NCBI RefSeq assembly: GCF_900169565.1
Contig: NZ_LT828648.1
Coordinates: forward strand, 932,876 to 996,875
Reading direction: 5' to 3'
DNA from: Nitrospira japonica
Lineage (GTDB): Bacteria; Nitrospirota; Nitrospiria; Nitrospirales; Nitrospiraceae
DNA: 64,000 bases
Shown here: in pieces, positions 1 through 64,000 of the stretch
Position numbering within the stretch: position 1 is the first letter of the stretch
Layout: each line of letters opens with the position of its first letter
Notes under the pieces: model-generated
What the model was told of the DNA's origin: nothing
Databases searched by the model: none
What the model saw: the letters and a program-made list of their open reading frames with translations, nothing else
Program-made: the position numbers and the translations under genes

Positions 1-58
1 TGTCTTTCTCGTGACGGATTGTCTAGAATGGCAATCCGTCCACGGTCAGGAGCCTAGC

Positions 59-328
59 GTGAAGGGTTTGCGGTTCGAACGAATCGGGCAGGGGCGCTAC
101 TACAATGTGGTCTTCCACTTGGGAAGCACGTATGTCCCGGTCAGCGATGAGACCGTCGACGAGCTCAAAGCCCAGAGCCTGCTCCCGGCGGAGCGGTTTC
201 TCGACCTGCTGCTCGACCGTGTCGGGTATTCCTCCTACCTGAAAGATCAGATTCGATCAGAACTGCGAAGCTCCGGAGATCCGGTGACGCAGATCACGGT
301 GCTGCAGGGCGCCATCCGCGAACTGTAA
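59..328 (+). CDS. hypothetical protein, 89 aa
   Basis: Small protein of unknown function. I chose the GTG at 59 because AGGAG lies six bases upstream (48-52). The frame stays open to the window edge, so a longer product starting outside the window cannot be excluded, and a GTG at 11 would add 16 residues. The product is mixed alpha/beta in character. An N-terminal stretch with RFERIGQGRYYNVVFHLG looks like beta strands, and the C-terminal half is helical and charged (PAERFLDLLLDRVGY). There is no signal peptide or membrane segment. It is followed directly by a palindromic element. I do not recognise the family. Confidence 0.6.
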   Translation: MKGLRFERIGQGRYYNVVFHLGSTYVPVSDETVDELKAQSLLPAERFLDLLLDRVGYSSYLKDQIRSELRSSGDPVTQITVLQGAIREL

Positions 329-451
329 AGCCCGCTGAAACTGTCCTCTAGCTGCGTTCTCAGTCGTTTGTCCACCTCGACGTACCGCGAATAGTACGCC
401 TCGGCGCTCAAACTCATTGCGGCCTTGCTAGAAAAACAGTTTGAGCGGGCT
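329..451. repeat. composite palindromic element (REP/MITE-like)
   Basis: Sixteen-base arms at 329-344 and 436-451 are inverted repeats with a single mismatch (AGCCCGCTGAAACTGT against ACAGTTTGAGCGGGCT). Nested inside are CTAGC/GCTAG (348-352, 427-431) and CGTAC/GTACG (381-385, 394-398). An alternative perfect 10-bp stem pairs 405-414 with 439-448. The element begins one base after the stop of the upstream gene and has no coding capacity. The nested design is typical of dispersed REP-like or MITE elements. That it is dispersed in the genome is inference, since I found no second copy in this window. Confidence 0.6.
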
Positions 452-643
452 CAGAGTCGACCACCGCCAATCCTCTGCGTCGCTGCGGCCTCGCCGGCGA
501 CGCTTTTGAACCCCCCGCAAAATCTCAAGTCTCTGCCCTTAGGAGTTAAGCGGACTGAACATTGCTTCTTTTGACATTTCGATTGGTCTCGTGTGCCGCG
601 TTCCGAAAGTGGGGAGAACGATCAGATCACTTCTTCTTCATCC
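452..643. other. intergenic, nothing recognised
   Basis: Between the palindromic element and the end of the convergent vapC gene. I see no ORF with a ribosome binding site, no clear promoter and no hairpin with a T tract. Confidence 0.5.
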
Positions 644-1045
644 CTAAGACGCGAAGGATGATGGTGAGATCGCAACAGCCGGAAATGCTTTTAGGACGTG
701 CCGGTCGGCTGTGACTAGGGGCACTCGCAAGTCTTGAGCGAGAGCGACGAACTCACAATCATACGCCGAGCATCCGGACTGCTCCGCCAGTGTCAGCACA
801 TTGCGAGAGATCACGCTGTACTCGTGTCCGTCCAACCACCGTTCGACTTCGTCGACCATAGAAATCGCCTCGTTGAGTGCTAGCACGTCGTTTCTCACGA
901 GACCGATTAACACATTGCGGAATTCGGACCGCCACAGCAATGGGGCTGCCCATATGGCATCACGACGCAGTACGGCTTCGCTTTCCTCTGTTCGCTGACC
1001 CTGGACATAGAGGTAGATCAACAGATTCGTATCGGCCACGATCAT
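644..1045 (-). CDS. vapC: VapC-type PIN-domain toxin
   Basis: Predicted PIN-domain ribonuclease of a type II toxin-antitoxin pair (133 aa, normal for the family). The N terminus MIVADTNLLIYL carries the first acidic residue (Asp5). Glu41 follows in WRSEFRNVL. The C-terminal acidic residues lie in SAYDCEFVALA (Asp95) and VTADRHV (Asp113). These four acidic positions bind the catalytic metal in PIN nucleases. Its ATG overlaps the antitoxin stop by four bases (ATGA, 1042-1045), so translation is probably coupled. The RNA target cannot be predicted from sequence. Confidence 0.9.
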   Translation of the reverse strand: MIVADTNLLIYLYVQGQRTEESEAVLRRDAIWAAPLLWRSEFRNVLIGLVRNDVLALNEAISMVDEVERWLDGHEYSVISRNVLTLAEQSGCSAYDCEFVALAQDLRVPLVTADRHVLKAFPAVAISPSSFAS

Positions 1046-1284
1046 GACCGGCCGGCCACCTTGAGTTCGTCAAGGATGCGATCGGTCAGTTTCATCCCTT
1101 TCGGAGTTCGGCGAAGGGCCCGGGCTCGCGCCAATAATGCATCGGCATCGATAGGGATACTGTGGGTCATCTGTTCGAGATAGGAGATGACCTGAAAATT
1201 CAGACTCCGGCGATGAGCAGCAGCCTGTTGCTTGAGGCGTTTCACCAATGGCTCCGGAATATTCTTGATGGTCAAGGTTGCCAC
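1042..1284 (-). CDS. vapB: ribbon-helix-helix antitoxin (FitA/VapB-like)
   Basis: An 80-aa antitoxin partner of the PIN toxin. The N terminus (MATLTIKNIPEPLVKRLKQQ) fits a ribbon-helix-helix DNA-binding fold of the FitA/Arc type: one beta strand and then two helices, with AAAHRRSLNFQVISYLEQM as the second part. The C-terminal 35 residues would wrap the toxin. The start is a GTG at 1284 preceded by GGAGG about five bases upstream. The promoter and a perfect inverted repeat lie immediately upstream, which fits autoregulation by the antitoxin or the complex. Confidence 0.88.
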   Translation of the reverse strand: MATLTIKNIPEPLVKRLKQQAAAHRRSLNFQVISYLEQMTHSIPIDADALLARARALRRTPKGMKLTDRILDELKVAGRS

Positions 1285-1301
1285 GCGTTCCTCCGAATGG
1301 T

Positions 1302-1323
1302 TCCATAATGATTCCGTTATGGA
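1302..1323. promoter_or_regulatory. inverted-repeat operator of the toxin-antitoxin operon
   Basis: Perfect 7-bp arms TCCATAA (1302-1308) and TTATGGA (1317-1323) separated by 8 bases. The repeat covers the predicted transcription start and abuts the -10 box of the promoter reading left, 18 bp before the antitoxin start codon. This is the usual place for a ribbon-helix-helix autorepressor site. Confidence 0.65.
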
Positions 1324-1351
1324 TACTACCGTGGTTGACGGACCTCGTCAA
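1323..1351 (-). promoter_or_regulatory. sigma-70 promoter of the toxin-antitoxin operon
   Basis: On the minus strand, TTGACG (1346-1351) is followed by a 17-bp spacer and TAGTAT (1323-1328). The predicted start lies near 1316, leaving a leader of about 32 bases before the antitoxin GTG. Confidence 0.65.
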
Positions 1352-1462
1352 GCAATGCGAGCGCTTCACTCTCGTGGTCGCTTTAGGTGCGTGCTTGAGA
1401 GGAGGAGAATTCGTTAGAAGATCCGGGAGTGCAATCCCTCGCCACAGTCAATGAGAGCCGCG

Positions 1463-2500
1463 CTAGTCCCCGACCCGCCCTTCCTGAAACAGTTGGTTCA
1501 TGATGGTGTTTTTCATGTCGGGATCCTTATAGTATTTGAGGGCCTTGGCGTAATTGTCCATCGCGCTTTCCGGTTTGCGCCGCTGAGCATAATACTCGGC
1601 AATCCCGTGGTAGGCGCGGGCGTCCTGCTCGTTGGTTTTGAGACCCCGATTGAAGGCTTCATAGGCGTCCTGCAAGTGGCCCTTTCGCAGGGCGATCCAG
1701 CCGAGCGCCGTATGCGCCGGTCCGAAATCGGGATTGGACCGGAGCGCCTCGCTGTATTCCTTCTTCGCCAGATCCATCCGGCTGCGCGTTTCATACAGGC
1801 TGCCCAGCGCGAAGCGCACTTCGGCATCGTGCGGATTCAACCTGAGGGCCTCTTTATACGCCTGCACGGCCGCTTCCTGTTTACCCTGTTCCGCCAAGGC
1901 ACAGGCCAGGTTCGCATGGGCCACGCTGTCGTCAGGGTTGAGTTTGATCACTTCCCTGTACTGGGGAATCGCCATTTCCAGCCGGCCTTGTTCTTGATAG
2001 GCCACACCCAAGTTGGTCCGGGCCGGCGCAAAGCCGGGATCGAGCCGGACGGCCTCGCGATATTCTTTGATCGCCATGTCCGGACGATCGGCTCGCTCAT
2101 GGATCTGCGCCTGAAAGTAGTGCGGATAGGCGGACGCCGGTGCGAGCTTGGCGGCTTCCTTGTAACTCTGCTGGGATTGTTCCGATTGGCCCGACTGCGC
2201 CAGGAACAGACCCATGATGAGATGGGCGGAGGTCTGATCGCCGTGCGTCTCGACCAGATCCTCTGTCCATTCCTTGATCTGTGCGATGTCCTCCGCCTCT
2301 TGGAGACACTCGGCGTGGCTGGCCCAGGCCTCGGCGAATCGCCCCTTGAGGAGATGGGTGACGTTCAGTACGAAATGCGGACGGGGGTCCCGTTCCTCGG
2401 CGACCGAGGGATGTCGAACCCAATCCATTGCCGCCTGGGCGGCGCGCTCCCAATCTCCTTCCAGGAGAGAGGTTTCGCATGTGGTTCGATGGTCGCTCAT
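1463..2500 (-). CDS. tetratricopeptide repeat protein
   Basis: A 345-aa protein dominated by TPR units of about 34 residues from roughly residue 85 onward. Recognisable repeats end in DPGFAPARTNLG, NPDDSVAHANLA, NPHDAEVRFALG and NPDFGPAHTALG, each with the alternating Gly/Ala and Tyr/Leu packing pattern. TPR superhelices mediate protein-protein contacts, and no partner can be named. There is no signal peptide, so it is probably cytoplasmic. It starts 19 bp after the stop of the ThyX-type gene on the same strand, so the two are probably cotranscribed, although no strong ribosome binding site precedes the ATG. Confidence 0.85.
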   Translation of the reverse strand: MSDHRTTCETSLLEGDWERAAQAAMDWVRHPSVAEERDPRPHFVLNVTHLLKGRFAEAWASHAECLQEAEDIAQIKEWTEDLVETHGDQTSAHLIMGLFLAQSGQSEQSQQSYKEAAKLAPASAYPHYFQAQIHERADRPDMAIKEYREAVRLDPGFAPARTNLGVAYQEQGRLEMAIPQYREVIKLNPDDSVAHANLACALAEQGKQEAAVQAYKEALRLNPHDAEVRFALGSLYETRSRMDLAKKEYSEALRSNPDFGPAHTALGWIALRKGHLQDAYEAFNRGLKTNEQDARAYHGIAEYYAQRRKPESAMDNYAKALKYYKDPDMKNTIMNQLFQEGRVGD

Positions 2501-2519
2501 GGCGAGAAGGATGGGCCGT

Positions 2520-4007
2520 CTATCTGGTCAAGGTGTCTTCAATGTCCGGCGACGTCGCCTGCATATGTCGGCCGAGGGACGGATAGCGCTCCGTCACCTT
2601 CTCCTTGATCAGCCAGGCGATGGACCGGTAGGACCAGTGTCCCTTCACACCGGAGCGCAGCTTGGCGATGTACTCGGCCTCCGCAAAATCCATCTTGAAC
2701 AGGCACCGGACTTTGAAGCCGAACGGAATCGCATAGAGCGCGGCTTCCGCGTTGACTTTCCTCAGCTGCTCGATATCGGCCTGCACGGCATCCATCGCTT
2801 GCCGGTACTCTCCGTCGAGACCCGCCTGCACGAGCGGCTTGGGCGTCTCATAGCCGTGGCGGGTCGTGAAGTTCTGCTGGATCTGCTGGCATCGGCGATG
2901 CCGATGGAGATCGCGCCAACCGCCGATGTCCATGAGAATATCGAACGTCAAGGGATAGCCGCTGCGGAACTCCCTGATGAGTTCGTCGTACGGCCCCCTC
3001 CGGCTGAGCGCGATCTCGATCGTTTCCTGCTTCTGCTTCTCGGTCCAGTCGCGGACGACGGACAGGATGTGCCGATAGGGGGCTTGGGAGACACGGTAGA
3101 GGAGCGTCGCGACCACTTCGTCGCAGGGATCGTGCGGTTCGACCAGTTCGACCGCCTCCTGACTGCCCCACGAAGCGGCATCGTCTAGCCCGTTCCCTCG
3201 CAGCGCCTCTTTGGCGTACCGCGCGAGGTCTGTGTAGACGGCCCCTTGATACTCGCTGGACTTGGCGTGACGCGCCAGCGTGGGTGCCAGGGGTTCATAG
3301 GGGCCGGGTGCCTGCCCGGTCAACTCTCCCCAGACGTTCATCGGTGGCCGCTGGCAGGCGTCTTTCAAATCCTCTCCGATCATACGGAGCTCCGGCAATT
3401 GGGACGATAGCAGCCGCGTGATCTGCTTCTCCAGCGTCCTGATGCTGACGACTTGGCCGACGTTGGTACGGGAGGCAAGGGGCAACAGGTAACGCGTGAC
3501 GTCGAAGGCCCTGGCGGCAATCGTGCGCTGATAGTCGCCGGGCTTCATCGCTTCCGGGCGCGGATCCCGCTCCGAGAGAAACTCCACGAGCGGACCATGC
3601 AGAAGGCGGTAGATCTCTCCGAGGCTTCTCAGAATTCCCTGATAGGTTCCTTCCGTTTCACTCCCGTGGATCGCGTCCGGCACGTACCACCCGCTCGAGG
3701 CGAAGTTCTGATACCGGCTGGATTTCGCCTGCCCGTCCCACACGGGTTCGTCCTCCAGGCGGATCGCCGCCAACTCGGTGATGTCTTCGAAGCAGACGAT
3801 CACGTGACCGAGATCGGCAATGGACGCGTGACCGTAATCGAAGTAGAACTGCTCCCAGAATTTTTCAGACGAATGACCGTGGACCCATGCGATGCTGCTT
3901 TCGATGGAGTCGGGAGACCGGCTGTACCGGGCCAAGGCGTAGGCGGACTTTTCAGGCGGCATCGGGGCCACGGCGATCACGCGGCGGCTTGGACGGTCTG
4001 CACTCAT
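2520..4007 (-). CDS. FAD-dependent thymidylate synthase-like protein (tandem ThyX)
   Basis: Thy1/ThyX-like protein of 495 aa, about twice the usual 220-260 aa of ThyX, which methylates dUMP with methylenetetrahydrofolate and FAD. Two ThyX-like units are visible. The N-terminal one has YGHASIADLGHVIVCFEDIT and ends in AKSSRYQNF but lacks the RHR motif. The C-terminal one has GGWRDLHRHRRCQQIQQNF and TTRHGYE. The standard signature is RHRxxSxNxxSxR, and here the first Ser position is Gln, so activity is uncertain. I chose the ATG at 4007 because GGAG lies six bases upstream and a TATAGT -10 box lies about 45 bp upstream. A longer frame to 4163 would run into the hisS promoter. Confidence 0.75.
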   Translation of the reverse strand: MSADRPSRRVIAVAPMPPEKSAYALARYSRSPDSIESSIAWVHGHSSEKFWEQFYFDYGHASIADLGHVIVCFEDITELAAIRLEDEPVWDGQAKSSRYQNFASSGWYVPDAIHGSETEGTYQGILRSLGEIYRLLHGPLVEFLSERDPRPEAMKPGDYQRTIAARAFDVTRYLLPLASRTNVGQVVSIRTLEKQITRLLSSQLPELRMIGEDLKDACQRPPMNVWGELTGQAPGPYEPLAPTLARHAKSSEYQGAVYTDLARYAKEALRGNGLDDAASWGSQEAVELVEPHDPCDEVVATLLYRVSQAPYRHILSVVRDWTEKQKQETIEIALSRRGPYDELIREFRSGYPLTFDILMDIGGWRDLHRHRRCQQIQQNFTTRHGYETPKPLVQAGLDGEYRQAMDAVQADIEQLRKVNAEAALYAIPFGFKVRCLFKMDFAEAEYIAKLRSGVKGHWSYRSIAWLIKEKVTERYPSLGRHMQATSPDIEDTLTR

Positions 4008-4048
4008 GCGACGCTCCGGTTCAGGAAGAGACGGAAGTGGAAGGGAGC

Positions 4049-4078
4049 CACTATAGCGCTCCCCGTCCGCCCTCCGCA
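4049..4078 (-). promoter_or_regulatory. sigma-70 promoter for the ThyX-like gene
   Basis: On the minus strand, TTGCGG (4073-4078), an 18-bp spacer and TATAGT (4049-4054). The implied start near 4042 leaves a leader of about 35 bases and supports the ATG at 4007. Confidence 0.5.
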
Positions 4079-4102
4079 AGCGCATCGGCGTCCGCTCGCG
4101 CG

Positions 4103-4132
4103 TTGACTTGGCGGCGGAGCCGTCGCTATAGT
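4103..4132 (+). promoter_or_regulatory. sigma-70 promoter for hisS
   Basis: TTGACT (4103-4108), an 18-bp spacer and TATAGT (4127-4132). Transcription would begin near 4139, about 27 bases before the hisS ATG. It faces away from the ThyX-like gene promoter. Confidence 0.65.
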
Positions 4133-4165
4133 CCGCTCGCAACGACGGAGAGCCACAGTACACGC

Positions 4166-5422
4166 ATGATCAAAGGCATCAGAGGCGTCAAAGACATTTT
4201 GCCTGAGGAAACTCCTCGGTGGCGGTTCATCGAAGAAACCGCCCGCCGCTGGGCGGAGCGGTGCGGGTTTCACGAAATCCGCTTGCCGATTTTCGAGGCC
4301 ACCGCCCTGTTCGCCCGCAGCATCGGAGCCACCACGGACATCGTCGAGAAGGAGATGTACACGTTTCCCGACCGCGACGGCACGCTCCTGACCTTGCGGC
4401 CCGAGGGCACGGCCGGTACGGTTCGCTCGTTCGTCGAACATAATCGGGGTGCCGATCCGCTCCCTCAGAAATACTATTATCTCGGGCCGATGTTCCGCCA
4501 CGAGCGGCCGCAGGCCGGCCGACTCAGACAATTCCACCAGTTCGGTGTCGAATATTTCGGCACACAGGATGCCAGGGCCGACGTGGAAGTCATGTCGCTA
4601 CTCTGGCGCTTCCTGTCCGACTTGACGCTGCCGGACCTGACGCTCGAGGTCAACAGCCTGGGCACCGCGGCGGACCGGGCCGCATATCTTCCGGTACTCG
4701 TTGCGTTCCTGAAGGGGCGTACGGACCGTCTCTGTGCCAACTGCCTGCGGAGGATAGATACCAATCCCCTCCGGGTCCTCGACTGCAAGGTGCCCGAATG
4801 CCGTGCCGCGACGGACGATGCGCCTCGTCTAACGGATCACCTTTCACCGGAAGCCAGGACCCATTTCGCCGAGGTGCTGGCCGGTCTGACGTCGCTCGAT
4901 ATCCCCTATCACCTCAACGCACGCTTGGTTCGCGGGCTCGACTACTATTGCCTGACGGCTTTCGAGGTGACGTCGTCCCACTTAGGCGCGCAAAACGCCG
5001 TCGGCGCCGGCGGCCGTTATGACGGTCTGGTCGAGACCCTCGGAGGACCCCACACTCCCGCCATCGGATTCGCCGCAGGCCTTGAACGCATCTCTTTGAT
5101 GTTGCCGGATACGACGCAACCGGTTACGGTTCCCTCAGTGTACGTCGCCTCATTCGGAACGGACGGAGCGCCAGCCGGTATCCGGGTGCTGGATGCGTTA
5201 CGGCGAGCGGGGCTTGTCGCTCAAACGGATTACCGCTCCACGACGCTCAAGGCCCATCTCCGCCAGGCTGATCGCGCACGGAGCCGGTGGGCCGTCCTCC
5301 TTGGAGACGACGAGGTTCGCCGCGGATCCGTCATCGTTCGGCACATGGGGACGAAAGCACAAGCAGAGGTGCCTTTCTCGGAGATCCCTCGCCACATTCT
5401 GGCTCAACTTTCACATTCCTAA
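4166..5422 (+). CDS. hisS: histidyl-tRNA synthetase
   Basis: Class II aminoacyl-tRNA synthetase that charges tRNA-His (418 aa, normal length). The N terminus IKGIRGVKDILPEETPRW is typical. Motif 2 is YYYLGPMFRHERPQAGR at about residue 110. The histidine-specific motifs LVRGLDYYCLTAFEV and GGRYDGLVE follow near residues 255-290, and motif 3 is AIGFAAGLERI. The C-terminal anticodon-binding domain occupies about the last 95 residues. The gene diverges from the ThyX-like gene and lies immediately left of the origin region. GGAG stands 15 bases before the ATG, a long spacing. Confidence 0.97.
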   Translation: MIKGIRGVKDILPEETPRWRFIEETARRWAERCGFHEIRLPIFEATALFARSIGATTDIVEKEMYTFPDRDGTLLTLRPEGTAGTVRSFVEHNRGADPLPQKYYYLGPMFRHERPQAGRLRQFHQFGVEYFGTQDARADVEVMSLLWRFLSDLTLPDLTLEVNSLGTAADRAAYLPVLVAFLKGRTDRLCANCLRRIDTNPLRVLDCKVPECRAATDDAPRLTDHLSPEARTHFAEVLAGLTSLDIPYHLNARLVRGLDYYCLTAFEVTSSHLGAQNAVGAGGRYDGLVETLGGPHTPAIGFAAGLERISLMLPDTTQPVTVPSVYVASFGTDGAPAGIRVLDALRRAGLVAQTDYRSTTLKAHLRQADRARSRWAVLLGDDEVRRGSVIVRHMGTKAQAEVPFSEIPRHILAQLSHS

Positions 5423-5565
5423 GAGTCCTATTTTTTGGGTTGACTTCCTCTTGAAAACCCCGTACCCTCGCCCTTGTCATATCGTTATAAGCTTTTGAAT
5501 AATAAGTGAAGTTATCTCTTCTGTTTTAAATTTTCCCGATGGCTGCTTAGAAGCTGGCTTACTTG

Positions 5566-5574
5566 TTATCCACA
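5566..5574 (+). promoter_or_regulatory. DnaA box
   Basis: Perfect TTATCCACA match to the DnaA-binding consensus, close to the AT-rich block at 5477-5535. Confidence 0.75.
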
Positions 5575-6046
5575 CCCCGTCAGCCTCCGGTGTCCAGATA
5601 GTTTCTCATCGGTGATTTCAGATGATTCTCGTGATGTCCACGATTCCATCGGCGCTCTTCGTATGGTCCGTGCTCTGTATCCCCAAGCATGCGGTAACGA
5701 GGTGAGAGACAGATCGGTTGCATTTGGATTGGCCGATGATCTTTTCGATCGATGTGCAACTGGAGCAAGGGCTCTTACTTCCGAGATGTTCTCAGAAAGA
5801 AAAAATTCGTCGTCGGAGTCGGAGTAAGAATAGGTCCTGTGGACGACGAGGAAAAGAGATAAGTATCGACTGTGCAACGAGAGTTTGATTGAAGAGCCTG
5901 GTGATGAAGTTGGGGATTGACTCTGAGTTGACGGTGAGTGCAGAGTCAGCAACCTCTGGACCTGATACCCAGGGTGGTCATCTGCGTTCCTGTGATCGTG
6001 TATGTGAGAGAGACCGCATAGGTCGAATCAGCAGGCAAATATGTGG

Positions 6047-6066
6047 TTATCCACAGGTGTGAATAA
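6047..6066. promoter_or_regulatory. pair of opposing DnaA boxes before dnaA
   Basis: A perfect TTATCCACA at 6047-6055 is followed two bases later by TGTGAATAA at 6058-6066, which is a one-mismatch box in the opposite orientation. The pair ends 9 bp before the dnaA start, so it could serve both origin binding and autoregulation of dnaA. Confidence 0.7.
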
Positions 6067-6074
6067 GCCTGTGT

Positions 6075-7436
6075 ATGGGTGATATCGCAGGGATTATGAC
6101 TGTCGCGTCCGTGTGGCAAGAGGCCCTGGCCTATATCCAGGGAAAAGTCCCAAAACAGGTGTACGACACGTGGTTTACACCAGTCCACCTGGAGCGGATC
6201 GAAGACAGTACGGCCCAAATCGCTGTGCCGAATAAGTTCTTCGGAGACTGGCTGAGTCAGCACTACGGACCTCTGCTGGAAGAGGCGGTTTCCACGGCAC
6301 GCGGCGGCGGGGAAACAGCCGTCTCATTCGTGGTATTCAACCGTTTGGCAGCCAAGCCGATAGACCCGACCGTCATCGAACAGGCCAGAGCCGTCGCTGG
6401 GTCCAAGCCCAAGCGCGGCATCCAACTCAATCCGAAGTATACGTTCAAGAACTTCGTCGTCGGCGCCGGGAATCAATTCGCCCACGCTGCCTGCATGGCG
6501 GTGGCCGAGCAACCGGCGAAGGCCTACAATCCATTGTTCATCTACGGAGGGGTCGGCCTCGGGAAAACCCACCTCCTCAATGCGATCGCGAATCACGTCG
6601 CAGAACGGACGGACTTGCGGATCGCCTATCTGACAACCGAGCAGTTTACGAACGAAGTCATTAACTCCATCCGGTACGACAAGATGATGGACTTGCGCAA
6701 GCGGTACCGGCACATCGATATGTTAATGATCGACGACATTCAGTTCCTGGCGGGAAAAGAACGGACGCAGGAAGAATTCTTTCATACGTTCAATTCCCTG
6801 TATGAGGCTCACAAGCAGATCGTGCTCTCGAGCGACCGCTTCCCGAAGGACATGCCCGACATCGAGGAGCGGTTACGGTCCCGGTTCGAATGGGGGCTGA
6901 TCGCCGATCTCCAGCCGCCGGACGTCGAGACACGGATCGCGATTCTGCGCAAGAAATCAGAGGACGAGGGAGTCAGGCTGCCCGAGGACGTCATTCAGTT
7001 TCTCTCGACGACGATGAAGAGCAACATCAGGGAACTCGAAGGCTCATTGGTACGTCTCGGCGCCTATGCGTCGCTGACCGGCCAAGTCATCACGTTGGAC
7101 ATGGCCAGAAACGTTCTGAGAGATCTCATCGGCGACAAGAAGAAGATCGTGTCCCTGGAAGACATCCAAGAAGTCGTGAGCACCTGGTTCCATGTGAGAA
7201 TTGCCGATCTGAAGTCCCGGCGGCGAAGCAAGACGCTGGTTCATCCACGGCAAATTGCCATGTATCTCTGTCGGGAGTTGACCGACGCGTCATACCCGGA
7301 GATCGGACGGCATTTCGGAGGGAAGGACCACACGACGATCATTCACGCCTGCCGGCAGATCGGCAAGGCGCGGGACACCGACAGCTCGCTGCAGGCGACG
7401 CTGGATGGACTCAAGGACAAGATCCTGCGCGGCTGA
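6075..7436 (+). CDS. dnaA: chromosomal replication initiator protein DnaA
   Basis: Initiator AAA+ ATPase that binds DnaA boxes and opens oriC (453 aa). Domain I is in the first 90 residues (VWQEALAYIQGKVPKQVYDTWF). Domain III begins with the Walker A motif in FIYGGVGLGKTHLLNAI (about residue 158) and has the Walker B segment DMLMIDDIQFLAGKERTQEE. Domain IV ends with the DNA-binding signature HFGGKDHTTIIHACRQI. An alternative ATG at 6096, with AGGGA just upstream, would shorten the N terminus by seven residues. dnaN follows after 33 bp. Confidence 0.98.
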   Translation: MGDIAGIMTVASVWQEALAYIQGKVPKQVYDTWFTPVHLERIEDSTAQIAVPNKFFGDWLSQHYGPLLEEAVSTARGGGETAVSFVVFNRLAAKPIDPTVIEQARAVAGSKPKRGIQLNPKYTFKNFVVGAGNQFAHAACMAVAEQPAKAYNPLFIYGGVGLGKTHLLNAIANHVAERTDLRIAYLTTEQFTNEVINSIRYDKMMDLRKRYRHIDMLMIDDIQFLAGKERTQEEFFHTFNSLYEAHKQIVLSSDRFPKDMPDIEERLRSRFEWGLIADLQPPDVETRIAILRKKSEDEGVRLPEDVIQFLSTTMKSNIRELEGSLVRLGAYASLTGQVITLDMARNVLRDLIGDKKKIVSLEDIQEVVSTWFHVRIADLKSRRRSKTLVHPRQIAMYLCRELTDASYPEIGRHFGGKDHTTIIHACRQIGKARDTDSSLQATLDGLKDKILRG

Positions 7437-7469
7437 TAGCCGCCCGGAACACTCGGGGAGAAGGGGATC

Positions 7470-8597
7470 ATGAAGGTACGCATCGGACGCGACGAACTGC
7501 TGACGGGCCTGCAACGTGTCCAGGGGGTCGTCGAGAAGCGCAACACCATGCCGATTCTGTCGAACATTCTCCTGGAAGCCAAACAGGAAGGCGCCGAGAT
7601 CATCGCCACGGATCTCGAGATCGGCATGCGCGGGCTCTACAAGGCGACGGTACAGAAAACCGGCGGCATTACCCTCTCCGCGCGAAAGCTTTACGAAATC
7701 ATCAAGGAATTGCCCTCGGGCGACATCGAGATCACCAGCGGGGAGAACAACTGGACGAGCATCCAGGCCGGCAAGAGCCAGTTCAAGATCGTGGGATTAC
7801 CCAGTGCCGATTACCCGGCCCTGCCGACCATCGAGCGCGAAGGGCTCATTCCCTTGGCCGGGGCGGGTCTCCTGGAACTGATTCGAAAAACTCTCTTTGC
7901 CGCCGGGGACAATGATGCCCGGTACATTCTCAACGGATTGCTGGTCATGCTGATCTCCGCCGACCGGAAGACGACGCTTCGGCTGGTCGGGACCGACGGC
8001 CACCGGCTCGCCGTGGCGGAGCAGGAGCTGGGTAAGCCGGAGGGCAAGAGCGTGCCGCAGGAGATCAAGGCCATTATTCCCAAAAAGGCGGCCCATGAAA
8101 TGCGCCGGCTACTGGAAGAAGGCGGAGATGGGGAACCGCTGATTGGGTTCACCAAAAACCTGATGATCTTTCGGAAAAGCGGTCTGTTGCTGACGTCCCG
8201 CCTCATGGAAGGCAACTATCCGAACTACCAACAGGTGATTCCCAAGGAGAGCAACAGGCGGATCAGCGTGAATCGGCTGGAGTTTGAGAGCGCCTTGCGG
8301 CGCGTGTCGGTGCTCTCCAGAGACAAGGCCAACGCGGTCAAACTGTCGTTTACGGCGGGACGGCTGTCGCTATTCTCCAGCAGCCCCGATTATGGGGAGG
8401 CGACTGAGGATCTGTCGGCCCAGTACGAGGGGGAGGCGCTGAATACCGGCTTCAACGCGCGATACTTGTTGGACGTGCTCGGCGTCATGGACGGCGAGAC
8501 GCTGTCGCTCCAAATGGACAATCCGTTGAGCCCGTGCCTGATTCAAGAAGCGGAAAGTCCCGGATTCAAATGTGTGGTGATGCCGATCAAGATCTGA
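7470..8597 (+). CDS. dnaN: DNA polymerase III beta subunit (sliding clamp)
   Basis: Ring-shaped processivity clamp of the replicative polymerase (375 aa, normal for the family). The N terminus MKVRIGRDELLTGLQRVQGVVEKRNTMPIL is diagnostic (seen here across residues 1-30). Three repeated clamp domains follow. The C terminus ends KCVVMPIKI, matching the conserved MPIR/MPI end that lines the partner-binding pocket. A ribosome binding site (GGAGAAGGGG) precedes the ATG. The gene sits between dnaA and gyrB, with no recF between dnaN and gyrB, unlike many genomes. Confidence 0.98.
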   Translation: MKVRIGRDELLTGLQRVQGVVEKRNTMPILSNILLEAKQEGAEIIATDLEIGMRGLYKATVQKTGGITLSARKLYEIIKELPSGDIEITSGENNWTSIQAGKSQFKIVGLPSADYPALPTIEREGLIPLAGAGLLELIRKTLFAAGDNDARYILNGLLVMLISADRKTTLRLVGTDGHRLAVAEQELGKPEGKSVPQEIKAIIPKKAAHEMRRLLEEGGDGEPLIGFTKNLMIFRKSGLLLTSRLMEGNYPNYQQVIPKESNRRISVNRLEFESALRRVSVLSRDKANAVKLSFTAGRLSLFSSSPDYGEATEDLSAQYEGEALNTGFNARYLLDVLGVMDGETLSLQMDNPLSPCLIQEAESPGFKCVVMPIKI

Positions 8598-11141
<2,544 letters not shown>

Positions 11142-11150
11142 GGGGCGGGT

Positions 11151-11175
11151 CCTGTCGGCGGACAGCGCCGACAGG
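11151..11175. terminator. perfect hairpin after gyrB, no T tract
   Basis: Arms CCTGTCGGCG (11151-11160) and CGCCGACAGG (11166-11175) pair perfectly around a 5-base loop, starting 10 bp after the gyrB stop. No run of T follows, so it may stabilise the mRNA end or act with Rho rather than work as a classical intrinsic terminator. Confidence 0.5.
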
Positions 11176-11408
11176 CTCGCTCCCCGGCCGGCTCACCATC
11201 TCGCCGGCGCGCACAGACGTGACGCTCTTTATTCATCGCGTCGTGCGCCCCAGTCCCCAGTGGGGTGACTTTCCTGCGCGTGCTCGGTGAAAGCCGCGTC
11301 TCGGCGAGGCGGGGTGGGAGGGTGAGAAGATCGCCCGTCCGCCGCCACCCGCGTCACGTCATTGAGGGAAGAAAGAAAAAGAATAGGAAATAGGAGTGGA
11401 AACCAAAC

Positions 11409-13886
11409 ATGCCGCCGGATGAACGATTAGGTCAGATCGCGATCGAAGACGAGATGCGGTCGTCGTACCTCGACTACGCCATGAGCGTGATCGTGGGACG
11501 AGCCCTTCCGGACGTCCGCGACGGCCTGAAGCCCGTGCATCGCCGCATCCTGTACGGCATGAACGAGATGGGCCTGGTCCACAATCGGGCCTATCGGAAA
11601 TCCGCCAAGATCGTCGGCGAGATCATGGGCAATTATCATCCGCACGGCGATTCCGCCATCTACGACACGCTCGTGCGCATGGCCCAGGATTTCAACATGC
11701 GTTATCCCCTGGTCGACGGCCAGGGCAACTACGGGTCGATGGACGGCGATTCTCCCGCCGCGATGCGGTATACCGAAGCCCGGATGACGCGGCTGGCCGA
11801 AGAAATGCTGGCCGACATCGACAAGGAAACGGTCGATTTTGGTCCGAACTATGACGAGTCCCGCGTGGAACCGCTCGTCCTCCCGACGAAGGTTCCCAAC
11901 CTTCTCATCAACGGAGCCGGCGGCATCGCCGTCGGCTACGCGACCAATATCCCGACGCACAATCTGGGCGAGGTCGTAGAAGGGCTGCTGCTGCTGTTGG
12001 AAAATCCCGACGTGACCGTGGCGCAGCTGATGAAGAAAATCCCCGGACCGGATTTTCCCACCGCCGGCTTCATCTACGGGATGAGCGGCATCAAGGACGC
12101 CTACGAGACCGGCCGGGGCCTGCTGAAGCTGCGGGCGAAGGTCGTGGTGGAATCGGAACAGCGGACGGACCGGGAGCGGCTGATCGTGACCGAAATTCCA
12201 TACCAGGTGAACAAGGCGAAGCTGATCGAGAAGATTGCGGAGCTGATTCAGGATGACCGGATCAAGGGGATTTCCGATCTGCGCGACGAATCCTCGGCTC
12301 GGGAAGGCGTCCGTATCGTCATCGAGCTCAAGCGCGGGGAAATCCCGCTGGTCGTGTTGAACAATCTCTATAAACACACGCAGCTGGAGACGACCTTCGG
12401 CGTGATCATGCTGGCGCTGGTGAACAACCGGCCGGAGGTGCTGAACCTCAAACAGATCCTGCACTACTTCATCGAGCATCGCCGCGAAGTGGTGGTGCGG
12501 CGAACGGCCTTCGATCTGCGCAAGGCCGAGGAGCGGGCTCATATTCTCGAGGGATTGAAGATCGCCCTCGACAACCTCGATGCCGTCATCACGTTAATCA
12601 GGCGATCTCAATCGCCGGACGAAGCCAGGGCCGGCCTGGTGCGGCAGTTCGCGCTGAGCGAGATTCAGGCGAGTGCCATCCTGGACATGCGGCTCCAACG
12701 GCTGACGCAGCTGGAGCGCACCAAGCTGATCGAGGAATACGCCGAGGTGTTGAAGCAGATCGAATATCTCAAGTCGGTCCTGGGCAGCGAGGCTCTGGTG
12801 CGCAAGATCATCAAGGACGAGCTGACCCAGATCTACGAGACCTATCGCGACGAGCGGAAGACGCAGATCGTCAAGGAAGAGGCCGAGATCAGCATTGAGG
12901 ATCTGATCGCGGAAGAGGAAGTCGTCGTCACGATTTCCCATGCCGGCTATATCAAACGCAACGCCGCCTCGCTGTATCGGGCCCAGCGCCGCGGAGGAAA
13001 AGGCAAGATCGGCATGGGCATCAAGGACGAGGATTTCGTCAAGACGCTCTTTACGGCTTCGACGCATGACGCGCTCCTGTTCTTCACGGACGCCGGGAAA
13101 GTCTATTGGCTGAAAGTGCACGAGATTCCGGAAGCGAGCCGCGCCGCCAAGGGGAAGGCGCTGGTCAATCTGCTCGCGCTTTCGGGAAACGAAAAGGTCA
13201 CCGCCACGCTGCCCGTCAAGGAGTACCGCGACGACCGCTTCGTGGTCATGGCCACCAGGCGGGGCATCATCAAGAAGACCGAGCTATCCGCGTACGGCAA
13301 TCCCCGTCAGGGCGGGATCATCGCGTTGGGGTTGGAAGAGGGCGACAAGCTCATCGCCGTCCATATCACGGACGGCCAGCGGGAGATTCTGCTGGGGACG
13401 AAACAAGGCATCACGATCCGCTTCAAGGAGGACGAAGTCCGGCCGATGGGGCGGACCGCCTACGGGGTAAAGGGCATCACGCTCGAAGAAGGCAACGAGG
13501 TGATCGGGATGGAGACGATCACCCCCGATTCGACCACCGCCATCCTCACCGTGACGGAGGGAGGCTACGGGAAACGGACGCCGGTCACGGAGTATCGGGT
13601 GCAGGGGCGCGGCGGCAAGGGGATCATCAGCGTGAAGACGACCGAGCGGAACGGCTTGGCCGTGGGATTCCTCCAGGTGCGTGACGACGATGAAATCATG
13701 ATGATGGCGGCGCAGGGTAAAGTGCTGCGGTGTAAAGTCGACGACATCCGTGAGATCGGCCGCAACACGCAGGGTGTCCGTGTTCTCGATCTCGACGGCG
13801 AAGACGACCGTGTCGTGGCGGTAGCCCGACTTGCCGAGAGTGCCGAACGGGACGACGCGGCTGCAGACGACGGCGCACGGAACTGA
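11409..13886 (+). CDS. gyrA: DNA gyrase subunit A
   Basis: Cleavage and rejoining subunit of gyrase (825 aa). The winged-helix region carries YAMSVIVGRALPDVRDGLKP and the quinolone-resistance region YHPHGDSAIYDTLVRMAQDF. The catalytic Tyr is in MRYTEARMTRLA. GAGGIAVGYATNIPTHN follows. The C-terminal beta-pinwheel contains the GyrA box QRRGGKG (about residue 527), which marks gyrase rather than topoisomerase IV. The residues Ser/Asp of the resistance region are the sensitive type (HGDSAIYD). The 267-bp gap after gyrB, with a hairpin, suggests a separate promoter. Confidence 0.98.
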   Translation: MPPDERLGQIAIEDEMRSSYLDYAMSVIVGRALPDVRDGLKPVHRRILYGMNEMGLVHNRAYRKSAKIVGEIMGNYHPHGDSAIYDTLVRMAQDFNMRYPLVDGQGNYGSMDGDSPAAMRYTEARMTRLAEEMLADIDKETVDFGPNYDESRVEPLVLPTKVPNLLINGAGGIAVGYATNIPTHNLGEVVEGLLLLLENPDVTVAQLMKKIPGPDFPTAGFIYGMSGIKDAYETGRGLLKLRAKVVVESEQRTDRERLIVTEIPYQVNKAKLIEKIAELIQDDRIKGISDLRDESSAREGVRIVIELKRGEIPLVVLNNLYKHTQLETTFGVIMLALVNNRPEVLNLKQILHYFIEHRREVVVRRTAFDLRKAEERAHILEGLKIALDNLDAVITLIRRSQSPDEARAGLVRQFALSEIQASAILDMRLQRLTQLERTKLIEEYAEVLKQIEYLKSVLGSEALVRKIIKDELTQIYETYRDERKTQIVKEEAEISIEDLIAEEEVVVTISHAGYIKRNAASLYRAQRRGGKGKIGMGIKDEDFVKTLFTASTHDALLFFTDAGKVYWLKVHEIPEASRAAKGKALVNLLALSGNEKVTATLPVKEYRDDRFVVMATRRGIIKKTELSAYGNPRQGGIIALGLEEGDKLIAVHITDGQREILLGTKQGITIRFKEDEVRPMGRTAYGVKGITLEEGNEVIGMETITPDSTTAILTVTEGGYGKRTPVTEYRVQGRGGKGIISVKTTERNGLAVGFLQVRDDDEIMMMAAQGKVLRCKVDDIREIGRNTQGVRVLDLDGEDDRVVAVARLAESAERDDAAADDGARN

Positions 13887-13925
13887 CGACCGGACCGTGA
13901 CGCCGCTCGCGCCGCTCCCCCGCCC

Positions 13926-14498
13926 ATGAACGATCCAAACCCACAGGTCATTCCCCCGCCTCGTAAAAAGAAGCCTCTGGACACGGTCGTAAAACTGGCA
14001 CTGGCCGTGTTCTTCGGCTCCTTCGGGCTCATCTGGGGCGGGATGTATCTCAGCCGACCAGACCGTTCGATCCCGCCGTACAGCGTCGGTTCACAGGAAG
14101 GCACCGCCGTGGCCGTGCATGTTCCGGCTTGGACCAGCGACACGGAAATCGAGACGCTCATCCAACGGTTGCGAAAAGTCGGTCGCGAGACCCGAAACTT
14201 CGGCCCCATGAAGATCAGGCCGACGACGCCCGACGATCCGACGAGCCGCTATCGCCGGATCACCGTGTACATCTTCACGCACGACGCGTGGGCCGAGGCG
14301 CCGATTCTCCATGGATACCTCAGCGGGGAGGACCGCGAGATACGCGACGGATTCCGGCGGGCAATGCGGGGGTACTATCAATTGACCGACAGTGAGGACG
14401 AAGGACGGATCGGACCTCTGGTCGACGGGCCGGATACGGCCGCCACCGCCGCCTATTCGCGTCAGCTCTTCAAGGAGCCGCTTCGGCCTGGATCCTAG
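13926..14498 (+). CDS. hypothetical membrane-anchored protein
   Basis: A 190-aa protein of unknown function. Residues 1-22 are basic and Pro-rich (PPPRKKKPLD). Residues about 23-43 form one hydrophobic segment (VVKLALAVFFGSFGLIWGG), giving an N-in membrane anchor. The rest is hydrophilic and probably periplasmic, with a compact alpha/beta look (TVYIFTHDAWAEAPILHGYLSGEDREIRDGF). It starts 39 bp after gyrA, so it may be on the gyrA transcript. Its stop overlaps the end of the convergent DUF721 gene by four bases. Confidence 0.7.
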   Translation: MNDPNPQVIPPPRKKKPLDTVVKLALAVFFGSFGLIWGGMYLSRPDRSIPPYSVGSQEGTAVAVHVPAWTSDTEIETLIQRLRKVGRETRNFGPMKIRPTTPDDPTSRYRRITVYIFTHDAWAEAPILHGYLSGEDREIRDGFRRAMRGYYQLTDSEDEGRIGPLVDGPDTAATAAYSRQLFKEPLRPGS

Positions 14499-14962
14499 CG
14501 CGGGCCGGCACGGGACAGGGCGTCGGCCATGACCCGCGTGAGGCGCTGCCGAAGGTCTTCATCCTGGACGGCAGCCGCGTGAGCTGTAGCCTCGATCAAA
14601 GCCGCCTCGGTGGTGGGAAGCGGGTTGGTGGAAGACGTGGCGTCCACGGCGCTTCGGCTCGAAGGAATTTCGCCGACGCGCAAGGAGAGGTCCGTGATCG
14701 ACCCGTCCACTTGCTGGAGTTTGGCCAGCAGCGCCGGCTTTAAGAACGTCAGCTGCTGCATCCAGACGGAGCTCCGGACGATGAGGTAGAGTTTTTTGAA
14801 GCGAATCTGATCCGGCCAGGTGTGGGAGGCGATCGGCTCCCCGACGATCCGGCCCCACTCCCGCTGAACGCGCAATTCCAGCAGGCGGGACTCCAGGCCC
14901 AACCGTTTGGCCAAGCCGGATAGGATGGTTCCAAAGGAATCGACTGGCCCCGGACCTCGCAT
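14495..14962 (-). CDS. DUF721/DciA-like protein
   Basis: A 155-aa protein with a DUF721 domain at residues 8-100. The recognisable pattern is W at VQREWGRIVGEPIASHTWPDQI, followed by KKLYLIVRSSVWMQQL, which is the domain core. DciA proteins of this family recruit the replicative helicase DnaB in bacteria that lack DnaC or DnaI. The C-terminal 50 residues look disordered. In mycobacteria a dciA gene lies between recF and gyrB, so its placement beside gyrA here agrees with a replication role. The function is inferred from domain and context. Confidence 0.75.
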   Translation of the reverse strand: MRGPGPVDSFGTILSGLAKRLGLESRLLELRVQREWGRIVGEPIASHTWPDQIRFKKLYLIVRSSVWMQQLTFLKPALLAKLQQVDGSITDLSLRVGEIPSSRSAVDATSSTNPLPTTEAALIEATAHAAAVQDEDLRQRLTRVMADALSRAGPR

Positions 14963-15019
14963 CGTCGAATCTTAGGCGCGGGGCCCGGTGGGGTCAAGCC
15001 GGGAAGCGGAGTACATGGC

Positions 15020-15487
15020 ATGGGACAACAGGACACGGAACGGGCGGTGGCGACGAATCGAAAGGCCTTCCATAATTATTTCATCGAAGAGCGGTTCGAG
15101 GCAGGCATTCAACTGCAGGGCACCGAGGTCAAGTCCTTGCGTGAGGGAAAGGTCAATCTCCTAGATAGCTATGCAAGCGTGAAAGACGGGGAGATTTTCC
15201 TCCACCACTGCCACATCAGTCCGTACAGTCACGGCAATATCATGAACCATGATCCGGTAAGGGTACGGAAGCTGCTCCTGCACCGGAAGGAAATCAACAA
15301 ATTGCTCGGCAAGACGCAGCAGAAAGGGTTGACGCTCGTCCCCCTCAGGATTTACTTCACCAAACGCGGCTTTGCCAAGGTCGAGTTGGGATTGGCGAAG
15401 GGGAAGAAGCTGCACGACCGCCGCGACTCCCTCAAGGCGCGTGAGGCCGGCCGCGAGGTCGAACGGGCGATCAAAGAGAGAAAATAG
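15020..15487 (+). CDS. smpB: SsrA-binding protein SmpB
   Basis: RNA-binding partner of tmRNA in trans-translation ribosome rescue (155 aa). Diagnostic segments are NRKAFHNYFIEERFEAGIQL, GTEVKSLREGKVNL, LLLHRKEI and the C-terminal basic tail GLAKGKKLHDRRDSLKAREA, which enters the mRNA channel of the ribosome. GGAG lies about ten bases before the ATG. The matching tmRNA gene is present in this window 34 kb to the right, at 49455. Confidence 0.97.
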   Translation: MGQQDTERAVATNRKAFHNYFIEERFEAGIQLQGTEVKSLREGKVNLLDSYASVKDGEIFLHHCHISPYSHGNIMNHDPVRVRKLLLHRKEINKLLGKTQQKGLTLVPLRIYFTKRGFAKVELGLAKGKKLHDRRDSLKAREAGREVERAIKERK

Positions 15488-15603
15488 ATTCGCGATCTTC
15501 CCTCCTCTCCTCGTAGCATTCCAGACCCAGCTATCTGACGGTCCTTCAAGTTGCCAATTTAATAGGCTTATTTTGATTTTTATCAGCGCCCAAAGACTAA
15601 CAC

Positions 15604-15631
15604 TTGACTTAGTTCTAGCTAGAACTATCAT
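15604..15631 (+). promoter_or_regulatory. sigma-70 promoter of the redox gene run
   Basis: TTGACT (15604-15609), a 16-bp spacer and TATCAT (15626-15631). Transcription would begin near 15638, about 75 bases before the DoxX start. The spacer is filled by a palindrome listed separately. Confidence 0.65.
15610..15627. promoter_or_regulatory. 18-bp palindromic operator in the promoter spacer
   Basis: TAGTTCTAGCTAGAACTA is a perfect 18-bp palindrome lying exactly between the -35 and -10 boxes. A dimeric repressor there would block RNA polymerase. No regulator gene is adjacent, so the protein that binds is unknown. Confidence 0.6.
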
Positions 15632-15713
15632 AGTGAGTCATGGATGTCATATCGGATGGCGATAGGCTGGAACGCCGACTCGCTCGCGGCATTAATTGAC
15701 GAGGAGGTGCGAG

Positions 15714-16157
15714 ATGAAGGCACTCTTTCAAACCAGCGAGGACTGGACCGGCATGATCCTCCGGCTGACGTTGGGATTGGTCATATTCCCCCACGGCGCG
15801 CAGAAGTTGCTCGGCTGGTACGGCGGGTTCGGATTCTCCGGCACGATGGGGTTCTTCACGGAATCCATGCACTTGCCGTGGATCATCGGTTTCCTCGTCA
15901 TCATTGGTGAATTCTTCGGCAGCCTCGGATTGCTGGCCGGCCTCCTCACCCGCTTTACAGCCGCGAGCCTGAGCGTCATCATGCTGGGAGCGATCCTGAC
16001 GACCCATTTGCCGTACGGGTTCTTTATGAACTGGTTCGGCAAGCAACAAGGTGAAGGCTACGAGTACCATCTGTTGGCGATCGGCACCGGACTCGCGCTG
16101 CTGGTGACCGGAGGAGGCCGCTGGTCCCTGGATCGTGCCATCGCCGAGCGGGTATGA
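15714..16157 (+). CDS. DoxX family membrane protein
   Basis: A 147-aa integral membrane protein of the DoxX family with four hydrophobic segments (about residues 12-32, 48-68, 73-95 and 118-138). The family signature HGAQKLLGW stands near residue 28. Members occur in respiratory and redox-stress settings, and their molecular role is poorly defined. The ATG at 15714 is chosen because GAGGAGG lies six bases upstream, while a longer frame from 15696 has no such site. It is the first gene after the palindrome-bearing promoter, and a pirin follows after 43 bp. Confidence 0.85.
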   Translation: MKALFQTSEDWTGMILRLTLGLVIFPHGAQKLLGWYGGFGFSGTMGFFTESMHLPWIIGFLVIIGEFFGSLGLLAGLLTRFTAASLSVIMLGAILTTHLPYGFFMNWFGKQQGEGYEYHLLAIGTGLALLVTGGGRWSLDRAIAERV

Positions 16158-16200
16158 AATGAAGAAGGCGCAGGGCTCTGCGCAGGAAAGGGAGGCAGTC

Positions 16201-16950
16201 ATGATGGAAGTGCGCAAGACCGTGACTCCGTCCGTCGACATTCGACGGGCCGCCGACCGGTTTCATACCCGGATCAGTTGGCTCGATTCGTGGCACAGCT
16301 TCAGCTTTTCCACGCACTACGATCCGGCCAACACGCACCATGGGTTGCTGTTGGTCAGCAACGACGACCGGGTTTCGGCCGGGACTGGCTTTCACACGCA
16401 TCCGCATCAGAACATGGAGATTGTCACGTGGGTGCTGGACGGCGAGCTCGAACACAAGGATTCTGAAGGTCACAAGGGCATCATCTATCCCGGGCTGGCA
16501 CAACGGATGAGCGCCGGCACCGGTATCTGGCATTCTGAAATGAATCCGCAGAAACAGAAGGACGTGCATTTCATTCAAATGTGGGTGGTTCCGGACACGA
16601 CGGGTCTCGCTCCCGGATATGAACAGCTGGATATCAATGATCAGCTGGCCAAGGGAGGCCTGGTCCCTATTGCGTCCGGGCGGGGGCATGATGCGGCAAT
16701 CAGGATTCATCAAAAGGGAGCCGTGCTCTGGGGCGGACGGCTGAAACCGGGCGAGACCGTGGAGGTGCCCGACGGCCTCTACAGCCACATCTATGTTGCC
16801 AGAGGGGCTGCGCAACTGGAAAAGGCCGAGCCCTTGCATACCGGGGACGCCGTCAGACTGACGGCGGCGGGAGCCCGCAAGCTGAGAGCCGACGATACGA
16901 TCGGAACCGAAGTGCTGGTGTGGCAGATGGACGCGCCTGCTGATCGTTGA
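16201..16950 (+). CDS. pirin family protein
   Basis: Bicupin of the pirin/YhhW family, 249 aa. The metal-binding histidines are in GFHTHPHQNMEIVTWVLDGE (His-x-His) and in GTGIWHSEMNP (His and Glu), the four ligands typical of pirins. Some members cleave quercetin and others act as redox-sensing regulators. The substrate is unknown. The ATG at 16201 is preceded by GGGAGG, and the frame upstream overlaps DoxX without a good start. It lies in the redox gene run with a second pirin at 17487. Confidence 0.9.
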   Translation: MMEVRKTVTPSVDIRRAADRFHTRISWLDSWHSFSFSTHYDPANTHHGLLLVSNDDRVSAGTGFHTHPHQNMEIVTWVLDGELEHKDSEGHKGIIYPGLAQRMSAGTGIWHSEMNPQKQKDVHFIQMWVVPDTTGLAPGYEQLDINDQLAKGGLVPIASGRGHDAAIRIHQKGAVLWGGRLKPGETVEVPDGLYSHIYVARGAAQLEKAEPLHTGDAVRLTAAGARKLRADDTIGTEVLVWQMDAPADR

Positions 16951-16978
16951 GCCGGGCCAGCCATTCGAGGAGGAAACG

Positions 16979-17443
16979 ATGAAGGCGAATCTTGCAAAGG
17001 TGAAGCAGCTGGCCAAGGATCTTCGGAAAGACTATCCCCGGAGCCCGCGCGAAAAACTGGGTGGATATGTGATAGCGGCTCGCTCCGCGGATAAGTGCCG
17101 GGCATTTCTGCTGGACATGAACGGCGAATACAACTATTGGCCCTGCTCGCTGGCTTCCCAATGGTTTTCGTTTACCGGGATCACGCCCGAGCAGTTCAAG
17201 GAGGTCGTGGCGACCGGCGCGACGGACGAGGAACTTTCAAAATGGATCGAAGGCGCATCCGCGGTCAAAGACCCTGATGCGGTGCTGAAGTGGAACAATA
17301 CGATGCGGGACATGAAGCTCAGCGAGATGAGTCTCCAGGCTCAGCGTTATCTGGAGGAATACATTCCACAATTCGTGCCGCCGCCGCGTCCGGTCTATGT
17401 CTGGTTCGACGTGTACGATCTGGAGGAACGGCGGTTCTCATGA
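16979..17443 (+). CDS. DUF5069 domain protein
   Basis: A 154-aa cytoplasmic protein matching DUF5069. The N-terminal segment AKDLRKDYPRSPREKLGGYV and the following DKCRAFLLD are the family hallmarks. The middle region has SLASQWFSFTGITPEQF and the C terminus is acidic. No biochemical function is established that I know of. AGGAGG precedes the ATG by five bases. It sits between the two pirin genes in the same orientation, with short gaps, and is probably cotranscribed. Confidence 0.8.
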   Translation: MKANLAKVKQLAKDLRKDYPRSPREKLGGYVIAARSADKCRAFLLDMNGEYNYWPCSLASQWFSFTGITPEQFKEVVATGATDEELSKWIEGASAVKDPDAVLKWNNTMRDMKLSEMSLQAQRYLEEYIPQFVPPPRPVYVWFDVYDLEERRFS

Positions 17444-17486
17444 CCGCGCGCGCAGACCGGCAGTGGAACGGAGAAAGGAGTCAACG

Positions 17487-18383
17487 ATGAACAGGCCAGC
17501 CGCGATCACGACTGCTCAGACAAAGGAACTCCGCGGGATCTATCACGCGGGGTCCCAGCATATGGTCGGCGACGGGTTTCCTGTGCGGAACATGATTCCG
17601 GGCGCCGGAGTCGAGGAGCAATTGTCACCCTTCCTGCTCCTGGATTACATGGGACCGGAGTATTTTCCGCCGACCAACCGGCGGCTGGGCGTGGGGGAAC
17701 ACCCCCATAGGGGATTCGAGACCGTGACGATCATGTATCAGGGAAAGGTCGCCCATCGCGACTCCACCGGAAGCGGGGGCGTCATAGGTCCCGGCGATGT
17801 CCAGTGGATGACCGCCGCGTCCGGTATCGTGCACGAAGAATTGCACGAAGAAGAGTTTGCCAAGCGCGGAGGCACGCTGGAGGGCATCCAGCTCTGGGTC
17901 AATCTGCCGAAATCGTTCAAGATGTCGCAACCCCGGTATCAAACCCTGGTGAGCGGGGAGATTCCGGCGGTCGATCTCGGAGGAGGCGCCGGCCGCCTGC
18001 GCGTCATCGCGGGCGAGTTCCGCGGACAGCGGGGACCGGCCAAGACCTTCAGTCCGGTGCATCTCTATGATCTGCGACTGAACGGGGGACACTCGATCGA
18101 TCTGTCGCTGCCCGAAGGGTTCAATACGTCGGTGTTTGTGTTGCATGGACGGGTCGTGATCAACGGGACGCGACCGGCGGGAGAGGCCGAACTGGCTCTC
18201 TTCGGTCATTCGGGCGAGAGGATCACACTGGATGCGACGGAGGATTCGGTCATTCTCATCCTCGGCGGAGAACCGATCGAAGAACCGATCGCCCGCCATG
18301 GTCCCTTCGTCATGAATACCCAGGCCGAACTTGTGCAAGCGGTCAACGACTATCGCGCAGGAAGAATGGGACATTTGTCGTGA
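17487..18383 (+). CDS. pirin family protein, second copy
   Basis: A 298-aa pirin with the metal-ligand segments GEHPHRGFETVTIMYQGK (His-x-His) and AASGIVHEELHEEEF. The C-terminal cupin ends GGEPIEEPIARHGPFVMNT, typical of the longer pirins (clade annotated as quercetin dioxygenase-like). The ATG at 17487 follows AAAGGAG with six bases spacing. It is distinctly divergent from the other pirin in this run, so the two are not a recent duplication. The next gene overlaps its stop by four bases. Confidence 0.9.
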   Translation: MNRPAAITTAQTKELRGIYHAGSQHMVGDGFPVRNMIPGAGVEEQLSPFLLLDYMGPEYFPPTNRRLGVGEHPHRGFETVTIMYQGKVAHRDSTGSGGVIGPGDVQWMTAASGIVHEELHEEEFAKRGGTLEGIQLWVNLPKSFKMSQPRYQTLVSGEIPAVDLGGGAGRLRVIAGEFRGQRGPAKTFSPVHLYDLRLNGGHSIDLSLPEGFNTSVFVLHGRVVINGTRPAGEAELALFGHSGERITLDATEDSVILILGGEPIEEPIARHGPFVMNTQAELVQAVNDYRAGRMGHLS

Positions 18384-19060
18384 ATAATCGGCCGCTGACC
18401 ATCGAAGTCTATTCGGACGTCGTCTGTCCCTGGTGCTATGTGGGGAAACGTCGGCTGGAGCGGGCGCTGGCGCAACGGCAGGGCTCGGTGAAGGGTGAGA
18501 TCATCTGGCGCCCGTTTCAGCTGAATCCGACGATGCCGGCGGAGGGTGTGGAACGAACGGCCTACCTCGAAGCCAAGTTCGGCAGCATGGAGGCCTTCAG
18601 GCGATTGGAGGAGCACGTCACGGATGCGGCGCGCGAGGAGCGGATAGCGTTTGCCTTTGAGAGAATTGCCAGGACGCCGAATACGTTTTTAGCCCACCGG
18701 TTGATCTGGTATGCCGCACTTCGGGACCGCCAGGATGAGGTGGTGGAATCGCTGTTCAAGGGCTATTTCCAAGAGGGTGAAGAGATCGGATCGCAAGCGT
18801 CCCTCGTGCGATTGGGCCGGCATGCCGGACTTGACGGTGCGGACGTCGAACGTTTCTTCCGGACCGACGAGGGAACCGTGGAGGTCAAAGAGGAAGAGGC
18901 AGCCGGTGGCCGACTCGGAATTCGGAGCGTCCCCTACTTCGTGGTCAATCGGGCGTACGGAATCTCCGGCGCCCAACCGGTCGAGCGGTTTGTGGCCGCG
19001 ATCGATACAATCCAGGCGCAGCCGGTCACGGCCGGTGATCATGCGCCGGACGAGAGGTGA
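18380..19060 (+). CDS. DsbA-family oxidoreductase (FrnE-like)
   Basis: A 226-aa thioredoxin-fold protein of the FrnE/2-hydroxychromene-2-carboxylate isomerase type. The redox motif CPWC stands near residue 17 in YSDVVCPWCYVGKRRLE. The helical insertion and the closing SVPYFVVNRAYGISGAQP (cis-Pro region) are as expected. There is no signal peptide, so it is cytoplasmic and perhaps acts on thiol stress. The start is a GTG overlapping the pirin stop (GTGA), which implies translational coupling. Confidence 0.9.
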   Translation: MNNRPLTIEVYSDVVCPWCYVGKRRLERALAQRQGSVKGEIIWRPFQLNPTMPAEGVERTAYLEAKFGSMEAFRRLEEHVTDAAREERIAFAFERIARTPNTFLAHRLIWYAALRDRQDEVVESLFKGYFQEGEEIGSQASLVRLGRHAGLDGADVERFFRTDEGTVEVKEEEAAGGRLGIRSVPYFVVNRAYGISGAQPVERFVAAIDTIQAQPVTAGDHAPDER

Positions 19061-19063
19061 ATC

Positions 19064-19480
19064 ATGGCGGTCCAGGTCTACGGATGCAATCATGTGGTCA
19101 TCGAGGTCACGGATGCCAAGAAGGCCGTGAAATTTTATTCGGACGTGTTCGGGTTGAAGATGTTGCGAGGCGGAGAAGGCGCCGCATGGTGCAAGCTCGG
19201 GGAACACCAATTTATGGCCATCTTCGAGGTCGAACGATTGCAGCCGGATCGTGTGAAGCATTTCGGCTTAATGGTAAGTGACGCGAAACAGATCCGAGAG
19301 GTCCGTCGCAAGCTGACGAAGAAGTACAAGCTGAAACTCCAGCCGAACTTCCGCTGCGACTTTCACGATCCCTGGGGAAACCGGATTCAGGTTGGCGACC
19401 TCAGCGACGAGTCTCTCGTATGGCTCCTCCCCTACCAGGAAGTTCAAAAGGCCGGCATTACGTTCGGCCGTTCAAGATAG
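19064..19480 (+). CDS. VOC family protein (glyoxalase/dioxygenase fold)
   Basis: A 138-aa vicinal-oxygen-chelate protein. It opens with the usual beta-alpha-beta unit NHVVIEVTDAKKAVKFYSDV and has the closing DPWGNRIQVGD, where the family's metal-binding Glu/Gln would stand. Possible metal ligands are His10, His54 and Gln in IQVGD, but substrate and activity cannot be assigned. It begins four bases after the DsbA-like gene, with GAGAGGTGA as the ribosome binding site. Confidence 0.82.
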   Translation: MAVQVYGCNHVVIEVTDAKKAVKFYSDVFGLKMLRGGEGAAWCKLGEHQFMAIFEVERLQPDRVKHFGLMVSDAKQIREVRRKLTKKYKLKLQPNFRCDFHDPWGNRIQVGDLSDESLVWLLPYQEVQKAGITFGRSR

Positions 19481-19493
19481 GAAGGCCGTCTGC

Positions 19494-20186
19494 ATGCCGA
19501 CGTCATTGAGCGGGAAAGTCGTCCTGATTGCCGGAGGAGGAGGCGCGCTGGGCGGGACCATTGTACCGGCGTTCGTGCGATCGGGCGCGCGGGTCATTTC
19601 GGCAGACCGCAATCCGCCGCCGGAGCAGGTGATCGAAGGAAAGGCGATGAAGGCTGATGTCGCCGACAAAGCAGCCGTCCACCGTCTTCTGGAGGATGTG
19701 ATCAGGACCGCCGGCCGTCTCGACGTCCTAGTCAATTTGGTCGGCGGCTTTGCCGCTGGTCGCATCGCGGACACGGATGTATCGCTCTGGCACCGCATGT
19801 TGGCCGTGAATCTCACGCCGGCATTCCTGCTCTCGAAGGCCGCGCTGCCTCACATGACGGCCCGTGGAAGCGGCCGTCTCCTGCATGTGGCGGCCTGGGC
19901 GGCCGTTGAGCCGTTCGACGGAGCCGGAGCCTATATCGTGGCCAAATCCGGACTGCTCGCACTGATCAGGGTGTTGGCGCTCGAGCTGAAGGGTTCGGGG
20001 GTCACGGTCAACGGCGTGCTGCCGACCACCATCGATACTCCGGCCAATCGCGCCAATATGCCCGAAGCCAATCCCTCTAGCTGGACCAAGCCGGAATCCA
20101 TTGCCGAGCTGTTGACCTTCCTGGCTTCCGACGGAGCCGGCCAGATCAGCGGCGCCGCCATTCCGATCGGCGCACACGCGCCGTAG
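19494..20186 (+). CDS. short-chain dehydrogenase/reductase
   Basis: An SDR of 230 aa with a Rossmann fold. The cofactor motif is slightly unusual: GGGGALGGTI replaces the common TGxxxGxG. NLVGG stands for the NNAG segment. The catalytic Tyr-Lys pair is in AYIVAKSGLLALIR, with Ser/Ala variation upstream (AAWAAVEPFDGAG) where a catalytic Ser is usual, so activity may differ. The ATG at 19494 starts cleanly at the fold and avoids overlapping the VOC gene. Confidence 0.85.
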   Translation: MPTSLSGKVVLIAGGGGALGGTIVPAFVRSGARVISADRNPPPEQVIEGKAMKADVADKAAVHRLLEDVIRTAGRLDVLVNLVGGFAAGRIADTDVSLWHRMLAVNLTPAFLLSKAALPHMTARGSGRLLHVAAWAAVEPFDGAGAYIVAKSGLLALIRVLALELKGSGVTVNGVLPTTIDTPANRANMPEANPSSWTKPESIAELLTFLASDGAGQISGAAIPIGAHAP

Positions 20187-20204
20187 ATCAGGGAGATACC
20201 GGTC

Positions 20205-20627
20205 ATGTCATACGAACGTCGTGCCAACAGCCCCCTCGCCGAGATGTCCCGCGTCCTGCTCCGTCTGCATAAGGCGTTGCTGGACGACGAGCGGCTGGCC
20301 TACGAACGCGTGCACGGCCGGATCGCCTCCAACGGCGCATTCTTGCAGTTGGTACTGGGAGATCCCTGGTTCGCCTGGCTCAGGCCTCTGTCCCAACTGA
20401 TGGTCAGGGTCGACGAACTCGACGAGAGCCGCGAACCGGCGGCGCCGGATGACATCGCCACGCTGGTCGCCTCGGCGCGGACGCTGCTGACGCCTTCGGA
20501 GGAGGGAGAAGGATTCGGCCGGCATTATTACGATGCGCTGCAGCGGAGTCCGGACGTCGGATTGGCGCATGCCGAGGTCAGAGCGCTGCTCGCGCGGCCG
20601 GCTTCGGGAAAGGAGTGTATCAAATGA
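20205..20627 (+). CDS. conserved hypothetical protein, helical
   Basis: A 140-aa soluble protein, almost entirely helical, with SRVLLRLHKALLDDERLAYE near the start and a central NGAFLQLVLGDPWFAWLRPL. I do not recognise a family by name. Proteins of this look occur next to redox genes in several bacteria, but that is a general impression. The last bases overlap the next VOC gene's start (ATGA), so the two are translationally coupled. Confidence 0.7.
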   Translation: MSYERRANSPLAEMSRVLLRLHKALLDDERLAYERVHGRIASNGAFLQLVLGDPWFAWLRPLSQLMVRVDELDESREPAAPDDIATLVASARTLLTPSEEGEGFGRHYYDALQRSPDVGLAHAEVRALLARPASGKECIK

Positions 20628-21070
20628 AAGCCCACTATCTTGGCCATGTGGTGTTCTATGTCAAAGATCTGCAACGTTCGCTCACGTTCTACCGGGACCT
20701 CCTTGGGTTCAAGGAAGTGGGACAGATCTTCGACGGTGCGGCTGCCGCCCTCACGTCGGGCCGCACGCATCACGAGTTGCTGTTGATCCAGGTGGGCGAC
20801 GCGCCGGGGCCTCCGTCGGGACGACGTCGAGGCCTTTATCACATCGGTATTAAAGTCGGCGACAACCTGGCTGAACTCCGGGCTGCAAAACAGGAACTGG
20901 AGCGGGCCGGTATTGCCATCGAGGGGATGAGCGATCATACGGTGAGCCAGAGTCTCTATCTCCGCGATCCTGACGGCAATGAAGTGGAACTGTACGTGGA
21001 TGCCGATGAATCCCTTTGGAAGAACGACCCTGCGGCGGTCGTCTCGCCGATCAAGCCGCTGAGATTATGA
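20624..21070 (+). CDS. VOC family protein (extradiol dioxygenase-like)
   Basis: A 148-aa VOC protein similar to catechol-2,3-dioxygenase subunits. The first half has LGHVVFYVKDLQRSLTFYRD with a metal-type His. The second has GLYHIGIKVGD, and the C-terminal DPDGNEVELYVD supplies the Glu ligand. The His/His/Glu set needed for metal binding is therefore present, unlike the less clear VOC gene at 19064. I chose the ATG at 20624 because GGAG lies nine bases upstream and the start overlaps the previous stop. Confidence 0.87.
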   Translation: MKAHYLGHVVFYVKDLQRSLTFYRDLLGFKEVGQIFDGAAAALTSGRTHHELLLIQVGDAPGPPSGRRRGLYHIGIKVGDNLAELRAAKQELERAGIAIEGMSDHTVSQSLYLRDPDGNEVELYVDADESLWKNDPAAVVSPIKPLRL

Positions 21071-21121
21071 CGTGATACAAGCAGGTTTGGTACGCTTGGA
21101 CGTAGTGAGGAGGTGATTCGG

Positions 21122-21763
21122 ATGAAGATTGCTGTGATCGGGGCAACAGGCTTTGCCGGTTCGGCGATTCTGAAGGAGGCATTGGATCGCGGGCACGAGG
21201 TGTCGGCTATTGCCAGGCATCCCGAGAAACTGGCGCCGCATCCGAAGCTGCACCTCCGAAAGGGAGATGCGTACAACGAGGACGAAATAGCCGGCCTGGT
21301 CTCCGGACATGATGCCGTCATCAGCGCGTTCAATCCCGGCTGGACGAATCCGGACATCTTCCATCAACAGGTCAGGGGCATGAAGGGCATCATCAACGGC
21401 GTGAAGAAAGCCGGCGTAGCTAGATTGCTGGTCGTGGGCGGGGCCGGCAGCCTTGAAGTGAAGCCCGGCGTACAGTCCGTGGATCTTCCGGAATTCCCCG
21501 ACGAATACAAACAGGGCGCGCTGGCCACACGCGAGGCGCTCCATCTACTCCGGAATGAACCGACCCTCCAATGGTCCTTCCTTTCTCCTTCGGCGGATTT
21601 ATCGCCGGGAGCGCGCACCGGCGTCTTTCGCCTGGGAACCGACCAGCTATTGCGCGATGCAAACGGCGCGAGCCGCATCTCGGTCGAGGACTATGCCGTG
21701 GCGATGATCGACGAACTGGAACGGCCCGCCCATATCCGGAGCCGCTTCACCGTCGGCTATTAG
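21122..21763 (+). CDS. NAD(P)-dependent epimerase/dehydratase family protein
   Basis: A 213-aa Rossmann protein of the atypical SDR group (NAD(P)-binding, YwnB/BVR-B-like). The nucleotide motif is IAVIGATGFAGSAI at the N terminus. ISAFNPGW and LLVVGGAGSLEV follow. The family reduces flavins or small molecules or binds NAD(P)H as a sensor. The substrate is unknown here. AGGAGG stands eight bases before the ATG. It is the last gene of the redox run, and a 9-bp-arm inverted repeat follows its stop. Confidence 0.88.
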   Translation: MKIAVIGATGFAGSAILKEALDRGHEVSAIARHPEKLAPHPKLHLRKGDAYNEDEIAGLVSGHDAVISAFNPGWTNPDIFHQQVRGMKGIINGVKKAGVARLLVVGGAGSLEVKPGVQSVDLPEFPDEYKQGALATREALHLLRNEPTLQWSFLSPSADLSPGARTGVFRLGTDQLLRDANGASRISVEDYAVAMIDELERPAHIRSRFTVGY

Positions 21764-21765
21764 GC

Positions 21766-21818
21766 CGTGGTTGCGCGCCGTGTCCGGCCTGCCGGCGTGA
21801 GAGTGTCGAGCAACCACG
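21766..21818. terminator. inverted repeat at the end of the redox gene run
   Basis: Arms CGTGGTTGC (21766-21774) and GCAACCACG (21810-21818) pair perfectly around a 35-base loop that contains further GC-rich pairing. It lies immediately after the last gene of the run. There is no T tract, so terminator function is only likely. Confidence 0.4.
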
Positions 21819-21938
21819 ACGAGAGTCAACGAATCAAGGTCTTGCTCGCGAGCCCCCTCCTCTTTATCATCGCCTCAAAGTGATCATGAACGTCCCTCCG
21901 GTCGACCGGCGGACGTCGTATCCCCCTGAAAGGAAAAG

Positions 21939-21986
21939 ATGAACACCATCGGCATGCCGTGCCACACGCCCGGATCGGGCACATGA
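21939..21986 (+). CDS. possible leader peptide of the Kef-type antiporter
   Basis: A 15-codon ORF, MNTIGMPCHTPGSGT, with a good ribosome binding site (AAAGGAAAAG directly before the ATG). Its stop overlaps the antiporter start codon (ATGA, 21983-21986), while the antiporter start itself has only a weak binding site. The arrangement suggests that ribosomes reach the antiporter gene through the leader. It contains one Cys. Expression is inferred from the signals only. Confidence 0.45.
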   Translation: MNTIGMPCHTPGSGT

Positions 21987-23617
21987 ACCCACATCCCCTC
22001 ATTTCCATCTTGGTCGGCGGCTTCGTGGTCGCGTTCGTGTTCGGCGCCATTGCAAACCGCCTGCGCATCGCTCCGATCGTCGGATACTTGCTGGCCGGCA
22101 TCGTGATCGGCCCGTTCACACCCGGATTCGTGGCGGACGGGTCGCTGGCGCCGGAACTGGCCGAAGTCGGCGTGATTCTCCTGATGTTCGGCGTGGGCCT
22201 TCATTTCTCAATCAGCGACCTGTTGTCCGTGCGCAAGATCGCGATTCCCGGCGCCATCGCGCAGATCATCATCGCCACTGCGCTCGGATGGGCGTTGGGG
22301 TACGCGATCGGATGGTCTGTCGGCACCGGTCTGATGTTCGGCCTGGCGCTGTCCACGGCCAGCACGGTCGTCTTACTTCGAGCCCTGGAAGATCGGCGCT
22401 TGATCGACACGTCCGAAGGCCGTATCGCGGTCGGGTGGCTGATCGTCGAAGACATCGCCATGGTCGTGGCACTGGTGATCGTGCCCGCACTGTCGGGTGC
22501 GCTGAAGGACTCGTCGGGGACCTCGGCGCAGCTCGGTCCCCTCCTCTTCACGCTGGCGGTGACGATCGGCAAAGTGGTGCTCTTCGTCGCCCTGATGCTG
22601 GTCATCGGCAAGCGGCTGATTCCCTGGGCCTTGGAGCAGGTGTCGAAGACCGGATCGCGAGAATTGTTCACCCTGGCCGTGCTGGCCATCGCGCTGGGGG
22701 CGGCATTCGGATCGGCCGTCCTCTTCGGCGTCTCATTCGCACTGGGCGCGTTCTTCGCCGGACTGATCCTGAACGAATCCGAGCTCAGCCACAAGGCGGC
22801 CGCCGAAACGCTCCCGTTGCGGGACGCCTTCGCGGTGCTGTTCTTTGTGGCGGTGGGCATGCTGTTCAATCCGAGCGTCCTGATCCGTCAGCCCTGGGCG
22901 GTCGCAGGGACACTGTTGATCATTCTTGTGGGAAAGTCGCTTGCCGCCTGGGTCATCGTGCTGCTGTTCGGACATCAGCAGCGTGTGGCCCTGATCATTT
23001 CGGCCAGCCTGGCTCAAATCGGCGAATTTGCCTTCATGCTGGCGGAACTTGGCGTCAAATCAGGTCTGTTACCGCACGAAGGCCGGGATCTCATCCTGGC
23101 GGGGGCGATCTTCTCCATCGTTATGAATCCCGTGTGGTTCATGATGGTGGACTGGCTTCAGCCGCGCGGTCGGCGGGCCGGGCATATGGCCCTTCCGGTG
23201 GTGTCGGCCGAAGATCATGTGATTTTGGTCGGACACGGCCGGGTCGGCAAACTGGTGAATCAGGCGATGAGGGACGGAAACCAGTCGGTGGTGGTCATCG
23301 AGAATAACGCCGAACTCGTCAACGCGCTGCGCGGACAAGGCGAACGGGCGATTCTCGGCAATGCGGAGGCCCCCGGAATACTGGAGGCCGCCCGGATCGA
23401 CCGGGCTCGGATGCTGATCAGCGCGATTCCCAACGTGTTCGAGGCGGGCCAGGTCATCCTGCGCGCCCGGGCCCTCAATCCGTCCATTGAGGTGGCGGCT
23501 CGGGCGCATTCCGACGCGGAAGTGGAGCACCTGCGGCTCCGAGGCGCCGAAGTCGTCATCATGGGCGAGGAAGAAATCGCGCGGCGCATGATCGAGTACG
23601 TGGTCGAACGGCGATAA
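21983..23617 (+). CDS. Kef-type cation:proton antiporter (CPA2) with RCK domain
   Basis: A 544-aa inner-membrane protein. Residues about 1-385 form the CPA2 antiporter domain with roughly 12 hydrophobic segments, including YLLAGIVIGPFTPGF and the family's SLAQIGEFAFMLAELG. From about residue 412 an RCK/TrkA-N domain begins with HVILVGHGRVGKLV and continues to the end. The layout matches YbaL/KefB-like proteins, which exchange K+ or Na+ for H+ under nucleotide or thiol control. A GTG at 21959 would add eight residues, and I prefer the ATG that overlaps the leader ORF. Confidence 0.9.
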   Translation: MNPHPLISILVGGFVVAFVFGAIANRLRIAPIVGYLLAGIVIGPFTPGFVADGSLAPELAEVGVILLMFGVGLHFSISDLLSVRKIAIPGAIAQIIIATALGWALGYAIGWSVGTGLMFGLALSTASTVVLLRALEDRRLIDTSEGRIAVGWLIVEDIAMVVALVIVPALSGALKDSSGTSAQLGPLLFTLAVTIGKVVLFVALMLVIGKRLIPWALEQVSKTGSRELFTLAVLAIALGAAFGSAVLFGVSFALGAFFAGLILNESELSHKAAAETLPLRDAFAVLFFVAVGMLFNPSVLIRQPWAVAGTLLIILVGKSLAAWVIVLLFGHQQRVALIISASLAQIGEFAFMLAELGVKSGLLPHEGRDLILAGAIFSIVMNPVWFMMVDWLQPRGRRAGHMALPVVSAEDHVILVGHGRVGKLVNQAMRDGNQSVVVIENNAELVNALRGQGERAILGNAEAPGILEAARIDRARMLISAIPNVFEAGQVILRARALNPSIEVAARAHSDAEVEHLRLRGAEVVIMGEEEIARRMIEYVVERR

Positions 23618-23627
23618 GCGCTCCCGC

Positions 23628-23641
23628 CCGGACGCGTCCGG
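23628..23641. terminator. GC-rich palindrome between the antiporter and pqqA
   Basis: CCGGACGCGTCCGG is a perfect 14-bp palindrome ten bases after the antiporter stop. It could fold as a short stem in RNA. No T tract follows, so I give it only as a possible transcript end. Confidence 0.3.
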
Positions 23642-23750
23642 AGTCCAACTGTCGGGCAAACCTCTGGTGATCCGGAGGGGATTTCCGTGTACGATGGGAT
23701 TTGATCAATTCATGGTGCGGCCGCCTCATCGTCGGCCGAAAGGAGGGATC

Positions 23751-23909
23751 ATGCGCAAATGGGAAGCGCCTGCCTTCTCGGAAATCAGGATGGACGCCGA
23801 GATCAACGGCTACCAAGAAGATCGTGACGACATCCCCGACCTCGGCCAAGAGCCGCACGCGCCGGGCATCGCGGCTGCGCAACAGGAACGCCCAGCGGCG
23901 GCGACGTGA
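23751..23909 (+). CDS. pqqA: PQQ precursor peptide PqqA
   Basis: Ribosomal precursor of pyrroloquinoline quinone, 52 aa. The N-terminal half, with KWEAPAFSEIRMDAEINGY, matches PqqA, and the Glu and Tyr that become PQQ are those of the EINGY segment (Glu-x3-Tyr). After the Tyr come 31 more residues, far longer than the roughly 5-10 residues usual for the family, rich in Asp, Pro, Ala and Gln. AAAGGAGG precedes the ATG. The pqqB start overlaps its stop by four bases. Confidence 0.92.
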   Translation: MRKWEAPAFSEIRMDAEINGYQEDRDDIPDLGQEPHAPGIAAAQQERPAAAT

Positions 23910-24829
23910 TCCTGAGGATTCTGGGCTCCGCGGCCGGCGGCGGCTTTCCGCAGTGGAATTGCGCCTGCACCAATTGCAGCGGCCTGCGGCAGGGCTTGAT
24001 CGTTGCCAGCCCCCGGACGCAGGAATCGAGTTGTCTGAGCGTGGACGGGCGCGCCTGGTTCCTGATCAATGCATCGCCCGACATCCGGGTACAGATCGAA
24101 AGCTTCGGCCCTTTGCATCCGGCCATTGGGCGGGCGACGCCGATCGAAGCCATCTTTCTGACAAACGGAGATCTGGATCACTGCCTGGGATTGCTCTCGC
24201 TGCGAGAGAGTCAGCCGGTGGTCATCTATGCCACGGACACGGTCCGACGCGGATTCACGGAGGGCAATGTGCTGTACCGCACGTTGGAACGGTTTCCCGG
24301 TCAGGTCACCTGGCGAAGGCTTGTGCTCGGAGAAGAGGACGCCGTCCGGCATGCCAACGGGGTTCCGTCCGGCTTGGCGGTCACGGCATTCGCCGTGCCG
24401 GGAAAGCCGCCGGTCCATTTGGACGGGATGGTCGATAGGGAACAGCCCGAACTCAACGTGGGACTTCGATTCCGCAACGTGGAGAATGGACGAGTGCTGG
24501 CCTATGTGTCGTCCGTCGGGCGTATCACCGAGGCAGTACTCGAGGGGTTGGCCGGAGCCGAAGGTATCCTGTTCGACGGAACGTTCTGGTCGAGCGATGA
24601 ACTGTCGGGACCAGGTTTTCTTCGAAAGTCGGCCGAGGAGTTGGCCCATTGTCCGATCGGAGGGATGGACGGCAGCCTGGCGCGCCTGACTGGTCTTCCT
24701 GCCCGGCACCGGATCTTCATTCACATGAACAACACGAATCCGATCCTGCGCGAGGACGCCCGCGAGCGGACCATGGTTGAGGCCTCGGGATGGCAGGTCG
24801 GGCGCGACGGAATGGAAATCCACGTATGA
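23906..24829 (+). CDS. pqqB: PQQ biosynthesis protein PqqB
   Basis: A 307-aa metallo-beta-lactamase-fold protein that acts as a hydroxylase on the excised Glu-Tyr derived intermediate in PQQ synthesis. The family N terminus LRILGSAAGGGFPQWNCACTNC carries the zinc-site Cys residues. LTNGDLDHCLGLLSLRE stands in the place of the beta-lactamase metal motif (HxHxDH is changed, as in other PqqB). HMNNTNPIL is near the C terminus. The GTG start overlaps the pqqA stop, and its own stop overlaps the pqqC ATG. Confidence 0.95.
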   Translation: MILRILGSAAGGGFPQWNCACTNCSGLRQGLIVASPRTQESSCLSVDGRAWFLINASPDIRVQIESFGPLHPAIGRATPIEAIFLTNGDLDHCLGLLSLRESQPVVIYATDTVRRGFTEGNVLYRTLERFPGQVTWRRLVLGEEDAVRHANGVPSGLAVTAFAVPGKPPVHLDGMVDREQPELNVGLRFRNVENGRVLAYVSSVGRITEAVLEGLAGAEGILFDGTFWSSDELSGPGFLRKSAEELAHCPIGGMDGSLARLTGLPARHRIFIHMNNTNPILREDARERTMVEASGWQVGRDGMEIHV

Positions 24830-25587
24830 ACCGGCGGTCAGACGCGCGACCCCTCTCGAACGAGGCGTTTCTTGCCAAGCTGCGCCGGGAGGGTGCCGCG
24901 CGCTACCATGATCGGCATCCGTTTCACCTCCGCATGCACCAAGGGAAATTGACCAAGCGGCAGCTCCAGCAATGGGTGCTGAACCGGTATTACTATCAAA
25001 CGCGTATACCCATCAAGGATGCCTTGATTCTCTCGAAGTCGGAGGATCCGGCGTTCCGACGGGTCTGGATCCGGCGCGTCCGGGATCAAGACGGTGATGA
25101 CGCCGCAACGGGGGGGCTCGACTCCTGGCTGATCCTTGCGCGTGGCGTGGGTCTCGACCCAGACGAGGTACGCAGCCTGCGGTCGGTGCTGCCGGGGGTT
25201 CGGTTGGCTTGCGACGGGTACGTACAGTTCGTGCGGGAGGCATCGCTGCTCGAAGCGGTCGCCTCCTCGCTGACCGAGCTGTTTGCGCCAACCCTTATGA
25301 GCAGGCGGTTGGACGCCTGGGGGCGTCATTATCCCTGGGTCGGTTCCGGGGCGCTGACCTATTTCCGGATGCGCGTGTCGCGCGCCGATCTCGATGCGCG
25401 GCACGCGGTGTCCTTCGTCATGCGGGAGGCGACCACGCGCGAGCGTCAAACGGCTTGCATCGAGGCCTTGATCAAGAAGGCGGCGATTCTGTGGCATCTG
25501 CTCGATTGCATCCAGGCCGACTGCGTCAGACCGTCGGCGAATGGAAGGAATGCCCATGCCCGATTCCCTCGTCAGGCCTCGGCTTAA
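24826..25587 (+). CDS. pqqC: pyrroloquinoline-quinone synthase PqqC
   Basis: Oxidase catalysing the last, cofactor-free ring closure and oxidation to PQQ (253 aa). Family segments are HPFHLRMHQGKLTKRQLQQW, NRYYYQTRIPIKDA, IRRVRDQDG, and the C-terminal ILWHLLDCIQ. The helical-bundle fold and length agree with characterised PqqC. The ATG at 24826 overlaps the pqqB stop (ATGA). The 3' end overlaps pqqD by 32 bases, so the operon is tightly packed. Confidence 0.95.
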   Translation: MNRRSDARPLSNEAFLAKLRREGAARYHDRHPFHLRMHQGKLTKRQLQQWVLNRYYYQTRIPIKDALILSKSEDPAFRRVWIRRVRDQDGDDAATGGLDSWLILARGVGLDPDEVRSLRSVLPGVRLACDGYVQFVREASLLEAVASSLTELFAPTLMSRRLDAWGRHYPWVGSGALTYFRMRVSRADLDARHAVSFVMREATTRERQTACIEALIKKAAILWHLLDCIQADCVRPSANGRNAHARFPRQASA

Positions 25588-25837
25588 TCCGAAGGTCCGG
25601 CTTCGGCTGGACCGGCATACAGGCCGGTACTTGCTGCTGTACCCTGAAGCCGGATTGGACCTCAATGACACGGGGTCCGGCATCCTGCGCCGGTGCACGG
25701 GCGAATACACAACCGAGGACATCATCAGCGAGCTGGCCGCCGTTCACGCCGGGACGTCTCGCTCCGAGATCGCACGCGACGTGCGGGCCTTCGTCAGAAC
25801 GCTCGCAGACCGTGGATTGATTCAGGACGCCGCATGA
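25556..25837 (+). CDS. pqqD: PQQ biosynthesis chaperone PqqD
   Basis: A 93-aa protein of the RiPP recognition element type, which delivers PqqA to PqqE. Recognisable parts are RPRLNPKVRLRLDRHTGRYLL, then LDLNDTGSGILRRCTGE and the helical C terminus ARDVRAFVRTLADRGLI. I chose the ATG at 25556 (GGAAGGA upstream) over in-frame ATGs at 25541 and 25550. The gene overlaps pqqC, and its stop overlaps the pqqE start by four bases. Confidence 0.93.
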   Translation: MPDSLVRPRLNPKVRLRLDRHTGRYLLLYPEAGLDLNDTGSGILRRCTGEYTTEDIISELAAVHAGTSRSEIARDVRAFVRTLADRGLIQDAA

Positions 25838-26934
25838 CGTCGCCCTATCGCCCGTACACGCTGATTGCCGAACTCACCCACCGCTGTCCCCTGCGTTGCC
25901 CCTATTGCTCGAATCCCGTGGAATCGCCCGGGCCGGGAATCGAACTCGACACGGAAACTTGGCTGCGGGTGTTTGACGAAGCGGACGCGCTCGGTGTGGT
26001 TCACGTCAATCTCACGGGCGGCGAGCCGTTGTTGCGGGAGGATCTCGAGCGGCTCGTCGAGCGGGCGGCGGAGCGGGACGTGTATACCAACTTGATCACG
26101 AGCGGGATTCCCTTGACCGTCGAACGGCTGCGCCGGTTGAAGGCGGGCGGATTGAACAGTGTCCAGGTCTCGGTGCAGGGCGCCAGACAGCCGGGGGCTG
26201 ACGTCATCGCCGGCGGGTCTTTCTTCAACCGGAAACTGGAAGTGATGCGATGGGTCAAGGCGGTCGGATTGCCGCTGACCATGAACGTGGTGCTTCATCG
26301 GGAAAATCTGGACGAGATTGAGGACGTGATTCGGCTGGCCGAGCGGATGGAGGCGGACCGTCTTGAATTGGCGAACACGCAATATCTCGGCTGGGCCCTG
26401 CACAACCGGACCGCGCTCCTCCCGACTCGCGAGCAGATCGAACGGGCGAGAGCCGTCGCGACCGAAGCCAAACGGCGGCTCCGTGGCACGATGGATGTCT
26501 GCTTCGTCCTCCCGGACTATTATGCGGACCGGCCCAAAGCTTGTATGGACGGCTGGGGCCGTCGCTATCTCGTCGTGAACCCGGAAGGGCTGGTCTTGCC
26601 CTGTCATTTGGCTCATACGCTTCCGGGTCTCAGCTTCGACAATGTCCGGCAGCGGTCGCTGACCGAGATTTGGGATGCATCCGCCGGATTCAACCGATTT
26701 CGCGGGGAGGAATGGCTCCCGGATCCTTGCCGGTCCTGTCCGAGCCGCAGCGAGGATTTCGGAGGCTGCCGATGCCAGGCCTATCATGTGACAGGAAAAG
26801 CGGACGCCGCCGATCCGGCCTGTGCATTGGCGCCGGATCATCGGCTGATCGAAGCTGCGAGGACCGGCGCCGTCCAGTCCGGGACGCCGGTGGTCTTCGC
26901 GTATCGTGAACTGCGGCGATCAGTCCATACCTGA
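25834..26934 (+). CDS. pqqE: PqqA peptide cyclase PqqE (radical SAM)
   Basis: Radical SAM enzyme (366 aa) that forms the carbon-carbon bond between Glu and Tyr of PqqA. The S-adenosylmethionine [4Fe-4S] motif is CPLRCPYCSNP (CxxxCxxC) near residue 17. LTGGEPLLRED follows. The C-terminal SPASM domain shows cysteines in LPCHLAHTLPG, DPCRSCPS and FGGCRCQAY, which hold auxiliary clusters. The ATG overlaps the pqqD stop. With pqqA-D it completes the pathway except for the protease PqqF/G, which is not in this window. Confidence 0.96.
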   Translation: MTSPYRPYTLIAELTHRCPLRCPYCSNPVESPGPGIELDTETWLRVFDEADALGVVHVNLTGGEPLLREDLERLVERAAERDVYTNLITSGIPLTVERLRRLKAGGLNSVQVSVQGARQPGADVIAGGSFFNRKLEVMRWVKAVGLPLTMNVVLHRENLDEIEDVIRLAERMEADRLELANTQYLGWALHNRTALLPTREQIERARAVATEAKRRLRGTMDVCFVLPDYYADRPKACMDGWGRRYLVVNPEGLVLPCHLAHTLPGLSFDNVRQRSLTEIWDASAGFNRFRGEEWLPDPCRSCPSRSEDFGGCRCQAYHVTGKADAADPACALAPDHRLIEAARTGAVQSGTPVVFAYRELRRSVHT

Positions 26935-26980
26935 GATGCCCGAGGCGGCACCGTTCCGTCTCTGCCGATGGAGGTTGCCT

Positions 26981-28147
26981 ATGCAAAAGGATCGGGACAG
27001 GAGGAGATATCGGGACATGGCAACGGTCCGAGTGACCGCCGGCTCACGGCGGCGGTCCGGCTGGTGGATGCTCTGGTTGTTCCTACTCATGACTCCAGCC
27101 GAGGCCGCATCCCTTCCGCTGGACCACATCACGCTGCCACCGGGTTTTACGATCTCCATTTATGCAGACGATGTGCCGAATGCCAGGGGCATGGCCCTAG
27201 GACGGAACGGCGTCCTCTTCGTGGGCAGCAAAGAGAAAGGGAACGTCTATGCGGTCGTGGACAAGGACGGGGATCAGCGGGCCGATCAGGTGTTCACGAT
27301 CGCCGGCGGCCTTCAGATGCCCGTGGGTGTCGCCTATCGAAACGGCGCGCTCTACGTGTCGTCCGTCGATCGTATCCTGAGATTCGACGGCATCGAGGAA
27401 CGGCTGGCAAATCCACCGCCGCCGGTGACGGTCACGGACCGCTTTCCACACGACAAGCAGCACGGGTGGAAGTTCATCGCCTTCGGACCGGATGGGAAAC
27501 TCTACGTACCGGTCGGCGCGCCCTGCAACATCTGCGAGCCGGACCCGGACCGGTACGCGCTCATCGCGCGCATCGACGCCGACGGCGGCGGCCATGAAGT
27601 CGTCGCCCGCGGCGTCAGAAATTCGGTTGGCTTCGATTGGGACCCGGCCACCCGTGAATTGTGGTTTACGGACAACGGCCGCGACTGGCTCGGCGACGAT
27701 CAACCGCCGGACGAACTCAATCACGCGCCGAAGGCCGGCATGCATTTCGGCTATCCCTATTGTCATGGGGGCACCATTGCCGATCCCGAGTTCGGGAAAC
27801 GCCCCTGCCGAGAATTCACGCCGCCCGCCGCGACACTCGGGCCCCACGTGGCTTCTCTCGGCATGCGTTTTTATACCGGCGCGATGTTCCCGTCCGAATA
27901 CCGGCGCCGGATTATCATTGCGGAGCACGGCTCGTGGAATCGGACTGAAAAAAACGGCTATCGGCTCACGGTCGTCTCCCGGGACGACAACGGCACGCTC
28001 TCCTATTCCGTGTTTGCGCAAGGATGGTTGCGCGGCCAGCAGGCCTGGGGGCGTCCGGCCGATGTCCTGGTCATGCCCGACGGCGCGCTCCTGGTGTCGG
28101 ACGACCTGGCGGGCGTCATCTACCGTATCAGCTATCACGAACCGTAA
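26981..28147 (+). CDS. secreted PQQ-dependent dehydrogenase-like beta-propeller
   Basis: A 388-aa exported protein related to soluble glucose/sorbosone dehydrogenases. After a basic N terminus, WWMLWLFLLMTPAEAAS is a signal-peptide core. Propeller segments expected around PQQ are visible: HGWKFIAFGPDGKLYVPVGA with the catalytic-type His, and VRNSVGFDWDPATRELWFTD followed by NGRD. PCNIC is a CxxC pair that may form a disulfide. The ATG at 26981 has GGAGG upstream. An ATG at 27017 would give a more usual signal length. It lies 46 bp after pqqE and is a plausible PQQ user. Confidence 0.85.
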   Translation: MQKDRDRRRYRDMATVRVTAGSRRRSGWWMLWLFLLMTPAEAASLPLDHITLPPGFTISIYADDVPNARGMALGRNGVLFVGSKEKGNVYAVVDKDGDQRADQVFTIAGGLQMPVGVAYRNGALYVSSVDRILRFDGIEERLANPPPPVTVTDRFPHDKQHGWKFIAFGPDGKLYVPVGAPCNICEPDPDRYALIARIDADGGGHEVVARGVRNSVGFDWDPATRELWFTDNGRDWLGDDQPPDELNHAPKAGMHFGYPYCHGGTIADPEFGKRPCREFTPPAATLGPHVASLGMRFYTGAMFPSEYRRRIIIAEHGSWNRTEKNGYRLTVVSRDDNGTLSYSVFAQGWLRGQQAWGRPADVLVMPDGALLVSDDLAGVIYRISYHEP

Positions 28148-28199
28148 TCCGCCCGCCGAAGGTCGGGCGAAATCTGTTCACTATCCAAAGGAGGAGAAA

Positions 28200-28625
28200 A
28201 TGAAACGAAGCGCATCGGCCGTCTGGCAGGGAGATCTGAAGGCCGGCAAAGGAACTGTTTCCACCGAGAGCGGAGTCCTGTCACAGGCCCAATATTCGTT
28301 CGGGACCAGATTCGAGAGCGGCAAGGGCACGAATCCGGAAGAACTCATCGCGGCGGCGCACGCCGGCTGTTTTACCATGGCGCTGTCGGCCCAGTTGGGC
28401 AACGCGGGATTCGCGCCGGAGAAACTCGAAACGACCGCCACGGTCCACTTCGAGAAGCTGGACGCGGGGTGGACGGTCACCAAGATCCACTTGGACGTCA
28501 AGGGCACGGTGCCGAAGGCCGACGCGGCCGCATGGGAAAAGGCGGCGACGGCGGCCAAGACCGGCTGCCCGATCTCACGCCTGCTGAACACGACCATCAC
28601 GATGGACGCAAAGCTCGGAGCGTGA
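28200..28625 (+). CDS. OsmC family peroxiredoxin
   Basis: A 141-aa protein of the OsmC family, thiol-dependent peroxidases that reduce organic hydroperoxides. The two active-site cysteines are in AAHAGCFTMALS (about residue 59) and KTGCPISRLLN (about 124). The length and the opening RSASAVWQGDLKAGKG fit OsmC proper rather than Ohr. AAAGGAGGAG precedes the ATG. It lies 52 bp after the quinoprotein-like gene and may share its transcript. Confidence 0.93.
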   Translation: MKRSASAVWQGDLKAGKGTVSTESGVLSQAQYSFGTRFESGKGTNPEELIAAAHAGCFTMALSAQLGNAGFAPEKLETTATVHFEKLDAGWTVTKIHLDVKGTVPKADAAAWEKAATAAKTGCPISRLLNTTITMDAKLGA

Positions 28626-28746
28626 ATTCTTGTCCGGACTTGAGTCGGAGGGGATTTCTCCGGGACGGTCCACGACCTCGTGACGGACGATCTCGTCGTA
28701 ATGGAGGACGAGGGCCTCGATCGAGTGCAATCGTAAAGGAGCAGCG

Positions 28747-29670
28747 ATGGAGATGAGTCGGGGAGTAAAGACAGTTGGTCAGGGTCGTGCAATCGGACCG
28801 TTCGGCGGGTTCACACGAATGATCATGACCCTCCTGCTCGCGGGTCTGCTGGGGCAGAGCGTGGCCGCTTTGGGCCAGGAAAGCCGTCCGGAAAACGAGA
28901 TCACCAGCCTGGGCGAGGGCTCGTATCTATTTCGCCATCAGTTCCATCAGGCGATTTTCATCACCACTCCCAAAGGTGTCATCGTCACGGATCCCATCAG
29001 CGCGGAGGCGGCGACCTGGCTGAAGAAAGAGATCAAACACTATTCCGACCAGCCGATTCGCTACGTCGTCTACAGCCATCACCATGATGATCACATCACG
29101 GGCGGCAGTCTGTTCGCCGATACGGCGGTATTCGTCAGTCAGGCGGGGGCCAGAGCGAAGATCCGTGAAGCGGCGGATCCTCTCACGCCCCTGCCCGACC
29201 TTACCTTCACGGATCGCATGTCCATCGACCTCGGCGGCAAGCACGTCGAGCTGATCTATGTCGGAAAAAATCATTCGGACAATAGCCTGGTCGTCCTGCT
29301 GCCGGAGCAACGGCTGCTCTTCGCCGTCGATTTCATCCCGGTCGAGACGGTCGCGTACCGCACGATGAAGAGCGACTACCCGGACGACTGGATCGAATCG
29401 CTCAAGCGCGTCGAGCAATTGGATTTCGATCGGCTGGTGCCGGGTCACGGCAAGATCGGGAACAAGGAACACGTACGGATGTTCCGAGGCTATCTGGAGG
29501 ATCTCCGGGCGGCGGTGCAGGAACAGGTGCAGAAAGGGGCGAGCCTCGAGGAGACGAAGAAGGCCGTTCAGCTTCCCAAATACGAACGATGGCAGCGCTA
29601 CGGCGACTGGTTTCCCGAAAATGTGGAAGGAATGTACCGGTATCTGACCCAGCGACGCGAAACGCGGTAA
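28747..29670 (+). CDS. exported metallo-beta-lactamase fold hydrolase
   Basis: A 307-aa protein with an N-terminal hydrophobic segment (MIMTLLLAGLLGQSVAALG), probably a signal peptide. The zinc motif is SHHHDDHITGG near residue 112. Further ligands are the His in GKNHSDNSL, the Asp in FAVDFIP and the His in PGHGK. All ligands for a two-metal site are therefore present. Its closeness to the PQQ genes recalls the zinc metallohydrolases that often accompany exported quinoproteins, but I cannot assign a substrate. The ATG at 28747 has AAAGGAG upstream, and internal ATGs at 28819 or 28825 would give a shorter signal. Confidence 0.85.
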   Translation: MEMSRGVKTVGQGRAIGPFGGFTRMIMTLLLAGLLGQSVAALGQESRPENEITSLGEGSYLFRHQFHQAIFITTPKGVIVTDPISAEAATWLKKEIKHYSDQPIRYVVYSHHHDDHITGGSLFADTAVFVSQAGARAKIREAADPLTPLPDLTFTDRMSIDLGGKHVELIYVGKNHSDNSLVVLLPEQRLLFAVDFIPVETVAYRTMKSDYPDDWIESLKRVEQLDFDRLVPGHGKIGNKEHVRMFRGYLEDLRAAVQEQVQKGASLEETKKAVQLPKYERWQRYGDWFPENVEGMYRYLTQRRETR

Positions 29671-29707
29671 CGGAAAGGCTTCGAAGGACCCCGGTAAGGA
29701 GTGCACC

Positions 29708-30391
29708 ATGCCGCCTGGCAAGATCGTCGTGCTTTTCGATGTGGACAACACGTTGCTCGACAATGACGGAGTGACGGAGGACCTGCGCCGGTATCTGGAG
29801 CAGGAAGTCGGAGCGGAGCCACAAAAGCGGTATTGGGTGCTGTTCGAAGAGTTGCGGCAAGAGCTGGGCTATGCCGATTATCTGGGGGCGCTCCAACGAT
29901 ACCGAATCGAACACCCGCGCGACCCGCATCTGTTGGCAGTATCCCATTTCTTGATCCAGTACCCGTTCGCCGACCGCCTGTACCCCGGCGCGCTCGACGT
30001 GATCGCACAGGCCAAACGAGCGGGCACGGCCGTGATCCTGTCCGACGGGGACGTCGTGTTCCAACCGAGAAAGGTGGAGCGGTCCGGACTACATCACGCC
30101 GTCGACGGGAACGTCCTGATCTACATTCACAAGGAACGGGAACTCGAAGACGTGGAACGGCGGTTTCCGGCCGATCGTTACGTGCTCATCGACGACAAGG
30201 TTCGGATCCTGTCGGCGGTGAAACGTGTGTGGGGTTCCCGCGTGACGACGGTGTTTCCCCGGCAGGGTCACTATGCGCTGGATTTGCAGGATGTCGCCCA
30301 GTTTCCGGTCCCGGATGTGACCGTGAGTGCGATCGGCGATCTGCTGGTTGGAGACCGCTTCGCCCGGGTCCTCAGCGGCGCCGGGCCCTGA
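29708..30391 (+). CDS. HAD-superfamily hydrolase
   Basis: A 227-aa haloacid dehalogenase-type phosphatase. Motif I is LFDVDNTLLDND (the two Asp that attack phosphate), motif II is VILSDGD, and a motif IV-like acidic stretch is YVLIDDKVRIL. A helical cap lies between motifs I and II (residues 20-95). It is cytoplasmic, and the substrate is unknown. TAAGGAG stands before the ATG. It follows the metallo-beta-lactamase gene by 37 bp and is probably in the same transcript. Confidence 0.88.
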   Translation: MPPGKIVVLFDVDNTLLDNDGVTEDLRRYLEQEVGAEPQKRYWVLFEELRQELGYADYLGALQRYRIEHPRDPHLLAVSHFLIQYPFADRLYPGALDVIAQAKRAGTAVILSDGDVVFQPRKVERSGLHHAVDGNVLIYIHKERELEDVERRFPADRYVLIDDKVRILSAVKRVWGSRVTTVFPRQGHYALDLQDVAQFPVPDVTVSAIGDLLVGDRFARVLSGAGP

Positions 30392-30422
30392 GCCGAACCT
30401 CTTGGTCTCGCCAAGTCGCCGG

Positions 30423-30452
30423 TTGTAGCTAGAAGGCCGTCTGTCATATAAC
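30423..30452 (+). promoter_or_regulatory. possible sigma-70 promoter for the four-repeat protein
   Basis: TTGTAG (30423-30428), an 18-bp spacer and TATAAC (30447-30452). The start would fall near 30459, giving a leader of about 68 bases. Confidence 0.4.
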
Positions 30453-30526
30453 TAGCAGGGCCAATGAGATGGGCCGGTCCGTCATGCGGGAGCGCGTTCG
30501 TCCACCAATTCAGGAGGAGGCATATC

Positions 30527-31498
30527 GTGAAGGGTTTAAGTCGTGAGAGCCGAAAACTGACCGTGAAATCCAGGAGAGGGGGCGCGAGCGCGAGCCGCAA
30601 TCTGATCCTGCTGGGATCCCTCGTCATGAGCGTGTTTCTGGCGCCGTACGGATTTGCAGACGAAGGCCACAGTCAGGGTGCGGCCACTCACTTGAAGGTC
30701 AGCGGCGTCGTCGCCAAGGTTCAGGCGACCCACGTGGTCATCAAGACGCCGTGGGGACAGATGAAGATCGCCTCCCAAGTGCTCCCCAAGGGCCTCGAAG
30801 TGGGAGAAGAAGTCGACATGTGGGTGAATGAAAACAACGCCGTGATCGACGTGCACCGCAAGGGTGATCCGTCCCACTCGCATAAGTTCGTCACAGGCAG
30901 TCTCGCGTATACTTCCACGGACAAGACGGAAATCAAGCTGCAGACCCCCGAAGGGGAAAAGACCTTCGACGTGCAGACTGGCAAATCGAAGCTCTCCTCC
31001 ATCGCGGAAGGCAGTCCGGTCACCGTCGAAGTCAACGAAGAAGGCAAGGTCATCGACGTGCATCGGTTCGACGTGGAGATGACCTTCAACAAGCAGCCGC
31101 GCACCAAGGCCGGGTATCACATTACCGCGCACGGCGTCGTGGAGAAGATTCAATCAGGGGTCGTGGCCGTCAAGACTCCGTCCGCGATGTATCGACTGAA
31201 TCAGAAATCGATGCCGTCCGGCATCAAGGTCGGCGACGAGATCACCCTGTGGGTGAACGAAGAGAATATGGTCATCGATCACCATATGAAGGGTCATACC
31301 CAAGCGCATAGACTGATCTCAGGGAAGCTGATCTATGTCGGTAAGAGTAAGAAGGAGATCAAGCTCTGGACGCCGGAGGGCGAAAAGGTGTTCCCGCTGG
31401 ATCGATTGGAAGTTAAAGCCAAGCCGATCAAAGAAGGGACGCCGGTGACCGTGGAACTGAACGAGCAGGGTGTGGTTATCAACCTCTGGAAGTCCTAA
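30527..31498 (+). CDS. exported four-repeat protein of unknown function
   Basis: A 323-aa protein with a long basic N terminus and a signal-like segment (NLILLGSLVMSVFLAPYGFA). The mature part has four units of about 60-65 residues in an A-B-A-B order. A units share VxGVVxKVQ...VxVKTP and VGxEVxxWVNExNxVID. B units share SGxLxY...KTEIKLxTPEGEK and GxPVTVEVNExGxVI. This is consistent with small OB- or beta-barrel-like repeats. Many His residues cluster between repeats. The GTG at 30527 is chosen since GGAGGAGG lies seven bases upstream. No family is recognised. Confidence 0.8.
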   Translation: MKGLSRESRKLTVKSRRGGASASRNLILLGSLVMSVFLAPYGFADEGHSQGAATHLKVSGVVAKVQATHVVIKTPWGQMKIASQVLPKGLEVGEEVDMWVNENNAVIDVHRKGDPSHSHKFVTGSLAYTSTDKTEIKLQTPEGEKTFDVQTGKSKLSSIAEGSPVTVEVNEEGKVIDVHRFDVEMTFNKQPRTKAGYHITAHGVVEKIQSGVVAVKTPSAMYRLNQKSMPSGIKVGDEITLWVNEENMVIDHHMKGHTQAHRLISGKLIYVGKSKKEIKLWTPEGEKVFPLDRLEVKAKPIKEGTPVTVELNEQGVVINLWKS

Positions 31499-31514
31499 TT
31501 CCGGTTCCTGCAAT

Positions 31515-31551
31515 GCTTCCGGGATGATGCGGGATCGCGTCTCCCGGAAGC
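31515..31551. terminator. hairpin after the four-repeat protein
   Basis: Arms GCTTCCGGGA (31515-31524) and TCCCGGAAGC (31542-31551) pair perfectly with a 17-base loop, 17 bp after the gene's stop. No T tract follows. It probably marks the transcript end before the sigma-54 activator gene. Confidence 0.5.
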
Positions 31552-31645
31552 CCCTCCCCGCTCTCATATCCCTCTGGGTGAGCCAGGAACCCCGGCCGTC
31601 TGCGGTACTTGAGCCCGTCTCGGACGATGGGCCATACTGGGGGCC

Positions 31646-34228
31646 ATGGAAGAAGCCGGCTCCCCTTGCGAAACCCTCTCGGAGCGATACCAGGCCCTCT
31701 TGGAAGTCTCTGAAGCGATCTCACAACACCGGGATCTTCACGATCTTGCGCGTGATCTGGCCCGACGACTCCCCCGCGTCATTCATGTGAATTTCGTCGC
31801 GCTCTCCCTGCACGATCCTGAGGGCAAGACGATGCGCTTGCATACCATCCAGGCCAATGTGCCCGCCGATCTGATCGGCGGCCATGTAGAACCGGTCGAC
31901 GAGACGCCCACCGGCCTGGTCTGGCAGACTCAGGAACCGGTGCTCGTGCCGGACCTTGCCCAGGAAACACGATGGCCGGACGTCGTCGGACGGATGAAGG
32001 AGGACGGCACGAAGTCGTTTTGCGTCGTCCCGCTGACTACTGCGGTCCGGCGGTTGGGCGCCATGGGATTTGCCAGCTTGCGCACGGGCGCATACGGCGA
32101 AGCGGACCTGGAGTTTCTCCTCCAGGTGGGCAAGCAGGTGGCCGTGGCCGTCGATAACGTCCTGCATCATCAGGATCTGGCGCTCGAGCGCGACCGCTTG
32201 AGGTCGCTGCTGGAGGTATCCGAATCCATCGCCTCCCATCGTGATCTCGAGGAGCTGTTCCGGGATCTGGCGAGGAATCTCCCGCAGGTGGTCCCGTTCG
32301 ATTACATCAACGCGGTCCTGCACGATGCGGGACGCAACGTCATGCGACTGTGGTTGTTGGTGACGGCGCAGCCCAGTACGATCAGGCCGGGCCTGGAACT
32401 CCCGATCGACGAGTCCCCGGGTGGATTGGTCTGGAAGACCCAGCAATCGTTGATCGTCAACGATATCGCGCAGGAACGGCGTTTTCCCAAGTTGATGGAG
32501 CTGCTCAGGGAGAATGGCGTGCAATCCTTCTGCGCGGTCCCGCTCACGACGGCGCAGCGCCGGCTGGGCGCCATGGGGTTCGGCAGCATGCGTCCGAGGG
32601 CCTACAGCGAGCACGAGCTGGGGTTCATGCGGCAGGTGGCCAAGCAGGTGGCGGTGGCGGTGGACAACGCACTCAACTCTGAAACCGCGCTGGCCTACCA
32701 GCGGCAATTGGCTCGCGAACGGGACCGGCAGCGGTTACTGCTCGAAGTGAACAATGCCATAGTGGCCCACTTGGAGCTCCGGGAACTGCTGCAAGCGATT
32801 TCAGCCTGCCTGAGCCGCGTGATGCCACACGATCTGGCCGGGTTCGCCCTCTACGATTCCTCGACCGGACAGCTGGTGGCACACGCCCTCGACTTTCCCC
32901 GCAATCAGGACTTCGTGGAGAAAGGGGTTTCCATTCCTCTGGAGGGAACTCCGGAGGGCCGGGCCGTGACGACCCGCCGTACGGTGCTCATTCGGAACCT
33001 GGATCCGGCGGAATTTCCGGCCGAAGTTGTCAAAAGGGCGGTGGCCGAGGGATTGAAATCCGGCTGCGCCGTCCCGCTGGTGTCTCATGGGCATGTGCTG
33101 GGAACATTGAGCGTCGGCAGCCTTCGCCACGAGGCGTTTACGCAGGACGATGCCGAACTGCTCGGACAGATCGGCGCACAGGCCGCGATTGCCGTCGAGA
33201 ACGGTCTGGCCTATCGGGAGATCGCGGATCTGAAAGACCGCTTGAGCAAGGAGAAACTCTATCTCGAGGACGAGATCCGGACCGAATACAATTTCGAGGA
33301 GATCGTCGGCGACAGCACCGCCTTGCAAAAGGTCCTCAAACAGGTGGAAATCGTGGCGCCGACGGATTCGACCGTGCTGATTTTGGGCGAGACCGGTACG
33401 GGCAAGGAATTGCTGGCTCGCGCCATTCACAACCTCAGCGGGCGACGGGAACGAACGTTCGTCAAGATGAACTGCGCGGCGATTCCCACGGGATTGCTCG
33501 AAAGCGAGTTGTTCGGGCACGAGAAAGGGGCGTTCACCGGAGCGATTGCCACCAAGATCGGACGCTTCGAGCTGGCGGATCAGGGAACCGTCTTTCTCGA
33601 CGAGGTCGGAGAGATTCCGCTGGAGCTTCAAGTGAAGTTGTTGCGCGTACTCCAGGAGCAGGAATTCGAACGGCTGGGGAGCACCCGCACCGTTCGCGTC
33701 AATGTCCGGGTGATCGCCGCCACGAATCGTGACCTGGTCAGGCTGGTGGACGAGAAGGGGTTTCGCAGCGATCTTTATTACCGGTTGAATGTGTTTCCGA
33801 TTACCGTGCCGCCGTTGCGCGAGCGGTCAGAGGACATTCCCGCATTGACCAGACACTTTGCCCAGAAATTCGTCCAGCGGATGAAGAAGCGTATCGAGAC
33901 GATTCCCTCCGATGCCATGAAGGCGCTGCAGGCCTATCCCTGGCCCGGTAACGTGCGCGAACTGGAAAATTTCATCGAGCGGGCGGTGATTCTGACGCAC
34001 GGTCCCGACTTGGTTGTGCCGATTGGAGAACTGAAGCGCTCGCCCGCGGCGGTCAATCACTCCGCTCCGACGACCCTCGAAGAAGCCGAACGGGAGCACA
34101 TCCTGAAAGCGCTCCGGGATGCCCGCTGGACGATCGGAGGGCCAACGGGCGCCGCTGCGAAGCTCGGAATGAAGCGGACGACCCTCCAGTCCAAGATGCA
34201 GAAACTCGGCATCGCCAGGCCTGCCTAA
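31646..34228 (+). CDS. sigma-54-dependent transcriptional activator with three GAF domains
   Basis: NtrC-family enhancer-binding protein of 860 aa. Three GAF sensor domains occupy about residues 15-175, 185-350 and 360-525. Each begins with a helix like LLEVSEAIxxHRDLxxL and ends with VAVAVDNxL-type helices. The AAA+ domain has Walker A GETGTGKELLARAIH (about residue 580), the sigma-54 contact loop GAFTGA (about 628), and Walker B TVFLDEVGEI. The C-terminal Fis-type helix-turn-helix is GPTGAAAKLGMKRTTLQSKM. There is no receiver domain, so small ligands or redox state are the likely input, as in FhlA or NorR. Candidate target sites lie at 34266 and 36510. Confidence 0.95.
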   Translation: MEEAGSPCETLSERYQALLEVSEAISQHRDLHDLARDLARRLPRVIHVNFVALSLHDPEGKTMRLHTIQANVPADLIGGHVEPVDETPTGLVWQTQEPVLVPDLAQETRWPDVVGRMKEDGTKSFCVVPLTTAVRRLGAMGFASLRTGAYGEADLEFLLQVGKQVAVAVDNVLHHQDLALERDRLRSLLEVSESIASHRDLEELFRDLARNLPQVVPFDYINAVLHDAGRNVMRLWLLVTAQPSTIRPGLELPIDESPGGLVWKTQQSLIVNDIAQERRFPKLMELLRENGVQSFCAVPLTTAQRRLGAMGFGSMRPRAYSEHELGFMRQVAKQVAVAVDNALNSETALAYQRQLARERDRQRLLLEVNNAIVAHLELRELLQAISACLSRVMPHDLAGFALYDSSTGQLVAHALDFPRNQDFVEKGVSIPLEGTPEGRAVTTRRTVLIRNLDPAEFPAEVVKRAVAEGLKSGCAVPLVSHGHVLGTLSVGSLRHEAFTQDDAELLGQIGAQAAIAVENGLAYREIADLKDRLSKEKLYLEDEIRTEYNFEEIVGDSTALQKVLKQVEIVAPTDSTVLILGETGTGKELLARAIHNLSGRRERTFVKMNCAAIPTGLLESELFGHEKGAFTGAIATKIGRFELADQGTVFLDEVGEIPLELQVKLLRVLQEQEFERLGSTRTVRVNVRVIAATNRDLVRLVDEKGFRSDLYYRLNVFPITVPPLRERSEDIPALTRHFAQKFVQRMKKRIETIPSDAMKALQAYPWPGNVRELENFIERAVILTHGPDLVVPIGELKRSPAAVNHSAPTTLEEAEREHILKALRDARWTIGGPTGAAAKLGMKRTTLQSKMQKLGIARPA

Positions 34229-34265
34229 GCACAGGTTTCTCTCTCAGTCGCCCCATATCCGCCTC

Positions 34266-34299
34266 TGCCGAATCTTCGGCAGGTGCCGACATCTCGGCG
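34266..34299. promoter_or_regulatory. paired palindromes, candidate enhancer site of the sigma-54 activator (locus 1)
   Basis: TGCCGA-N4-TCGGCA (34266-34281) and TGCCGA-N4-TCGGCG (34284-34299), centres 18 bp apart. They lie about 145-165 bp upstream of the start predicted from the -24/-12 promoter at 34410. The same pair with the same spacing recurs at 36510. Confidence 0.7.
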
Positions 34300-34409
34300 G
34301 CGTCACATCAAGAACCGGATTCTTCCTCTCGCAAATTCACAGTGGATTTCCGCCCGATCCCTTCATGGTTTCCAGCGGTTGAATCTGCCCCGTCGGTGGT
34401 CCGCTTCTC

Positions 34410-34425
34410 TGGAATGGTCATTGCC
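34410..34425 (+). promoter_or_regulatory. sigma-54 (-24/-12) promoter of the DedA-rhodanese operon
   Basis: TGGAATGGTCATTGCC has the invariant GG (34411-34412) and GC (34423-34424) ten bases apart and the usual TTGC at -12. The predicted start near 34436 gives a 44-base leader before the DedA gene. Confidence 0.7.
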
Positions 34426-34479
34426 ATGCCGGACGATGGCGGCCGATTCGATCGCAATTGACGCATACGGGAGATCACC

Positions 34480-35436
34480 ATGAATGAGATCGTCGGATTC
34501 TTGATGGAACACGGAGCGCTCGTCGTGTTTGCCACCGTCCTGGCGGAACAAATCGGTCTACCGGTGCCCGCCGTGCCGTTTTTGGTCGCGGCCGGTGCCC
34601 TAGCGGCTGCCGGCCATCTGAATCTGGCCGTCGCCGCCGGCGCGGCGGTGCTGGCGTCGCTCGCAGGCGATCAGGTGTGGTTCGAGTTGGGCCGCCGCCG
34701 CGGTCGTCAGGTATTGGGCTGGCTCTGCCGGATCGCGATCGAACCGGATTCATGCATCCGCCGAACCGAAGACTTTTTCAGCCGGCACGGTGCTCGATCT
34801 CTGATCGTGGCGAAATTCATTCCGGGATTGAGCACGATCGCCCCTCCCCTTGCCGGTATCGTAGGGCTACGCTTGTCCCAGTTCCTGCTGTTCAACGGTG
34901 TCGGCACGATTCTCTGGGTGGGATCCGGACTGGGTCTGGGCTATCTGTTTGCCGACCAACTTGAACGGGTGTTGGCCCTCAGCGCCAGTGTTGGGCCCAC
35001 CATCGGTATGCTCGCAGTGGGGGCAGCGGCCGGCTATGTCGCCTGGAGAGTCCTCAGCCGATACCGCGGCGACGATCCGGTTCCTCACGTCACGCCCCGG
35101 GTGGTGCGGGAAAAACTTCGGGCTGGCGAGCGGCCGGTCATCGTGGATTTGCGGCCGCTCGGCGCGCGTCGAGAGAAGGCGGGGATCCCCGGAGCCCTGC
35201 CGATGTCGGCCGACGAGATCGTCGCCGGACAGCGCGACCTGCCTCGCGATCGAGACGTGATTCTGTATTGTGATTGCCCGGGCGATGCGGGAAGCATCGC
35301 GATCGCGCGGGTCCTCCGTTCGAAGGGTCATGCCAGGGTATGGCCGCTTGCGGGGGGTATCGAGGCCTGGCGTGCCATGGACGTCGAGGAACGCGAGACC
35401 GAACGTGCGTCGGCCAGTCACCCCATGGTGGCGTGA
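34480..35436 (+). CDS. DedA membrane protein fused to a rhodanese domain
   Basis: A 318-aa fusion. Residues about 1-205 are a DedA/SNARE-associated domain with four to five membrane segments and the family signature AEQIGLPVPAVPFLVAAGALA. AKFIPGLSTIAPPLAGIVG is the second conserved block. Residues about 215-305 form a rhodanese domain whose catalytic Cys lies in VILYCDCPGDAGS, and GGIEAW closes it. DedA proteins move lipids or protons at the inner membrane. Rhodanese adds a sulfurtransferase or redox function on the cytoplasmic side. The ATG follows GGGAG by five bases, downstream of a sigma-54 promoter. Confidence 0.9.
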   Translation: MNEIVGFLMEHGALVVFATVLAEQIGLPVPAVPFLVAAGALAAAGHLNLAVAAGAAVLASLAGDQVWFELGRRRGRQVLGWLCRIAIEPDSCIRRTEDFFSRHGARSLIVAKFIPGLSTIAPPLAGIVGLRLSQFLLFNGVGTILWVGSGLGLGYLFADQLERVLALSASVGPTIGMLAVGAAAGYVAWRVLSRYRGDDPVPHVTPRVVREKLRAGERPVIVDLRPLGARREKAGIPGALPMSADEIVAGQRDLPRDRDVILYCDCPGDAGSIAIARVLRSKGHARVWPLAGGIEAWRAMDVEERETERASASHPMVA

Positions 35437-35481
35437 GGACGACGCGCTCACCACTACGATGTAGAGAGGGGGCAGGACGAA

Positions 35482-36444
35482 ATGGAACTGAAAATTCCGA
35501 GCCGCGAACAGGCGTACTGGGGATTGCGGGCCATGAAGACGGTCGCCATGGCGGACGGCGCGCTCGATGATGCAGAGGTGCATTTGATGACCGCGGTCCA
35601 GCGAGTGTTCGGAACCGATCATCCCCTGGAGCAGTTGGAACCGATTACGCCGGCCGAATTGGCCGCGGCATTGCCTGATCGGCAGATCCGGCGCCAATTG
35701 GTGAACGGGTTCATTGTGATGTCACTGATCGACCGCGATGCCAGTAAGGCGGAAGCCGACCTCGTCAGTCAGTTCGCGCATGCGCTGGAGGTCAGTTCTC
35801 CGGAAGTGAACGATCTGCGGCACGTCGTAGAACGAGAGATGTTTCACCTCCGCCTCGACCTCGCCCGCAGGGTCTGGCTCAGAGAGAAAGTTAAAGAAAT
35901 TTGGGAGACAAACGGCATCCGTGGAATCTATCGATTCATGCGAGGCATGGTCGGACGATACGAGGATGCTGCGCTCGCGGGCCGCTACAAGGCCCTTGAA
36001 CAGTACCCGACGGGCTCTCTGGGCCGCGCCTATTGGGAATACTGCAGAACGAACGGGTTTGCCTTTCCCGGCGAGAAAGGCGGAGCCGCGGAACCGATTC
36101 TCTTTCACGACTGCGCACACGTCTTGTCCGGCTACGGAACCGACCCTGAAGGGGAAGTGCAAGTGGCCTGCTTCAGCGCCGGTTTTCAGCGGCGCGATCC
36201 GTTTCTCTTTGTCTTCTTCGTCCTGCTGCAGTTTCACGTCGGTGTCCGGATGACGCCGATCACCAAGGCCAGGACTGGATTTTTTGATCCGGAGAAGGCG
36301 CTGATCGCGCTGAGGCGAGGGGCGGCGATGAATGTGGATCTCAACAATGGGTGGGACCCTTGGCCAGTGCTGCGAGACCAGGTGGAGGACCTCAGACGGC
36401 GATACAATATTCCTCCTAAGGAATCATTCCAGCCGTTCCGGTAG
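35482..36444 (+). CDS. TerB-like plus COQ4-like two-domain protein
   Basis: A 320-aa cytoplasmic or membrane-associated protein. Residues about 10-125 resemble a TerB-like acidic helical domain (MADGALDDAEVHLMTAVQRV). Residues about 150-290 resemble COQ4: YPTGSLGRAYWEYC, then the diagnostic HDxxH-x11-E pattern in FHDCAHVLSGYGTDPEGE, and FVLLQFHVGVRM. COQ4 takes part in ubiquinone synthesis, recently as a decarboxylating hydroxylase. In this organism menaquinone is more likely, so the substrate is open. It is 45 bp after the DedA-rhodanese gene and probably cotranscribed under sigma-54. Confidence 0.75.
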   Translation: MELKIPSREQAYWGLRAMKTVAMADGALDDAEVHLMTAVQRVFGTDHPLEQLEPITPAELAAALPDRQIRRQLVNGFIVMSLIDRDASKAEADLVSQFAHALEVSSPEVNDLRHVVEREMFHLRLDLARRVWLREKVKEIWETNGIRGIYRFMRGMVGRYEDAALAGRYKALEQYPTGSLGRAYWEYCRTNGFAFPGEKGGAAEPILFHDCAHVLSGYGTDPEGEVQVACFSAGFQRRDPFLFVFFVLLQFHVGVRMTPITKARTGFFDPEKALIALRRGAAMNVDLNNGWDPWPVLRDQVEDLRRRYNIPPKESFQPFR

Positions 36445-36472
36445 TCCTCTGTCGCGCAAACAGACCCTCAAT

Positions 36473-36501
36473 GAGTTCACTCATGCGACGACAATGAACT
36501 C
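36473..36501. terminator. weak inverted repeat after the TerB-COQ4 gene
   Basis: GAGTTCA (36473-36479) and TGAACTC (36495-36501) pair around a 15-base loop, 29 bp after the stop. No T tract is present. It lies just before the second enhancer pair and may separate the two transcripts. Confidence 0.3.
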
Positions 36502-36509
36502 GCTGCCTG

Positions 36510-36543
36510 TGCCGAAGTCTCGGCGTCTGCCGGAATATCGGCA
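36510..36543. promoter_or_regulatory. paired palindromes, candidate enhancer site of the sigma-54 activator (locus 2)
   Basis: TGCCGA-N4-TCGGCG (36510-36525) and TGCCGG-N4-TCGGCA (36528-36543), centres 18 bp apart, exactly as at 34266-34299. They stand about 130-145 bp before the start predicted from the -24/-12 promoter at 36637. Confidence 0.7.
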
Positions 36544-36636
36544 GGCAGACAATCGTCACAGCCGAAGAGGAGTGAGGAGAGATGAGTAAGGGTTAGATAA
36601 ACCAAGAGGTTACGAAGTGTGTTCGTGCACGGTTAG

Positions 36637-36652
36637 AGGAACGGCCCTTGCC
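36637..36652 (+). promoter_or_regulatory. sigma-54 (-24/-12) promoter of the STAS-RND operon
   Basis: AGGAACGGCCCTTGCC has GG (36638-36639) and GC (36650-36651) ten bases apart with TTGC at -12. It closely resembles the locus 1 promoter, including the CATG that follows. The predicted start near 36663 is 18 bases before the STAS gene. Confidence 0.7.
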
Positions 36653-36680
36653 ATGAGTGAACATAGAAAAGGAAACGACC

Positions 36681-36998
36681 ATGTTGAAAATCACCGAGCA
36701 GCGAGTCGAGGAATCTGAATCGATGTTGCTTGTCCTGGAAGGACGCTTGGTTGGTCCCTGGGTGGGAGAGGTCGATACCTGTTGGAATCGGATGGCACCC
36801 GAGCAGCAGAAGCGAACGGTGATCGACTTAAGCAGCGTCACGTTCGTCGATGGCGAAGGGAAGGCGCTGCTGACGCGAATGTGGAAGACCGGCGCAACTC
36901 TTCGGGCGACAGGATGTTTAATGCGGTGTTTGGTTGAGGAGATTACTGGAGTGGAGCAACGGAAAGCCTCCTGTAAGATGGATGAACACGTCGGGTGA
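36681..36998 (+). CDS. STAS-domain protein (anti-sigma factor antagonist-like)
   Basis: A 105-aa single STAS-like domain. It has a beta strand and Gly turn (LLVLEGRLVGPWVGEVDTCW), then TVIDLSSVTFVDGEGKALLTRM, which is the region where the phosphorylatable Ser of SpoIIAA-type antagonists stands. Here the sequence is FVDGEG, with no Ser at that point, so regulation by phosphorylation is unlikely. The ATG at 36681 (AAAGGAAA upstream) is chosen because the sigma-54 start would lie at about 36663, after an alternative GTG at 36657. A membrane peptide and the RND genes follow. Confidence 0.8.
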   Translation: MLKITEQRVEESESMLLVLEGRLVGPWVGEVDTCWNRMAPEQQKRTVIDLSSVTFVDGEGKALLTRMWKTGATLRATGCLMRCLVEEITGVEQRKASCKMDEHVG

Positions 36999-37015
36999 TC
37001 GGAAAGGAGCGGCAT

Positions 37016-37150
37016 ATGCAACATTTAGCCTTGTCGATGAGTACCCTGTCGGTGTTCCTGGCGATCGTTCTGATCCCTGCCCTGCCGAGGCTCCGGCCCG
37101 CCAGAAGATTGGCCGCATCGAAGATCAGAGCAGCGATCCGGCGAACGTAA
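37016..37150 (+). CDS. 44-aa single-span membrane peptide
   Basis: Small ORF with a strong ribosome binding site (GGAAAGGAG six bases before the ATG). Residues 4-24 are hydrophobic (LALSMSTLSVFLAIVLIPALP) and the remaining 20 residues carry nine Arg/Lys and no acid (PRLRPARRLAASKIRAAIRR), so the product would span the membrane once with a basic cytoplasmic tail. It lies 17 bp after the STAS gene and 18 bp before the RND adaptor gene. Small membrane proteins near RND pumps, such as AcrZ, can modulate them, but similarity to AcrZ is not claimed. Confidence 0.6.
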   Translation: MQHLALSMSTLSVFLAIVLIPALPRLRPARRLAASKIRAAIRRT

Positions 37151-37168
37151 CGAACGGAGTGTATTGCC

Positions 37169-38356
37169 ATGACATACATGAATAATCGACCGATCGGACT
37201 CATTACGGTGTTGGCGGCTGGCCTGGTCATGGCCGCGGCGTCGGGATGCAAGGAGCAGGCGGATTCGGCTCCAGCTCAACAATTGCCTCAGGTCGAGGTG
37301 ATCGCGGTTTCGACCCAAACCGTCCCGGACGAGCCGGAATTCATCGGGCAGGCCGAAGCCTCCCGTCCTGTCGAGATTCGCTCGCAGGTGACGGGCATTC
37401 TCAAGGCCGTGATGTATTCGGAAGGTCGTGAGGTCAAGAAGGGAGATCGGCTCTACCAGATTGATCCCGTTCCCTTTCAAGCCGCTGCTGCCAGCGCGAA
37501 AGCCAAGATTGCGCAAGCCGAAGCCAAGGTCGTGCAGGCGAAGCAGGACCTGGCGCGGGTGAAACCGCTGCTGCTCGAGCAGGCGGTGAGCCAAAAAGAC
37601 GTGGATGACGCGGTCGCGGAAGATCTTTCGGCCAAGGCGGCCCTGCAGGGCGCCAAGGCCGATCTCATCAAGGCGCAGTTCGATCTGGACAACACGCTTA
37701 TCACGGCTCCGATCGACGGCATGATCGAGCGGAGTCGGTATTACGAGGGCCGTCTGGTCTCCGCTCAAACGGATTTATTGACCGTGGTTCACCGTGTCGA
37801 CCCGATGTATGTGGTCGTGAGCGTGCCGGAAACGTTTTTTCTCAAGCGTTCACACGACATCGAAGCGAAAAAGATCAACCATCCAGGCGCCTACGAATTG
37901 CGCGGTGCCCTGACCTTCATGGACGGGACGGCCTACCCCTATGAGGGAGTTCTGGATCTCATGGAACCGGGCATGCGGACCGAGACCGGCTCACGCATCG
38001 AACGCATGACCTTTCAAAATCCTCAGCGAACCCTGCTGCCGGGACAGTTCGTGAAGGTGAAGTTTAAAGGGGACGCCAAGCCGAACGCCGTCCTGATACC
38101 TCAGCGGTCCGTCTTGCAAGGCCCTCAGGGACCGTTCGTGTATGTCGTGGGATCGGAGGAGCGGATCGAAATACGGCCCGTGGAAGCGTCTGTTTGGCAA
38201 GGGGATCAGTGGCTGATCGACTCCGGTCTCAAGGCCGGTGAGCGAGTCGTCGTCAACGGTCTGATGAAGATCGGGCCCGGTGCGCCGGTGAAAGCCGTGC
38301 CGATGGGAACCGTGGCCGAGCCGGATGCCGCATCAGCGCCGGCGAAGCAGGGATAA
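37169..38356 (+). CDS. RND efflux periplasmic adaptor (AcrA/MexA-like)
   Basis: A 395-aa membrane fusion protein linking the RND pump to the outer-membrane channel. The N terminus is a lipoprotein signal with lipobox AAASGC (Cys27). The lipoyl half-motif is RPVEIRSQVTGILKAVMYSEG, followed by a coiled-coil hairpin (AKAKIAQAEAKVVQAKQDLA) of about 80 residues. The second lipoyl half is LITAPIDGMIERSRYYEG, and a beta-barrel and membrane-proximal domain follow. It is the first gene of the adaptor-pump-channel set and probably belongs to the sigma-54 transcript that starts before the STAS gene. Confidence 0.93.
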   Translation: MTYMNNRPIGLITVLAAGLVMAAASGCKEQADSAPAQQLPQVEVIAVSTQTVPDEPEFIGQAEASRPVEIRSQVTGILKAVMYSEGREVKKGDRLYQIDPVPFQAAAASAKAKIAQAEAKVVQAKQDLARVKPLLLEQAVSQKDVDDAVAEDLSAKAALQGAKADLIKAQFDLDNTLITAPIDGMIERSRYYEGRLVSAQTDLLTVVHRVDPMYVVVSVPETFFLKRSHDIEAKKINHPGAYELRGALTFMDGTAYPYEGVLDLMEPGMRTETGSRIERMTFQNPQRTLLPGQFVKVKFKGDAKPNAVLIPQRSVLQGPQGPFVYVVGSEERIEIRPVEASVWQGDQWLIDSGLKAGERVVVNGLMKIGPGAPVKAVPMGTVAEPDAASAPAKQG

Positions 38357-38362
38357 CGCGTC

Positions 38363-41300
38363 ATGATGTCGCACATCTTCATCGACCGGCCGATCATGGC
38401 GTCCGTGGTGTCCATCATCATCGTCGTGATGGGACTGCTCTCCGTCCAGTTTCTGCCGATCGCCCAATTTCCTGAGATCACGCCGCCGGTCGTCCAGATT
38501 GACGCCGATTATCCCGGTGCGAGCGCGGAAGTCGTCGCGGAGTCGGTCGCCCGCGCCATCGAAGTGCAGCTTCCCGGCATCGATAACCTCGTCTATTTCG
38601 ACAGTACGAGCAGCAACGACGGGCACGTCACCATCAAGCTCACCTTCGAAATCGGAACCGATCCGGACATCGCCCAGGTCCAGACGCAGAACCGGGAAAA
38701 GCTCGCGGAACCCCAGTTGCCTCCGGAAGTCATCCGGCAGGGAGTCAGCGTCAAGAAAATGTCGCCTGATTTGGTTGGGGTCATCGCGCTGAAATCCACC
38801 GACGCCAATCACGACGCGGTGTTCCTGTCAAATTATGCGATTCTGAGATTGGTCGACAACATACGCCGCGTCAAAGGCGTGGGCGATGCGATGGTCTTCG
38901 GCCAGCAAAACTACAGCATGCGCATCATCTTGAATCCGCTGCTCATGGCCAAGCTCGGCCTGACGCCCACGGACATTGCGGTGATCGTCAGGGAACAGAA
39001 TCGCGACTATCCGGCCGGCACGATCGGTCGCGAGCCGGCACTGAAGGGCACCGAGTTGACGATTCCGGTCATCACCAAGGGGCGCCTGACCGAAGTGAAG
39101 GAGTTCGAAGAATTGATCGTGCGCGCCCTTCCGGACGGCTCGCTCGTGCGATTGAAAGACGTCGCTCGCATCGAGCTGGGCGCACAGTCCTATGCTCTTG
39201 AAGGTCGCTGGAACAGCAGCCCGACCACATTCATCGTCACGTTTTTGGCTCCGGGAGCCAACGCATTGGACACCGTACGGCGTACACGGGCCGAGATGGA
39301 CGAATTGGCCAAGAGTTTTCCGCCCGGCGTGTCCTACGACATTCCCTACGACACCACGCGATTCATCGAGGTGTCCATCAAGGAAGTGGTGAAGACGCTG
39401 CTGGAAGCGATGGTCCTGGTGGTGCTGGTCGTCTATCTGTTCCTCCAGAGTTGGCGTGCGACGATTATTCCCACGGTGGCGGTTCCCGTCTCGCTGATCG
39501 GCACATTTGCGGGTCTGTACGCCCTGGGCTTCTCGATCAACACCATCACACTCTTCGGAATGGTGTTGGCGATCGGTATCGTCGTCGACGACGCGATTGT
39601 CGTGGTCGAAAACGTCGAACGCCACATGCGGGAAGACAAAGTCTCGGCGAAGGAAGCGGCCAAACGCGCCATGAACGAGGTGACGGCGCCGGTTATCGCC
39701 ATCGTGCTGGTGTTGGTCTCGGTCTTCGTACCGGTCGGCTTCGTCGGCGGGATCACCGGGCAGCTCTATAAGCAGTTCGCGGCGACGATCGCGATTTCAG
39801 TGACGGTTTCCGGCTTCGTCGCCCTGACGCTCAGCCCCGCCTTGTGCGCCATGGTCTTGGTCCATCAACACGGCGAGCGGGGAAAGTTCTGGATCTGGTT
39901 CGACCGGGTGTTCGGCCGGACGCAGCATGGCTATACCAGCGCTGTGGCCGGCCTGGTCGTTCGGCCTCTTCGCGTGATGCTGGTGTTCGGCCTCATCCTT
40001 CTCGTCACCTTCGGGATGTTCAGCACGCTACCGCGCAGTTTCCTGCCCGAGGAGGACCAAGGGTACTTTATCGTGGTGGCGCAGTTGCCCGACGGCGCGT
40101 CCAAGCAACGGACGGATGCGGTGCTGGAGCGAATCGAACGTTTTTTCCAGGCCAATCCTGCTGTCCATTCGACCGACGCCATGTCCGGACAGAACTTTGT
40201 GTTCGGCACCAGAGGCCCGAATTCAGCCACCATGTTCGTTCCCTTGCACTTGTGGGATCAGCGCAAAGAACCGCAGTACCATGTCCAATCGTTGATCGGC
40301 ATGGCTTATGGGGAGTTTGCCAAGATTCCCGAGGCCCTGCTCCTGGCGTTCAACGCTCCGTCGCTCCGAGGCGTGGGCACCGTCGGTGGATTCTCTGCGC
40401 AACTGCAGGATCCGAGCGGCGGAGACTTCAAAAAGTTTGCCATGGTGGCCCAGCAATTCATCGAGCGGGCCAAGAAGGAGCCGGCTCTCGGCCAGGTCGG
40501 GACGAATTTCCGCGTTTCCGCACCGCGTGTCTACGCGCATGTGAACCGCGAACGGGCCAAAGCCCTGGGCGTGCCGATCTCGGACATCTTCGATACGCTA
40601 CAAGCGTATTTTGGGACGTTCTACATCAATGATTTTCTGAAGTTCGGGCGTATTTATCACGTGCAGACCGAGGCGGACGCCGAATTTCGATCCAAGCCGC
40701 AGGATATTTCCAAGATCTATGTCCGTGCGCAGAACGCACAGGGGACCAACATGATCCCACTGGACACGGTCGTCACGACGGAATACCAGAGCGGTCCCGA
40801 CCCGGTGAACCACTTCAATGGGTACAACACGGCGCTCGTGCTTGGTTCTGCCGCACCCGGCTACAGTTCGGGGCAGGCGCTAGAAGCGCTGGATCACGTG
40901 GCGAAGGAGGTCCTGGAACCGCAAGGGTACTCGATCGACTGGAGCAATATTTCATTTCAAGAGCGACGGGTGGGCAGCCAATCCAATCTTGTCTTCGTCA
41001 TCGGCCTGCTGATGGTCTTTTTGGTGTTGGCGGCCCAGTTCGAGAGTTGGGTCGTGCCCTTCGCGGTCATTTTGGCCGTGCCGTTCGCGATTTTTGGAGC
41101 CTTGGCGGCGGTCTGGGTGCGGGGATTCTCGAACGATATCTATTTCCAGATCGGTCTCGTCACGTTGATAGGCCTCGCGGCCAAGAACGCCATTCTGATC
41201 GTGGAGTTCGCCAACACGCGGTATGAAGCCGGACGTCCGCTGATCGAGGCGGCGGTGGAGGCCGCACGCCTGCGATTCCGTCCCATCATCATGACGTCGA

Positions 41301-41533
41301 TGGCGTTTATTTTCGGCATGGTGCCCTTGGTGTTCGCCGCCGGCGCGGGGGCCGCCAGCCGGCAGTCGATCGGCACCGGAGTCTTGGGCGGCATGCTTGC
41401 CGCTACGTTCTTGGCGATCTTTTTCGTGCCGCTGTTTTATGTGCTCATCAGGAAGTTGACCGTTCGTCGTTCGGAGGCCGCACCAGCGCATGCGCCGGCA
41501 CCGGCAATGGCCTCTGCAGAGGAGGGACTCTGA
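38363..41533 (+). CDS. RND multidrug efflux permease (AcrB/MexB-like, HAE1)
   Basis: Inner-membrane proton-driven pump of 1056 aa, the normal length for HAE1 transporters. The N terminus HIFIDRPIMASVVSIIIVVMG starts membrane segment 1. The two periplasmic loops (about residues 30-340 and 570-870) are present. The proton-relay pair of Asp is in GMVLAIGIVVDDAIVVVENVER (segment 4), and the Lys/Thr partner region is GLAAKNAILIVEFA. The gene begins six bases after the adaptor, and its stop is followed at once by the channel gene. The substrate range cannot be predicted. Confidence 0.97.
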   Translation: MMSHIFIDRPIMASVVSIIIVVMGLLSVQFLPIAQFPEITPPVVQIDADYPGASAEVVAESVARAIEVQLPGIDNLVYFDSTSSNDGHVTIKLTFEIGTDPDIAQVQTQNREKLAEPQLPPEVIRQGVSVKKMSPDLVGVIALKSTDANHDAVFLSNYAILRLVDNIRRVKGVGDAMVFGQQNYSMRIILNPLLMAKLGLTPTDIAVIVREQNRDYPAGTIGREPALKGTELTIPVITKGRLTEVKEFEELIVRALPDGSLVRLKDVARIELGAQSYALEGRWNSSPTTFIVTFLAPGANALDTVRRTRAEMDELAKSFPPGVSYDIPYDTTRFIEVSIKEVVKTLLEAMVLVVLVVYLFLQSWRATIIPTVAVPVSLIGTFAGLYALGFSINTITLFGMVLAIGIVVDDAIVVVENVERHMREDKVSAKEAAKRAMNEVTAPVIAIVLVLVSVFVPVGFVGGITGQLYKQFAATIAISVTVSGFVALTLSPALCAMVLVHQHGERGKFWIWFDRVFGRTQHGYTSAVAGLVVRPLRVMLVFGLILLVTFGMFSTLPRSFLPEEDQGYFIVVAQLPDGASKQRTDAVLERIERFFQANPAVHSTDAMSGQNFVFGTRGPNSATMFVPLHLWDQRKEPQYHVQSLIGMAYGEFAKIPEALLLAFNAPSLRGVGTVGGFSAQLQDPSGGDFKKFAMVAQQFIERAKKEPALGQVGTNFRVSAPRVYAHVNRERAKALGVPISDIFDTLQAYFGTFYINDFLKFGRIYHVQTEADAEFRSKPQDISKIYVRAQNAQGTNMIPLDTVVTTEYQSGPDPVNHFNGYNTALVLGSAAPGYSSGQALEALDHVAKEVLEPQGYSIDWSNISFQERRVGSQSNLVFVIGLLMVFLVLAAQFESWVVPFAVILAVPFAIFGALAAVWVRGFSNDIYFQIGLVTLIGLAAKNAILIVEFANTRYEAGRPLIEAAVEAARLRFRPIIMTSMAFIFGMVPLVFAAGAGAASRQSIGTGVLGGMLAATFLAIFFVPLFYVLIRKLTVRRSEAAPAHAPAPAMASAEEGL

Positions 41534-41534
41534 C

Positions 41535-42962
41535 ATGCGGACCATTCTGTTCTTGCTGTCGGCAGTGGTGCTAGCCTCGTGCGCGATCGGGCCCGATTAC
41601 CAACGGCCGGCGGATCCCGCGATCGACAAATTCCGCATGGCGGAAACCACGACCGACGCCAACTCCATCGCCAACATGCCGTGGTGGGAGCTGCTGAAGG
41701 ACGAAGAGCTCCAGCGCCTGGTACGCACGGCTTTGGACGAGAACCGGGATCTCCGTCGCGCCATTGCCAGCGTCGAGGAGTTTCAATCGCGGGTGTTCAT
41801 TTCGCGGATGGATTACGCGCCGCAGATGACCGGGACGTTCTACGCGCCGACGGCCAAGAACAGCAGCTTCGCCTTTCCCGGATTTCCCAATCCATTCAAC
41901 TACTATCTGCAAGGGAACCTGACCTGGGAGCTCGACATCTGGGGCCGCATTCGTCGGTCCAACGAAGCCGCGCGCGCGGATCTGCTGTCCAAAGAGGAGA
42001 GCCGTCGTGCGGTGGTGCTGCAGCTGGTGAGCGGCGTGGCGGAGGCCTATTTCGATCTCCTCCAGTTCGACATGCAATTGCAGATCGCGCGAGATACCGT
42101 CAAATCCTGGGAAGAGTCCGTGCGGATCGCGCAGGCGCGGTTGCGCCAGGGTATGACCAACAAGCTCGATTTGGATCAGTTTGAGTCGGAGCGGGCCAAC
42201 GCGGTGGCGAGAACGGCCGAACTGGAACGTCTCATGGTCCAGAAGGAAAATCAGATCAGCGTGCTGCTCGGTCACAGTCCGAAACAAATCACGCGCGGCC
42301 GTTCGCTCACTGAACAAGTGATTCCGCCGGAAGTGCCGCCGGGCCTGCCCTCCGACTTGCTCCAGCGAAGGCCGGATATTGTGCAGGCCGAACGGGATCT
42401 TGCCGCGTCCACGGCGCGGATCGGCATGGCGAAGGCCGATCGATTTCCGAAGGTCTCTCTCACGGGCCTGCTCGGCATCGCAAATCCGCAGATCACCAAT
42501 CTCTTTACGCCAGGTAGCGACTTTGCCGCTTTGGGCCCGACCATCACGGGGCCGCTCTTGAACGCGCAAGTTCTGGGATTCCAGCAAGAGGCCGCCGAAG
42601 CCCAAGCGCGACAGAGCCTGGCGCAATATGAACAATCGGTCCTGGTGGCGTTCCGGGAAGTCGAAGACGCGCTCGTGGCCGTTCGTACGGTCCGGGATCA
42701 GCGTCAAGCGCAGATTCAACGAGTGGACGCCCTGCGCTCCGCGTTCCGGCTCGCCGAACTGCGGTACAAGGGCGGACTCGCCAGCTATCTCGACGTGTTA
42801 GTGGCGCGGAGAACGCTCTTTGAAGCGGAGCTGTCGCTGACGGAAACCCATCGGCTGCATCTCGTGTCGGTCGTTCAGCTCTACAAGGCATTGGGTGGCG
42901 GGTGGTCGCCTGAAACGGCGGGCGAGAATTCGGGCTCGACGGGTCAGAAGAGCACCGGATAA
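41535..42962 (+). CDS. outer-membrane efflux channel (OprM/NodT-like lipoprotein)
   Basis: A 475-aa TolC-type channel of the NodT/OprM group. A signal with lipobox VLASC precedes AIGPDYQRP, the usual start of the mature protein. Two repeated outer-membrane efflux domains are visible: VSGVAEAYFDLLQFDMQLQI and PDIVQAERDLAASTARIGMA with KADRFPKVSL. ATG 41535 follows GAGGAGGG, and a longer frame from 41490 overlaps the pump gene and has no such signal. With the adaptor and pump it forms a complete tripartite system. Confidence 0.94.
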   Translation: MRTILFLLSAVVLASCAIGPDYQRPADPAIDKFRMAETTTDANSIANMPWWELLKDEELQRLVRTALDENRDLRRAIASVEEFQSRVFISRMDYAPQMTGTFYAPTAKNSSFAFPGFPNPFNYYLQGNLTWELDIWGRIRRSNEAARADLLSKEESRRAVVLQLVSGVAEAYFDLLQFDMQLQIARDTVKSWEESVRIAQARLRQGMTNKLDLDQFESERANAVARTAELERLMVQKENQISVLLGHSPKQITRGRSLTEQVIPPEVPPGLPSDLLQRRPDIVQAERDLAASTARIGMAKADRFPKVSLTGLLGIANPQITNLFTPGSDFAALGPTITGPLLNAQVLGFQQEAAEAQARQSLAQYEQSVLVAFREVEDALVAVRTVRDQRQAQIQRVDALRSAFRLAELRYKGGLASYLDVLVARRTLFEAELSLTETHRLHLVSVVQLYKALGGGWSPETAGENSGSTGQKSTG

Positions 42963-43012
42963 GATAGGTCCCAAGACGACCGGTTCTTCTCCCTTCACAC
43001 ACGGAGGCTGCC

Positions 43013-43216
43013 ATGTCCAAGCGAACGGCGAAGCAACCCGGGTCTTCGGGGATCAAACGCGTCATCTTCGGCACCGGCGGAAACGGGCCGAATGCCCAGG
43101 ACCTTCAACAGCAAATCGCCCTCCGCGCCTACGAACTCTACCTAGAGCGAGGTGCCGTCGACGGCCGGGCCGAAGACGATTGGTTTCGGGCCGAACGAGA
43201 AGTGCGCGGGCAATAA
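43013..43216 (+). CDS. DUF2934 domain protein
   Basis: A 67-aa soluble protein with a short basic N terminus (SKRTAKQPGSSGIKR) and a C-terminal DUF2934 helix pair: IALRAYELYLERGAVDGRAEDDWFRAEREV. The Arg-Ala-Tyr-Glu and Asp-Asp-Trp-x-x-Ala-Glu positions are the family signature. No function is established. It has a good ribosome binding site (GGAGG) and stands alone 50 bp after the efflux channel. Confidence 0.85.
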   Translation: MSKRTAKQPGSSGIKRVIFGTGGNGPNAQDLQQQIALRAYELYLERGAVDGRAEDDWFRAEREVRGQ

Positions 43217-43238
43217 GCCCATCTTGGTGAATCCTTCG

Positions 43239-43841
43239 ATGGAAAAGCCCGCGGAGTCACAATATCCCATCCACGATCTCTTACGTCGCCGCTGGAGCCC
43301 GCGCGCATTTTCCGAACGATCCCTGGAGGCGGAAACAGTGCGGAGCCTGTTCGAGGCGGCGCGCTGGGCGCCCTCGTCGAACAACGAACAGCCCTGGCGG
43401 TTCCTGGCCGCGAGCCTGGAAGCGGGGGCGGATTACGGCCGGCTTTTGGCCTGCCTGAATGAGGGCAATCGAAAATGGGCCTTCCGTGCGCCGCTGTTGA
43501 TCCTGTCGGTGGCCGGACTGCGTTTTGAGGATGGCGACACGCTCAACCGGCATGCGTTCCACGACACGGGCTTGGCCGCGGAGAATCTCGTCCTCCAGGC
43601 GGTGGCCCTGGGATTGGCCGCGCATCAGATGGCCGGCTTCGATGTCGAAAAAGCGCGAACGAGTTGCCTGATCCCGCCCGGGTATGAACCGGTCGCCATG
43701 ATTGCCGTTGGGTATCCGGGGGATCCGGCGATCTTGCCGGAATATCTGCGCGAGCGGGAAATGAAGGTCCGTGAGCGCAAACCGATCGGCGAGTTTGTGT
43801 TTTCATCGCGATGGGGTCTGGTTTCGCCTCTGGTTCGGTGA
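43239..43841 (+). CDS. nitroreductase family protein
   Basis: A 200-aa FMN-dependent nitroreductase-type protein. The N-terminal RRRWSPRAFSERSLE is the FMN phosphate-binding segment, and ARWAPSSNNEQPWRFLAA is the family signature that packs on the flavin. The C-terminal half has DTGLAAENLVLQAVALGLAAHQMAGFD and ends with VMIAVGYPGDP-like text. Such enzymes reduce nitroaromatics, quinones or other electrophiles. The physiological substrate is unknown. The start is uncertain, because no strong ribosome binding site precedes either the ATG at 43239 or a GTG at 43227. Confidence 0.88.
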   Translation: MEKPAESQYPIHDLLRRRWSPRAFSERSLEAETVRSLFEAARWAPSSNNEQPWRFLAASLEAGADYGRLLACLNEGNRKWAFRAPLLILSVAGLRFEDGDTLNRHAFHDTGLAAENLVLQAVALGLAAHQMAGFDVEKARTSCLIPPGYEPVAMIAVGYPGDPAILPEYLREREMKVRERKPIGEFVFSSRWGLVSPLVR

Positions 43842-43847
43842 GCCGGT

Positions 43848-44477
43848 ATGCGCCTCTCCCCGGCAATCCGGCATCTCTCGCTGGCCGATCCGGTCCTAGG
43901 TAGATTGATCCGCGACGTCGGGCCTTGCAAGCTGATCATACGACAGCGACGGTCGCCGTTCGAATCGCTGACCAGGGCCATCGCCTATCAGCAGCTTCAT
44001 GCACGGGCGGCCGAAAGCATCCTCCGCCGTTTCAGGGCCTTGTTTCCGGGCCGCCGATTTCCGCGCCCCGACCAAGTGCTGGCGATCGACGCCGAGCACT
44101 TGACCGCGGCCGGTTTTTCTCGCGCCAAGGTTGCGGCGTTGCGCGATCTGGCCGACAAGGTGCTGGACGGCACCGTGCCTTCCGGCCGTCTCATCACTCG
44201 GCTCGAGGACGAGGTGATCGTCGAACGGCTGATAGAGATCCGAGGTATCGGACGATGGACGGCACAGATGCTCCTGATTTTTCAGTTGGGGCGGCAGGAC
44301 GTGCTGCCGGTCGACGATTTCGGCGTGCGGAGCGGCTTCAAGATCCTGTATGACCTCGGATCCTTGCCGACGCCGGCCGAAGTCCTGCGGTTCGGCGAAC
44401 GATGGAAACCGTATCGCACCGCCGCGTCATGGTATCTGTGGCGAGCAGCCGAGCGCGCGAATTTCACGAAGGTGTGA
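43848..44477 (+). CDS. DNA-3-methyladenine glycosylase II-like (AlkA family)
   Basis: HhH-GPD DNA glycosylase of 209 aa that removes alkylated bases. The helix-hairpin-helix is LIEIRGIGRWTAQMLLIF, and the catalytic Asp follows in VLPVDDFGVRSG. SLTRAIAYQQLHARAAESIL is the conserved N-terminal helix. It lacks the extra N-terminal domain of E. coli AlkA, as many short homologues do. It starts six bases after the nitroreductase gene, so the two are probably cotranscribed. Confidence 0.92.
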   Translation: MRLSPAIRHLSLADPVLGRLIRDVGPCKLIIRQRRSPFESLTRAIAYQQLHARAAESILRRFRALFPGRRFPRPDQVLAIDAEHLTAAGFSRAKVAALRDLADKVLDGTVPSGRLITRLEDEVIVERLIEIRGIGRWTAQMLLIFQLGRQDVLPVDDFGVRSGFKILYDLGSLPTPAEVLRFGERWKPYRTAASWYLWRAAERANFTKV

Positions 44478-44501
44478 CCGTCCGCCTTACCCTCATCCAT
44501 C

Positions 44502-45380
44502 ATGGCTGACCGAAAGAAACGACTTGAGTCCAACGTAGACGGGCAGTTTTTCGTCGACGCGACCTGCATCAATTGCGATGCGTGCCGTCAACTGGCGCCC
44601 GAGACCTTCCAGGAGATAGGAGACTACTCCGCCGTGATGCGACAGCCGGTCGGCGAGACACAGACGCGCCGGGCCTATCAAGCCTTACTGGCGTGTCCGG
44701 TCGGTTCGATCGGGGCCGAGCGCCCGGACAGCACGCACATGGATCACGCGAAGGCCAGCTTTCCGCTGCATCTGGAGGGAGGGGTCTACTACTGCGGGTT
44801 CAATTCGGAGAAATCGTTCGGTGCCAACAGTTTCTTCGTCCACCATCCGGAAGGGAACTGGCTGATCGATTCGCCGCGATACATCAAGCATCTGGTCGAG
44901 GCCTTCGAGCAAAAGGGCGGGATCCGATTCATGTTTCTCACACACGAGGACGATGTGGCGGACGCGGACCGCTATGCCGGGCGGTTCGGCGCCGAGTGCT
45001 TCATTCACCGTGCGGACGCGGGTGCGGTTCCCTTTGCCCGGCGGATCATCGATGGAACCGCAGCACAGCGTCTTGCACCGGATTTCCAGGTCGTTCCGGT
45101 GCCGGGCCACACGCCCGGTTCTCAGGCGTTGCTGTACAAGGAACGATTTCTCTTCACCGGCGATCATCTCTGGTGGGAGCCGCATCCCGGCCGGCTGAAT
45201 TCACCGGAGACACTGGTCTGGAACCGTGAACAGTTGGATCGGTCCATCGGGATTCTGCTCGACCATCGGTTCGAATGGGTGCTCGCGGGGCATGGCGACC
45301 GTGTCCGCTTGTCCGTCGACGAGCTGCATCGTCAATTGCGCCGGCTCCTGCGGCGCAGGCAGGGAGTCGCTGCGTCTTGA
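44502..45380 (+). CDS. ferredoxin domain fused to a metallo-beta-lactamase domain
   Basis: A 292-aa cytoplasmic fusion. Residues about 1-75 are a single-cluster ferredoxin: CINCDAC supplies three cysteines and LLACPVGSI the fourth. Residues about 85-285 are a metallo-beta-lactamase fold with THEDDVADADRYAGRF in place of the usual HxHxDH, then PVPGHTPGSQAL, FTGDHLWW and AGHGDR. The first metal motif is degenerate (HEDDVAD), so metal binding may be altered. Coupling an iron-sulfur cluster to this fold suggests a redox reaction. No ribosome binding site is obvious before the ATG. Confidence 0.82.
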   Translation: MADRKKRLESNVDGQFFVDATCINCDACRQLAPETFQEIGDYSAVMRQPVGETQTRRAYQALLACPVGSIGAERPDSTHMDHAKASFPLHLEGGVYYCGFNSEKSFGANSFFVHHPEGNWLIDSPRYIKHLVEAFEQKGGIRFMFLTHEDDVADADRYAGRFGAECFIHRADAGAVPFARRIIDGTAAQRLAPDFQVVPVPGHTPGSQALLYKERFLFTGDHLWWEPHPGRLNSPETLVWNREQLDRSIGILLDHRFEWVLAGHGDRVRLSVDELHRQLRRLLRRRQGVAAS

Positions 45381-45435
45381 GAGATCGGGTTGACCGTATG
45401 ACATCGGCATCCACCGCGAGAGACAAGAGCGCGTC

Positions 45436-46167
45436 ATGAGTGTACTCCACGGGAAAGTCGCGATCGTCACCGGCTCATCCAGCGGCATCGGCCGGGCGAT
45501 TGCGGAACGGTTTGCTCACGACGGCGCCATCGTCGTCGTGAACTACCGTGAGAACGGAGACAGGGCGAAGGAGGTTGTTGCAGGCATTCAGGCCAAGGGT
45601 GGAAAAGCCATGGCGGTTCAGGCCGACGTGGGCACGGTCGCCGAGGGACGGCGTCTCGTCTCGGACACGCTCACACAGTTCGGCCGGTTGGATATTCTTG
45701 TCAACAATGCCGGACACTTTCTTCCCAAGACGCTCGCGCAGACGACGGAAGCGGAGTTCGACCGGATCATGGCGCTGCACGCCAAGGGTCCCTACTTTCT
45801 CATGCAGGAGGCGGCCCATGTGCTCAAGGAGGGAGGCCGTATCGTGAGCATCTCGACCGCGGGGACGCACATGAACTTTTACGGCGCGACGGCGCACCTG
45901 GGGAGTAAAGCCGCACTGGAGCAGTTTTCGAAGGGGCTGGCGCTGGAGCTGGCTCCGCGAGGTATCACCGTCAACGTGGTGTCTCCCGGCATCACGGACA
46001 CCGGCGTGCTGACGGACCACTACAAGCGCATGGGGACGGAGTTGTCGCCGTTCAAGCGGCTGGGGACGCCCAAGGACGTCGCCGATGTCGTGGCATTTCT
46101 CGTCAGTGAAGAAGCCGGATGGTTGACCGGGCAGAATATTCATGCCGACGGCGGATTGGTCCATTAA
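45436..46167 (+). CDS. short-chain dehydrogenase/reductase
   Basis: A classical SDR of 243 aa. TGSSSGIGRAIAERF is the NAD(P) motif, VNNAG is present as LVNNAGHF, and the catalytic triad is Ser in SISTAG, Tyr in NFYGATAHLGSKAAL and Lys in GSKAAL. The sequence is close to glucose/3-oxoacyl reductase types (FabG-like). The substrate is not assigned. It is followed ten bases later by an NmrA-type gene in the same direction. Confidence 0.9.
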   Translation: MSVLHGKVAIVTGSSSGIGRAIAERFAHDGAIVVVNYRENGDRAKEVVAGIQAKGGKAMAVQADVGTVAEGRRLVSDTLTQFGRLDILVNNAGHFLPKTLAQTTEAEFDRIMALHAKGPYFLMQEAAHVLKEGGRIVSISTAGTHMNFYGATAHLGSKAALEQFSKGLALELAPRGITVNVVSPGITDTGVLTDHYKRMGTELSPFKRLGTPKDVADVVAFLVSEEAGWLTGQNIHADGGLVH

Positions 46168-46177
46168 GGAGGGTATC

Positions 46178-47128
46178 ATGGCGGAGAAGAAAATCATCGC
46201 AGTCGTCGGGGCAACCGGCGCGCAAGGCGGCGGATTGGTCCATGCGATCGCGAACGATCCCGCGAGCGATCTGAAGGTCCGCGCCTTGACGAGAAGCACG
46301 CAGGGGGACAAGGCCAAGGCGCTGGCTGAGATGGGCGTGGACGTCGTCCAGGCCGATCTCGATGATCTCGAAAGTCTCAAGCGCGCCTTTGCCGGAGCCT
46401 ATGGCGTGTTCGGCGTGACGAATTTCTGGGAGCATCTTTCGCCGGAAAGGGAGTTGAAGCAGGCCGCGTCCCAGGCGGAAGCGGCCAAGGTCGCCGGCGT
46501 GCGGCACGTCATCTGGTCGACGCTCGAAGACACCCGCCGGTGGGTGCCGCTTTCCGACTCTCGCATGCCGACCTTGATGGGAAAGTATAAGGTCCCTCAT
46601 TTCGACGCGAAGGGAGAGGCCGATCGGGAATTCAGCAGCCGGGGCGTGCCCACGACGTTTCTTCTCACCTCGTTTTACTGGGACAATCTGATCTTTTTGG
46701 GGATGGGTCCCAAGAAGGGTCCGGACGGCGTGCTGCAGTTCTCACTGCCCATGGGAAATGCGAAGTTGCCCGGTATCGCGGCCGAAGACATCGGCAAATG
46801 CGCGCTTGGCATCTTCAAAAAGGGCGAGGAATACATCGGCAAGACCGTCGCGGTCGCGGGAGAGCTGTTGAGCGGCCCCGAGATGGCCCGGGCCATGACC
46901 GAAACCTTCAAGCAACCGGTACGCTATCAGGACATGACACCGGAAGCCTATCGCGCCCTCGGTTTCCCCGGCGCCGACGATCTCGGCAACATGTTTCAAT
47001 TCAAGCGCGACTTCAACGAGGCCTTCTGCGGACCCCGCAATCCGTCCGTCGCCCGCGCGCTGAATCCGGCCCTGCAGTCGTTTGCGACGTGGCTGAGCCG
47101 CAATAAGAGCCGTATTCCGTTACAGTAA
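46178..47128 (+). CDS. NmrA-like NAD(P)-binding protein
   Basis: A 316-aa atypical SDR of the NmrA/HSCARG group. The cofactor motif IAVVGATGAQGGGLVHAI is at the N terminus. VFGVTNFWEHLSPERELKQA and VRHVIWSTLEDTRRW are characteristic of the HSCARG-like NADPH sensors. The active-site Tyr/Lys of true dehydrogenases is absent, so a sensing role is plausible. AAGGAGG precedes the ATG. It sits between the SDR and RidA genes. Confidence 0.88.
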   Translation: MAEKKIIAVVGATGAQGGGLVHAIANDPASDLKVRALTRSTQGDKAKALAEMGVDVVQADLDDLESLKRAFAGAYGVFGVTNFWEHLSPERELKQAASQAEAAKVAGVRHVIWSTLEDTRRWVPLSDSRMPTLMGKYKVPHFDAKGEADREFSSRGVPTTFLLTSFYWDNLIFLGMGPKKGPDGVLQFSLPMGNAKLPGIAAEDIGKCALGIFKKGEEYIGKTVAVAGELLSGPEMARAMTETFKQPVRYQDMTPEAYRALGFPGADDLGNMFQFKRDFNEAFCGPRNPSVARALNPALQSFATWLSRNKSRIPLQ

Positions 47129-47146
47129 CGCGTACAAGGAGCTGGC

Positions 47147-47533
47147 ATGGCACGACAGAATGTTTCGACCGGAGGTCCCTGGGAAAGCAAAATCGGCTAT
47201 TCACGGGCGGTGCGGGTCGGTCCATCGATATCCGTGTCGGGTTCGACGGCCATGACGCCGTCGGGTCTCGTCGGCAAAGGCGATCCCTATGCGCAGACGA
47301 TCCAAACGTTCAAGACCATTGAAGCGGCGCTGAAGCAGGCCGGGGCCTCGCTGAGCGACGTGGTTCGGACCCGTATCTACATGGTGGACATCGATCAATG
47401 GCAGGAGGTCGGCCGGGCGCATGGCGAAATCTTCGGCGCCATCAGGCCGGCCACGACGATGGTCGAAGTGAAACGGCTGATCGACCCCGACATGCTCGTG
47501 GAGATCGAAGCGGACGCGATCGTCTCCGCTTGA
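47147..47533 (+). CDS. RidA family protein
   Basis: A 128-aa trimeric RidA/YjgF-type protein. The conserved Arg that binds the carboxylate is in AIRPATTMVEVKRLIDPDML, followed by VEIEADAI. These proteins hydrolyse reactive enamine and imine intermediates made by pyridoxal-phosphate enzymes. AAGGAG stands seven bases upstream of the ATG. It follows the NmrA-like gene by 18 bp and precedes the BT1-like transporter by 13 bp, in one transcript. Confidence 0.9.
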   Translation: MARQNVSTGGPWESKIGYSRAVRVGPSISVSGSTAMTPSGLVGKGDPYAQTIQTFKTIEAALKQAGASLSDVVRTRIYMVDIDQWQEVGRAHGEIFGAIRPATTMVEVKRLIDPDMLVEIEADAIVSA

Positions 47534-47546
47534 TGCGACGCACCGC

Positions 47547-49178
47547 ATGCTGAATCATCTCACCCGTTGGGTCGATCGGAACATCCTGTCTCTCGGACGT
47601 GAGATGCGGCTGTCCTACCTGCCGCCCCTCATGGTCTATCTCGCGTACGGCATTTCCGGGCTCACCGGAATCGTCGGCACCTTTTTCGTCAAGGATTATC
47701 TGGGGCTTTCCGCGTCGTTTCTTGCGGCGCTTGGATTTTGGGCCGGCATTCCCTGGGCGTTGAAAATGCCCATCGGGCACGCCGTCGATCTGCTGTGGCG
47801 GTGGAAAAGTTGGCTGGTCGGCCTGGGCGCCGCGCTTCTGGCGCTCAGCCTCGGCATCATGGCCGCGCTGATCGGCAACCGGGAGGCCATGACGGCGGTC
47901 CTGCCGGCGGAAACGTGGTACGTCCTGAGCGTCTTGCTCGCGCCGATCGGCTACGTCATCCAGGACGCGGTCGCCGACGCCATGACCGTCGAGGCGGTTC
48001 CGACGGTGGACGAGCAGGGCCGGCCGTTCGCTGAGCAGACCCGGAAGCTGATGCATACCACGATGCAGACGCTGGGGCGCGTCGCCATCATCGGGGGCGG
48101 CATCCTCGTGGCCCTCATCAATGTGTATGTGTTCACAGGGGTCGAAGGACTGCCGCAGGCGGACATCGCGAGGCTGTACTACCGGGTCTACCTGATGGCA
48201 ATGGTTATTCCCGTCGTGTCGGTGCTGGGCGTATGGGTGGCCTGGCATCTCCGTCGCAGGCAATTGCATCAGTTGATGGGGCAAGGTTTCAGTCGTGATG
48301 AGGCGCGGAGCATGACGGACGCGCGCGAAAGCAGCGAGGCGGCTGAGCCGAACTGGTGGATCCTGGGCGGAAGCCTGGTCTTCGTGGTCTTTACGCTGGC
48401 GGCCGGATTCAGCCGTCTCGACTACAGTGAGGAAATCGTCTTCCTTGGCTCGATGGGGATCGTGCTTTTTCTCATGATCAAACTCGTGCGTGAACTGGAT
48501 GCGGATAAGCGCGCCACATTGGTGGGCACGGCGGTCGTGGTCTTCATCTTTCGCGCGATTCCCGGCACCGGCGCCGGAACGACGTGGTGGATGATCGACG
48601 AGTTGAAGTTCGACCAGCAGTTTCTCTCGGTATTGTCCCTGATCGGGAGCACCCTGACGCTGGCCGGCTTGTTCATCTTCCGCCGGTTCATGGCCGAACG
48701 GTCGATCGCCTATGTGGTCGGCTTTCTCACGGCGGTCGGGACCCTGCTCTCGTTACCGGTGGTCAGCATGTACTATGGACTTCACGAATGGACCGCCAGG
48801 ATGACGGGAGGAATCGTCGATGCGCGCTTCATTGCCTTGATCGATACTGCGCTGGAATCTCCGCTCGGCCAGATTTCCATGATTCCCATGCTGGCCTGGA
48901 TCGCCAACTCGGCCCCGGCTAATTTGAAAGCCACGTTTTTTGCCGTCATGGCGTCGTTCACCAACCTTGCGCTGTCCCTGAGCCAGCTCGGCACGCAATA
49001 CCTGAACGATATTTTCGTCGTGACGAGGGAAGTGCGGGATCAGGCGTCCGGCGCCCTTCAGACCCCGGCCGACTACAGCCAGTTGGGCTCCCTGCTGATC
49101 GTGCAACTGGCGCTGGGACTCGCGCTGCCATTCGCCGCGATCGCATTCGCGAAAATCACTCGCTTCAAAAGCGCATAG
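47547..49178 (+). CDS. BT1/folate-biopterin transporter-like MFS protein
   Basis: A 543-aa inner-membrane protein with about 12 hydrophobic segments. Features that point to the BT1 (folate-biopterin) branch of the major facilitators are LKMPIGHAVDLLWRWKSWLVGLG near segment 2-3 and APANLKATFFAVMASFTNLALSLSQLGTQYLN near the end. A central cytoplasmic loop at about residues 230-265 is hydrophilic. The transported molecule is not predictable from sequence. It is the last gene of the SDR-NmrA-RidA transcript. Confidence 0.75.
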   Translation: MLNHLTRWVDRNILSLGREMRLSYLPPLMVYLAYGISGLTGIVGTFFVKDYLGLSASFLAALGFWAGIPWALKMPIGHAVDLLWRWKSWLVGLGAALLALSLGIMAALIGNREAMTAVLPAETWYVLSVLLAPIGYVIQDAVADAMTVEAVPTVDEQGRPFAEQTRKLMHTTMQTLGRVAIIGGGILVALINVYVFTGVEGLPQADIARLYYRVYLMAMVIPVVSVLGVWVAWHLRRRQLHQLMGQGFSRDEARSMTDARESSEAAEPNWWILGGSLVFVVFTLAAGFSRLDYSEEIVFLGSMGIVLFLMIKLVRELDADKRATLVGTAVVVFIFRAIPGTGAGTTWWMIDELKFDQQFLSVLSLIGSTLTLAGLFIFRRFMAERSIAYVVGFLTAVGTLLSLPVVSMYYGLHEWTARMTGGIVDARFIALIDTALESPLGQISMIPMLAWIANSAPANLKATFFAVMASFTNLALSLSQLGTQYLNDIFVVTREVRDQASGALQTPADYSQLGSLLIVQLALGLALPFAAIAFAKITRFKSA

Positions 49179-49197
49179 CCGGGATTCAGTCATGGGT

Positions 49198-49232
49198 TGT
49201 TCCTCAACGGTGAGCCTGATGAGAGAGGAACA
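49198..49232. terminator. hairpin after the BT1-like transporter gene
   Basis: TGTTCCTC (49198-49205) pairs with GAGGAACA (49225-49232), followed by TTT. It starts 20 bp after the stop, so it probably ends that transcript before the tmRNA gene. Confidence 0.4.
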
Positions 49233-49454
49233 TTTAGCAGGATGCCCTGGCATCAGGTTGCCCCGTGCGGTATCATGAGGGCGTAACAGAAGCTGGATCG
49301 GCCTGAAGAATCTGTCTCATGATGACAGGTTATTCAGAATGGCCGTCCATGAAGGCCACAGCGAGCGAGATGTCGAGGCGTACGTCCCAGTCCGTTGAGG
49401 CATTGAGCGAAGCGAGAACGCAGCTGGTGGTCAGTTCCATCATCCGGAAAAAAA

Positions 49455-49802
49455 GGGGGCGACCGGTTTCGACGGGGATACTGACGCCATCGGTGCATGT
49501 CGAGCTCTCGGGGACTCGTAAAACTCCGGGAAAATGCAACTGCCAATCAAGAACTGGCACTCGCAGCTTAATCAGCTGTGACGTCGTTCCATCTGAGGCC
49601 CGCGGGGGTGGAATGGCGCGATGCAGCGGGCTGGTCCAACGCCGGTGCTCAGCGGCGAAGGACGAGAACATTCTGGGCTAGCGGCCGTTCTAAGCCTGCC
49701 GATGGGCGTGGGTGGCCGCGAAATTTAAACTATCGGCTACACATGTAGATCCGGTGTGCCGACGATCTTCGGACAGGGGTTCAACTCCCCTCGCCTCCAC
49801 CA
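49455..49802 (+). ncRNA. ssrA: transfer-messenger RNA (tmRNA)
   Basis: A 348-base tmRNA that rescues stalled ribosomes with SmpB. The 5' end GGGGGCGACCGGTTTCGACG is the standard start, and its first seven bases pair with the CGCCTCC of the 3' end (one G-U pair). The T-arm GGACAGGGGTTCAACTCCCC and an encoded ACCA tail close the molecule. The tag reading frame lies at about 49536-49571, ending ALAA and TAA (49569-49571); depending on the resume codon the tag is ATANQELALAA or a shorter or longer form. Pseudoknot stems, e.g. GCGGCC...GGCCGC near 49681, follow. Confidence 0.95.
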
Positions 49803-50125
49803 AACCTCGCTTGCGCGTGCTACCCGCTTGGTATCGTTTTATCGCGATTGAGGCGGGCGGATAAACCCATCAAGTAAGGGTTTTGTTGCTGTCTTCGTGC
49901 GTTCCGGCGGCTCATCAGGTGAAGCCCTTTCCCATTGACGCCGCCGGATGCACCCTTTCTGATTATCCAGACCCCTTCCTCTTTCTTTCCTGTCAGACCT
50001 GTCGATTTATCCGTCGATAAGGCTTATTCTTAGCCGGTCCAAGACTGAGGTCAAACATTCCCGACACGGTATCCTCGCGGTGGCCCTGCAACAATAGTGA
50101 TCGCCTGACGTATTCGTGGAACCGC
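49803..50125. other. intergenic downstream of ssrA
   Basis: No gene is visible. A weak hairpin, AAACCC (49863-49868) with GGGTTT (49878-49883) followed by TTGTTG, may terminate tmRNA synthesis. I looked for a second copy of the tmRNA 3' end as a sign of an integrated element and found none here. Confidence 0.5.
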
Positions 50126-51157
50126 GTGAAACGGTATTGGCCGGGTCATGCGGGAATGTGCGCGTATTCCAATCTGACAGAAAAAGTCGGTTGGCTTATC
50201 TGGTTCTTCCTCTTTGGATCGCTCCACCTCTCATTCGCCCAGGAGCCGGCATCGCCCTCGCTTGAAGGCGTGCGGACTCCCTCTCAAGAGCAGAGCAGAG
50301 GGCCTGCTTCGACTGAAACCGACCACGAAATTGATGCGGACAGTGGAGAGCAAGGGCCGGAAGACGAGAGATCGGTTCGATCTCGCCGGGTGGTCGGGCG
50401 ATTAGGGGCTCGGCCACTCACTCTCGAGGAGCAGGAGGAAGCGAAACGCTTGTCCGCCATCGCGGCGAGAATGGGGACGGATCCGACGGCCATCATCGGG
50501 CGGGTTCAAACCCTCTTTCGGTACGATGCCTTGGAAGGAGGCAGCCGCGCCAGCAATTTGGTCGGTCGCATCGACGTGCCCTATCACAAGAATTTTCTCC
50601 TGCGGGCGGATCTGCCGTATGTCTGGTCGGATCCAAACCAGCCCGGAGCCAGTAGTCAAAATGGCGTGAGCGATCTGTTGGTGCGAGCCGGCGGACGCGT
50701 GTATTCCGACCCGGCGGATACAATTTTTGCCGGTGTGGATTTCACATTCCCGACGGCTGCTGACAAATTGGGAAGCGGGAAGTACACGGTGGGCCCCGGT
50801 GTGGCAACGGCTCATGTATTTCCTACCTGGGGATCCATCGTCTTCGCGCTGCTTCAACACCAATTCTCGGTCGGAGGTGACCCTTCCCGAAATGATGTTT
50901 CTGCGTCCCGTCTCCAGTGCTGGTTCAACACCATTTGGACGGACCATTGGTGGACTCAGATTGAAGCCGTCGCGCAAATGAATTGGGAGCAGAAAGAGAA
51001 AACCAGCATGACGTTGGAATTTGAAGGAGGCTATCGGTTCACGAAGGATTGGGCAGTCTGGCTCAGGCCGGGGGTCGGGCTCTGGGGACGGAGTCTTCCA
51101 GGCGCCTATGATTGGAATTTCGAGGTCGGAATCCGGCGCATGTTTGCAGGATTTTGA
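50126..51157 (+). CDS. putative outer-membrane beta-barrel protein
   Basis: A 343-aa exported protein. Hydrophobic WLIWFFLFGSLHLSFAQ at about residues 23-39 is a signal core with Ala-Gln cleavage. An acidic, Ser/Glu-rich linker runs to about residue 115. From about 125 on, short alternating beta segments end with aromatic residues (FLLRADLPYVW, TIFAGVDFTF, WWTQIEAVAQMNWEQ, WNFEVGIRRMFAGF), and the C-terminal Phe is typical of outer-membrane barrels. It recalls transporter-type porins of unknown substrate. The start is a GTG with a weak ribosome binding site, and an ATG at 50156 is also possible. Confidence 0.7.
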   Translation: MKRYWPGHAGMCAYSNLTEKVGWLIWFFLFGSLHLSFAQEPASPSLEGVRTPSQEQSRGPASTETDHEIDADSGEQGPEDERSVRSRRVVGRLGARPLTLEEQEEAKRLSAIAARMGTDPTAIIGRVQTLFRYDALEGGSRASNLVGRIDVPYHKNFLLRADLPYVWSDPNQPGASSQNGVSDLLVRAGGRVYSDPADTIFAGVDFTFPTAADKLGSGKYTVGPGVATAHVFPTWGSIVFALLQHQFSVGGDPSRNDVSASRLQCWFNTIWTDHWWTQIEAVAQMNWEQKEKTSMTLEFEGGYRFTKDWAVWLRPGVGLWGRSLPGAYDWNFEVGIRRMFAGF

Positions 51158-51184
51158 GCCCGTTCACGGCATCGCAATCGGGAC

Positions 51185-51670
51185 TCAAGAACTCTCCAAT
51201 GACCGCTCGTTCACGTATCGAATGGCGGTTCCTGACAAATATTCTGTGAACCCCGTCTCATCGGTCGGGCTTTGGGCGAAGCTCCAACGGTCGTAATAAA
51301 AAGGCCACCATCCGCCGAAGCTCCCTCCCGCCGGTCCCATCGTGGATTCGGGAGCCGATCCTGCGCCGACAGTTTCTAATACATCGGACTTTCCCATGAT
51401 CACCGCATCCGCTCCCAGCGTCGCCGCGCAGGCCAGAATCTTCTCGCGCAGTTCGTCTTCATCGGCACTCTGGCTCGTCGCGATGATCCTGGCCAACTTC
51501 ACGTGGGGAGCGTCGGGCTCGGATTCCAGCCACTGGAGTGATTCCGAATTCTTCTTCGGAGGATACACTTCGTGGGTCAATGGTTCGACGCGCACCGACA
51601 CGCAGGCAGTCAAGAAGGAGAGAAGCAAGGAGATCACTCCGCAGAGGACAAGACGGCGTCGACTGTTCAT
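51185..51670 (-). CDS. putative lipoprotein
   Basis: A 161-aa protein with a lipoprotein signal (VLCGVISLLLSFLTAC, lipobox Cys23). A conserved-looking core follows: VKLARIIATSQSADEDELREKILACAATLGADAVIMG, similar in feel to heavy-metal-binding or YbjQ-like folds, where Gly-Ala-Asp-Ala-Val is common. The C terminus is Gly/Trp/aromatic rich (GGSFGGWWPFYYD). The function is unknown. It is convergent with the outer-membrane barrel gene and divergent from the formylglycine-enzyme-like gene. Confidence 0.75.
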   Translation of the reverse strand: MNSRRRLVLCGVISLLLSFLTACVSVRVEPLTHEVYPPKKNSESLQWLESEPDAPHVKLARIIATSQSADEDELREKILACAATLGADAVIMGKSDVLETVGAGSAPESTMGPAGGSFGGWWPFYYDRWSFAQSPTDETGFTEYLSGTAIRYVNERSLESS

Positions 51671-51895
51671 GTCCGACCACCGGTCACGAAACTGAGCAAC
51701 GGTATACGCACGGCTCGGACCGTCCCTCTTGGTACTCTTGCTGTAGGCGCTCCCCTACAATGTGTGTTAAAAGTCTTTTATTTTCCGCGTGATTCGCCAG
51801 CGACCCTAGATTTATTATAGCTGCTTTCGGTACGCTGAAGGCGTCAGACTTGTTCCGGCCGGTCGGCCGGAGAGAAGAACGACTCGGACCACACG
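51671..51895. promoter_or_regulatory. divergent intergenic region
   Basis: It separates the lipoprotein gene (leftward) from the formylglycine-enzyme-like gene (rightward) and is AT-richer than its neighbours around 51760-51825. TACAAT and TTATAG look like -10 elements but have no convincing -35 partners, so I do not fix promoters here. Confidence 0.35.
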
Positions 51896-53029
51896 ATGAG
51901 AATGACGGCGGCCGTCATGCTGACGGCGGTGCTCTCAATCGCCTTAGTGGCCACGCCGGCGCAAGCCGACGAGGCCGCAGCTCCCAAATCGGAAGGAGCT
52001 CAGACCCCTGCTCCCGCCCCGACGCCTCCAAAACCCAAACCGCCCGAGGGAGATGCCAAGCCGCCTGCCGTGAAGCCGGCCGCTCCCGCGGAAACGAACG
52101 GAAACGGGAAAGACGCGGCTCCTGCAAAACCGGAAGCGGCCCCTGCGAAACCGGAGGCTTCACCGGCTCCCGCGCCGTCGCCTGCCCCAACTTCTCCGCC
52201 TCCCGTGAAACCGAAGGCATCGGAAGGCGAGTCCAAACCGCCGGCCAAATCCGCACCTGCCGCGAACGGATCGACCCCGTCCGCATCCAAACCGTCTCCT
52301 ACGCCGCCGCTTCCGGCTGAAATCACGGGGAAGGACGGCGCGCCGATGGTCTTGATCCCTGCCGGAGAGTTCGCGATGGGGACCGACAAGGGAGATGACG
52401 ACGAACAGCCGATCCACCGGGTCTTCATCGACAGTTTCTACATCGACAAGTTCGAGGTCACGAATGGGCGCTTCGCCAAGTTCGTCGAGGCCATTCAGAT
52501 CGAGCCGCCCTGGGGATTCAAGGACAAGGAAACGCCGGTCGTGCACATCGATCGGCCGGTCCGGTGGGTCAACTGGATGGATGCGATGGGGTACTGCCTC
52601 TGGGCCGGCAAACGGTTGCCGACCGAAGCCGAATGGGAGAAGGCCGCACGCGGCACCGACGGTCGACTGTATCCCTGGGGCAACGATGCGCCGACGCCGG
52701 CGCATGCCGTCTTCGGATTGAAGGAAGGAGCCGACACGGTTTCGGCGATCGGCAACAGGGACAAAGGAAAGAGTCCTTACGGCGTCCACGACATGGCGGG
52801 GAATCTCTACGAGTGGACGATCGATTGGTATGACGAGCAGTTTTATTCCAAAAATCCCGCCATCAATCCGCGCGGCCCGGCGGAAGGCGCGGCCAAAGTG
52901 CAGCGTGGCGGGTCGTATACCAATGCTCCCTATCGTCTCCGCTCGACGTTCCGCACGAAGGGCGACCCGACGGAACATGATCCCAACGTCGGCTTCCGCT
53001 GCGCGCAAGACGTTCCGGCCCAGCCCTAG
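51896..53029 (+). CDS. exported formylglycine-generating-enzyme-like (SUMF1) protein
   Basis: A 377-aa protein. A signal peptide (residues 1-24, ending PAQA) is followed by a 120-residue linker very rich in Pro, Ala and Lys. The C-terminal FGE-sulfatase domain starts near residue 145: MVLIPAGEFAMGTDKGDDDEQP, FEVTNGRFAKFV, RLPTEAEWEKAARGTDGRLYPWG, MAGNLYEWTIDWYD and GFRCA. The region RGGSYTNAPYRLRSTFR lacks the two cysteines that do catalysis in true formylglycine enzymes, so it is probably a binding or structural member. The linker may span the periplasm or cell wall. Confidence 0.85.
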   Translation: MRMTAAVMLTAVLSIALVATPAQADEAAAPKSEGAQTPAPAPTPPKPKPPEGDAKPPAVKPAAPAETNGNGKDAAPAKPEAAPAKPEASPAPAPSPAPTSPPPVKPKASEGESKPPAKSAPAANGSTPSASKPSPTPPLPAEITGKDGAPMVLIPAGEFAMGTDKGDDDEQPIHRVFIDSFYIDKFEVTNGRFAKFVEAIQIEPPWGFKDKETPVVHIDRPVRWVNWMDAMGYCLWAGKRLPTEAEWEKAARGTDGRLYPWGNDAPTPAHAVFGLKEGADTVSAIGNRDKGKSPYGVHDMAGNLYEWTIDWYDEQFYSKNPAINPRGPAEGAAKVQRGGSYTNAPYRLRSTFRTKGDPTEHDPNVGFRCAQDVPAQP

Positions 53030-53255
53030 TGCCACCCGGGGCCGCCGTTCCAGCCGAGTCGTAGGGTCTCACCTCCAGCACCAAACTAAAGGGCGGCCGC
53101 GTCGCCCATCGAAATGGGTAAATCCTTCCTTGGCCGCGACCTTGTGCCGCCAGGTTCTGCCTCCACAGCGGCGACGGCTCAAGTACAATAGGGTTCTCAC
53201 GAGCGCGCGACGCACGGGCAGTCCGCTCACATCATCCTCACAGCCGGGAGACACC

Positions 53256-54074
53256 ATGAAACTCCATCGCGTCAAGTCCGGTTCCCGCTTGGACCTAGGT
53301 GCCTGCGACCCCGACGACACGGGGCCCTACAAGAAGAATGACGAGGACAAAGCCGCTGCCAAAGCCGAGACGCGGCAACTCATCCGAAAGCTCAGTCGAT
53401 TGCAAGAGCGGCTCTATGCCAATAAGAAATGTTCACTCTTGATCGTCCTCCAGGGCATGGACACCAGTGGAAAGGACGGCACGATCCGGAGCGTGATGTC
53501 TGGCGTGAACCCGCAGGGCTGCAAGGTCGTGTCCTTCAAGACTCCCTCGTCGAAGGAACTCGCCCATGATTTCCTGTGGCGCGTGCACCAGGAAGTGCCG
53601 GCGAAGGGTTATATCGGGATCTTCAACCGGTCGCACTATGAGGACGTCCTGATCACGCGCGTGCATGGTGAGGTGTCCGAACGGGAGGTCAAGCGTCGGT
53701 TCACGCAGATTCAGGAGTTCGAAAATCTCCTGATCGACAATGGCACGACCATTCTGAAATTCTTCCTGCACATTTCGAAGGATGAACAAAAGGAACGGCT
53801 GGAGGCGAGGATTCGAAATCCGGAGAAGCGGTGGAAGTGGGAATCCGGTGATATCGAAGAACGCAAGTTCTGGAACGACTACATGAAAGCATTCGAAGAC
53901 GTGATGTCCGCCACCAGCACAGACCACGCGCCCTGGTATATCGTGCCGGCAAATCGAAAGTGGTACAGAAACCTGGCGGTCGCCGATCGCGTCGTCCGGG
54001 CGATGGAAGACCTGAAGATCGGGACCCCCCCGTCGGCGAGCGACGTCGACTGGGACCGGCTGAAGATCAGTTAG
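53256..54074 (+). CDS. polyphosphate kinase 2 family protein
   Basis: A 272-aa PPK2 family nucleotide phosphotransferase that uses polyphosphate to phosphorylate AMP/ADP or the reverse. The Walker A motif is LQGMDTSGKDGTIRSV (about residue 70), and the lid and Walker B region is NRSHYEDVLITRVHG. WKWESGDIEER and APWYIVPANRKWYRNLAV are hallmark segments. The length of one domain with an N-terminal extension fits class I/III PPK2. I chose the ATG at 53256, as the longer frame upstream is a shadow overlapping the previous gene. Confidence 0.93.
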   Translation: MKLHRVKSGSRLDLGACDPDDTGPYKKNDEDKAAAKAETRQLIRKLSRLQERLYANKKCSLLIVLQGMDTSGKDGTIRSVMSGVNPQGCKVVSFKTPSSKELAHDFLWRVHQEVPAKGYIGIFNRSHYEDVLITRVHGEVSEREVKRRFTQIQEFENLLIDNGTTILKFFLHISKDEQKERLEARIRNPEKRWKWESGDIEERKFWNDYMKAFEDVMSATSTDHAPWYIVPANRKWYRNLAVADRVVRAMEDLKIGTPPSASDVDWDRLKIS

Positions 54075-54162
54075 CACGCTCCAGGCGGCACGGGAGATGC
54101 TTTTCCTTCATCACGAGCGTAGACTCCGGTTGTCTCACTTGTTCGACTCACAAGGAGGTTAC

Positions 54163-54987
54163 ATGCGTGCCATCGTCGCCTTGCTCGTTGCAACGGTCGC
54201 GGTCTGGCCGTCGACGGAACCGGCGTCAGCCGGGGAGTTCGAGGGCATTCTTCACATGACCACGACACACGTCGATGAAACGCCGACGAAGATGGACTGG
54301 ATGATCAAAGGGGACAAGGCCAGGATCGAGCGGCCCCGAATGGACGGCAGAACGCAGGTCATGATTCTCGACTCGAAGACCAAGACGATGCTCATCCTGT
54401 TTCCGGAACGAAAAGCCTATGCGGAAATCGGTCTCGGCGGTGAACATGGCGAGCGCATCAGCAAGGCCGTGGAAGACTATGAGGTGGAGCGTACGGGAAA
54501 AACCGACAAGGTCGCCGGTCGCTCCTGCGAAGTCTGGCGCGTGAAAGAGAAGGAGGCGGATGCGGAGAAGCACGAGATCTGCGTGGCGAAGGGGTTCGGA
54601 CGAACGGCGAGCTTCTGGATGGAACCGATGAAGACGCAACCGCCATGGGTGACGCAGCTCATCAACGAGGGAGGGTTCGGGCTTCGCTCGATACGGTACG
54701 ACAGTACCGGACAAGCGTCCACCACGACGGAGGTGACCAACATCGAAGCAAAGTCGTTGGACGCGGCACTGTTTGCTCCGCCCGCCGGCTATCAGAAGAT
54801 GGATCGCGGCGCCATGGCCATGGCGGGGGCCATGGGCGGCGAGGACGTTCAGAAGCGAATAGAGGAGATGAAAAAGCGTCGAGCCGGAAGGGACGGATCT
54901 TCGACCGGAGCCAAGCCCGACATGTCCGAGATCATAAAGCAATTCGGCGAGCGAATGAAGAAGCAGCAGCAGGAGGCCGGTCAATAG
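54163..54987 (+). CDS. exported DUF4412-type protein
   Basis: A 274-aa protein with signal peptide (MRAIVALLVATVAVWPSTEPASA). The mature part resembles DUF4412: FEGILHMTTT, DWMIKGDKARIER, MILDSKTKTMLILFPERKAYAEI, VAGRSCEVWRV and FAPPAGYQKM. A C-terminal basic, Met/Lys/Gln-rich helix (KKRRAGRD to MKKQQQEAGQ) follows. These proteins are thought to be lipoprotein-carrier-like periplasmic folds, with unclear roles. AAGGAGG stands four bases before the ATG. The next gene is a paralogue. Confidence 0.82.
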   Translation: MRAIVALLVATVAVWPSTEPASAGEFEGILHMTTTHVDETPTKMDWMIKGDKARIERPRMDGRTQVMILDSKTKTMLILFPERKAYAEIGLGGEHGERISKAVEDYEVERTGKTDKVAGRSCEVWRVKEKEADAEKHEICVAKGFGRTASFWMEPMKTQPPWVTQLINEGGFGLRSIRYDSTGQASTTTEVTNIEAKSLDAALFAPPAGYQKMDRGAMAMAGAMGGEDVQKRIEEMKKRRAGRDGSSTGAKPDMSEIIKQFGERMKKQQQEAGQ

Positions 54988-55029
54988 AAGATCGAAGGGG
55001 ATGTGCGTTGGATGAGAAAGGATTCCATC

Positions 55030-55677
55030 ATGAAAGGCGCCACGATCGCAATGCTGCTCATGCTCTGGTGCGGGCAGACGACTCCGTCATTGGCCGCAGC
55101 CTTTGAAGGCGTCATTACCCTGAAGGAAATCGCCGGGGAAGAAACGGAAACCCGTGTCTTTTACTTCAAGGGAGAAAAAATGAGGATCGACGACGGTGAC
55201 ACGGGGTTCAGCGTGTGGGACGCCAAGAAGAAGGACGGATTCTTCGTCGATCGCGACGACCAGACGTACACGACCATGAGTTGGGCCGAGATGGGCGTGA
55301 TGGATCCCAAGTCGATCCTTGACGACATTACCGTGACCAAGACAGGAAAGAATGCAAAGATCGCGGGCTATTCCTGCGAGGGCTATCTGGCGAAGGACAA
55401 ATCCGACGGAAGCACGAGCGAACTCTGCATTGCCAAGGGGCTCAGCAATGCGGCGTTGTTCGGGATCCTTGCCGCCGATGCCTCTGCCGGCGGCGGATAT
55501 CCGGCCTGGTTTCGCGATTTTCTGAAGGAAGGAGGGTTTCCGCTTCGGCAAATCGACTATGACGAAGCCGGAAAAGAGGAGTCTCGATCAGAGGTCACGA
55601 AAATCGATGCCAAGCGGTTGGACGACAGACTCTTTCACCCTCCGGCCGGCTTCAAGAAATTGGAGCTTCGCAAGTGA
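55030..55677 (+). CDS. exported DUF4412-type protein, paralogue
   Basis: A 215-aa protein with a signal peptide ending SLAA and the same fold as the gene before it: FEGVITLKEIAGEETETRVFYFKGEKMRIDD, then the KIAGYSCEGYLAKD segment matching VAGRSCEVW, and DDRLFHPPAGFKKLEL. It lacks the basic C-terminal helix. I prefer the ATG at 55030, which has AAAGGA upstream and gives a tidy signal peptide. A GTG at 55003 and an ATG at 55012 are alternatives. Cotranscription with 54163 is likely (42-bp gap). Confidence 0.8.
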   Translation: MKGATIAMLLMLWCGQTTPSLAAAFEGVITLKEIAGEETETRVFYFKGEKMRIDDGDTGFSVWDAKKKDGFFVDRDDQTYTTMSWAEMGVMDPKSILDDITVTKTGKNAKIAGYSCEGYLAKDKSDGSTSELCIAKGLSNAALFGILAADASAGGGYPAWFRDFLKEGGFPLRQIDYDEAGKEESRSEVTKIDAKRLDDRLFHPPAGFKKLELRK

Positions 55678-55871
55678 AGCGACTCAAGACACGGTGGCAT
55701 GCCTTATGCGTCAAACCACAGAATCGAAAAGTCGCGTGCGCCATTGACATCGTTTTCTAATAGGCGTAGGAAAAAAATTGCGGCCCGAACACTACGAAGG
55801 TCGGGAGATCGAACAGACCGCGCGGCTGTTACCCAGGTCTCCCGGTGACTTCACAAGAGAGGAGGGTGGAT

Positions 55872-55943
55872 ATGGACGACGCGACTCCACCTGGCCCGTC
55901 GGGCCCGCCGATGCAAGGGCGGGCTTCTCGTCGGTCGTGTTAG
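55872..55943 (+). CDS. possible 23-aa peptide
   Basis: Short ORF with a strong Shine-Dalgarno (GAGGAGGGTGGAT before the ATG). The product is rich in Pro, Gly, Arg and Ser with a C-terminal Cys (GRASRRSC). GC-rich composition makes such ORFs common by chance, and part of it overlaps a perfect 7-bp hairpin. Kept only because of the ribosome binding site and its position after a structured leader. Confidence 0.25.
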   Translation: MDDATPPGPSGPPMQGRASRRSC

Positions 55944-56166
55944 CCGGCTCTCCACGGGCTGTGCCGTATGGCACCAAAGACCAACCGGATGTGAGCCTGA
56001 CTCATTCCGGAGAGCCGATCGAAACGCGAGGAACTCAGGCGTTCCGGGATTGACGCGGTCTCCCCCGACTGGAGGTTTGCATCACCTGACATCGAGCGGG
56101 TCATGCGGGCCGCACGATCTGCACAAGACCAATAGTTGAGCATACCCGGCGCCCTGAGCGCCGACC

Positions 56167-56202
56167 ACGGGCGGCCTCCCATCAACGGATGAGGTCGCCC
56201 GT
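56167..56202. terminator. strong hairpin before the APC transporter end
   Basis: ACGGGCGGCCTC (56167-56178) pairs with GAGGTCGCCCGT (56191-56202) with one G-U pair, plus an inner ATC/GAT (56181-56183, 56188-56190). It is followed by GCTGTTTG on the plus strand. It lies 84 bp past the transporter's stop and could serve transcripts from either side. Confidence 0.55.
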
Positions 56203-56285
56203 GCTGTTTGAAGTGCAGGTTCTCCGCTGTGCTCGAGCCTGTTCCATCTTCAATCGTCCATCCTTCTTCGACCTAGCCGCAAGGA

Positions 56286-57644
56286 TCACGGTTTGGGCCG
56301 GGAGCGGGTCGTATTCCACCACCAGTAGAAGGGAATTCCCGCCGCAATCGTCGCTGCGCCGAAGAGCGATTCGGATGGACGCTGGAGTAGGCTGTAGAAC
56401 ACGAGGAACGAGGCTCCGCTCACGAGGACGGCCGGCAACAGGGGATACCATGGAACTCGGTACGTGTCCGGACCGGCGGGGATGCGTGACCGCAGGCGAA
56501 AGACGGACGACAGCGTCAGAGCGAGGAATAGAGACAGAACAAGCCCGCTGTAAACGAGCAGTTGCTCGAAGGTTCCGCTCATGATCAACAACGACGCCCA
56601 AAGACTCTGGGTGACAATGGCGCGGGCCGGCGCGCCGGTTGCCGGCCGCAACGCGGCAAGCCATGGACTCACGATACCGTCGCGCGCCATGGCCCAATAC
56701 ACGCGCGGACCGGCCCAGGTCATCGCGCTGACCGCTCCGGCAATGGACAGGCAGAGGATACCGGAAACGAACCGCCCGCCCCCGGTTCCCCACAAGGCGG
56801 CCGCGGTTTTTTCCGCCACGGGCACGATGGGTTCCCGGGCGAGCTCGGCCATCGATAAGGCCGACAGATAGACCATGTTCAGGAGCAGATATACAGCGGC
56901 GACGAACGCCGTGCCTCCGATCATGATGCGCGGAAGGGCGCGCCGGGGATCGGCGATATCGCTCGCGATATAGCCCGCGACGTTCCATCCCATGTAACAG
57001 TACGTGATGATCACGAGTGCAACGGCCGAAGCGCCGAGGGAAGGCTCGGCGCGTGCCGGTCGCTCGGTCAGGTGACCCCATTCCCCTATCGTCCACAGGC
57101 CGCCGAGAATCAGCCCGCCGATGGCCGCGACCTTGGTCGTCGTGAGCAGTAATTGCAGCCGTCCGCCCGTGCCCACGCCCCGGCAATGCATGAAGGTGAC
57201 GAGCCATAACAGTGAAAGCGAGAGCCCACGGGCGATCCAGCCGGTTTCATCGTCGACCGGGACGACTTGCAATGCATAGGACGAGAAGCTGATCGAAGAG
57301 GCGGCCACGGCCGCGCCGAATCCAATGGTGAAGGACGCCCATCCGCTAAGAAAGGCCGCGACGGGTCCGTACGCCTGCTTCAGATAGACGTAATCGCCTC
57401 CCGCATGCGGAAGGAGGGACCCGAGCTCCCCATATACCATGGCGCCGCCGATCGCGAACAACGCCCCGACGAGCCACAGCGAGAGGATCAGCAGCGGATC
57501 GCCCAAGTCCCGCGCCATGATGCCGGTCGTCGTAAAGATCCCGCCGCCGATCATATTGCTGACCAGCACGCAGGAGGCGGTGAACCACCCGATGGTTTTA
57601 TGAGGGCCATCGGAGGGACTATTCGAGCGCGGCGAGAGACTCAT
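56286..57644 (-). CDS. APC-superfamily amino acid permease
   Basis: A 452-aa membrane protein with about 12 segments. Segment 1 has the helix-break motif NMIGGGIFTTTGIM used for substrate binding in APC transporters. GELGSLLPHAGGDYVYLKQAYGP is the second signature, and DIADPRRALPR lies in the loop after segment 6. It most resembles the LAT/AgcS-like or YfnA-type permeases. The substrate is not predicted. I chose the ATG at 57644 because earlier in-frame starts would add a hydrophilic stretch and overlap the divergent ParB-like gene. Confidence 0.9.
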   Translation of the reverse strand: MSLSPRSNSPSDGPHKTIGWFTASCVLVSNMIGGGIFTTTGIMARDLGDPLLILSLWLVGALFAIGGAMVYGELGSLLPHAGGDYVYLKQAYGPVAAFLSGWASFTIGFGAAVAASSISFSSYALQVVPVDDETGWIARGLSLSLLWLVTFMHCRGVGTGGRLQLLLTTTKVAAIGGLILGGLWTIGEWGHLTERPARAEPSLGASAVALVIITYCYMGWNVAGYIASDIADPRRALPRIMIGGTAFVAAVYLLLNMVYLSALSMAELAREPIVPVAEKTAAALWGTGGGRFVSGILCLSIAGAVSAMTWAGPRVYWAMARDGIVSPWLAALRPATGAPARAIVTQSLWASLLIMSGTFEQLLVYSGLVLSLFLALTLSSVFRLRSRIPAGPDTYRVPWYPLLPAVLVSGASFLVFYSLLQRPSESLFGAATIAAGIPFYWWWNTTRSRPKP

Positions 57645-57729
57645 GGGCCCGTCAGTGTAGTCCGGCGGCGTCGAGATTTCGAGCCGTTCTCGCTTTTCTT
57701 TCTCCTTCGCCTCGCATACCATAGAGTCC

Positions 57730-58728
57730 ATGGCGGCGGAGAAAAGGAAAAAAGGCTCGGGATCCACCGGGGTAAAGCGCCGGAAACGGCCGGCCGGCGC
57801 GTCGATCGGCTTGGAGCCGACGGAACTGCAGGCCGCCGCGCCTCCCGGAGTGGTTGCCGAGCTGCATCGGGCCATCGAAGAGGACGGCGGGAAGGTGTTG
57901 GCCGTCTACCGGGAGCCATACGGAGGGCGCTGGCTGGTGCTGGCGGCGCTGCCGATCGAACTCGTCGAGCCGACGCCCTATCAACGCAACCTGTCCGATA
58001 CCCATGTGAGAAAGCTCGAGGCCGTCATCGGTAAGATCGGCAGCTTTCTCGATCCGATCATCGCGGTGCGCCTGACGAAGCCGGACCAGATCGCCAAGTA
58101 CTGGACTCCAAACGGCAATCACCGGCTGTCCGCCATGCGGACGCTCGGCGCCAAGAGCATCGTCGCCATCGTGGTCCCGGAGCCGGCTGCGGCCTATCAG
58201 ATCCTGGCGTTGAATACAGAAAAGGCCCACAACCTCCGCGAGAAAGCGTTGGAAGTGATCCGCATGTACAAGGAACTCGCACAATTGGAGGACATCGCCG
58301 AGGAAGCCTATGCCCTGGAATTCGAGGAACCCTCGCTGATCACGCTGGGACTCTGTTATGAGGACCGGCCTCGATTCAGCGGCGGCGCCTACCACCCCGT
58401 CCTCAAACGAGTGGAAGAGTTCTTGCGGCAACCGATGCGAGGGGGGCTCGAACGGCGGCGGGAGATGGCCAAGGTGCTTCTGGCGTTGGACGACGAAATC
58501 GTCAAACACGTCGAAGCCCTCAAGACGAGGGGCCTAGCCAGTCCCTATTTGAAAAGTTTCCTGGTGGCGCGCGTGAATCCGGTCCGGTTCAGACCCAAGG
58601 ACGCCGCGCCTCTTTCCTTCGACGAGGCGCTCGACCGAATGGCCAAGGCTGCGGCGAAATTCGATCCTGACAAGGTCAAGCCGAACGATCTGGCTCGATC
58701 CGGCGGCGCGCCCGACGAAGCCGAATGA
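57730..58728 (+). CDS. ParB/Srx-like nuclease-domain protein, orphan
   Basis: A 332-aa cytoplasmic protein. After a basic N terminus, residues about 70-155 form a ParB N-terminal-like fold: LPIELVEPTPYQRNLSDTHVRKLEAVI, then FLDPIIAVR and YWTPNGNHRLSAMRTLGAKSIVAIVV. The conserved box is GNHRLSA where ParB has GERRxRA, so CTP binding or hydrolysis may differ. The rest is helical, and no ParA gene or parS-like site lies beside it. It is not the usual Spo0J. It diverges from the APC permease gene with an 85-bp gap. Confidence 0.82.
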   Translation: MAAEKRKKGSGSTGVKRRKRPAGASIGLEPTELQAAAPPGVVAELHRAIEEDGGKVLAVYREPYGGRWLVLAALPIELVEPTPYQRNLSDTHVRKLEAVIGKIGSFLDPIIAVRLTKPDQIAKYWTPNGNHRLSAMRTLGAKSIVAIVVPEPAAAYQILALNTEKAHNLREKALEVIRMYKELAQLEDIAEEAYALEFEEPSLITLGLCYEDRPRFSGGAYHPVLKRVEEFLRQPMRGGLERRREMAKVLLALDDEIVKHVEALKTRGLASPYLKSFLVARVNPVRFRPKDAAPLSFDEALDRMAKAAAKFDPDKVKPNDLARSGGAPDEAE

Positions 58729-58846
58729 CCGAAGCCGCGGCCTCAGGGTCGGTCGCAGGGCAGCCGAACCGACCTGAGGCTCCTTGTTTCTCTCTCGATT
58801 CCCCCTTTAGAATGTCCTTTTGACCCATCTTCCCGAGGAGGATGCC

Positions 58847-59197
58847 ATGAGTCTTGCGGACAACAAGTGCGTGCCCTGCCGGGGCGGAGTGCCTCCGGTG
58901 CCGAACGATCGGGCGCAAGCGCTGCTCAAGGAGCTGGGCCGAGGCTGGGGAATCAATACGCAGGGCCACCTCGAACGGCTCTACACATTCGCGGATTTCG
59001 CTCAGGCGCTGACCTTCGTCAACAAGGTCGGGGCTGTCGCGGAAGCGGAGGGCCATCATCCGGATCTCCATTTGGCCTGGGGAAAATGCACGGTAGAAGT
59101 CTGGACGCATAAGATCAATGGGCTGACAGAGAGCGATTTTTATCTCGCGGCGAAGGCCGACCGTGAGTTCGGCTTGTTGAAGCCGTCAGCGAATTAG
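58847..59197 (+). CDS. pterin-4a-carbinolamine dehydratase (PCD/DCoH-like)
   Basis: A 116-aa enzyme that dehydrates 4a-hydroxytetrahydropterin in pterin recycling. The family motif HHPD followed by aromatic/Val-rich strands and TH is seen in AEGHHPDLHLAWGKCTVEVWTHKINGL. The N terminus has CVPCRGGVPP, typical of bacterial members. ATG 58847 follows GAGGAGG. It sits 39 bp before the radical SAM gene, though no aromatic-amino-acid hydroxylase gene is near. Confidence 0.93.
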   Translation: MSLADNKCVPCRGGVPPVPNDRAQALLKELGRGWGINTQGHLERLYTFADFAQALTFVNKVGAVAEAEGHHPDLHLAWGKCTVEVWTHKINGLTESDFYLAAKADREFGLLKPSAN

Positions 59198-59236
59198 CGT
59201 CGATCGGAGGCGCTCTCATGGCGAGCGAGGCGGCGG

Positions 59237-61090
59237 ATGAGCGATAAGGCGGAGGTGGCCCTTGTCAACATGCCGTTCAGCTACTCGAAGTACCCCTCGA
59301 TTCAGCTCGGCACGCTCTCGGCTCTTTTGAAATCCCAGGGCATTCCCGTCGATTGCCACCACCTCAACGTGCGCTTCGCACACAAGATCGGGGTGGCGCT
59401 CTATGAACTGATCTGCGAGAAGCGTGCGCTCTTCGGGGAGTGGATCTTTTCGTACCTCCTGTTTCGCGACAATCCCAAGCGAGCAGAATATCCGAGGGTG
59501 TTCAAACCGGTGTTCGAGCAACTCGCCCGGGAGAGCGGGCATGCGAGCGGGTATTTCGAGGATATGGCCGTCCGCACGGCCCCGCAGTTTCTGACCCAGG
59601 CGCTCACCGCGATCGATTGGGGGCAATACCGTCTCGTCGGCTTCACGTCGACCTTCGATCAGAACGTGGCCAGCCTGACCATGGCAAAGCTGATCAAGGA
59701 CCTCTACCCGTCGGTCACGATCGTTTTCGGCGGCGCGAACTATGACGGTGAAATGGGCCTTGAATATTTCCGGGCATTTCCGTTCATCGATCATGTGGTC
59801 GTCGGCGAAGGAGAGGAGAGTTTCCCGCGCCTGGTCCGCAAGGTGCTGGGCGGGCAGCCATCGGGGTATCCCAATGGCATCGCGTATCGTGAGGGAGGCG
59901 ACATCCGTCTGTCCCCCAATACGTCGCTCTTTTCGGATTTCGCCAAGACGGGCCCCCCTGATTATGACGATTACTACCGTCTCCTGGCCGAATTGGGTGA
60001 AGCTTCACAGGGATTGGATCGCATCCTCCTCTACGAAGGCTCACGGGGTTGCTGGTGGGGTGAGAAGCACCACTGCACGTTCTGCGGTCTGAACGCACAG
60101 AGCATGAAATTCCGCGCCAAGTCGTCGGAGCAGGTGGCGCAGGAAATGGCCTACCTGTCGCATCGCTACGACACCGCGAGGTTCAGGCTGGTCGACAATA
60201 TCATCGACATGAAATATATCGAGAACCTCTTCGGAAAATTCGCGGCGTTCCACTGTGATCTGGATGTCTTCATCGAGACCAAGAGCAATCTTCACAAGAG
60301 CCAAATCCGCACGCTGGCGGTAGGCGGGGTCAAGTGCATGCAGCCCGGACTGGAATCCTTGAGCCTCAATCAGTTGAAGGCCATGGACAAGGGCGTGACC
60401 CCGATGCAGAACATCGTATGCCTGAAATGGAGTTTTTATTATCGAGTGGCCGTGTCTTGGAACATTCTCCTGGGATTCCCCGGCGAGACGAACGAAGACT
60501 ATCGCCGTCAACTCGAGGTGATTCCGTCGCTCCTGCATCTCCAGCCGCCTGAATCGACCGGAAAGCTCTGGCTGGAGCGATTCAGTCCGTATTTCATGAA
60601 ACCGCAGGAGTATGGCGTGCGGATCACAGGGCCTGGGACCGCCTACGAATATGTCTACGACGCGCGTCTGGTCGACCTCAGGAAGATCGCGTACGATTTC
60701 GAATATGAATTGGACGACTGGACGGTCGATCCGCACGTCTATCAGGAACTGGTGTCGGCGATCGACGGCTGGCGACGCGTACATGCTTCGAACGACCGGC
60801 CGTTCTTGTACTATTCCAAGGCGTTGAATTACGTGACGGTGTACGATGGCCGAACTCCCGGTTCCCCCGTCCGTCGGCGATACGACGGCCTGGCGGGACA
60901 GGTGATCGAAATCTGCAATGAAGCAGCCAAAAGCATCGAACAGATTCGGTCGGCTCTCGCCCGCGATCCCGGGAGCACAGAGGATGAACCTTTGGATCCG
61001 GTGCTGGCGGAGCTGACCGCCCGGCGCATCCTCTACGAAGAGCGTGGAAAGTACTTCACATTGGCCATCCCCGAACATCCATACCTCTAG
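59237..61090 (+). CDS. B12-binding radical SAM protein, RiPP-maturase type
   Basis: A 617-aa protein. Residues about 1-220 form a cobalamin-binding-like domain (ALVNMPFSYSKYPSIQLGTLSALLKSQGI, then FGGANYDGEMG and HVVVGEGEESFPRLV). Residues about 270-500 are the radical SAM core, with the motif GCWWGEKHHCTFCGLNAQSM, which is the CxxxxxxxCxxC form. It matches the group annotated as RiPP maturation radical SAM C-methyltransferase. The C-terminal 100 residues are an extra helical domain. It follows the pterin dehydratase by 39 bp. No precursor peptide of a known leader type is evident nearby. Confidence 0.85.
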   Translation: MSDKAEVALVNMPFSYSKYPSIQLGTLSALLKSQGIPVDCHHLNVRFAHKIGVALYELICEKRALFGEWIFSYLLFRDNPKRAEYPRVFKPVFEQLARESGHASGYFEDMAVRTAPQFLTQALTAIDWGQYRLVGFTSTFDQNVASLTMAKLIKDLYPSVTIVFGGANYDGEMGLEYFRAFPFIDHVVVGEGEESFPRLVRKVLGGQPSGYPNGIAYREGGDIRLSPNTSLFSDFAKTGPPDYDDYYRLLAELGEASQGLDRILLYEGSRGCWWGEKHHCTFCGLNAQSMKFRAKSSEQVAQEMAYLSHRYDTARFRLVDNIIDMKYIENLFGKFAAFHCDLDVFIETKSNLHKSQIRTLAVGGVKCMQPGLESLSLNQLKAMDKGVTPMQNIVCLKWSFYYRVAVSWNILLGFPGETNEDYRRQLEVIPSLLHLQPPESTGKLWLERFSPYFMKPQEYGVRITGPGTAYEYVYDARLVDLRKIAYDFEYELDDWTVDPHVYQELVSAIDGWRRVHASNDRPFLYYSKALNYVTVYDGRTPGSPVRRRYDGLAGQVIEICNEAAKSIEQIRSALARDPGSTEDEPLDPVLAELTARRILYEERGKYFTLAIPEHPYL

Positions 61091-61208
61091 ATTCCCTCTG
61101 TGGCGTCGGCAACGTGTCAGCGGCGTCCGTCCGTGCGCGGATCAACCAAATGGTTCAGCCGGAATGACTCGGTTTTCGAGGAGAAGATGCCCGACGGGGA
61201 TCCCGTTC

Positions 61209-61490
61209 CTAGGCATTACTGGGCGGATCGGAATCGGCCTGAGAGAGAATTTGAGAAAATCGGTGCCCCACGATTCCGGCTACTTTTCCCATGAGATCAG
61301 TGACTTCCTGCCATTCATTGGGGAGCAAGTCTTGTTTCAGCTGCGGGTGAATCGCCCACTGGGCATCGACCTGTGACCCCTTGCGGCTGACCTGAACTCG
61401 AAGCAATTCGACCTCCGAGACGGTCGATTCTTCGGCGGGCGGGGACGGATTACCGTTCGATTGTCCTGAGGGAGGCACTGACCTGGCCAT
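61209..61490 (-). CDS. hypothetical protein, 93 aa
   Basis: A small soluble protein with AAAGGAG eight bases before the ATG at 61490. The N-terminal 25 residues are Pro/Ser-rich (VPPSGQSNGNPSPPAEE). A compact domain follows: VELLRVQVSRKGSQVDAQWAI then LLPNEWQEVTDLMGKVAGIVGHRFSQIL, which looks like strands and an amphipathic helix. No Cys is present and Trp/His are few. The gene is convergent with the radical SAM gene and on the same strand as the phosphatase gene behind it. I do not recognise the family. Confidence 0.6.
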   Translation of the reverse strand: MARSVPPSGQSNGNPSPPAEESTVSEVELLRVQVSRKGSQVDAQWAIHPQLKQDLLPNEWQEVTDLMGKVAGIVGHRFSQILSQADSDPPSNA

Positions 61491-61636
61491 GCATCGCACT
61501 CCTTTCACACGAATGTCTCCGGATCATACTCCATCGTCCTCGCTGCTGTACATGATGCCCGAACGTCCGAAGAGACGAGAGCAGAATCGGGCGCGGAGCC
61601 GCCAGGTCCTGTCGTGACCGGCCGGACCTGTCGTGA

Positions 61637-62458
61637 TCAGGAAGTGGGTCGGGTGTTTTGTCGGAGCAGTCCCAGCATCGCCGGGTGGATCAACCGGTTG
61701 CTGGCCACCAATTCTTTTCCGTAGATCGAATGGGTGCCGCCCGCGAAATTCGTGACAATGCCTCCCGCTTCGGAAAGAATGACGATTCCCGCGGCCATGT
61801 CCCAGGGGCTCAATCGCACTTCCCAGAATCCATCGAATCGTCCGGCCGCCACGTAACAGAGGTCAAGGGCTGCGCTTCCCGTTCGGCGAAGCCCCTGTGC
61901 CTTGAGGGCGAAGCGGGCAAAGTGGTCAAGATTGTTATTGGCGGTTTCCCGAATGTCATACGAGAATCCGGTGACCAGGAGCGCACGATCCAGATGATCG
62001 ACGCGCGAGACGGCAAGAGGGGTTCCGTTGAGACGCGCCCCGGCGCCGGCTTGAGCCGTAAACAATTCGTTTCTGGTCGGATCGAAGACGACGCCGATGA
62101 GGCCGGTTCCATCGCGCTCTACGCCGATCGAGACGCTGTAGAAGGGAAACCCGTGGGCGAAATTGGTCGTCCCGTCCAGCGGATCGACGATCCATTGATA
62201 GCGGGACGGTATTTGGACGACCGGCCCCTGCTCTTCCGAAAGAATCCGATGGGACGGAAACCGGCTGCGGATGTGTTCGAGAATGCATCGCTCCGCCGCC
62301 CGGTCGGCGTCGGTCACGAGGTCAATCGCATTCTTGTGCTCGATGCGGAAACCGGTCTTCGCATAGCTCAAAAGCAAGGCTCCCGCCTGCTTGGCCGCTT
62401 CGACTGCCTCCGTCATCAACTGGTCCGGGGAAATGTCTTCTGACTCTGTGGGGAGCAT
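61637..62458 (-). CDS. inositol monophosphatase family protein (SuhB-like)
   Basis: A 273-aa metal-dependent phosphatase of the IMPase family, 20-30% larger than the minimal fold and typical of bacterial SuhB/CysQ-like members. Motif 1 is WIVDPLDGTTNFAHG, the metal-binding Asp-x-x-Asp-Gly-Thr. ILSEEQG supplies the earlier Glu. The second motif is LSPWDMAAGIVILSEAGG. It is cytoplasmic and acts on inositol-1-phosphate or related sugars or nucleotides. A start at 62416 (MTEAVEAAKQ) would also be possible. Confidence 0.92.
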   Translation of the reverse strand: MLPTESEDISPDQLMTEAVEAAKQAGALLLSYAKTGFRIEHKNAIDLVTDADRAAERCILEHIRSRFPSHRILSEEQGPVVQIPSRYQWIVDPLDGTTNFAHGFPFYSVSIGVERDGTGLIGVVFDPTRNELFTAQAGAGARLNGTPLAVSRVDHLDRALLVTGFSYDIRETANNNLDHFARFALKAQGLRRTGSAALDLCYVAAGRFDGFWEVRLSPWDMAAGIVILSEAGGIVTNFAGGTHSIYGKELVASNRLIHPAMLGLLRQNTRPTS

Positions 62459-62584
62459 GGATGCCCCATGATAGCACGGCAGTTCTCGAATGGTTGGTGT
62501 CCGCAGGTCACGCGGCGTGAGGTGGACCGGACCGGGATCCGCCCCGTTCCGTCGTCCTGGTGGACGCGATTCGCATTCGTTCTA

Positions 62585-62613
62585 TTGACTTGATTCATGA
62601 GCAAGACTATAAA
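62585..62613 (+). promoter_or_regulatory. strong sigma-70 promoter without an obvious gene
   Basis: TTGACT (62585-62590), an exact 17-bp spacer and TATAAA (62608-62613), with the start near 62620. No conventional gene follows within 500 bp. Confidence 0.65.
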
Positions 62614-63032
62614 GCAGAGACGACGATCAAGATTCCATGAACGCATGTGCCGAAAAACGTGTTCGTGCTGAGCAGTGAAACATGATTCGGTAGGAACCGT
62701 TATCAGGAATTCAACGACAGCATTGCCGCCTGAACGAGGACGTCGCAACACTGGGCCAGTCTTGCGACCCGGCCGAAGCGTCGCCGCGCTGGTGCCGACC
62801 CCGTCGATCTCGCCGATCGTTTTCACTCACTCGATAGTTGAATCCGCTGGCGCTGCTCCGCCTGACTCGGATCGGAATCATCCGATTCGGTATGACGGCG
62901 GGGTTCCGAACGCGGTGAAGAATGCTTCTTGGATCCGTACAAACCGGAGCGCACCCGGACCGAGTGCATCATCGTGAAGGAGCGAGGAAGACGGCCCGTC
63001 AGGCTTGGCCTGAAACGAAAGGACGAAGGGAG

Positions 63033-63080
63033 GTGAGAGTCTTGGCGACGAAGAAAGCTGCAAAGAAGAAAAAGAAGTAA
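63033..63080 (+). CDS. possible 15-aa lysine-rich peptide
   Basis: ORF MRVLATKKAAKKKKK with a GTG start (63033) or a TTG start at 63042, which has GGGAGGTGAGAG just upstream. Its GTG overlaps the stop of a 20-codon basic ORF (62974-63036) in another frame. A strong hairpin follows the stop by 18 bases. Expression is inferred only from position and signals. Lysine-rich short peptides are a plausible nucleoid- or membrane-binding type, but nothing is proven. Confidence 0.3.
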   Translation: MRVLATKKAAKKKKK

Positions 63081-63098
63081 GCCCCGCCTTGATTCCAG

Positions 63099-63128
63099 CG
63101 TCGGGAACGAGGCCACTCGTTCCCGACG
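63099..63128. terminator. perfect 12-bp-stem hairpin
   Basis: CGTCGGGAACGA (63099-63110) and TCGTTCCCGACG (63117-63128) pair perfectly around a six-base loop. It may end the transcript from 62585 and, from the other side, the lpxC transcript. There is no long T tract on either strand. Confidence 0.6.
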
Positions 63129-63235
63129 TCGACCGACGATCACTTCAACTCATCTTCATCGGGATCGACGCACGTCCGTCGACCGCCACCGAGCTGGGCG
63201 GCGGTCGTTCAGGTGGTTTCTATTGATAAGGATGG

Positions 63236-64000
63236 TTAGGAGGCGGCTTGGAGTGCCACAGGAGCGGCTGGCCGCGACGTGGAAACGGGAGAAAGGAATT
63301 CGGGAACCGTCAAGCTGTGGTCGATATTATGATCGGCATTAAGGAGCACCCAACAATCGGGATGATCCAAAATCTGCTTCACGAGTTTCGTATGCAGGGC
63401 GTGCCCCGATCGGTCGGCGACCAAATGACCTATGAACGGAACTCCCAGAAGCGCGAAGTCGCCGATCAGATCCAAGACCTTGTGCCGGACGAATTCGTCG
63501 GCGAAACGAAGTCCGGATTCATTCAAGACTCCGTCTTTCGACAACACGACCGTGTTGTCCAGGTTACCGCCTCGTCCAAGCCCGCGCGCCCATAAGGCCT
63601 CGACTTCTTCCAAGAACCCGAACGTCCGGGCATCGGCAATTTCGGATTCGAATGCATCCGCCGAGTATTCGTAAGTGTAGGTCTGTGTCTGAATCAGAGG
63701 ATGGTTGTATTGAATGGAATAGGTGATCCTGGGCATCGATGACGGCTCGATGCGGATCCGGCGCGACCCATCCACCACTTCAAGCGGTCTCGTCATCTTC
63801 AGATATGGCTGGCGCTTGGCTTGGGAAATCAAGCCGGCCGAGCGAATCAACCGCACGAATGACGCGGAACTGCCGTCCATGACCGGCGCTTCACCCGCAT
63901 CGACCTCGACGAATACGTTATCGACATTCAATCCAGCCAGTGCCGCTAAGACATGCTCGATCGTCTTGACTTGAAATCCGTTGCCGCTGATCGCGGTGCA
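63236..64000 (-). CDS. lpxC: UDP-3-O-acyl-N-acetylglucosamine deacetylase LpxC (partial)
   Basis: Zinc deacetylase of lipid A synthesis; its presence implies a lipopolysaccharide-bearing outer membrane. The 5' part lies outside the window; about 254 residues of the C-terminal side are visible. ISGNGFQVKTIEHVLAALAGL carries the first zinc-binding His. APVMDGSSASFV follows. The second metal site is VRHKVLDLIGDFALLG (His and Asp), and SGHALHTKL contains the catalytic His. The protein ends with a Pro/Ala-rich tail. Bases 63931-64000 remain in frame, which shows the gene continues to the right. Confidence 0.95.
   Translation of the reverse strand, partial: CTAISGNGFQVKTIEHVLAALAGLNVDNVFVEVDAGEAPVMDGSSASFVRLIRSAGLISQAKRQPYLKMTRPLEVVDGSRRIRIEPSSMPRITYSIQYNHPLIQTQTYTYEYSADAFESEIADARTFGFLEEVEALWARGLGRGGNLDNTVVLSKDGVLNESGLRFADEFVRHKVLDLIGDFALLGVPFIGHLVADRSGHALHTKLVKQILDHPDCWVLLNADHNIDHSLTVPEFLSPVSTSRPAAPVALQAAS

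Follow-up and report, generated by a model that had tools for sequence, protein, structure and literature searches.

A probable local sigma-54 regulon of an FhlA-like activator with paired palindromic sites in Nitrospira japonica

An FhlA-family activator encoded at 31646–34228 of the window, by which we mean the whole 64,000-nucleotide stretch of Nitrospira japonica DNA analysed, very probably drives two neighbouring operons via paired sites and sigma-54; judging from the sequence, we assign this reading a probability of roughly 0.87. The Fis-type helix–turn–helix (HTH) of the activator would bind paired TGCCGA-N4-TCGGCA sites ahead of both operons, IHF would probably bend the DNA between these sites and the promoter, and the activator would touch the sigma-54 polymerase from a fixed distance and open it via ATP hydrolysis. 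The trigger may be a small molecule or redox signal sensed by the GAF domains, and two operons would be turned on, one made up of DedA-rhodanese and TerB-COQ4, the other of STAS and an RND efflux pump. Most likely, the regulon mounts a cell-envelope response to toxic small molecules. The sites, their geometry, their conservation, the association between site and HTH residue, and the targets were read from the sequences themselves. The sequence-only reading had proposed that the neighbouring GAF activator governs a local sigma-54 regulon, and this is supported because the pair was not found away from sigma-54 promoters in this genome, tracks the activator over 61 genomes, and varies at base 3 of its half-sites with the recognition-helix residue.

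The activator (860 aa, forward strand, as are all the features given below) was assigned from profile hits and from reading its sequence. It comprises three GAF domains (residues 31–171, 200–339 and 376–518), an AAA+ domain (553–719; PF00158, Sigma54_activat, 242.7 bits in Pfam) and a Fis-type HTH (810–854; HTH_8, 31.1 bits vs. a Pfam cut-off of 22) that is predicted to bind DNA. Each GAF domain contains one Cys (C126, C296 and C474). The GAFTGA loop was also found, the recognition-helix residue is Gln, within RTTLQSK, and a receiver domain was absent among the Pfam hits; hence, the earlier description of a receiver-less, three-GAF sigma-54 activator with GAFTGA and a Fis-type HTH was confirmed. 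Its best NCBIfam match is the FhlA equivalog NF011958, yet the score is under the curated cut-off (611.4 vs. 830 bits), as is that of the NifA equivalog TIGR01817 (458.8 vs. 528.85 bits). Residues 295–860 are 44.7% identical to E. coli FhlA, making the C-terminal two thirds FhlA-like; the window activator differs in having one further GAF domain, TGCCGA half-sites, and efflux and membrane genes as targets, and no formate hydrogenlyase genes were present in the two operons of the window. The genome has a single rpoN gene. The IHF-alpha gene scored over one model cut-off (125.5 vs. 111 bits, NF001401) and under another (118.8 vs. 120.25, TIGR00987), and the IHF-beta gene was under both of its model cut-offs (111.5 vs. 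115 and 98.5 vs. 119.95 bits).

The first predicted enhancer pair, TGCCGAATCTTCGGCA-GG-TGCCGACATCTCGGCG, occupies 34266–34299 (palindromes at 34266–34281 and 34284–34299), and the second, TGCCGAAGTCTCGGCG-TC-TGCCGGAATATCGGCA, occupies 36510–36543 (36510–36525 and 36528–36543); the identical 18-bp centre spacing noted previously was verified along with the coordinates. When up to three mismatches were allowed, these were the only two pairs in the 4.08-Mb genome (control 0), and the same two were again the only ones when base 3 of each half-site was left free (control 0), while a version with 19-bp spacing had no match genome-wide. The genome-wide search suggested with the original reading thus placed the pair at two positions, both ahead of a −24/−12 site and neither far from a sigma-54 promoter. 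A search for single palindromes gave 23 rows, corresponding to 19 distinct places (control 5 rows). The 15 single palindromes outside the pairs all lie inside stop-to-stop open frames of 330–1299 nt, which are not proven genes, and a sigma-54-like score of at least 9 was observed near one of them, 183 bp off, in a scan covering 330 bp downstream on the matching strand(s) only. A wider regulon in this genome was rejected, given these single palindromes without a fitting sigma-54 site and the lack of an extra pair in the 19-bp and base-3-free searches. The palindromes could also be transcription terminators or a mobile repeat, as both pairs follow closely on stop codons and a 6-bp stem could form from each palindrome. 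However, no terminator-like hit fell at either pair (four occurred elsewhere, 5.0 being expected), the distance to the sigma-54 site and the 18/19-bp spacing are fixed, and the pair has just two copies in the genome; this very improbable explanation was rejected on the terminator scan, the spacing and the copy number.

Each pair is followed by a predicted sigma-54 promoter with a GG-N10-GC element: TGGAATGGTCATTGCC at 34410–34425 (score 13.4) for the DedA operon, and AGGAACGGCCCTTGCC at 36637–36652 (score 12.1) for the STAS-RND operon. These scores come from an approximate weight matrix, with which 3.3% of random points have a score of at least 12 on either side. The proposal of a promoter after each pair stands, but the distance of 100–140 bp given with it fits only when counted from the start or middle of the pair, since from its end the distances are 110 bp (34410 promoter) and 93 bp (36637 promoter). 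In relatives, a sigma-54 site was located 92–99 or 105–112 bp beyond the pair in 95 of 110 cases. A search for the strict sigma-70 consensus gave none in 31480–38400, with 1.3 expected in shuffles.

Between pair and promoter, we recognized IHF-like sites: a weak one, TTTCCAGCGGTTG, at 34369–34381, and AACCAAGAGGTTA at 36600–36612. The former has two mismatches to WATCAANNNNTTR and precedes its −24 element by 41 bp; the latter has one mismatch and precedes its −24 element by 37 bp. A third half-site, TCGTCAC, is present at 36553–36559, 9 bp past pair 2; at the DedA promoter, a half-site was missing from the usual place. In relatives, a conserved half-site occurs 8–9 bp past the pair, and the IHF-like site is mostly 37–41 bp ahead of the −24 box. 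For the linker counts, only lengths of 92–99 and 104–111 bp were used, leaving 63 of 65 linkers after removal of near-identical ones; because they were preselected by length, this analysis says nothing about distances. The IHF-like site was found with at most one mismatch in 21 of the 63 linkers (1.4 in shuffles preserving single-base content only) and with at most two in 41 (15.3 in shuffles), and the exact half-site TCGKCAC in 34 (0.9 in shuffles). The reverse-strand IHF pattern was at background (2/63 linkers with at most one mismatch, 1.6 in shuffles), and at many promoters, including the DedA promoter of the window, the IHF matches are weak. The sequence-only reading had not noted the FhlA kinship, the IHF-like site or the third half-site, nor that the distances fall into two fixed classes.

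The pairs might instead be bound by another regulator, be it a different sigma-54 activator or a repressor, with the FhlA-like protein acting elsewhere. The genome contains 27 PF00158 rows, 24 of them strong; among the matches listed, three other proteins of the same genome align with the activator over a span running from its third GAF through the HTH, at 39–45% identity, and the pairs follow gene ends, where a repressor could act too. Nevertheless, across 61 genomes the pair tracks the FhlA-like activator: with at most one mismatch, it was detected in 21 of 30 genomes with a clear activator relative (E below 1e-150, a threshold chosen in this analysis) vs. 1 of 31 without. The corresponding values were 22/30 vs. 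4/31 with at most two mismatches and 25/30 vs. 9/31 with three allowed, the reversed-pattern control giving eight added matches over the 61 genomes. Moreover, at up to two mismatches, 34 of 45 pair places were within 40 kb (a limit also set in this analysis) of a listed activator gene; the other 11 were on contigs without one, four of them in genomes lacking a clear activator (G013, G015, G027 and G033). A pair-place count of 26/26 in well-assembled genomes was not relied on, since these genomes were picked among those with sites. Together with the association of base 3 with the helix residue of the FhlA-like activator, presented below, these results make binding by another regulator unlikely.

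The spacing within the pair is also restricted in relatives. When 2.2 Mb of loci were scanned without fixing the spacing, 82 unique hits had a spacing of 18 bp and 28 one of 19 bp, with 18 for the remaining spacings between 14 and 25 combined; the reversed control gave seven hits, none at 18 or 19. Merging the pair hits that shared their context left 78 unique ones. Many regions (L069–L112) had been fetched because of an 18-bp pair; at loci picked by the activator alone, the spacing was 18 in 33/61, 19 in 16/61 and other in 12/61. Once activator copies with less than 400 bp downstream were left out, 98 were kept. For those at least 60% identical, a site with sigma-54 was found anywhere in the locus in 53/57 and within 800 bp downstream in 39/57; for those under 60%, the fixed-form site was found anywhere in the locus in 13/41.

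An association between the helix residue and base 3 of the TGnCGA half-site ties the activator to the site. With detection blind to base 3 and a dyad score threshold of 11 chosen in this analysis (control 0/98), the count included 34 activators with Gln, seven with Asn, three with His and one with Ile. Base 3 was C in 130 of 135 half-sites of Gln activators, A in 25 of 28 of Asn activators, T or A in 12 of 12 of His activators (six each), and T in three of four with Ile. For 53 of the 98 activators, no pair exceeded the threshold within 330 bp downstream; every activator carrying Thr, Leu, Ser or Arg at the helix residue was among them. In the Fisher count, C occupied base 3 in 51/52 Gln activators vs. 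1/9 others, the nine including L126, which lacks a countable half-site. Exceptions were L120 (Ile, mostly C), L145 (Gln, half T) and L183 (Asn, G). The tree showed five changes and two independent pairs with good support (sign test p 0.5); on average, the direction was the same in 1.8 of the two and never opposite. Given so few independent events, shared ancestry may explain the association. Reading by eye, we saw TGTCGAGATATCGACA following the TLLSK activator of L125, and in E. coli FhlA, which has Leu at the helix residue, TGTCGA/TCGACA half-sites in the hycA-hypA gap, where FhlA binds. The sole full-score 16-bp dyad in E. coli, TGCCGATGAAATGTCA, is in the hycB-hycA gap and is not the TGTCGA pair.

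The first predicted operon encodes a DedA (VTT) membrane protein fused to a rhodanese domain (34480–35436, 318 aa, by Pfam) and a TerB-COQ4-like protein (35482–36444, 320 aa), whose TerB part was likewise assigned by Pfam. The COQ4 match of the latter is under the Pfam cut-off (19.8 vs. 22.9 bits), but its HDxxHx11E residues (H209, D210, H213 and E225), the COQ4 motif, are invariant in 15/15 orthologues. Its predicted structure is poor (mean pLDDT 54), including the COQ4 half, and among solved structures the sequence search returned only Alr8543 (E 0.72). The second operon starts with a stand-alone STAS-domain protein (36681–36998, 105 aa); by sequence, the match is under the Pfam cut-off (19.8 vs. 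29.2 bits), but the model (pLDDT 88.7) matched RsbV, MlaB and SpoIIAA in Foldseek with TM-scores of about 0.5–0.7, and on this predicted structure the product is assigned the STAS fold. It is followed by a poorly conserved hydrophobic small ORF of 44 aa (37016–37150), an RND periplasmic adaptor (MFP, 37169–38356) and an AcrB-type RND permease (38363–41533), both from profile searches, and an outer-membrane efflux protein (OEP, 41490–42962). The permease exceeds its curated cut-offs (1358.9 vs. 1250 bits, NF000282; 1270.2 vs. 940.35, TIGR00915). The idea that the STAS–adaptor gap encodes a conserved small peptide was rejected, as short hydrophobic ORFs were present in 10/25 such gaps and their sequences are not alike.

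The main recurrent targets in relatives are the STAS gene and two distinct RND pumps, followed by DedA-rhodanese. Of 102 promoters, 12 have TerB-COQ4 no more than 7 kb downstream, and 33 lack a recognised target within 1.3 kb. Nitrospira moscoviensis NSP M-1 has two activator copies (L140 and L154), and the site beside the L140 copy likewise has no recognised target. The sequence-only idea that one signal tunes the membrane, a quinone-like pathway and efflux was not upheld by this target set, and the quinone-like part is unsupported, as nothing ties TerB-COQ4 to a quinone.

The wiring was compared with that of CbrB, the regulator of the two-component CbrAB system. According to PMC6296734, CbrB of Pseudomonas putida controls the RND-like operon PP2810 under carbon limitation through three upstream subsites, an IHF site and a GG-N10-GC promoter. 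The likeness to the window lies in these same elements and the RND-like target; CbrB commands a large regulon, whereas the regulon in the window is local and its GAF activator is a one-component regulator. NifA-class upstream sites, TGT-N10-ACA, with IHF-dependent activation, are described in PMC6615313 and PMC6296734. Each palindrome shares their TGY-N10-RCA geometry, here TGC-N10-GCA, along with a putative IHF site, but the sites here differ in comprising a half-site in addition to two complete palindromes spaced by 18/19 bp. An enhancer pair with IHF and sigma-54 is known wiring (NifA, FhlA and CbrB). As to the claim that no described system has such a composition, a literature search to which subscription journals were mostly out of reach returned no description of the activator-pair regulon.

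The CbrB precedent (PMC6296734) also bears on the role, as the regulon could serve another one, such as carbon or redox housekeeping, by the same mechanism. None of RND pumps, STAS and DedA points specifically to drug stress. On the other hand, DoxX, pirin, and alcohol and short-chain dehydrogenases behind some promoters of this kind, and OsmC, nitroreductase and a base-excision glycosylase beside the operons of the window, lend a detoxification flavour that is no proof. We regard another role as a real, though lesser, possibility than the envelope response.

More tentatively, and with slightly less than even confidence, we propose an ancient sigma-54 regulon for efflux and envelope defence common to Nitrospirota and Acidobacteriota, the latter with activator-STAS neighbours and diverged palindromes; several Acidobacteriota loci with dyads have a poor sigma-54 score ahead of STAS. 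In this proposal, the FhlA-type helix residue would set base 3 (Gln-C, Asn-A, perhaps Leu/Ile-T), and the arrangement of enhancer, IHF site and promoter would follow one of two fixed geometries about 14 bp apart. If true, this would provide a readable one-residue DNA code for an activator family, with the regulon predictable from the protein alone.

The enhancer–promoter distance is strongly conserved here, although sigma-54 enhancers are generally regarded as tolerant of distance. The link between one HTH residue and one operator base constitutes a testable rule. For Nitrospira, which comprises nitrite oxidisers and comammox bacteria, and for its relatives, the FhlA-like regulator is a predicted efflux switch with defined sites, partners and targets.

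The activator gene (31646-34228, plus strand) lies upstream of both operons and encodes an 860-residue protein in which three GAF stretches are combined with a sigma-54 AAA+ domain and a Fis-type HTH. Its best named relatives are from Nitrospira and 'Nitrospirae' assemblies (identity up to 77%), and membership tests identified it as a sigma-54 activator that is neither an FhlA nor a NifA equivalog. As the sequence-only reading had located them, two pairs of TGCCGA-N4-TCGGCA-type palindromes (34266-34299 and 36510-36543), both with an 18-bp centre spacing, each stand ahead of an operon. DedA-rhodanese and TerB-COQ4 follow the first pair and its sigma-54 site (34410-34425); STAS, a 44-aa ORF, an RND adaptor, an RND permease and an outer-membrane protein follow the second (sigma-54 site at 36637-36652). 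Among the outcomes that would refute it, the same reading had named such pairs being widespread far from sigma-54 promoters. This was not observed in the genome (one contig of 4,084,817 bases, one rpoN copy), since the pair is limited to two places and the lone palindromes lie in open frames without a fitting sigma-54 site. With up to three mismatches, a pattern scan found the pair in exactly two places, both in the window (control, 0); leaving base 3 of the half-site TGnCGA free returned just the same two (control, 0), and the form with 19-bp spacing was not found in this genome. Single palindromes occupy 19 distinct places. The 15 outside the pairs all fall within open frames, where no sigma-54-like site scoring at least 9 accompanies them at the distances observed for pairs; one has a score of 9.5 at 183 bp. 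A lone TGCCGGCAGATCGGCA palindrome at 7350-7365 is inside an open frame and lacks a good sigma-54 site.

We searched 61 genomes both for the activator and for the pair; an activator cut-off was required because all of them give some match. Of the 30 genomes that contain a clear activator relative, 21 have the pair with at most one mismatch; of the 31 that do not, one has it. Allowing two mismatches, 34 of 45 pair places had a listed activator no further than 40 kb away; the other 11 were on activator-less contigs, four of these in genomes without a clear activator. The 60 regions and 78 named loci that were fetched yielded 78 unique pairs; a sigma-54-like site scoring at least 9 was observed on one side of 71 (14% of random points), and one scoring at least 12 in 57 (3.3% of random points).

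A free scan of 2.2 Mb, allowing pair spacings of 14-25 bp and distances of 60-179 bp to the sigma-54 site, gave 128 unique hits in loci partly selected for carrying the 18-bp pair, with spacings of 18 bp in 82, 19 bp in 28 and other values in 18; its reversed control gave seven hits, none spaced at 18 or 19 bp. When loci were selected by the activator alone (n = 61), the spacing was 18 bp in 33 and 19 bp in 16. The distance from the pair to the sigma-54 site was 92-99 or 105-112 bp in 95 of 110 cases. These two classes have medians of 95 and 109 bp over the promoters of the window and fetched loci, and the window's promoters, at 93 and 110 bp, represent one each. The 14-bp gap between the classes does not correspond to an integral number of helical turns. 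An IHF-like site begins approximately 56 or 69 bp beyond the pair; therefore, the class difference arises upstream of this site. In 21 of 63 linkers (1.4 in shuffles), a stretch matched the IHF consensus, WATCAANNNNTTR, with no more than one mismatch; matches with up to two mismatches start mostly 37-41 bp ahead of the -24 box. The exact half-site TCG[GT]CAC was detected in 34 of the 63 linkers (0.9 in shuffles); when one mismatch is allowed, the matches concentrate 8-9 bp past the pair (n = 46). The STAS promoter carries this half-site at 36553 and an IHF-like site at 36600; at the DedA promoter, the IHF-like match (34369) is weaker and the half-site is missing from its usual position. Four HU/IHF genes are present in the genome: one scores above the threshold of one IHF-alpha model and just below that of the other, and one is just below the IHF-beta cut-off.

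For each of 98 activator copies, the 330 bp following the gene were scanned for TGnC dyads spaced at 18 or 19 bp, blind to base 3, and 45 copies reached a threshold of our own setting (control, 0 of 98). When residue x, the RTTLx position of the recognition helix, is Gln (34 activators), base 3 is C in 130 of 135 half-sites; with Asn (seven activators) it is A in 25 of 28, with His (three activators) T in six and A in six, and with Ile (one activator) T in three of four. Activators with Thr, Leu, Ser or Arg at this position all stayed below the threshold in this interval. The TLLSK activator of L125, a locus from a relative, is followed downstream by TGTCGAGATATCGACA. Counting by activator and including sites elsewhere in the locus, C accompanies Gln in 51 of 52 and other residues in 1 of 9 (Fisher p = 2.7e-8, uncorrected for kinship), the exceptions being loci L120 (Ile, mostly C), L145 (Gln, half T) and L183 (Asn, G). 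Kinship alone could mimic this association, since the tree holds five changes and two well-supported independent pairs.

For 102 unique promoters, the first gene to be recognised in the next 1.3 kb encoded a second RND pump's adaptor in 23 cases, STAS in 22 and DedA-rhodanese in 17; in three it was the window-type adaptor and in two TerB-COQ4. Another 33 had none of the listed targets within that distance and two ran off the contig. When the range is widened to 7 kb on the same strand, 58 promoters have STAS, 40 the adaptor and 39 the permease of the second pump, 35 an outer-membrane protein, 30 the adaptor and 25 the permease of the window type, 20 DedA and 12 TerB-COQ4. This second pump shares about 30% identity with the first, and its best model is another RND subfamily (NF033617, 914.9 against 1250 bits, for a copy truncated at the end of its contig). 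DoxX, pirin, zinc alcohol dehydrogenase, short-chain dehydrogenase, cupin and methyltransferase genes lie within 3.2 kb behind some promoters, each in 2 to 7 loci. A Cys-rich, weakly zinc-ribbon-like protein of about 95 aa is encoded close behind promoters in 16 loci (L111:478-759 and 15 others). Around the 98 activator copies, STAS is on the same strand within 900 bp in 15 and anywhere in the locus in 62. Acidobacteriota-labelled loci include 13 with STAS within 1.2 kb of the activator, several of these having TGACC or TGACA dyads; the extension of the regulon to this phylum is weaker because sigma-54 scores are poor in a number of them.

Classical anti-anti-sigma proteins carry a phosphorylated Ser. 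The STAS family of the window (36681-36998) and its relatives shares the motif MLKIT...LEGRLAGPWV...DxxGK, and the residue at that position is variable, being Ser in some members only. A short hydrophobic ORF of 32-56 aa occupies 10 of 25 STAS-adaptor gaps (37016-37150 in the window); these sequences are barely similar to one another.

Enhancer palindromes, IHF and a sigma-54 promoter form a textbook arrangement. E. coli FhlA is 44.7% identical to the window activator over residues 295-860 and contains RTTLLSR. The TGTCGA/TCGACA half-sites of the hycA-hypA gap (read by eye), which FhlA binds, are not arranged as a 16-bp dyad; the sole full-score dyad in E. coli is TGCCGATGAAATGTCA, in the hycB-hycA gap. 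In P. putida, the consulted sections of one article describe CbrB driving an RND-like operon via three subsites, IHF and a GG-N10-GC promoter (PMC6296734). For reconstructed Clostridiales regulons, the sections consulted report sites mostly 100-250 bp upstream, multiple at many targets, and fifteen groups with TGT and ACA repeats 10-12 bp apart, compared to FhlA and NifA (PMC6615313). The words 'efflux' and 'RND' are absent from the consulted main text on the D. vulgaris sigma-54 regulome (PMC4641369), PMC10599522 had no bearing on the matter, and our literature search found no account of this efflux/STAS/DedA sigma-54 regulon.

Judging from the sequence, we consider it very probable (about 0.87) that one mechanism serves both window operons: a signal would reach the GAF domains of the activator, which, sitting on the palindrome pair, would loop to the sigma-54 polymerase across IHF-bent DNA and open it. 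Our confidence in this, and in the wider reading given last, is slightly lowered by the dyad seen in E. coli, by the sigma-54 scores of the Acidobacteriota loci and by the exceptions at L120, L145 and L183. One Cys per GAF is well kept among non-gap rows (C126 in 35 of 37, C296 in 61 of 77, C474 in 69 of 76), a possible redox handle that we offer as a lead. The whole basis of the quinone-like pathway proposed earlier, which is unsupported, is the COQ4-like half of one protein; the HDxxHx11E residues of this half are invariant. The neighbouring genes (27492-30391 and 43152-46167) include those for OsmC, two metallo-beta-lactamase-fold proteins, a HAD hydrolase, a nitroreductase, an HhH-GPD glycosylase and a short-chain dehydrogenase, which suggests a detoxification island. 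The set of genes controlled suggests a role in exporting and detoxifying harmful small molecules at the envelope. More tentatively, at somewhat less than even odds, this may be an ancient regulon of Nitrospirota and Acidobacteriota in which a helix residue sets base 3 and two geometries are fixed; the candidate residue-base rule and the fixed enhancer-promoter geometry are the most interesting parts of the regulon.

Follow-up and report, generated by a model that had tools for sequence, protein, structure and literature searches.

The window analyzed here, a stretch of 64,000 nucleotides from Nitrospira japonica, encodes a B12-binding radical SAM enzyme of a RiPP-type family, whose usual task is the modification of small, antibiotic-like peptides, although its spread across genomes is that of a housekeeping gene. 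The reading that best fits the data is that of a domesticated RiPP-type C-methyltransferase acting on a peptide or protein substrate. A fuller version of it, in which the domesticated maturase has turned into a core enzyme with the nitrite oxidoreductase (NXR) complex as its most likely target, is one we put forward tentatively, as a possibility to be pursued.

Identity and architecture of the enzyme

ORF calling on the window gives a frame of 617 aa with an ATG start at positions 59237-61090 of the forward strand. Its product matches the NCBIfam profile TIGR03975 (rSAM_ocin_1, 'RiPP maturation radical SAM C-methyltransferase') over the full length and with 593 bits, compared to a curated cut-off of 281.85. 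The protein contains GCWWGEKHHCTFCGLN, exactly the motif quoted in the earlier note, which had described a B12-binding radical SAM enzyme with a RiPP-maturase signature; the profile match bears this description out. The features that characterize the family, i.e.: the GCWWG..CxFCGLN motif, a B12 domain, and three cluster cysteines, are all present, and from its membership of TIGR03975 the enzyme is predicted to have C-methyltransferase activity. With Pfam, the radical SAM domain scores above its cut-off and the B12-binding domain (PF02310; residues 112-199, positions 59570-59833, forward strand) slightly under it (29.5 vs 32.1 bits), while both domains are matched in 43 of the 43 family members scanned (E<=0.1). 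The iron-sulfur cluster cysteines C272, C280, and C283 (60050-60085, forward strand), spaced CX7CX2C in the window protein, are unchanged in 43 relatives.

The AlphaFold model of the enzyme is confident (pLDDT 91), and the closest solved structures are OxsB, TsrM, AprD4, MgmA, CysS, and TokK. MgmA is among the top matches (Z 18.0 over 366 residues, model residues 6-520). Downstream of this region, residues about 520-610 (60794-61066, forward strand) are modeled with the strand and helix order of a winged helix of the PqqD/RRE type. A profile built from 40 C-termini gives weak matches to PqqD and TbiB1 among other, unrelated weak ones, and Pfam PqqD is matched by 11 of 40 family members at E<=1 (best 5e-4). 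Because the C-terminus of the window protein itself gives no PqqD match with Pfam, we regard this domain as a probable, not a proven, RRE. Since a PqqD/RRE-like domain has been retained, the substrate is likely to be a peptide or a protein.

The locus is not a recognizable RiPP cluster

The earlier note had seen no nitrile-hydratase-leader or Nif11 peptide near the enzyme, and wider searches agree with it: no local precursor was found, and Nif11 and NHLP leaders, the two known types covered by our genome-wide searches, are absent from the genome of the window (4.08 Mb, one contig) as well as from 12 further genomes of its family. NHLP leaders are present in two genomes of family f2; two genomes from other Nitrospirales families give Nif11-type matches, of which one exceeds the cut-off. 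Precursors of the type found at sister loci gave only chance-level matches in the window. Across 56 loci no precursor-like conserved small ORF adjoins the enzyme; the small-ORF survey found just three products recurring beside it in many genera (the pterin dehydratase, a 93-aa protein, and a peroxidase-like protein), and many of the other clusters of small ORFs look to us like shadows, antisense or out of frame, cast by genes that are conserved. The locus is hence not recognizable as a RiPP cluster. In many relatives the peroxidase-like gene (TIGR04169) separates the enzyme from the 93-aa gene; the gap left in the window, 61090-61209, is too small for it.

The 93-aa product had been proposed as a nearby precursor candidate. 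Its gene lies on the reverse strand at 61209-61490, starting at the ATG at 61490, and an upstream GTG would extend it to 99 aa (61209-61508). It is a conserved neighbor, with homologs at the same place in Nitrospiraceae and family f2, yet comparisons of homologs, loss loci, and models all speak against it as a precursor. The N-terminus of the family is variable and the C-terminal part conserved, which is the reverse of a leader/core arrangement. Modeled with a mean pLDDT of only 68, the protein begins disordered and continues as a small domain of a beta-hairpin and two helices; no fold match to this model was found in the PDB. Stretches related to the protein lie inside longer open frames, mostly of 281-376 codons, and the one that we read fully is a 284-aa protein. 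The gene also outlasts the enzyme, staying in place in a subgroup of genus g2 from which the enzyme has disappeared. A profile comparison with the leader peptides of sister loci gave a probability of 0.3%, which is weak evidence because over-long starts were aligned and the precursor profile has only three sequences. We rejected the 93-aa protein as a dedicated precursor, and it is very improbable that it serves the enzyme as precursor peptide at all.

An order-wide, vertically inherited core gene

The enzyme is present in 192 of the 235 genomes of the order Nitrospirales (133 of the 153 good-quality ones), mostly in single copy, and in all seven members of the genus of the window. Orthologs within Nitrospirales are 60-92% identical, and cultured Nitrospira moscoviensis (L167) carries one with 82% identity to the window protein. 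When 198 genomes were sampled from the phylum, orthologs of at least 60% identity turned up in two Nitrospirales families only, and three other genomes have relatives that are only 33-35% identical; the order-wide search adds a third enzyme-bearing family, f33. In a tree of 95 family members the Nitrospirales enzymes form one fully supported clade (support 100) on a long stem (0.87); the gene is inherited vertically as a core gene of the whole order. A nearer outgroup could have been missed, since the tree sequences were ranked by their similarity to L086. In two genomes of genus g2, G284 and G285, the best matches to the enzyme are far weaker (E 2e-82 and 2e-94); these are perhaps true RiPP-type copies, and the syntenic place holds no ortholog (L256, L260).

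The clade is nested among TIGR03975 sequences, some with precursor-like genes at their loci. A Nif11 precursor above its cut-off is found at L143, and ORFs with a common leader-like N-terminus at L149, L157, and L158. The enzyme thus groups inside the RiPP-type family. Some RiPPs have precursors unlinked to their maturase genes, and the main rival to the domestication reading is that the enzyme matures a ribosomal peptide encoded elsewhere, perhaps yielding a signal, or a peptide-derived redox cofactor comparable to PQQ or mycofactocin. Family membership, the position of the clade among precursor-bearing loci, and the retained RRE-like domain are all in its favor, and peptide-derived cofactors encoded by core genes have been described (PMC3023750). 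Given the lack of Nif11 and NHLP leaders in the whole genome and of precursor-like small ORFs beside the enzyme in the 56 loci, we consider such an unlinked peptide somewhat unlikely. Among the three options that the earlier note had listed (a new type of precursor, a precursor elsewhere, or another substrate), another substrate is the best supported.

Co-occurrence with nitrite oxidoreductase

With presence defined as E<=1e-250, NxrA is found in 163 of the 235 Nitrospirales genomes. Comparing the two lists, we count 147 genomes with both enzyme and NxrA, 45 with the enzyme only, and 16 with NxrA only. Among the genomes seemingly without NxrA that were searched again, seven contain nxrA fragments, several of them at contig ends. 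NXR of at least 83% identity occurs in the same families as the enzyme, and both are absent from the class-mates sampled. The near-universal conservation of the enzyme in nitrite oxidizers suggests a physiological role linked to nitrification. As the distribution is shared by whole clades, it amounts to few evolutionary events. Co-occurrence is not strict: G292, a closed genome in which nxrA is present twice, and the near-complete G193 have NxrA and no enzyme. We also looked, residue by residue, for a site in NXR that would track the presence of the enzyme, and discarded this idea: no residue separates enzyme-bearing from enzyme-less genomes in NxrA (36 vs 13 rows) or in NxrB (31 vs 10).

Gene neighborhood and loss of the enzyme

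The neighbors named in the earlier note (a pterin dehydratase, the 93-aa protein on the opposite strand, and an IMPase) are all located as it described. The pterin-4a-carbinolamine dehydratase gene (58847-59197, forward strand; PF01329, 100.6 bits) lies 39 bases upstream of the enzyme and is a conserved neighbor in most of the order. The inositol monophosphatase family gene (61637-62458, reverse strand), characterized through NCBIfam and Pfam profiles and neighborhood comparison, is also conserved, and it is kept where the enzyme has been lost. Such a loss is seen in a subgroup of genus g2, with remnants of the enzyme in G172 and G258. The loss loci retain the 93-aa gene, the inositol phosphatase, LpxC, and the pterin dehydratase, except for the G258 locus, where the dehydratase was not found. 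In most of them (L253, L254, L256, L258, L259, L260, and L262) the slot of the lost enzyme is filled by a gene with an FGE-sulfatase-like start, assigned by eye. In the genome of the window, nxrA copy 1 has a further FGE-like gene, also assigned by eye, ~400 bp upstream of it (L230 10030-10968). In one genus of family f33, a cytochrome c gene lies just upstream of the enzyme. Elsewhere in the window, a tmRNA gene with the tag peptide ANQELALAA occupies positions 49455-49802.

The adjacent dehydratase raises the question of whether the enzyme methylates a small molecule, for example a pterin, with the dehydratase as its partner. The dehydratase gene is directly 5' of the enzyme in most of the Nitrospiraceae genera and in all the f2 loci examined, which would agree with this role; it is nevertheless not adjacent in family f33 and in several other genera, and it stays in place after the loss of the enzyme. 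A TIGR03975 relative on a Streptomyces globosus plasmid (L179 7716-9920), 39% identical to the window enzyme, is part of a pheganomycin-type cluster in which an amino acid could be the substrate. That relative adjoins dihydroxyphenylglycine genes and a precursor annotated as belonging to the pheganomycin family; the window locus lacks all of these. With the RRE-like domain favoring a peptide or a protein, a small-molecule substrate appears improbable.

Linkage to nxr and molybdenum genes

The gene context of the enzyme in other lineages points to NXR or to molybdenum. In genera g8 and g97 (L081 and L202), nxrA, nxrB, and the enzyme gene directly adjoin one another and are followed, on the same strand, by p109 and p128. 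The closed genome of L233 has p109 and p128 behind nxrAB but no enzyme there, and p109 is also found 3' of nxrAB in several other loci. Neither of these two small genes, p109 and p128, has a Pfam or NCBIfam match (L081 7481-8275, L202, L233). The identity of NxrA and NxrB is our own assignment, made from matches to DMSO-reductase type II subunits, a Tat signal, and NxrA copies that are 84-94% identical in N. moscoviensis and other Nitrospirales. A third genus, g7, offers a suggestive case: in G149 the enzyme is immediately preceded, at a contig end, by an ORF homologous (50% identical over 50 residues) to the gene that comes directly after nxrB copy 3 in the genome of the window.

In five genera (g4, g7, g96, g98, and g112) the next gene after the enzyme encodes a regulator whose match (E 1.6e-65) falls in the C-terminal part of a protein of molybdopterin biosynthesis; behind it comes a relative of ModA that scores just under its curated cut-off (59.3 vs 62.5 bits). 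A peptidyl-prolyl isomerase precedes the enzyme in g4, g98, and g112, and a homologous one is found in g7 close to tatC, upstream of nxrA. Linkage to nxr is lineage-specific, the nearest nxr copy in the genome of the window being 111 kb away from the enzyme, and the linkages to nxr and molybdate genes may represent only a few evolutionary events.

These data also allow for an enzyme that acts on some other molybdenum enzyme, or on a general protein, with the nxr linkage being accidental. The molybdate genes of the five genera, with no nxr on the same stretch, and the NXR-bearing genomes that have no enzyme are what one would expect in such a case. Yet no particular target is indicated, and the enzyme sits within the nxrAB-p109-p128 order in two genera, and we judge a protein target of this kind to be distinctly unlikely. 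Because the enzyme is found in or next to the nxr operon in some lineages, NXR is a testable target, and NXR or a maturation partner is the leading, still unproven, single candidate, drawn from gene context only.

A proposed role for the domesticated maturase

We propose that a RiPP-type B12-dependent radical SAM C-methyltransferase was captured once by the ancestor of nitrite-oxidizing Nitrospirales and became a core enzyme of the lineage. Its RRE-like domain would bind a peptide segment and SAM would methylate the cobalamin, following the chemistry of the superfamily (e.g. that of Mmp10 on methyl-coenzyme M reductase). A 5'-deoxyadenosyl radical would then take a hydrogen from an unactivated side-chain carbon, which would receive the methyl group from methylcobalamin. 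The target would most likely be the NXR complex, where NxrA, NxrB, or an operon partner would be altered while still in the cytoplasm, ahead of Tat export. As the enzyme gene has been lost from some lineages with NXR, such a modification would be an advantage rather than a necessity. The specific claim that NXR carries a C-methylated residue installed by this enzyme is, taken by itself, unlikely. We found nothing relevant in the literature searched, be it about NXR and radical SAM methylation or about RiPPs of Nitrospira.

The window enzyme resembles other TIGR03975 maturases in its full-length profile match, its motif, its B12 domain, and, probably, its RRE-like C-terminus. It differs in that no leader gene of a known type adjoins it, in that its genome contains neither a Nif11 nor an NHLP leader, and in being a vertically inherited core gene of a whole order. 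A precedent for protein C-methylation is Mmp10, which acts on methyl-coenzyme M reductase (PMC8828468). Mmp10 and MgmA are both B12-dependent radical SAM C-methyltransferases that modify this lineage-defining catabolic enzyme. The model of the window enzyme is structurally close to MgmA, yet the enzyme belongs to another sequence subfamily than these two, and NXR as its target is suggested by gene context only.

The automatic RiPP-maturation name would file this enzyme as a natural-product gene. If NXR is modified, a central step of the nitrogen cycle is affected by a post-translational modification that has so far escaped notice, and if this modification is a methylation, it would parallel, in bacteria, the one that methyl-coenzyme M reductase undergoes in methanogens. 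If a peptide cofactor is made instead, a cofactor new to science bears on that same step. NXR is the key enzyme of Nitrospira-type nitrification. N. moscoviensis, which is in culture, carries the gene for the window's methyltransferase-like enzyme, so either reading can be tested.
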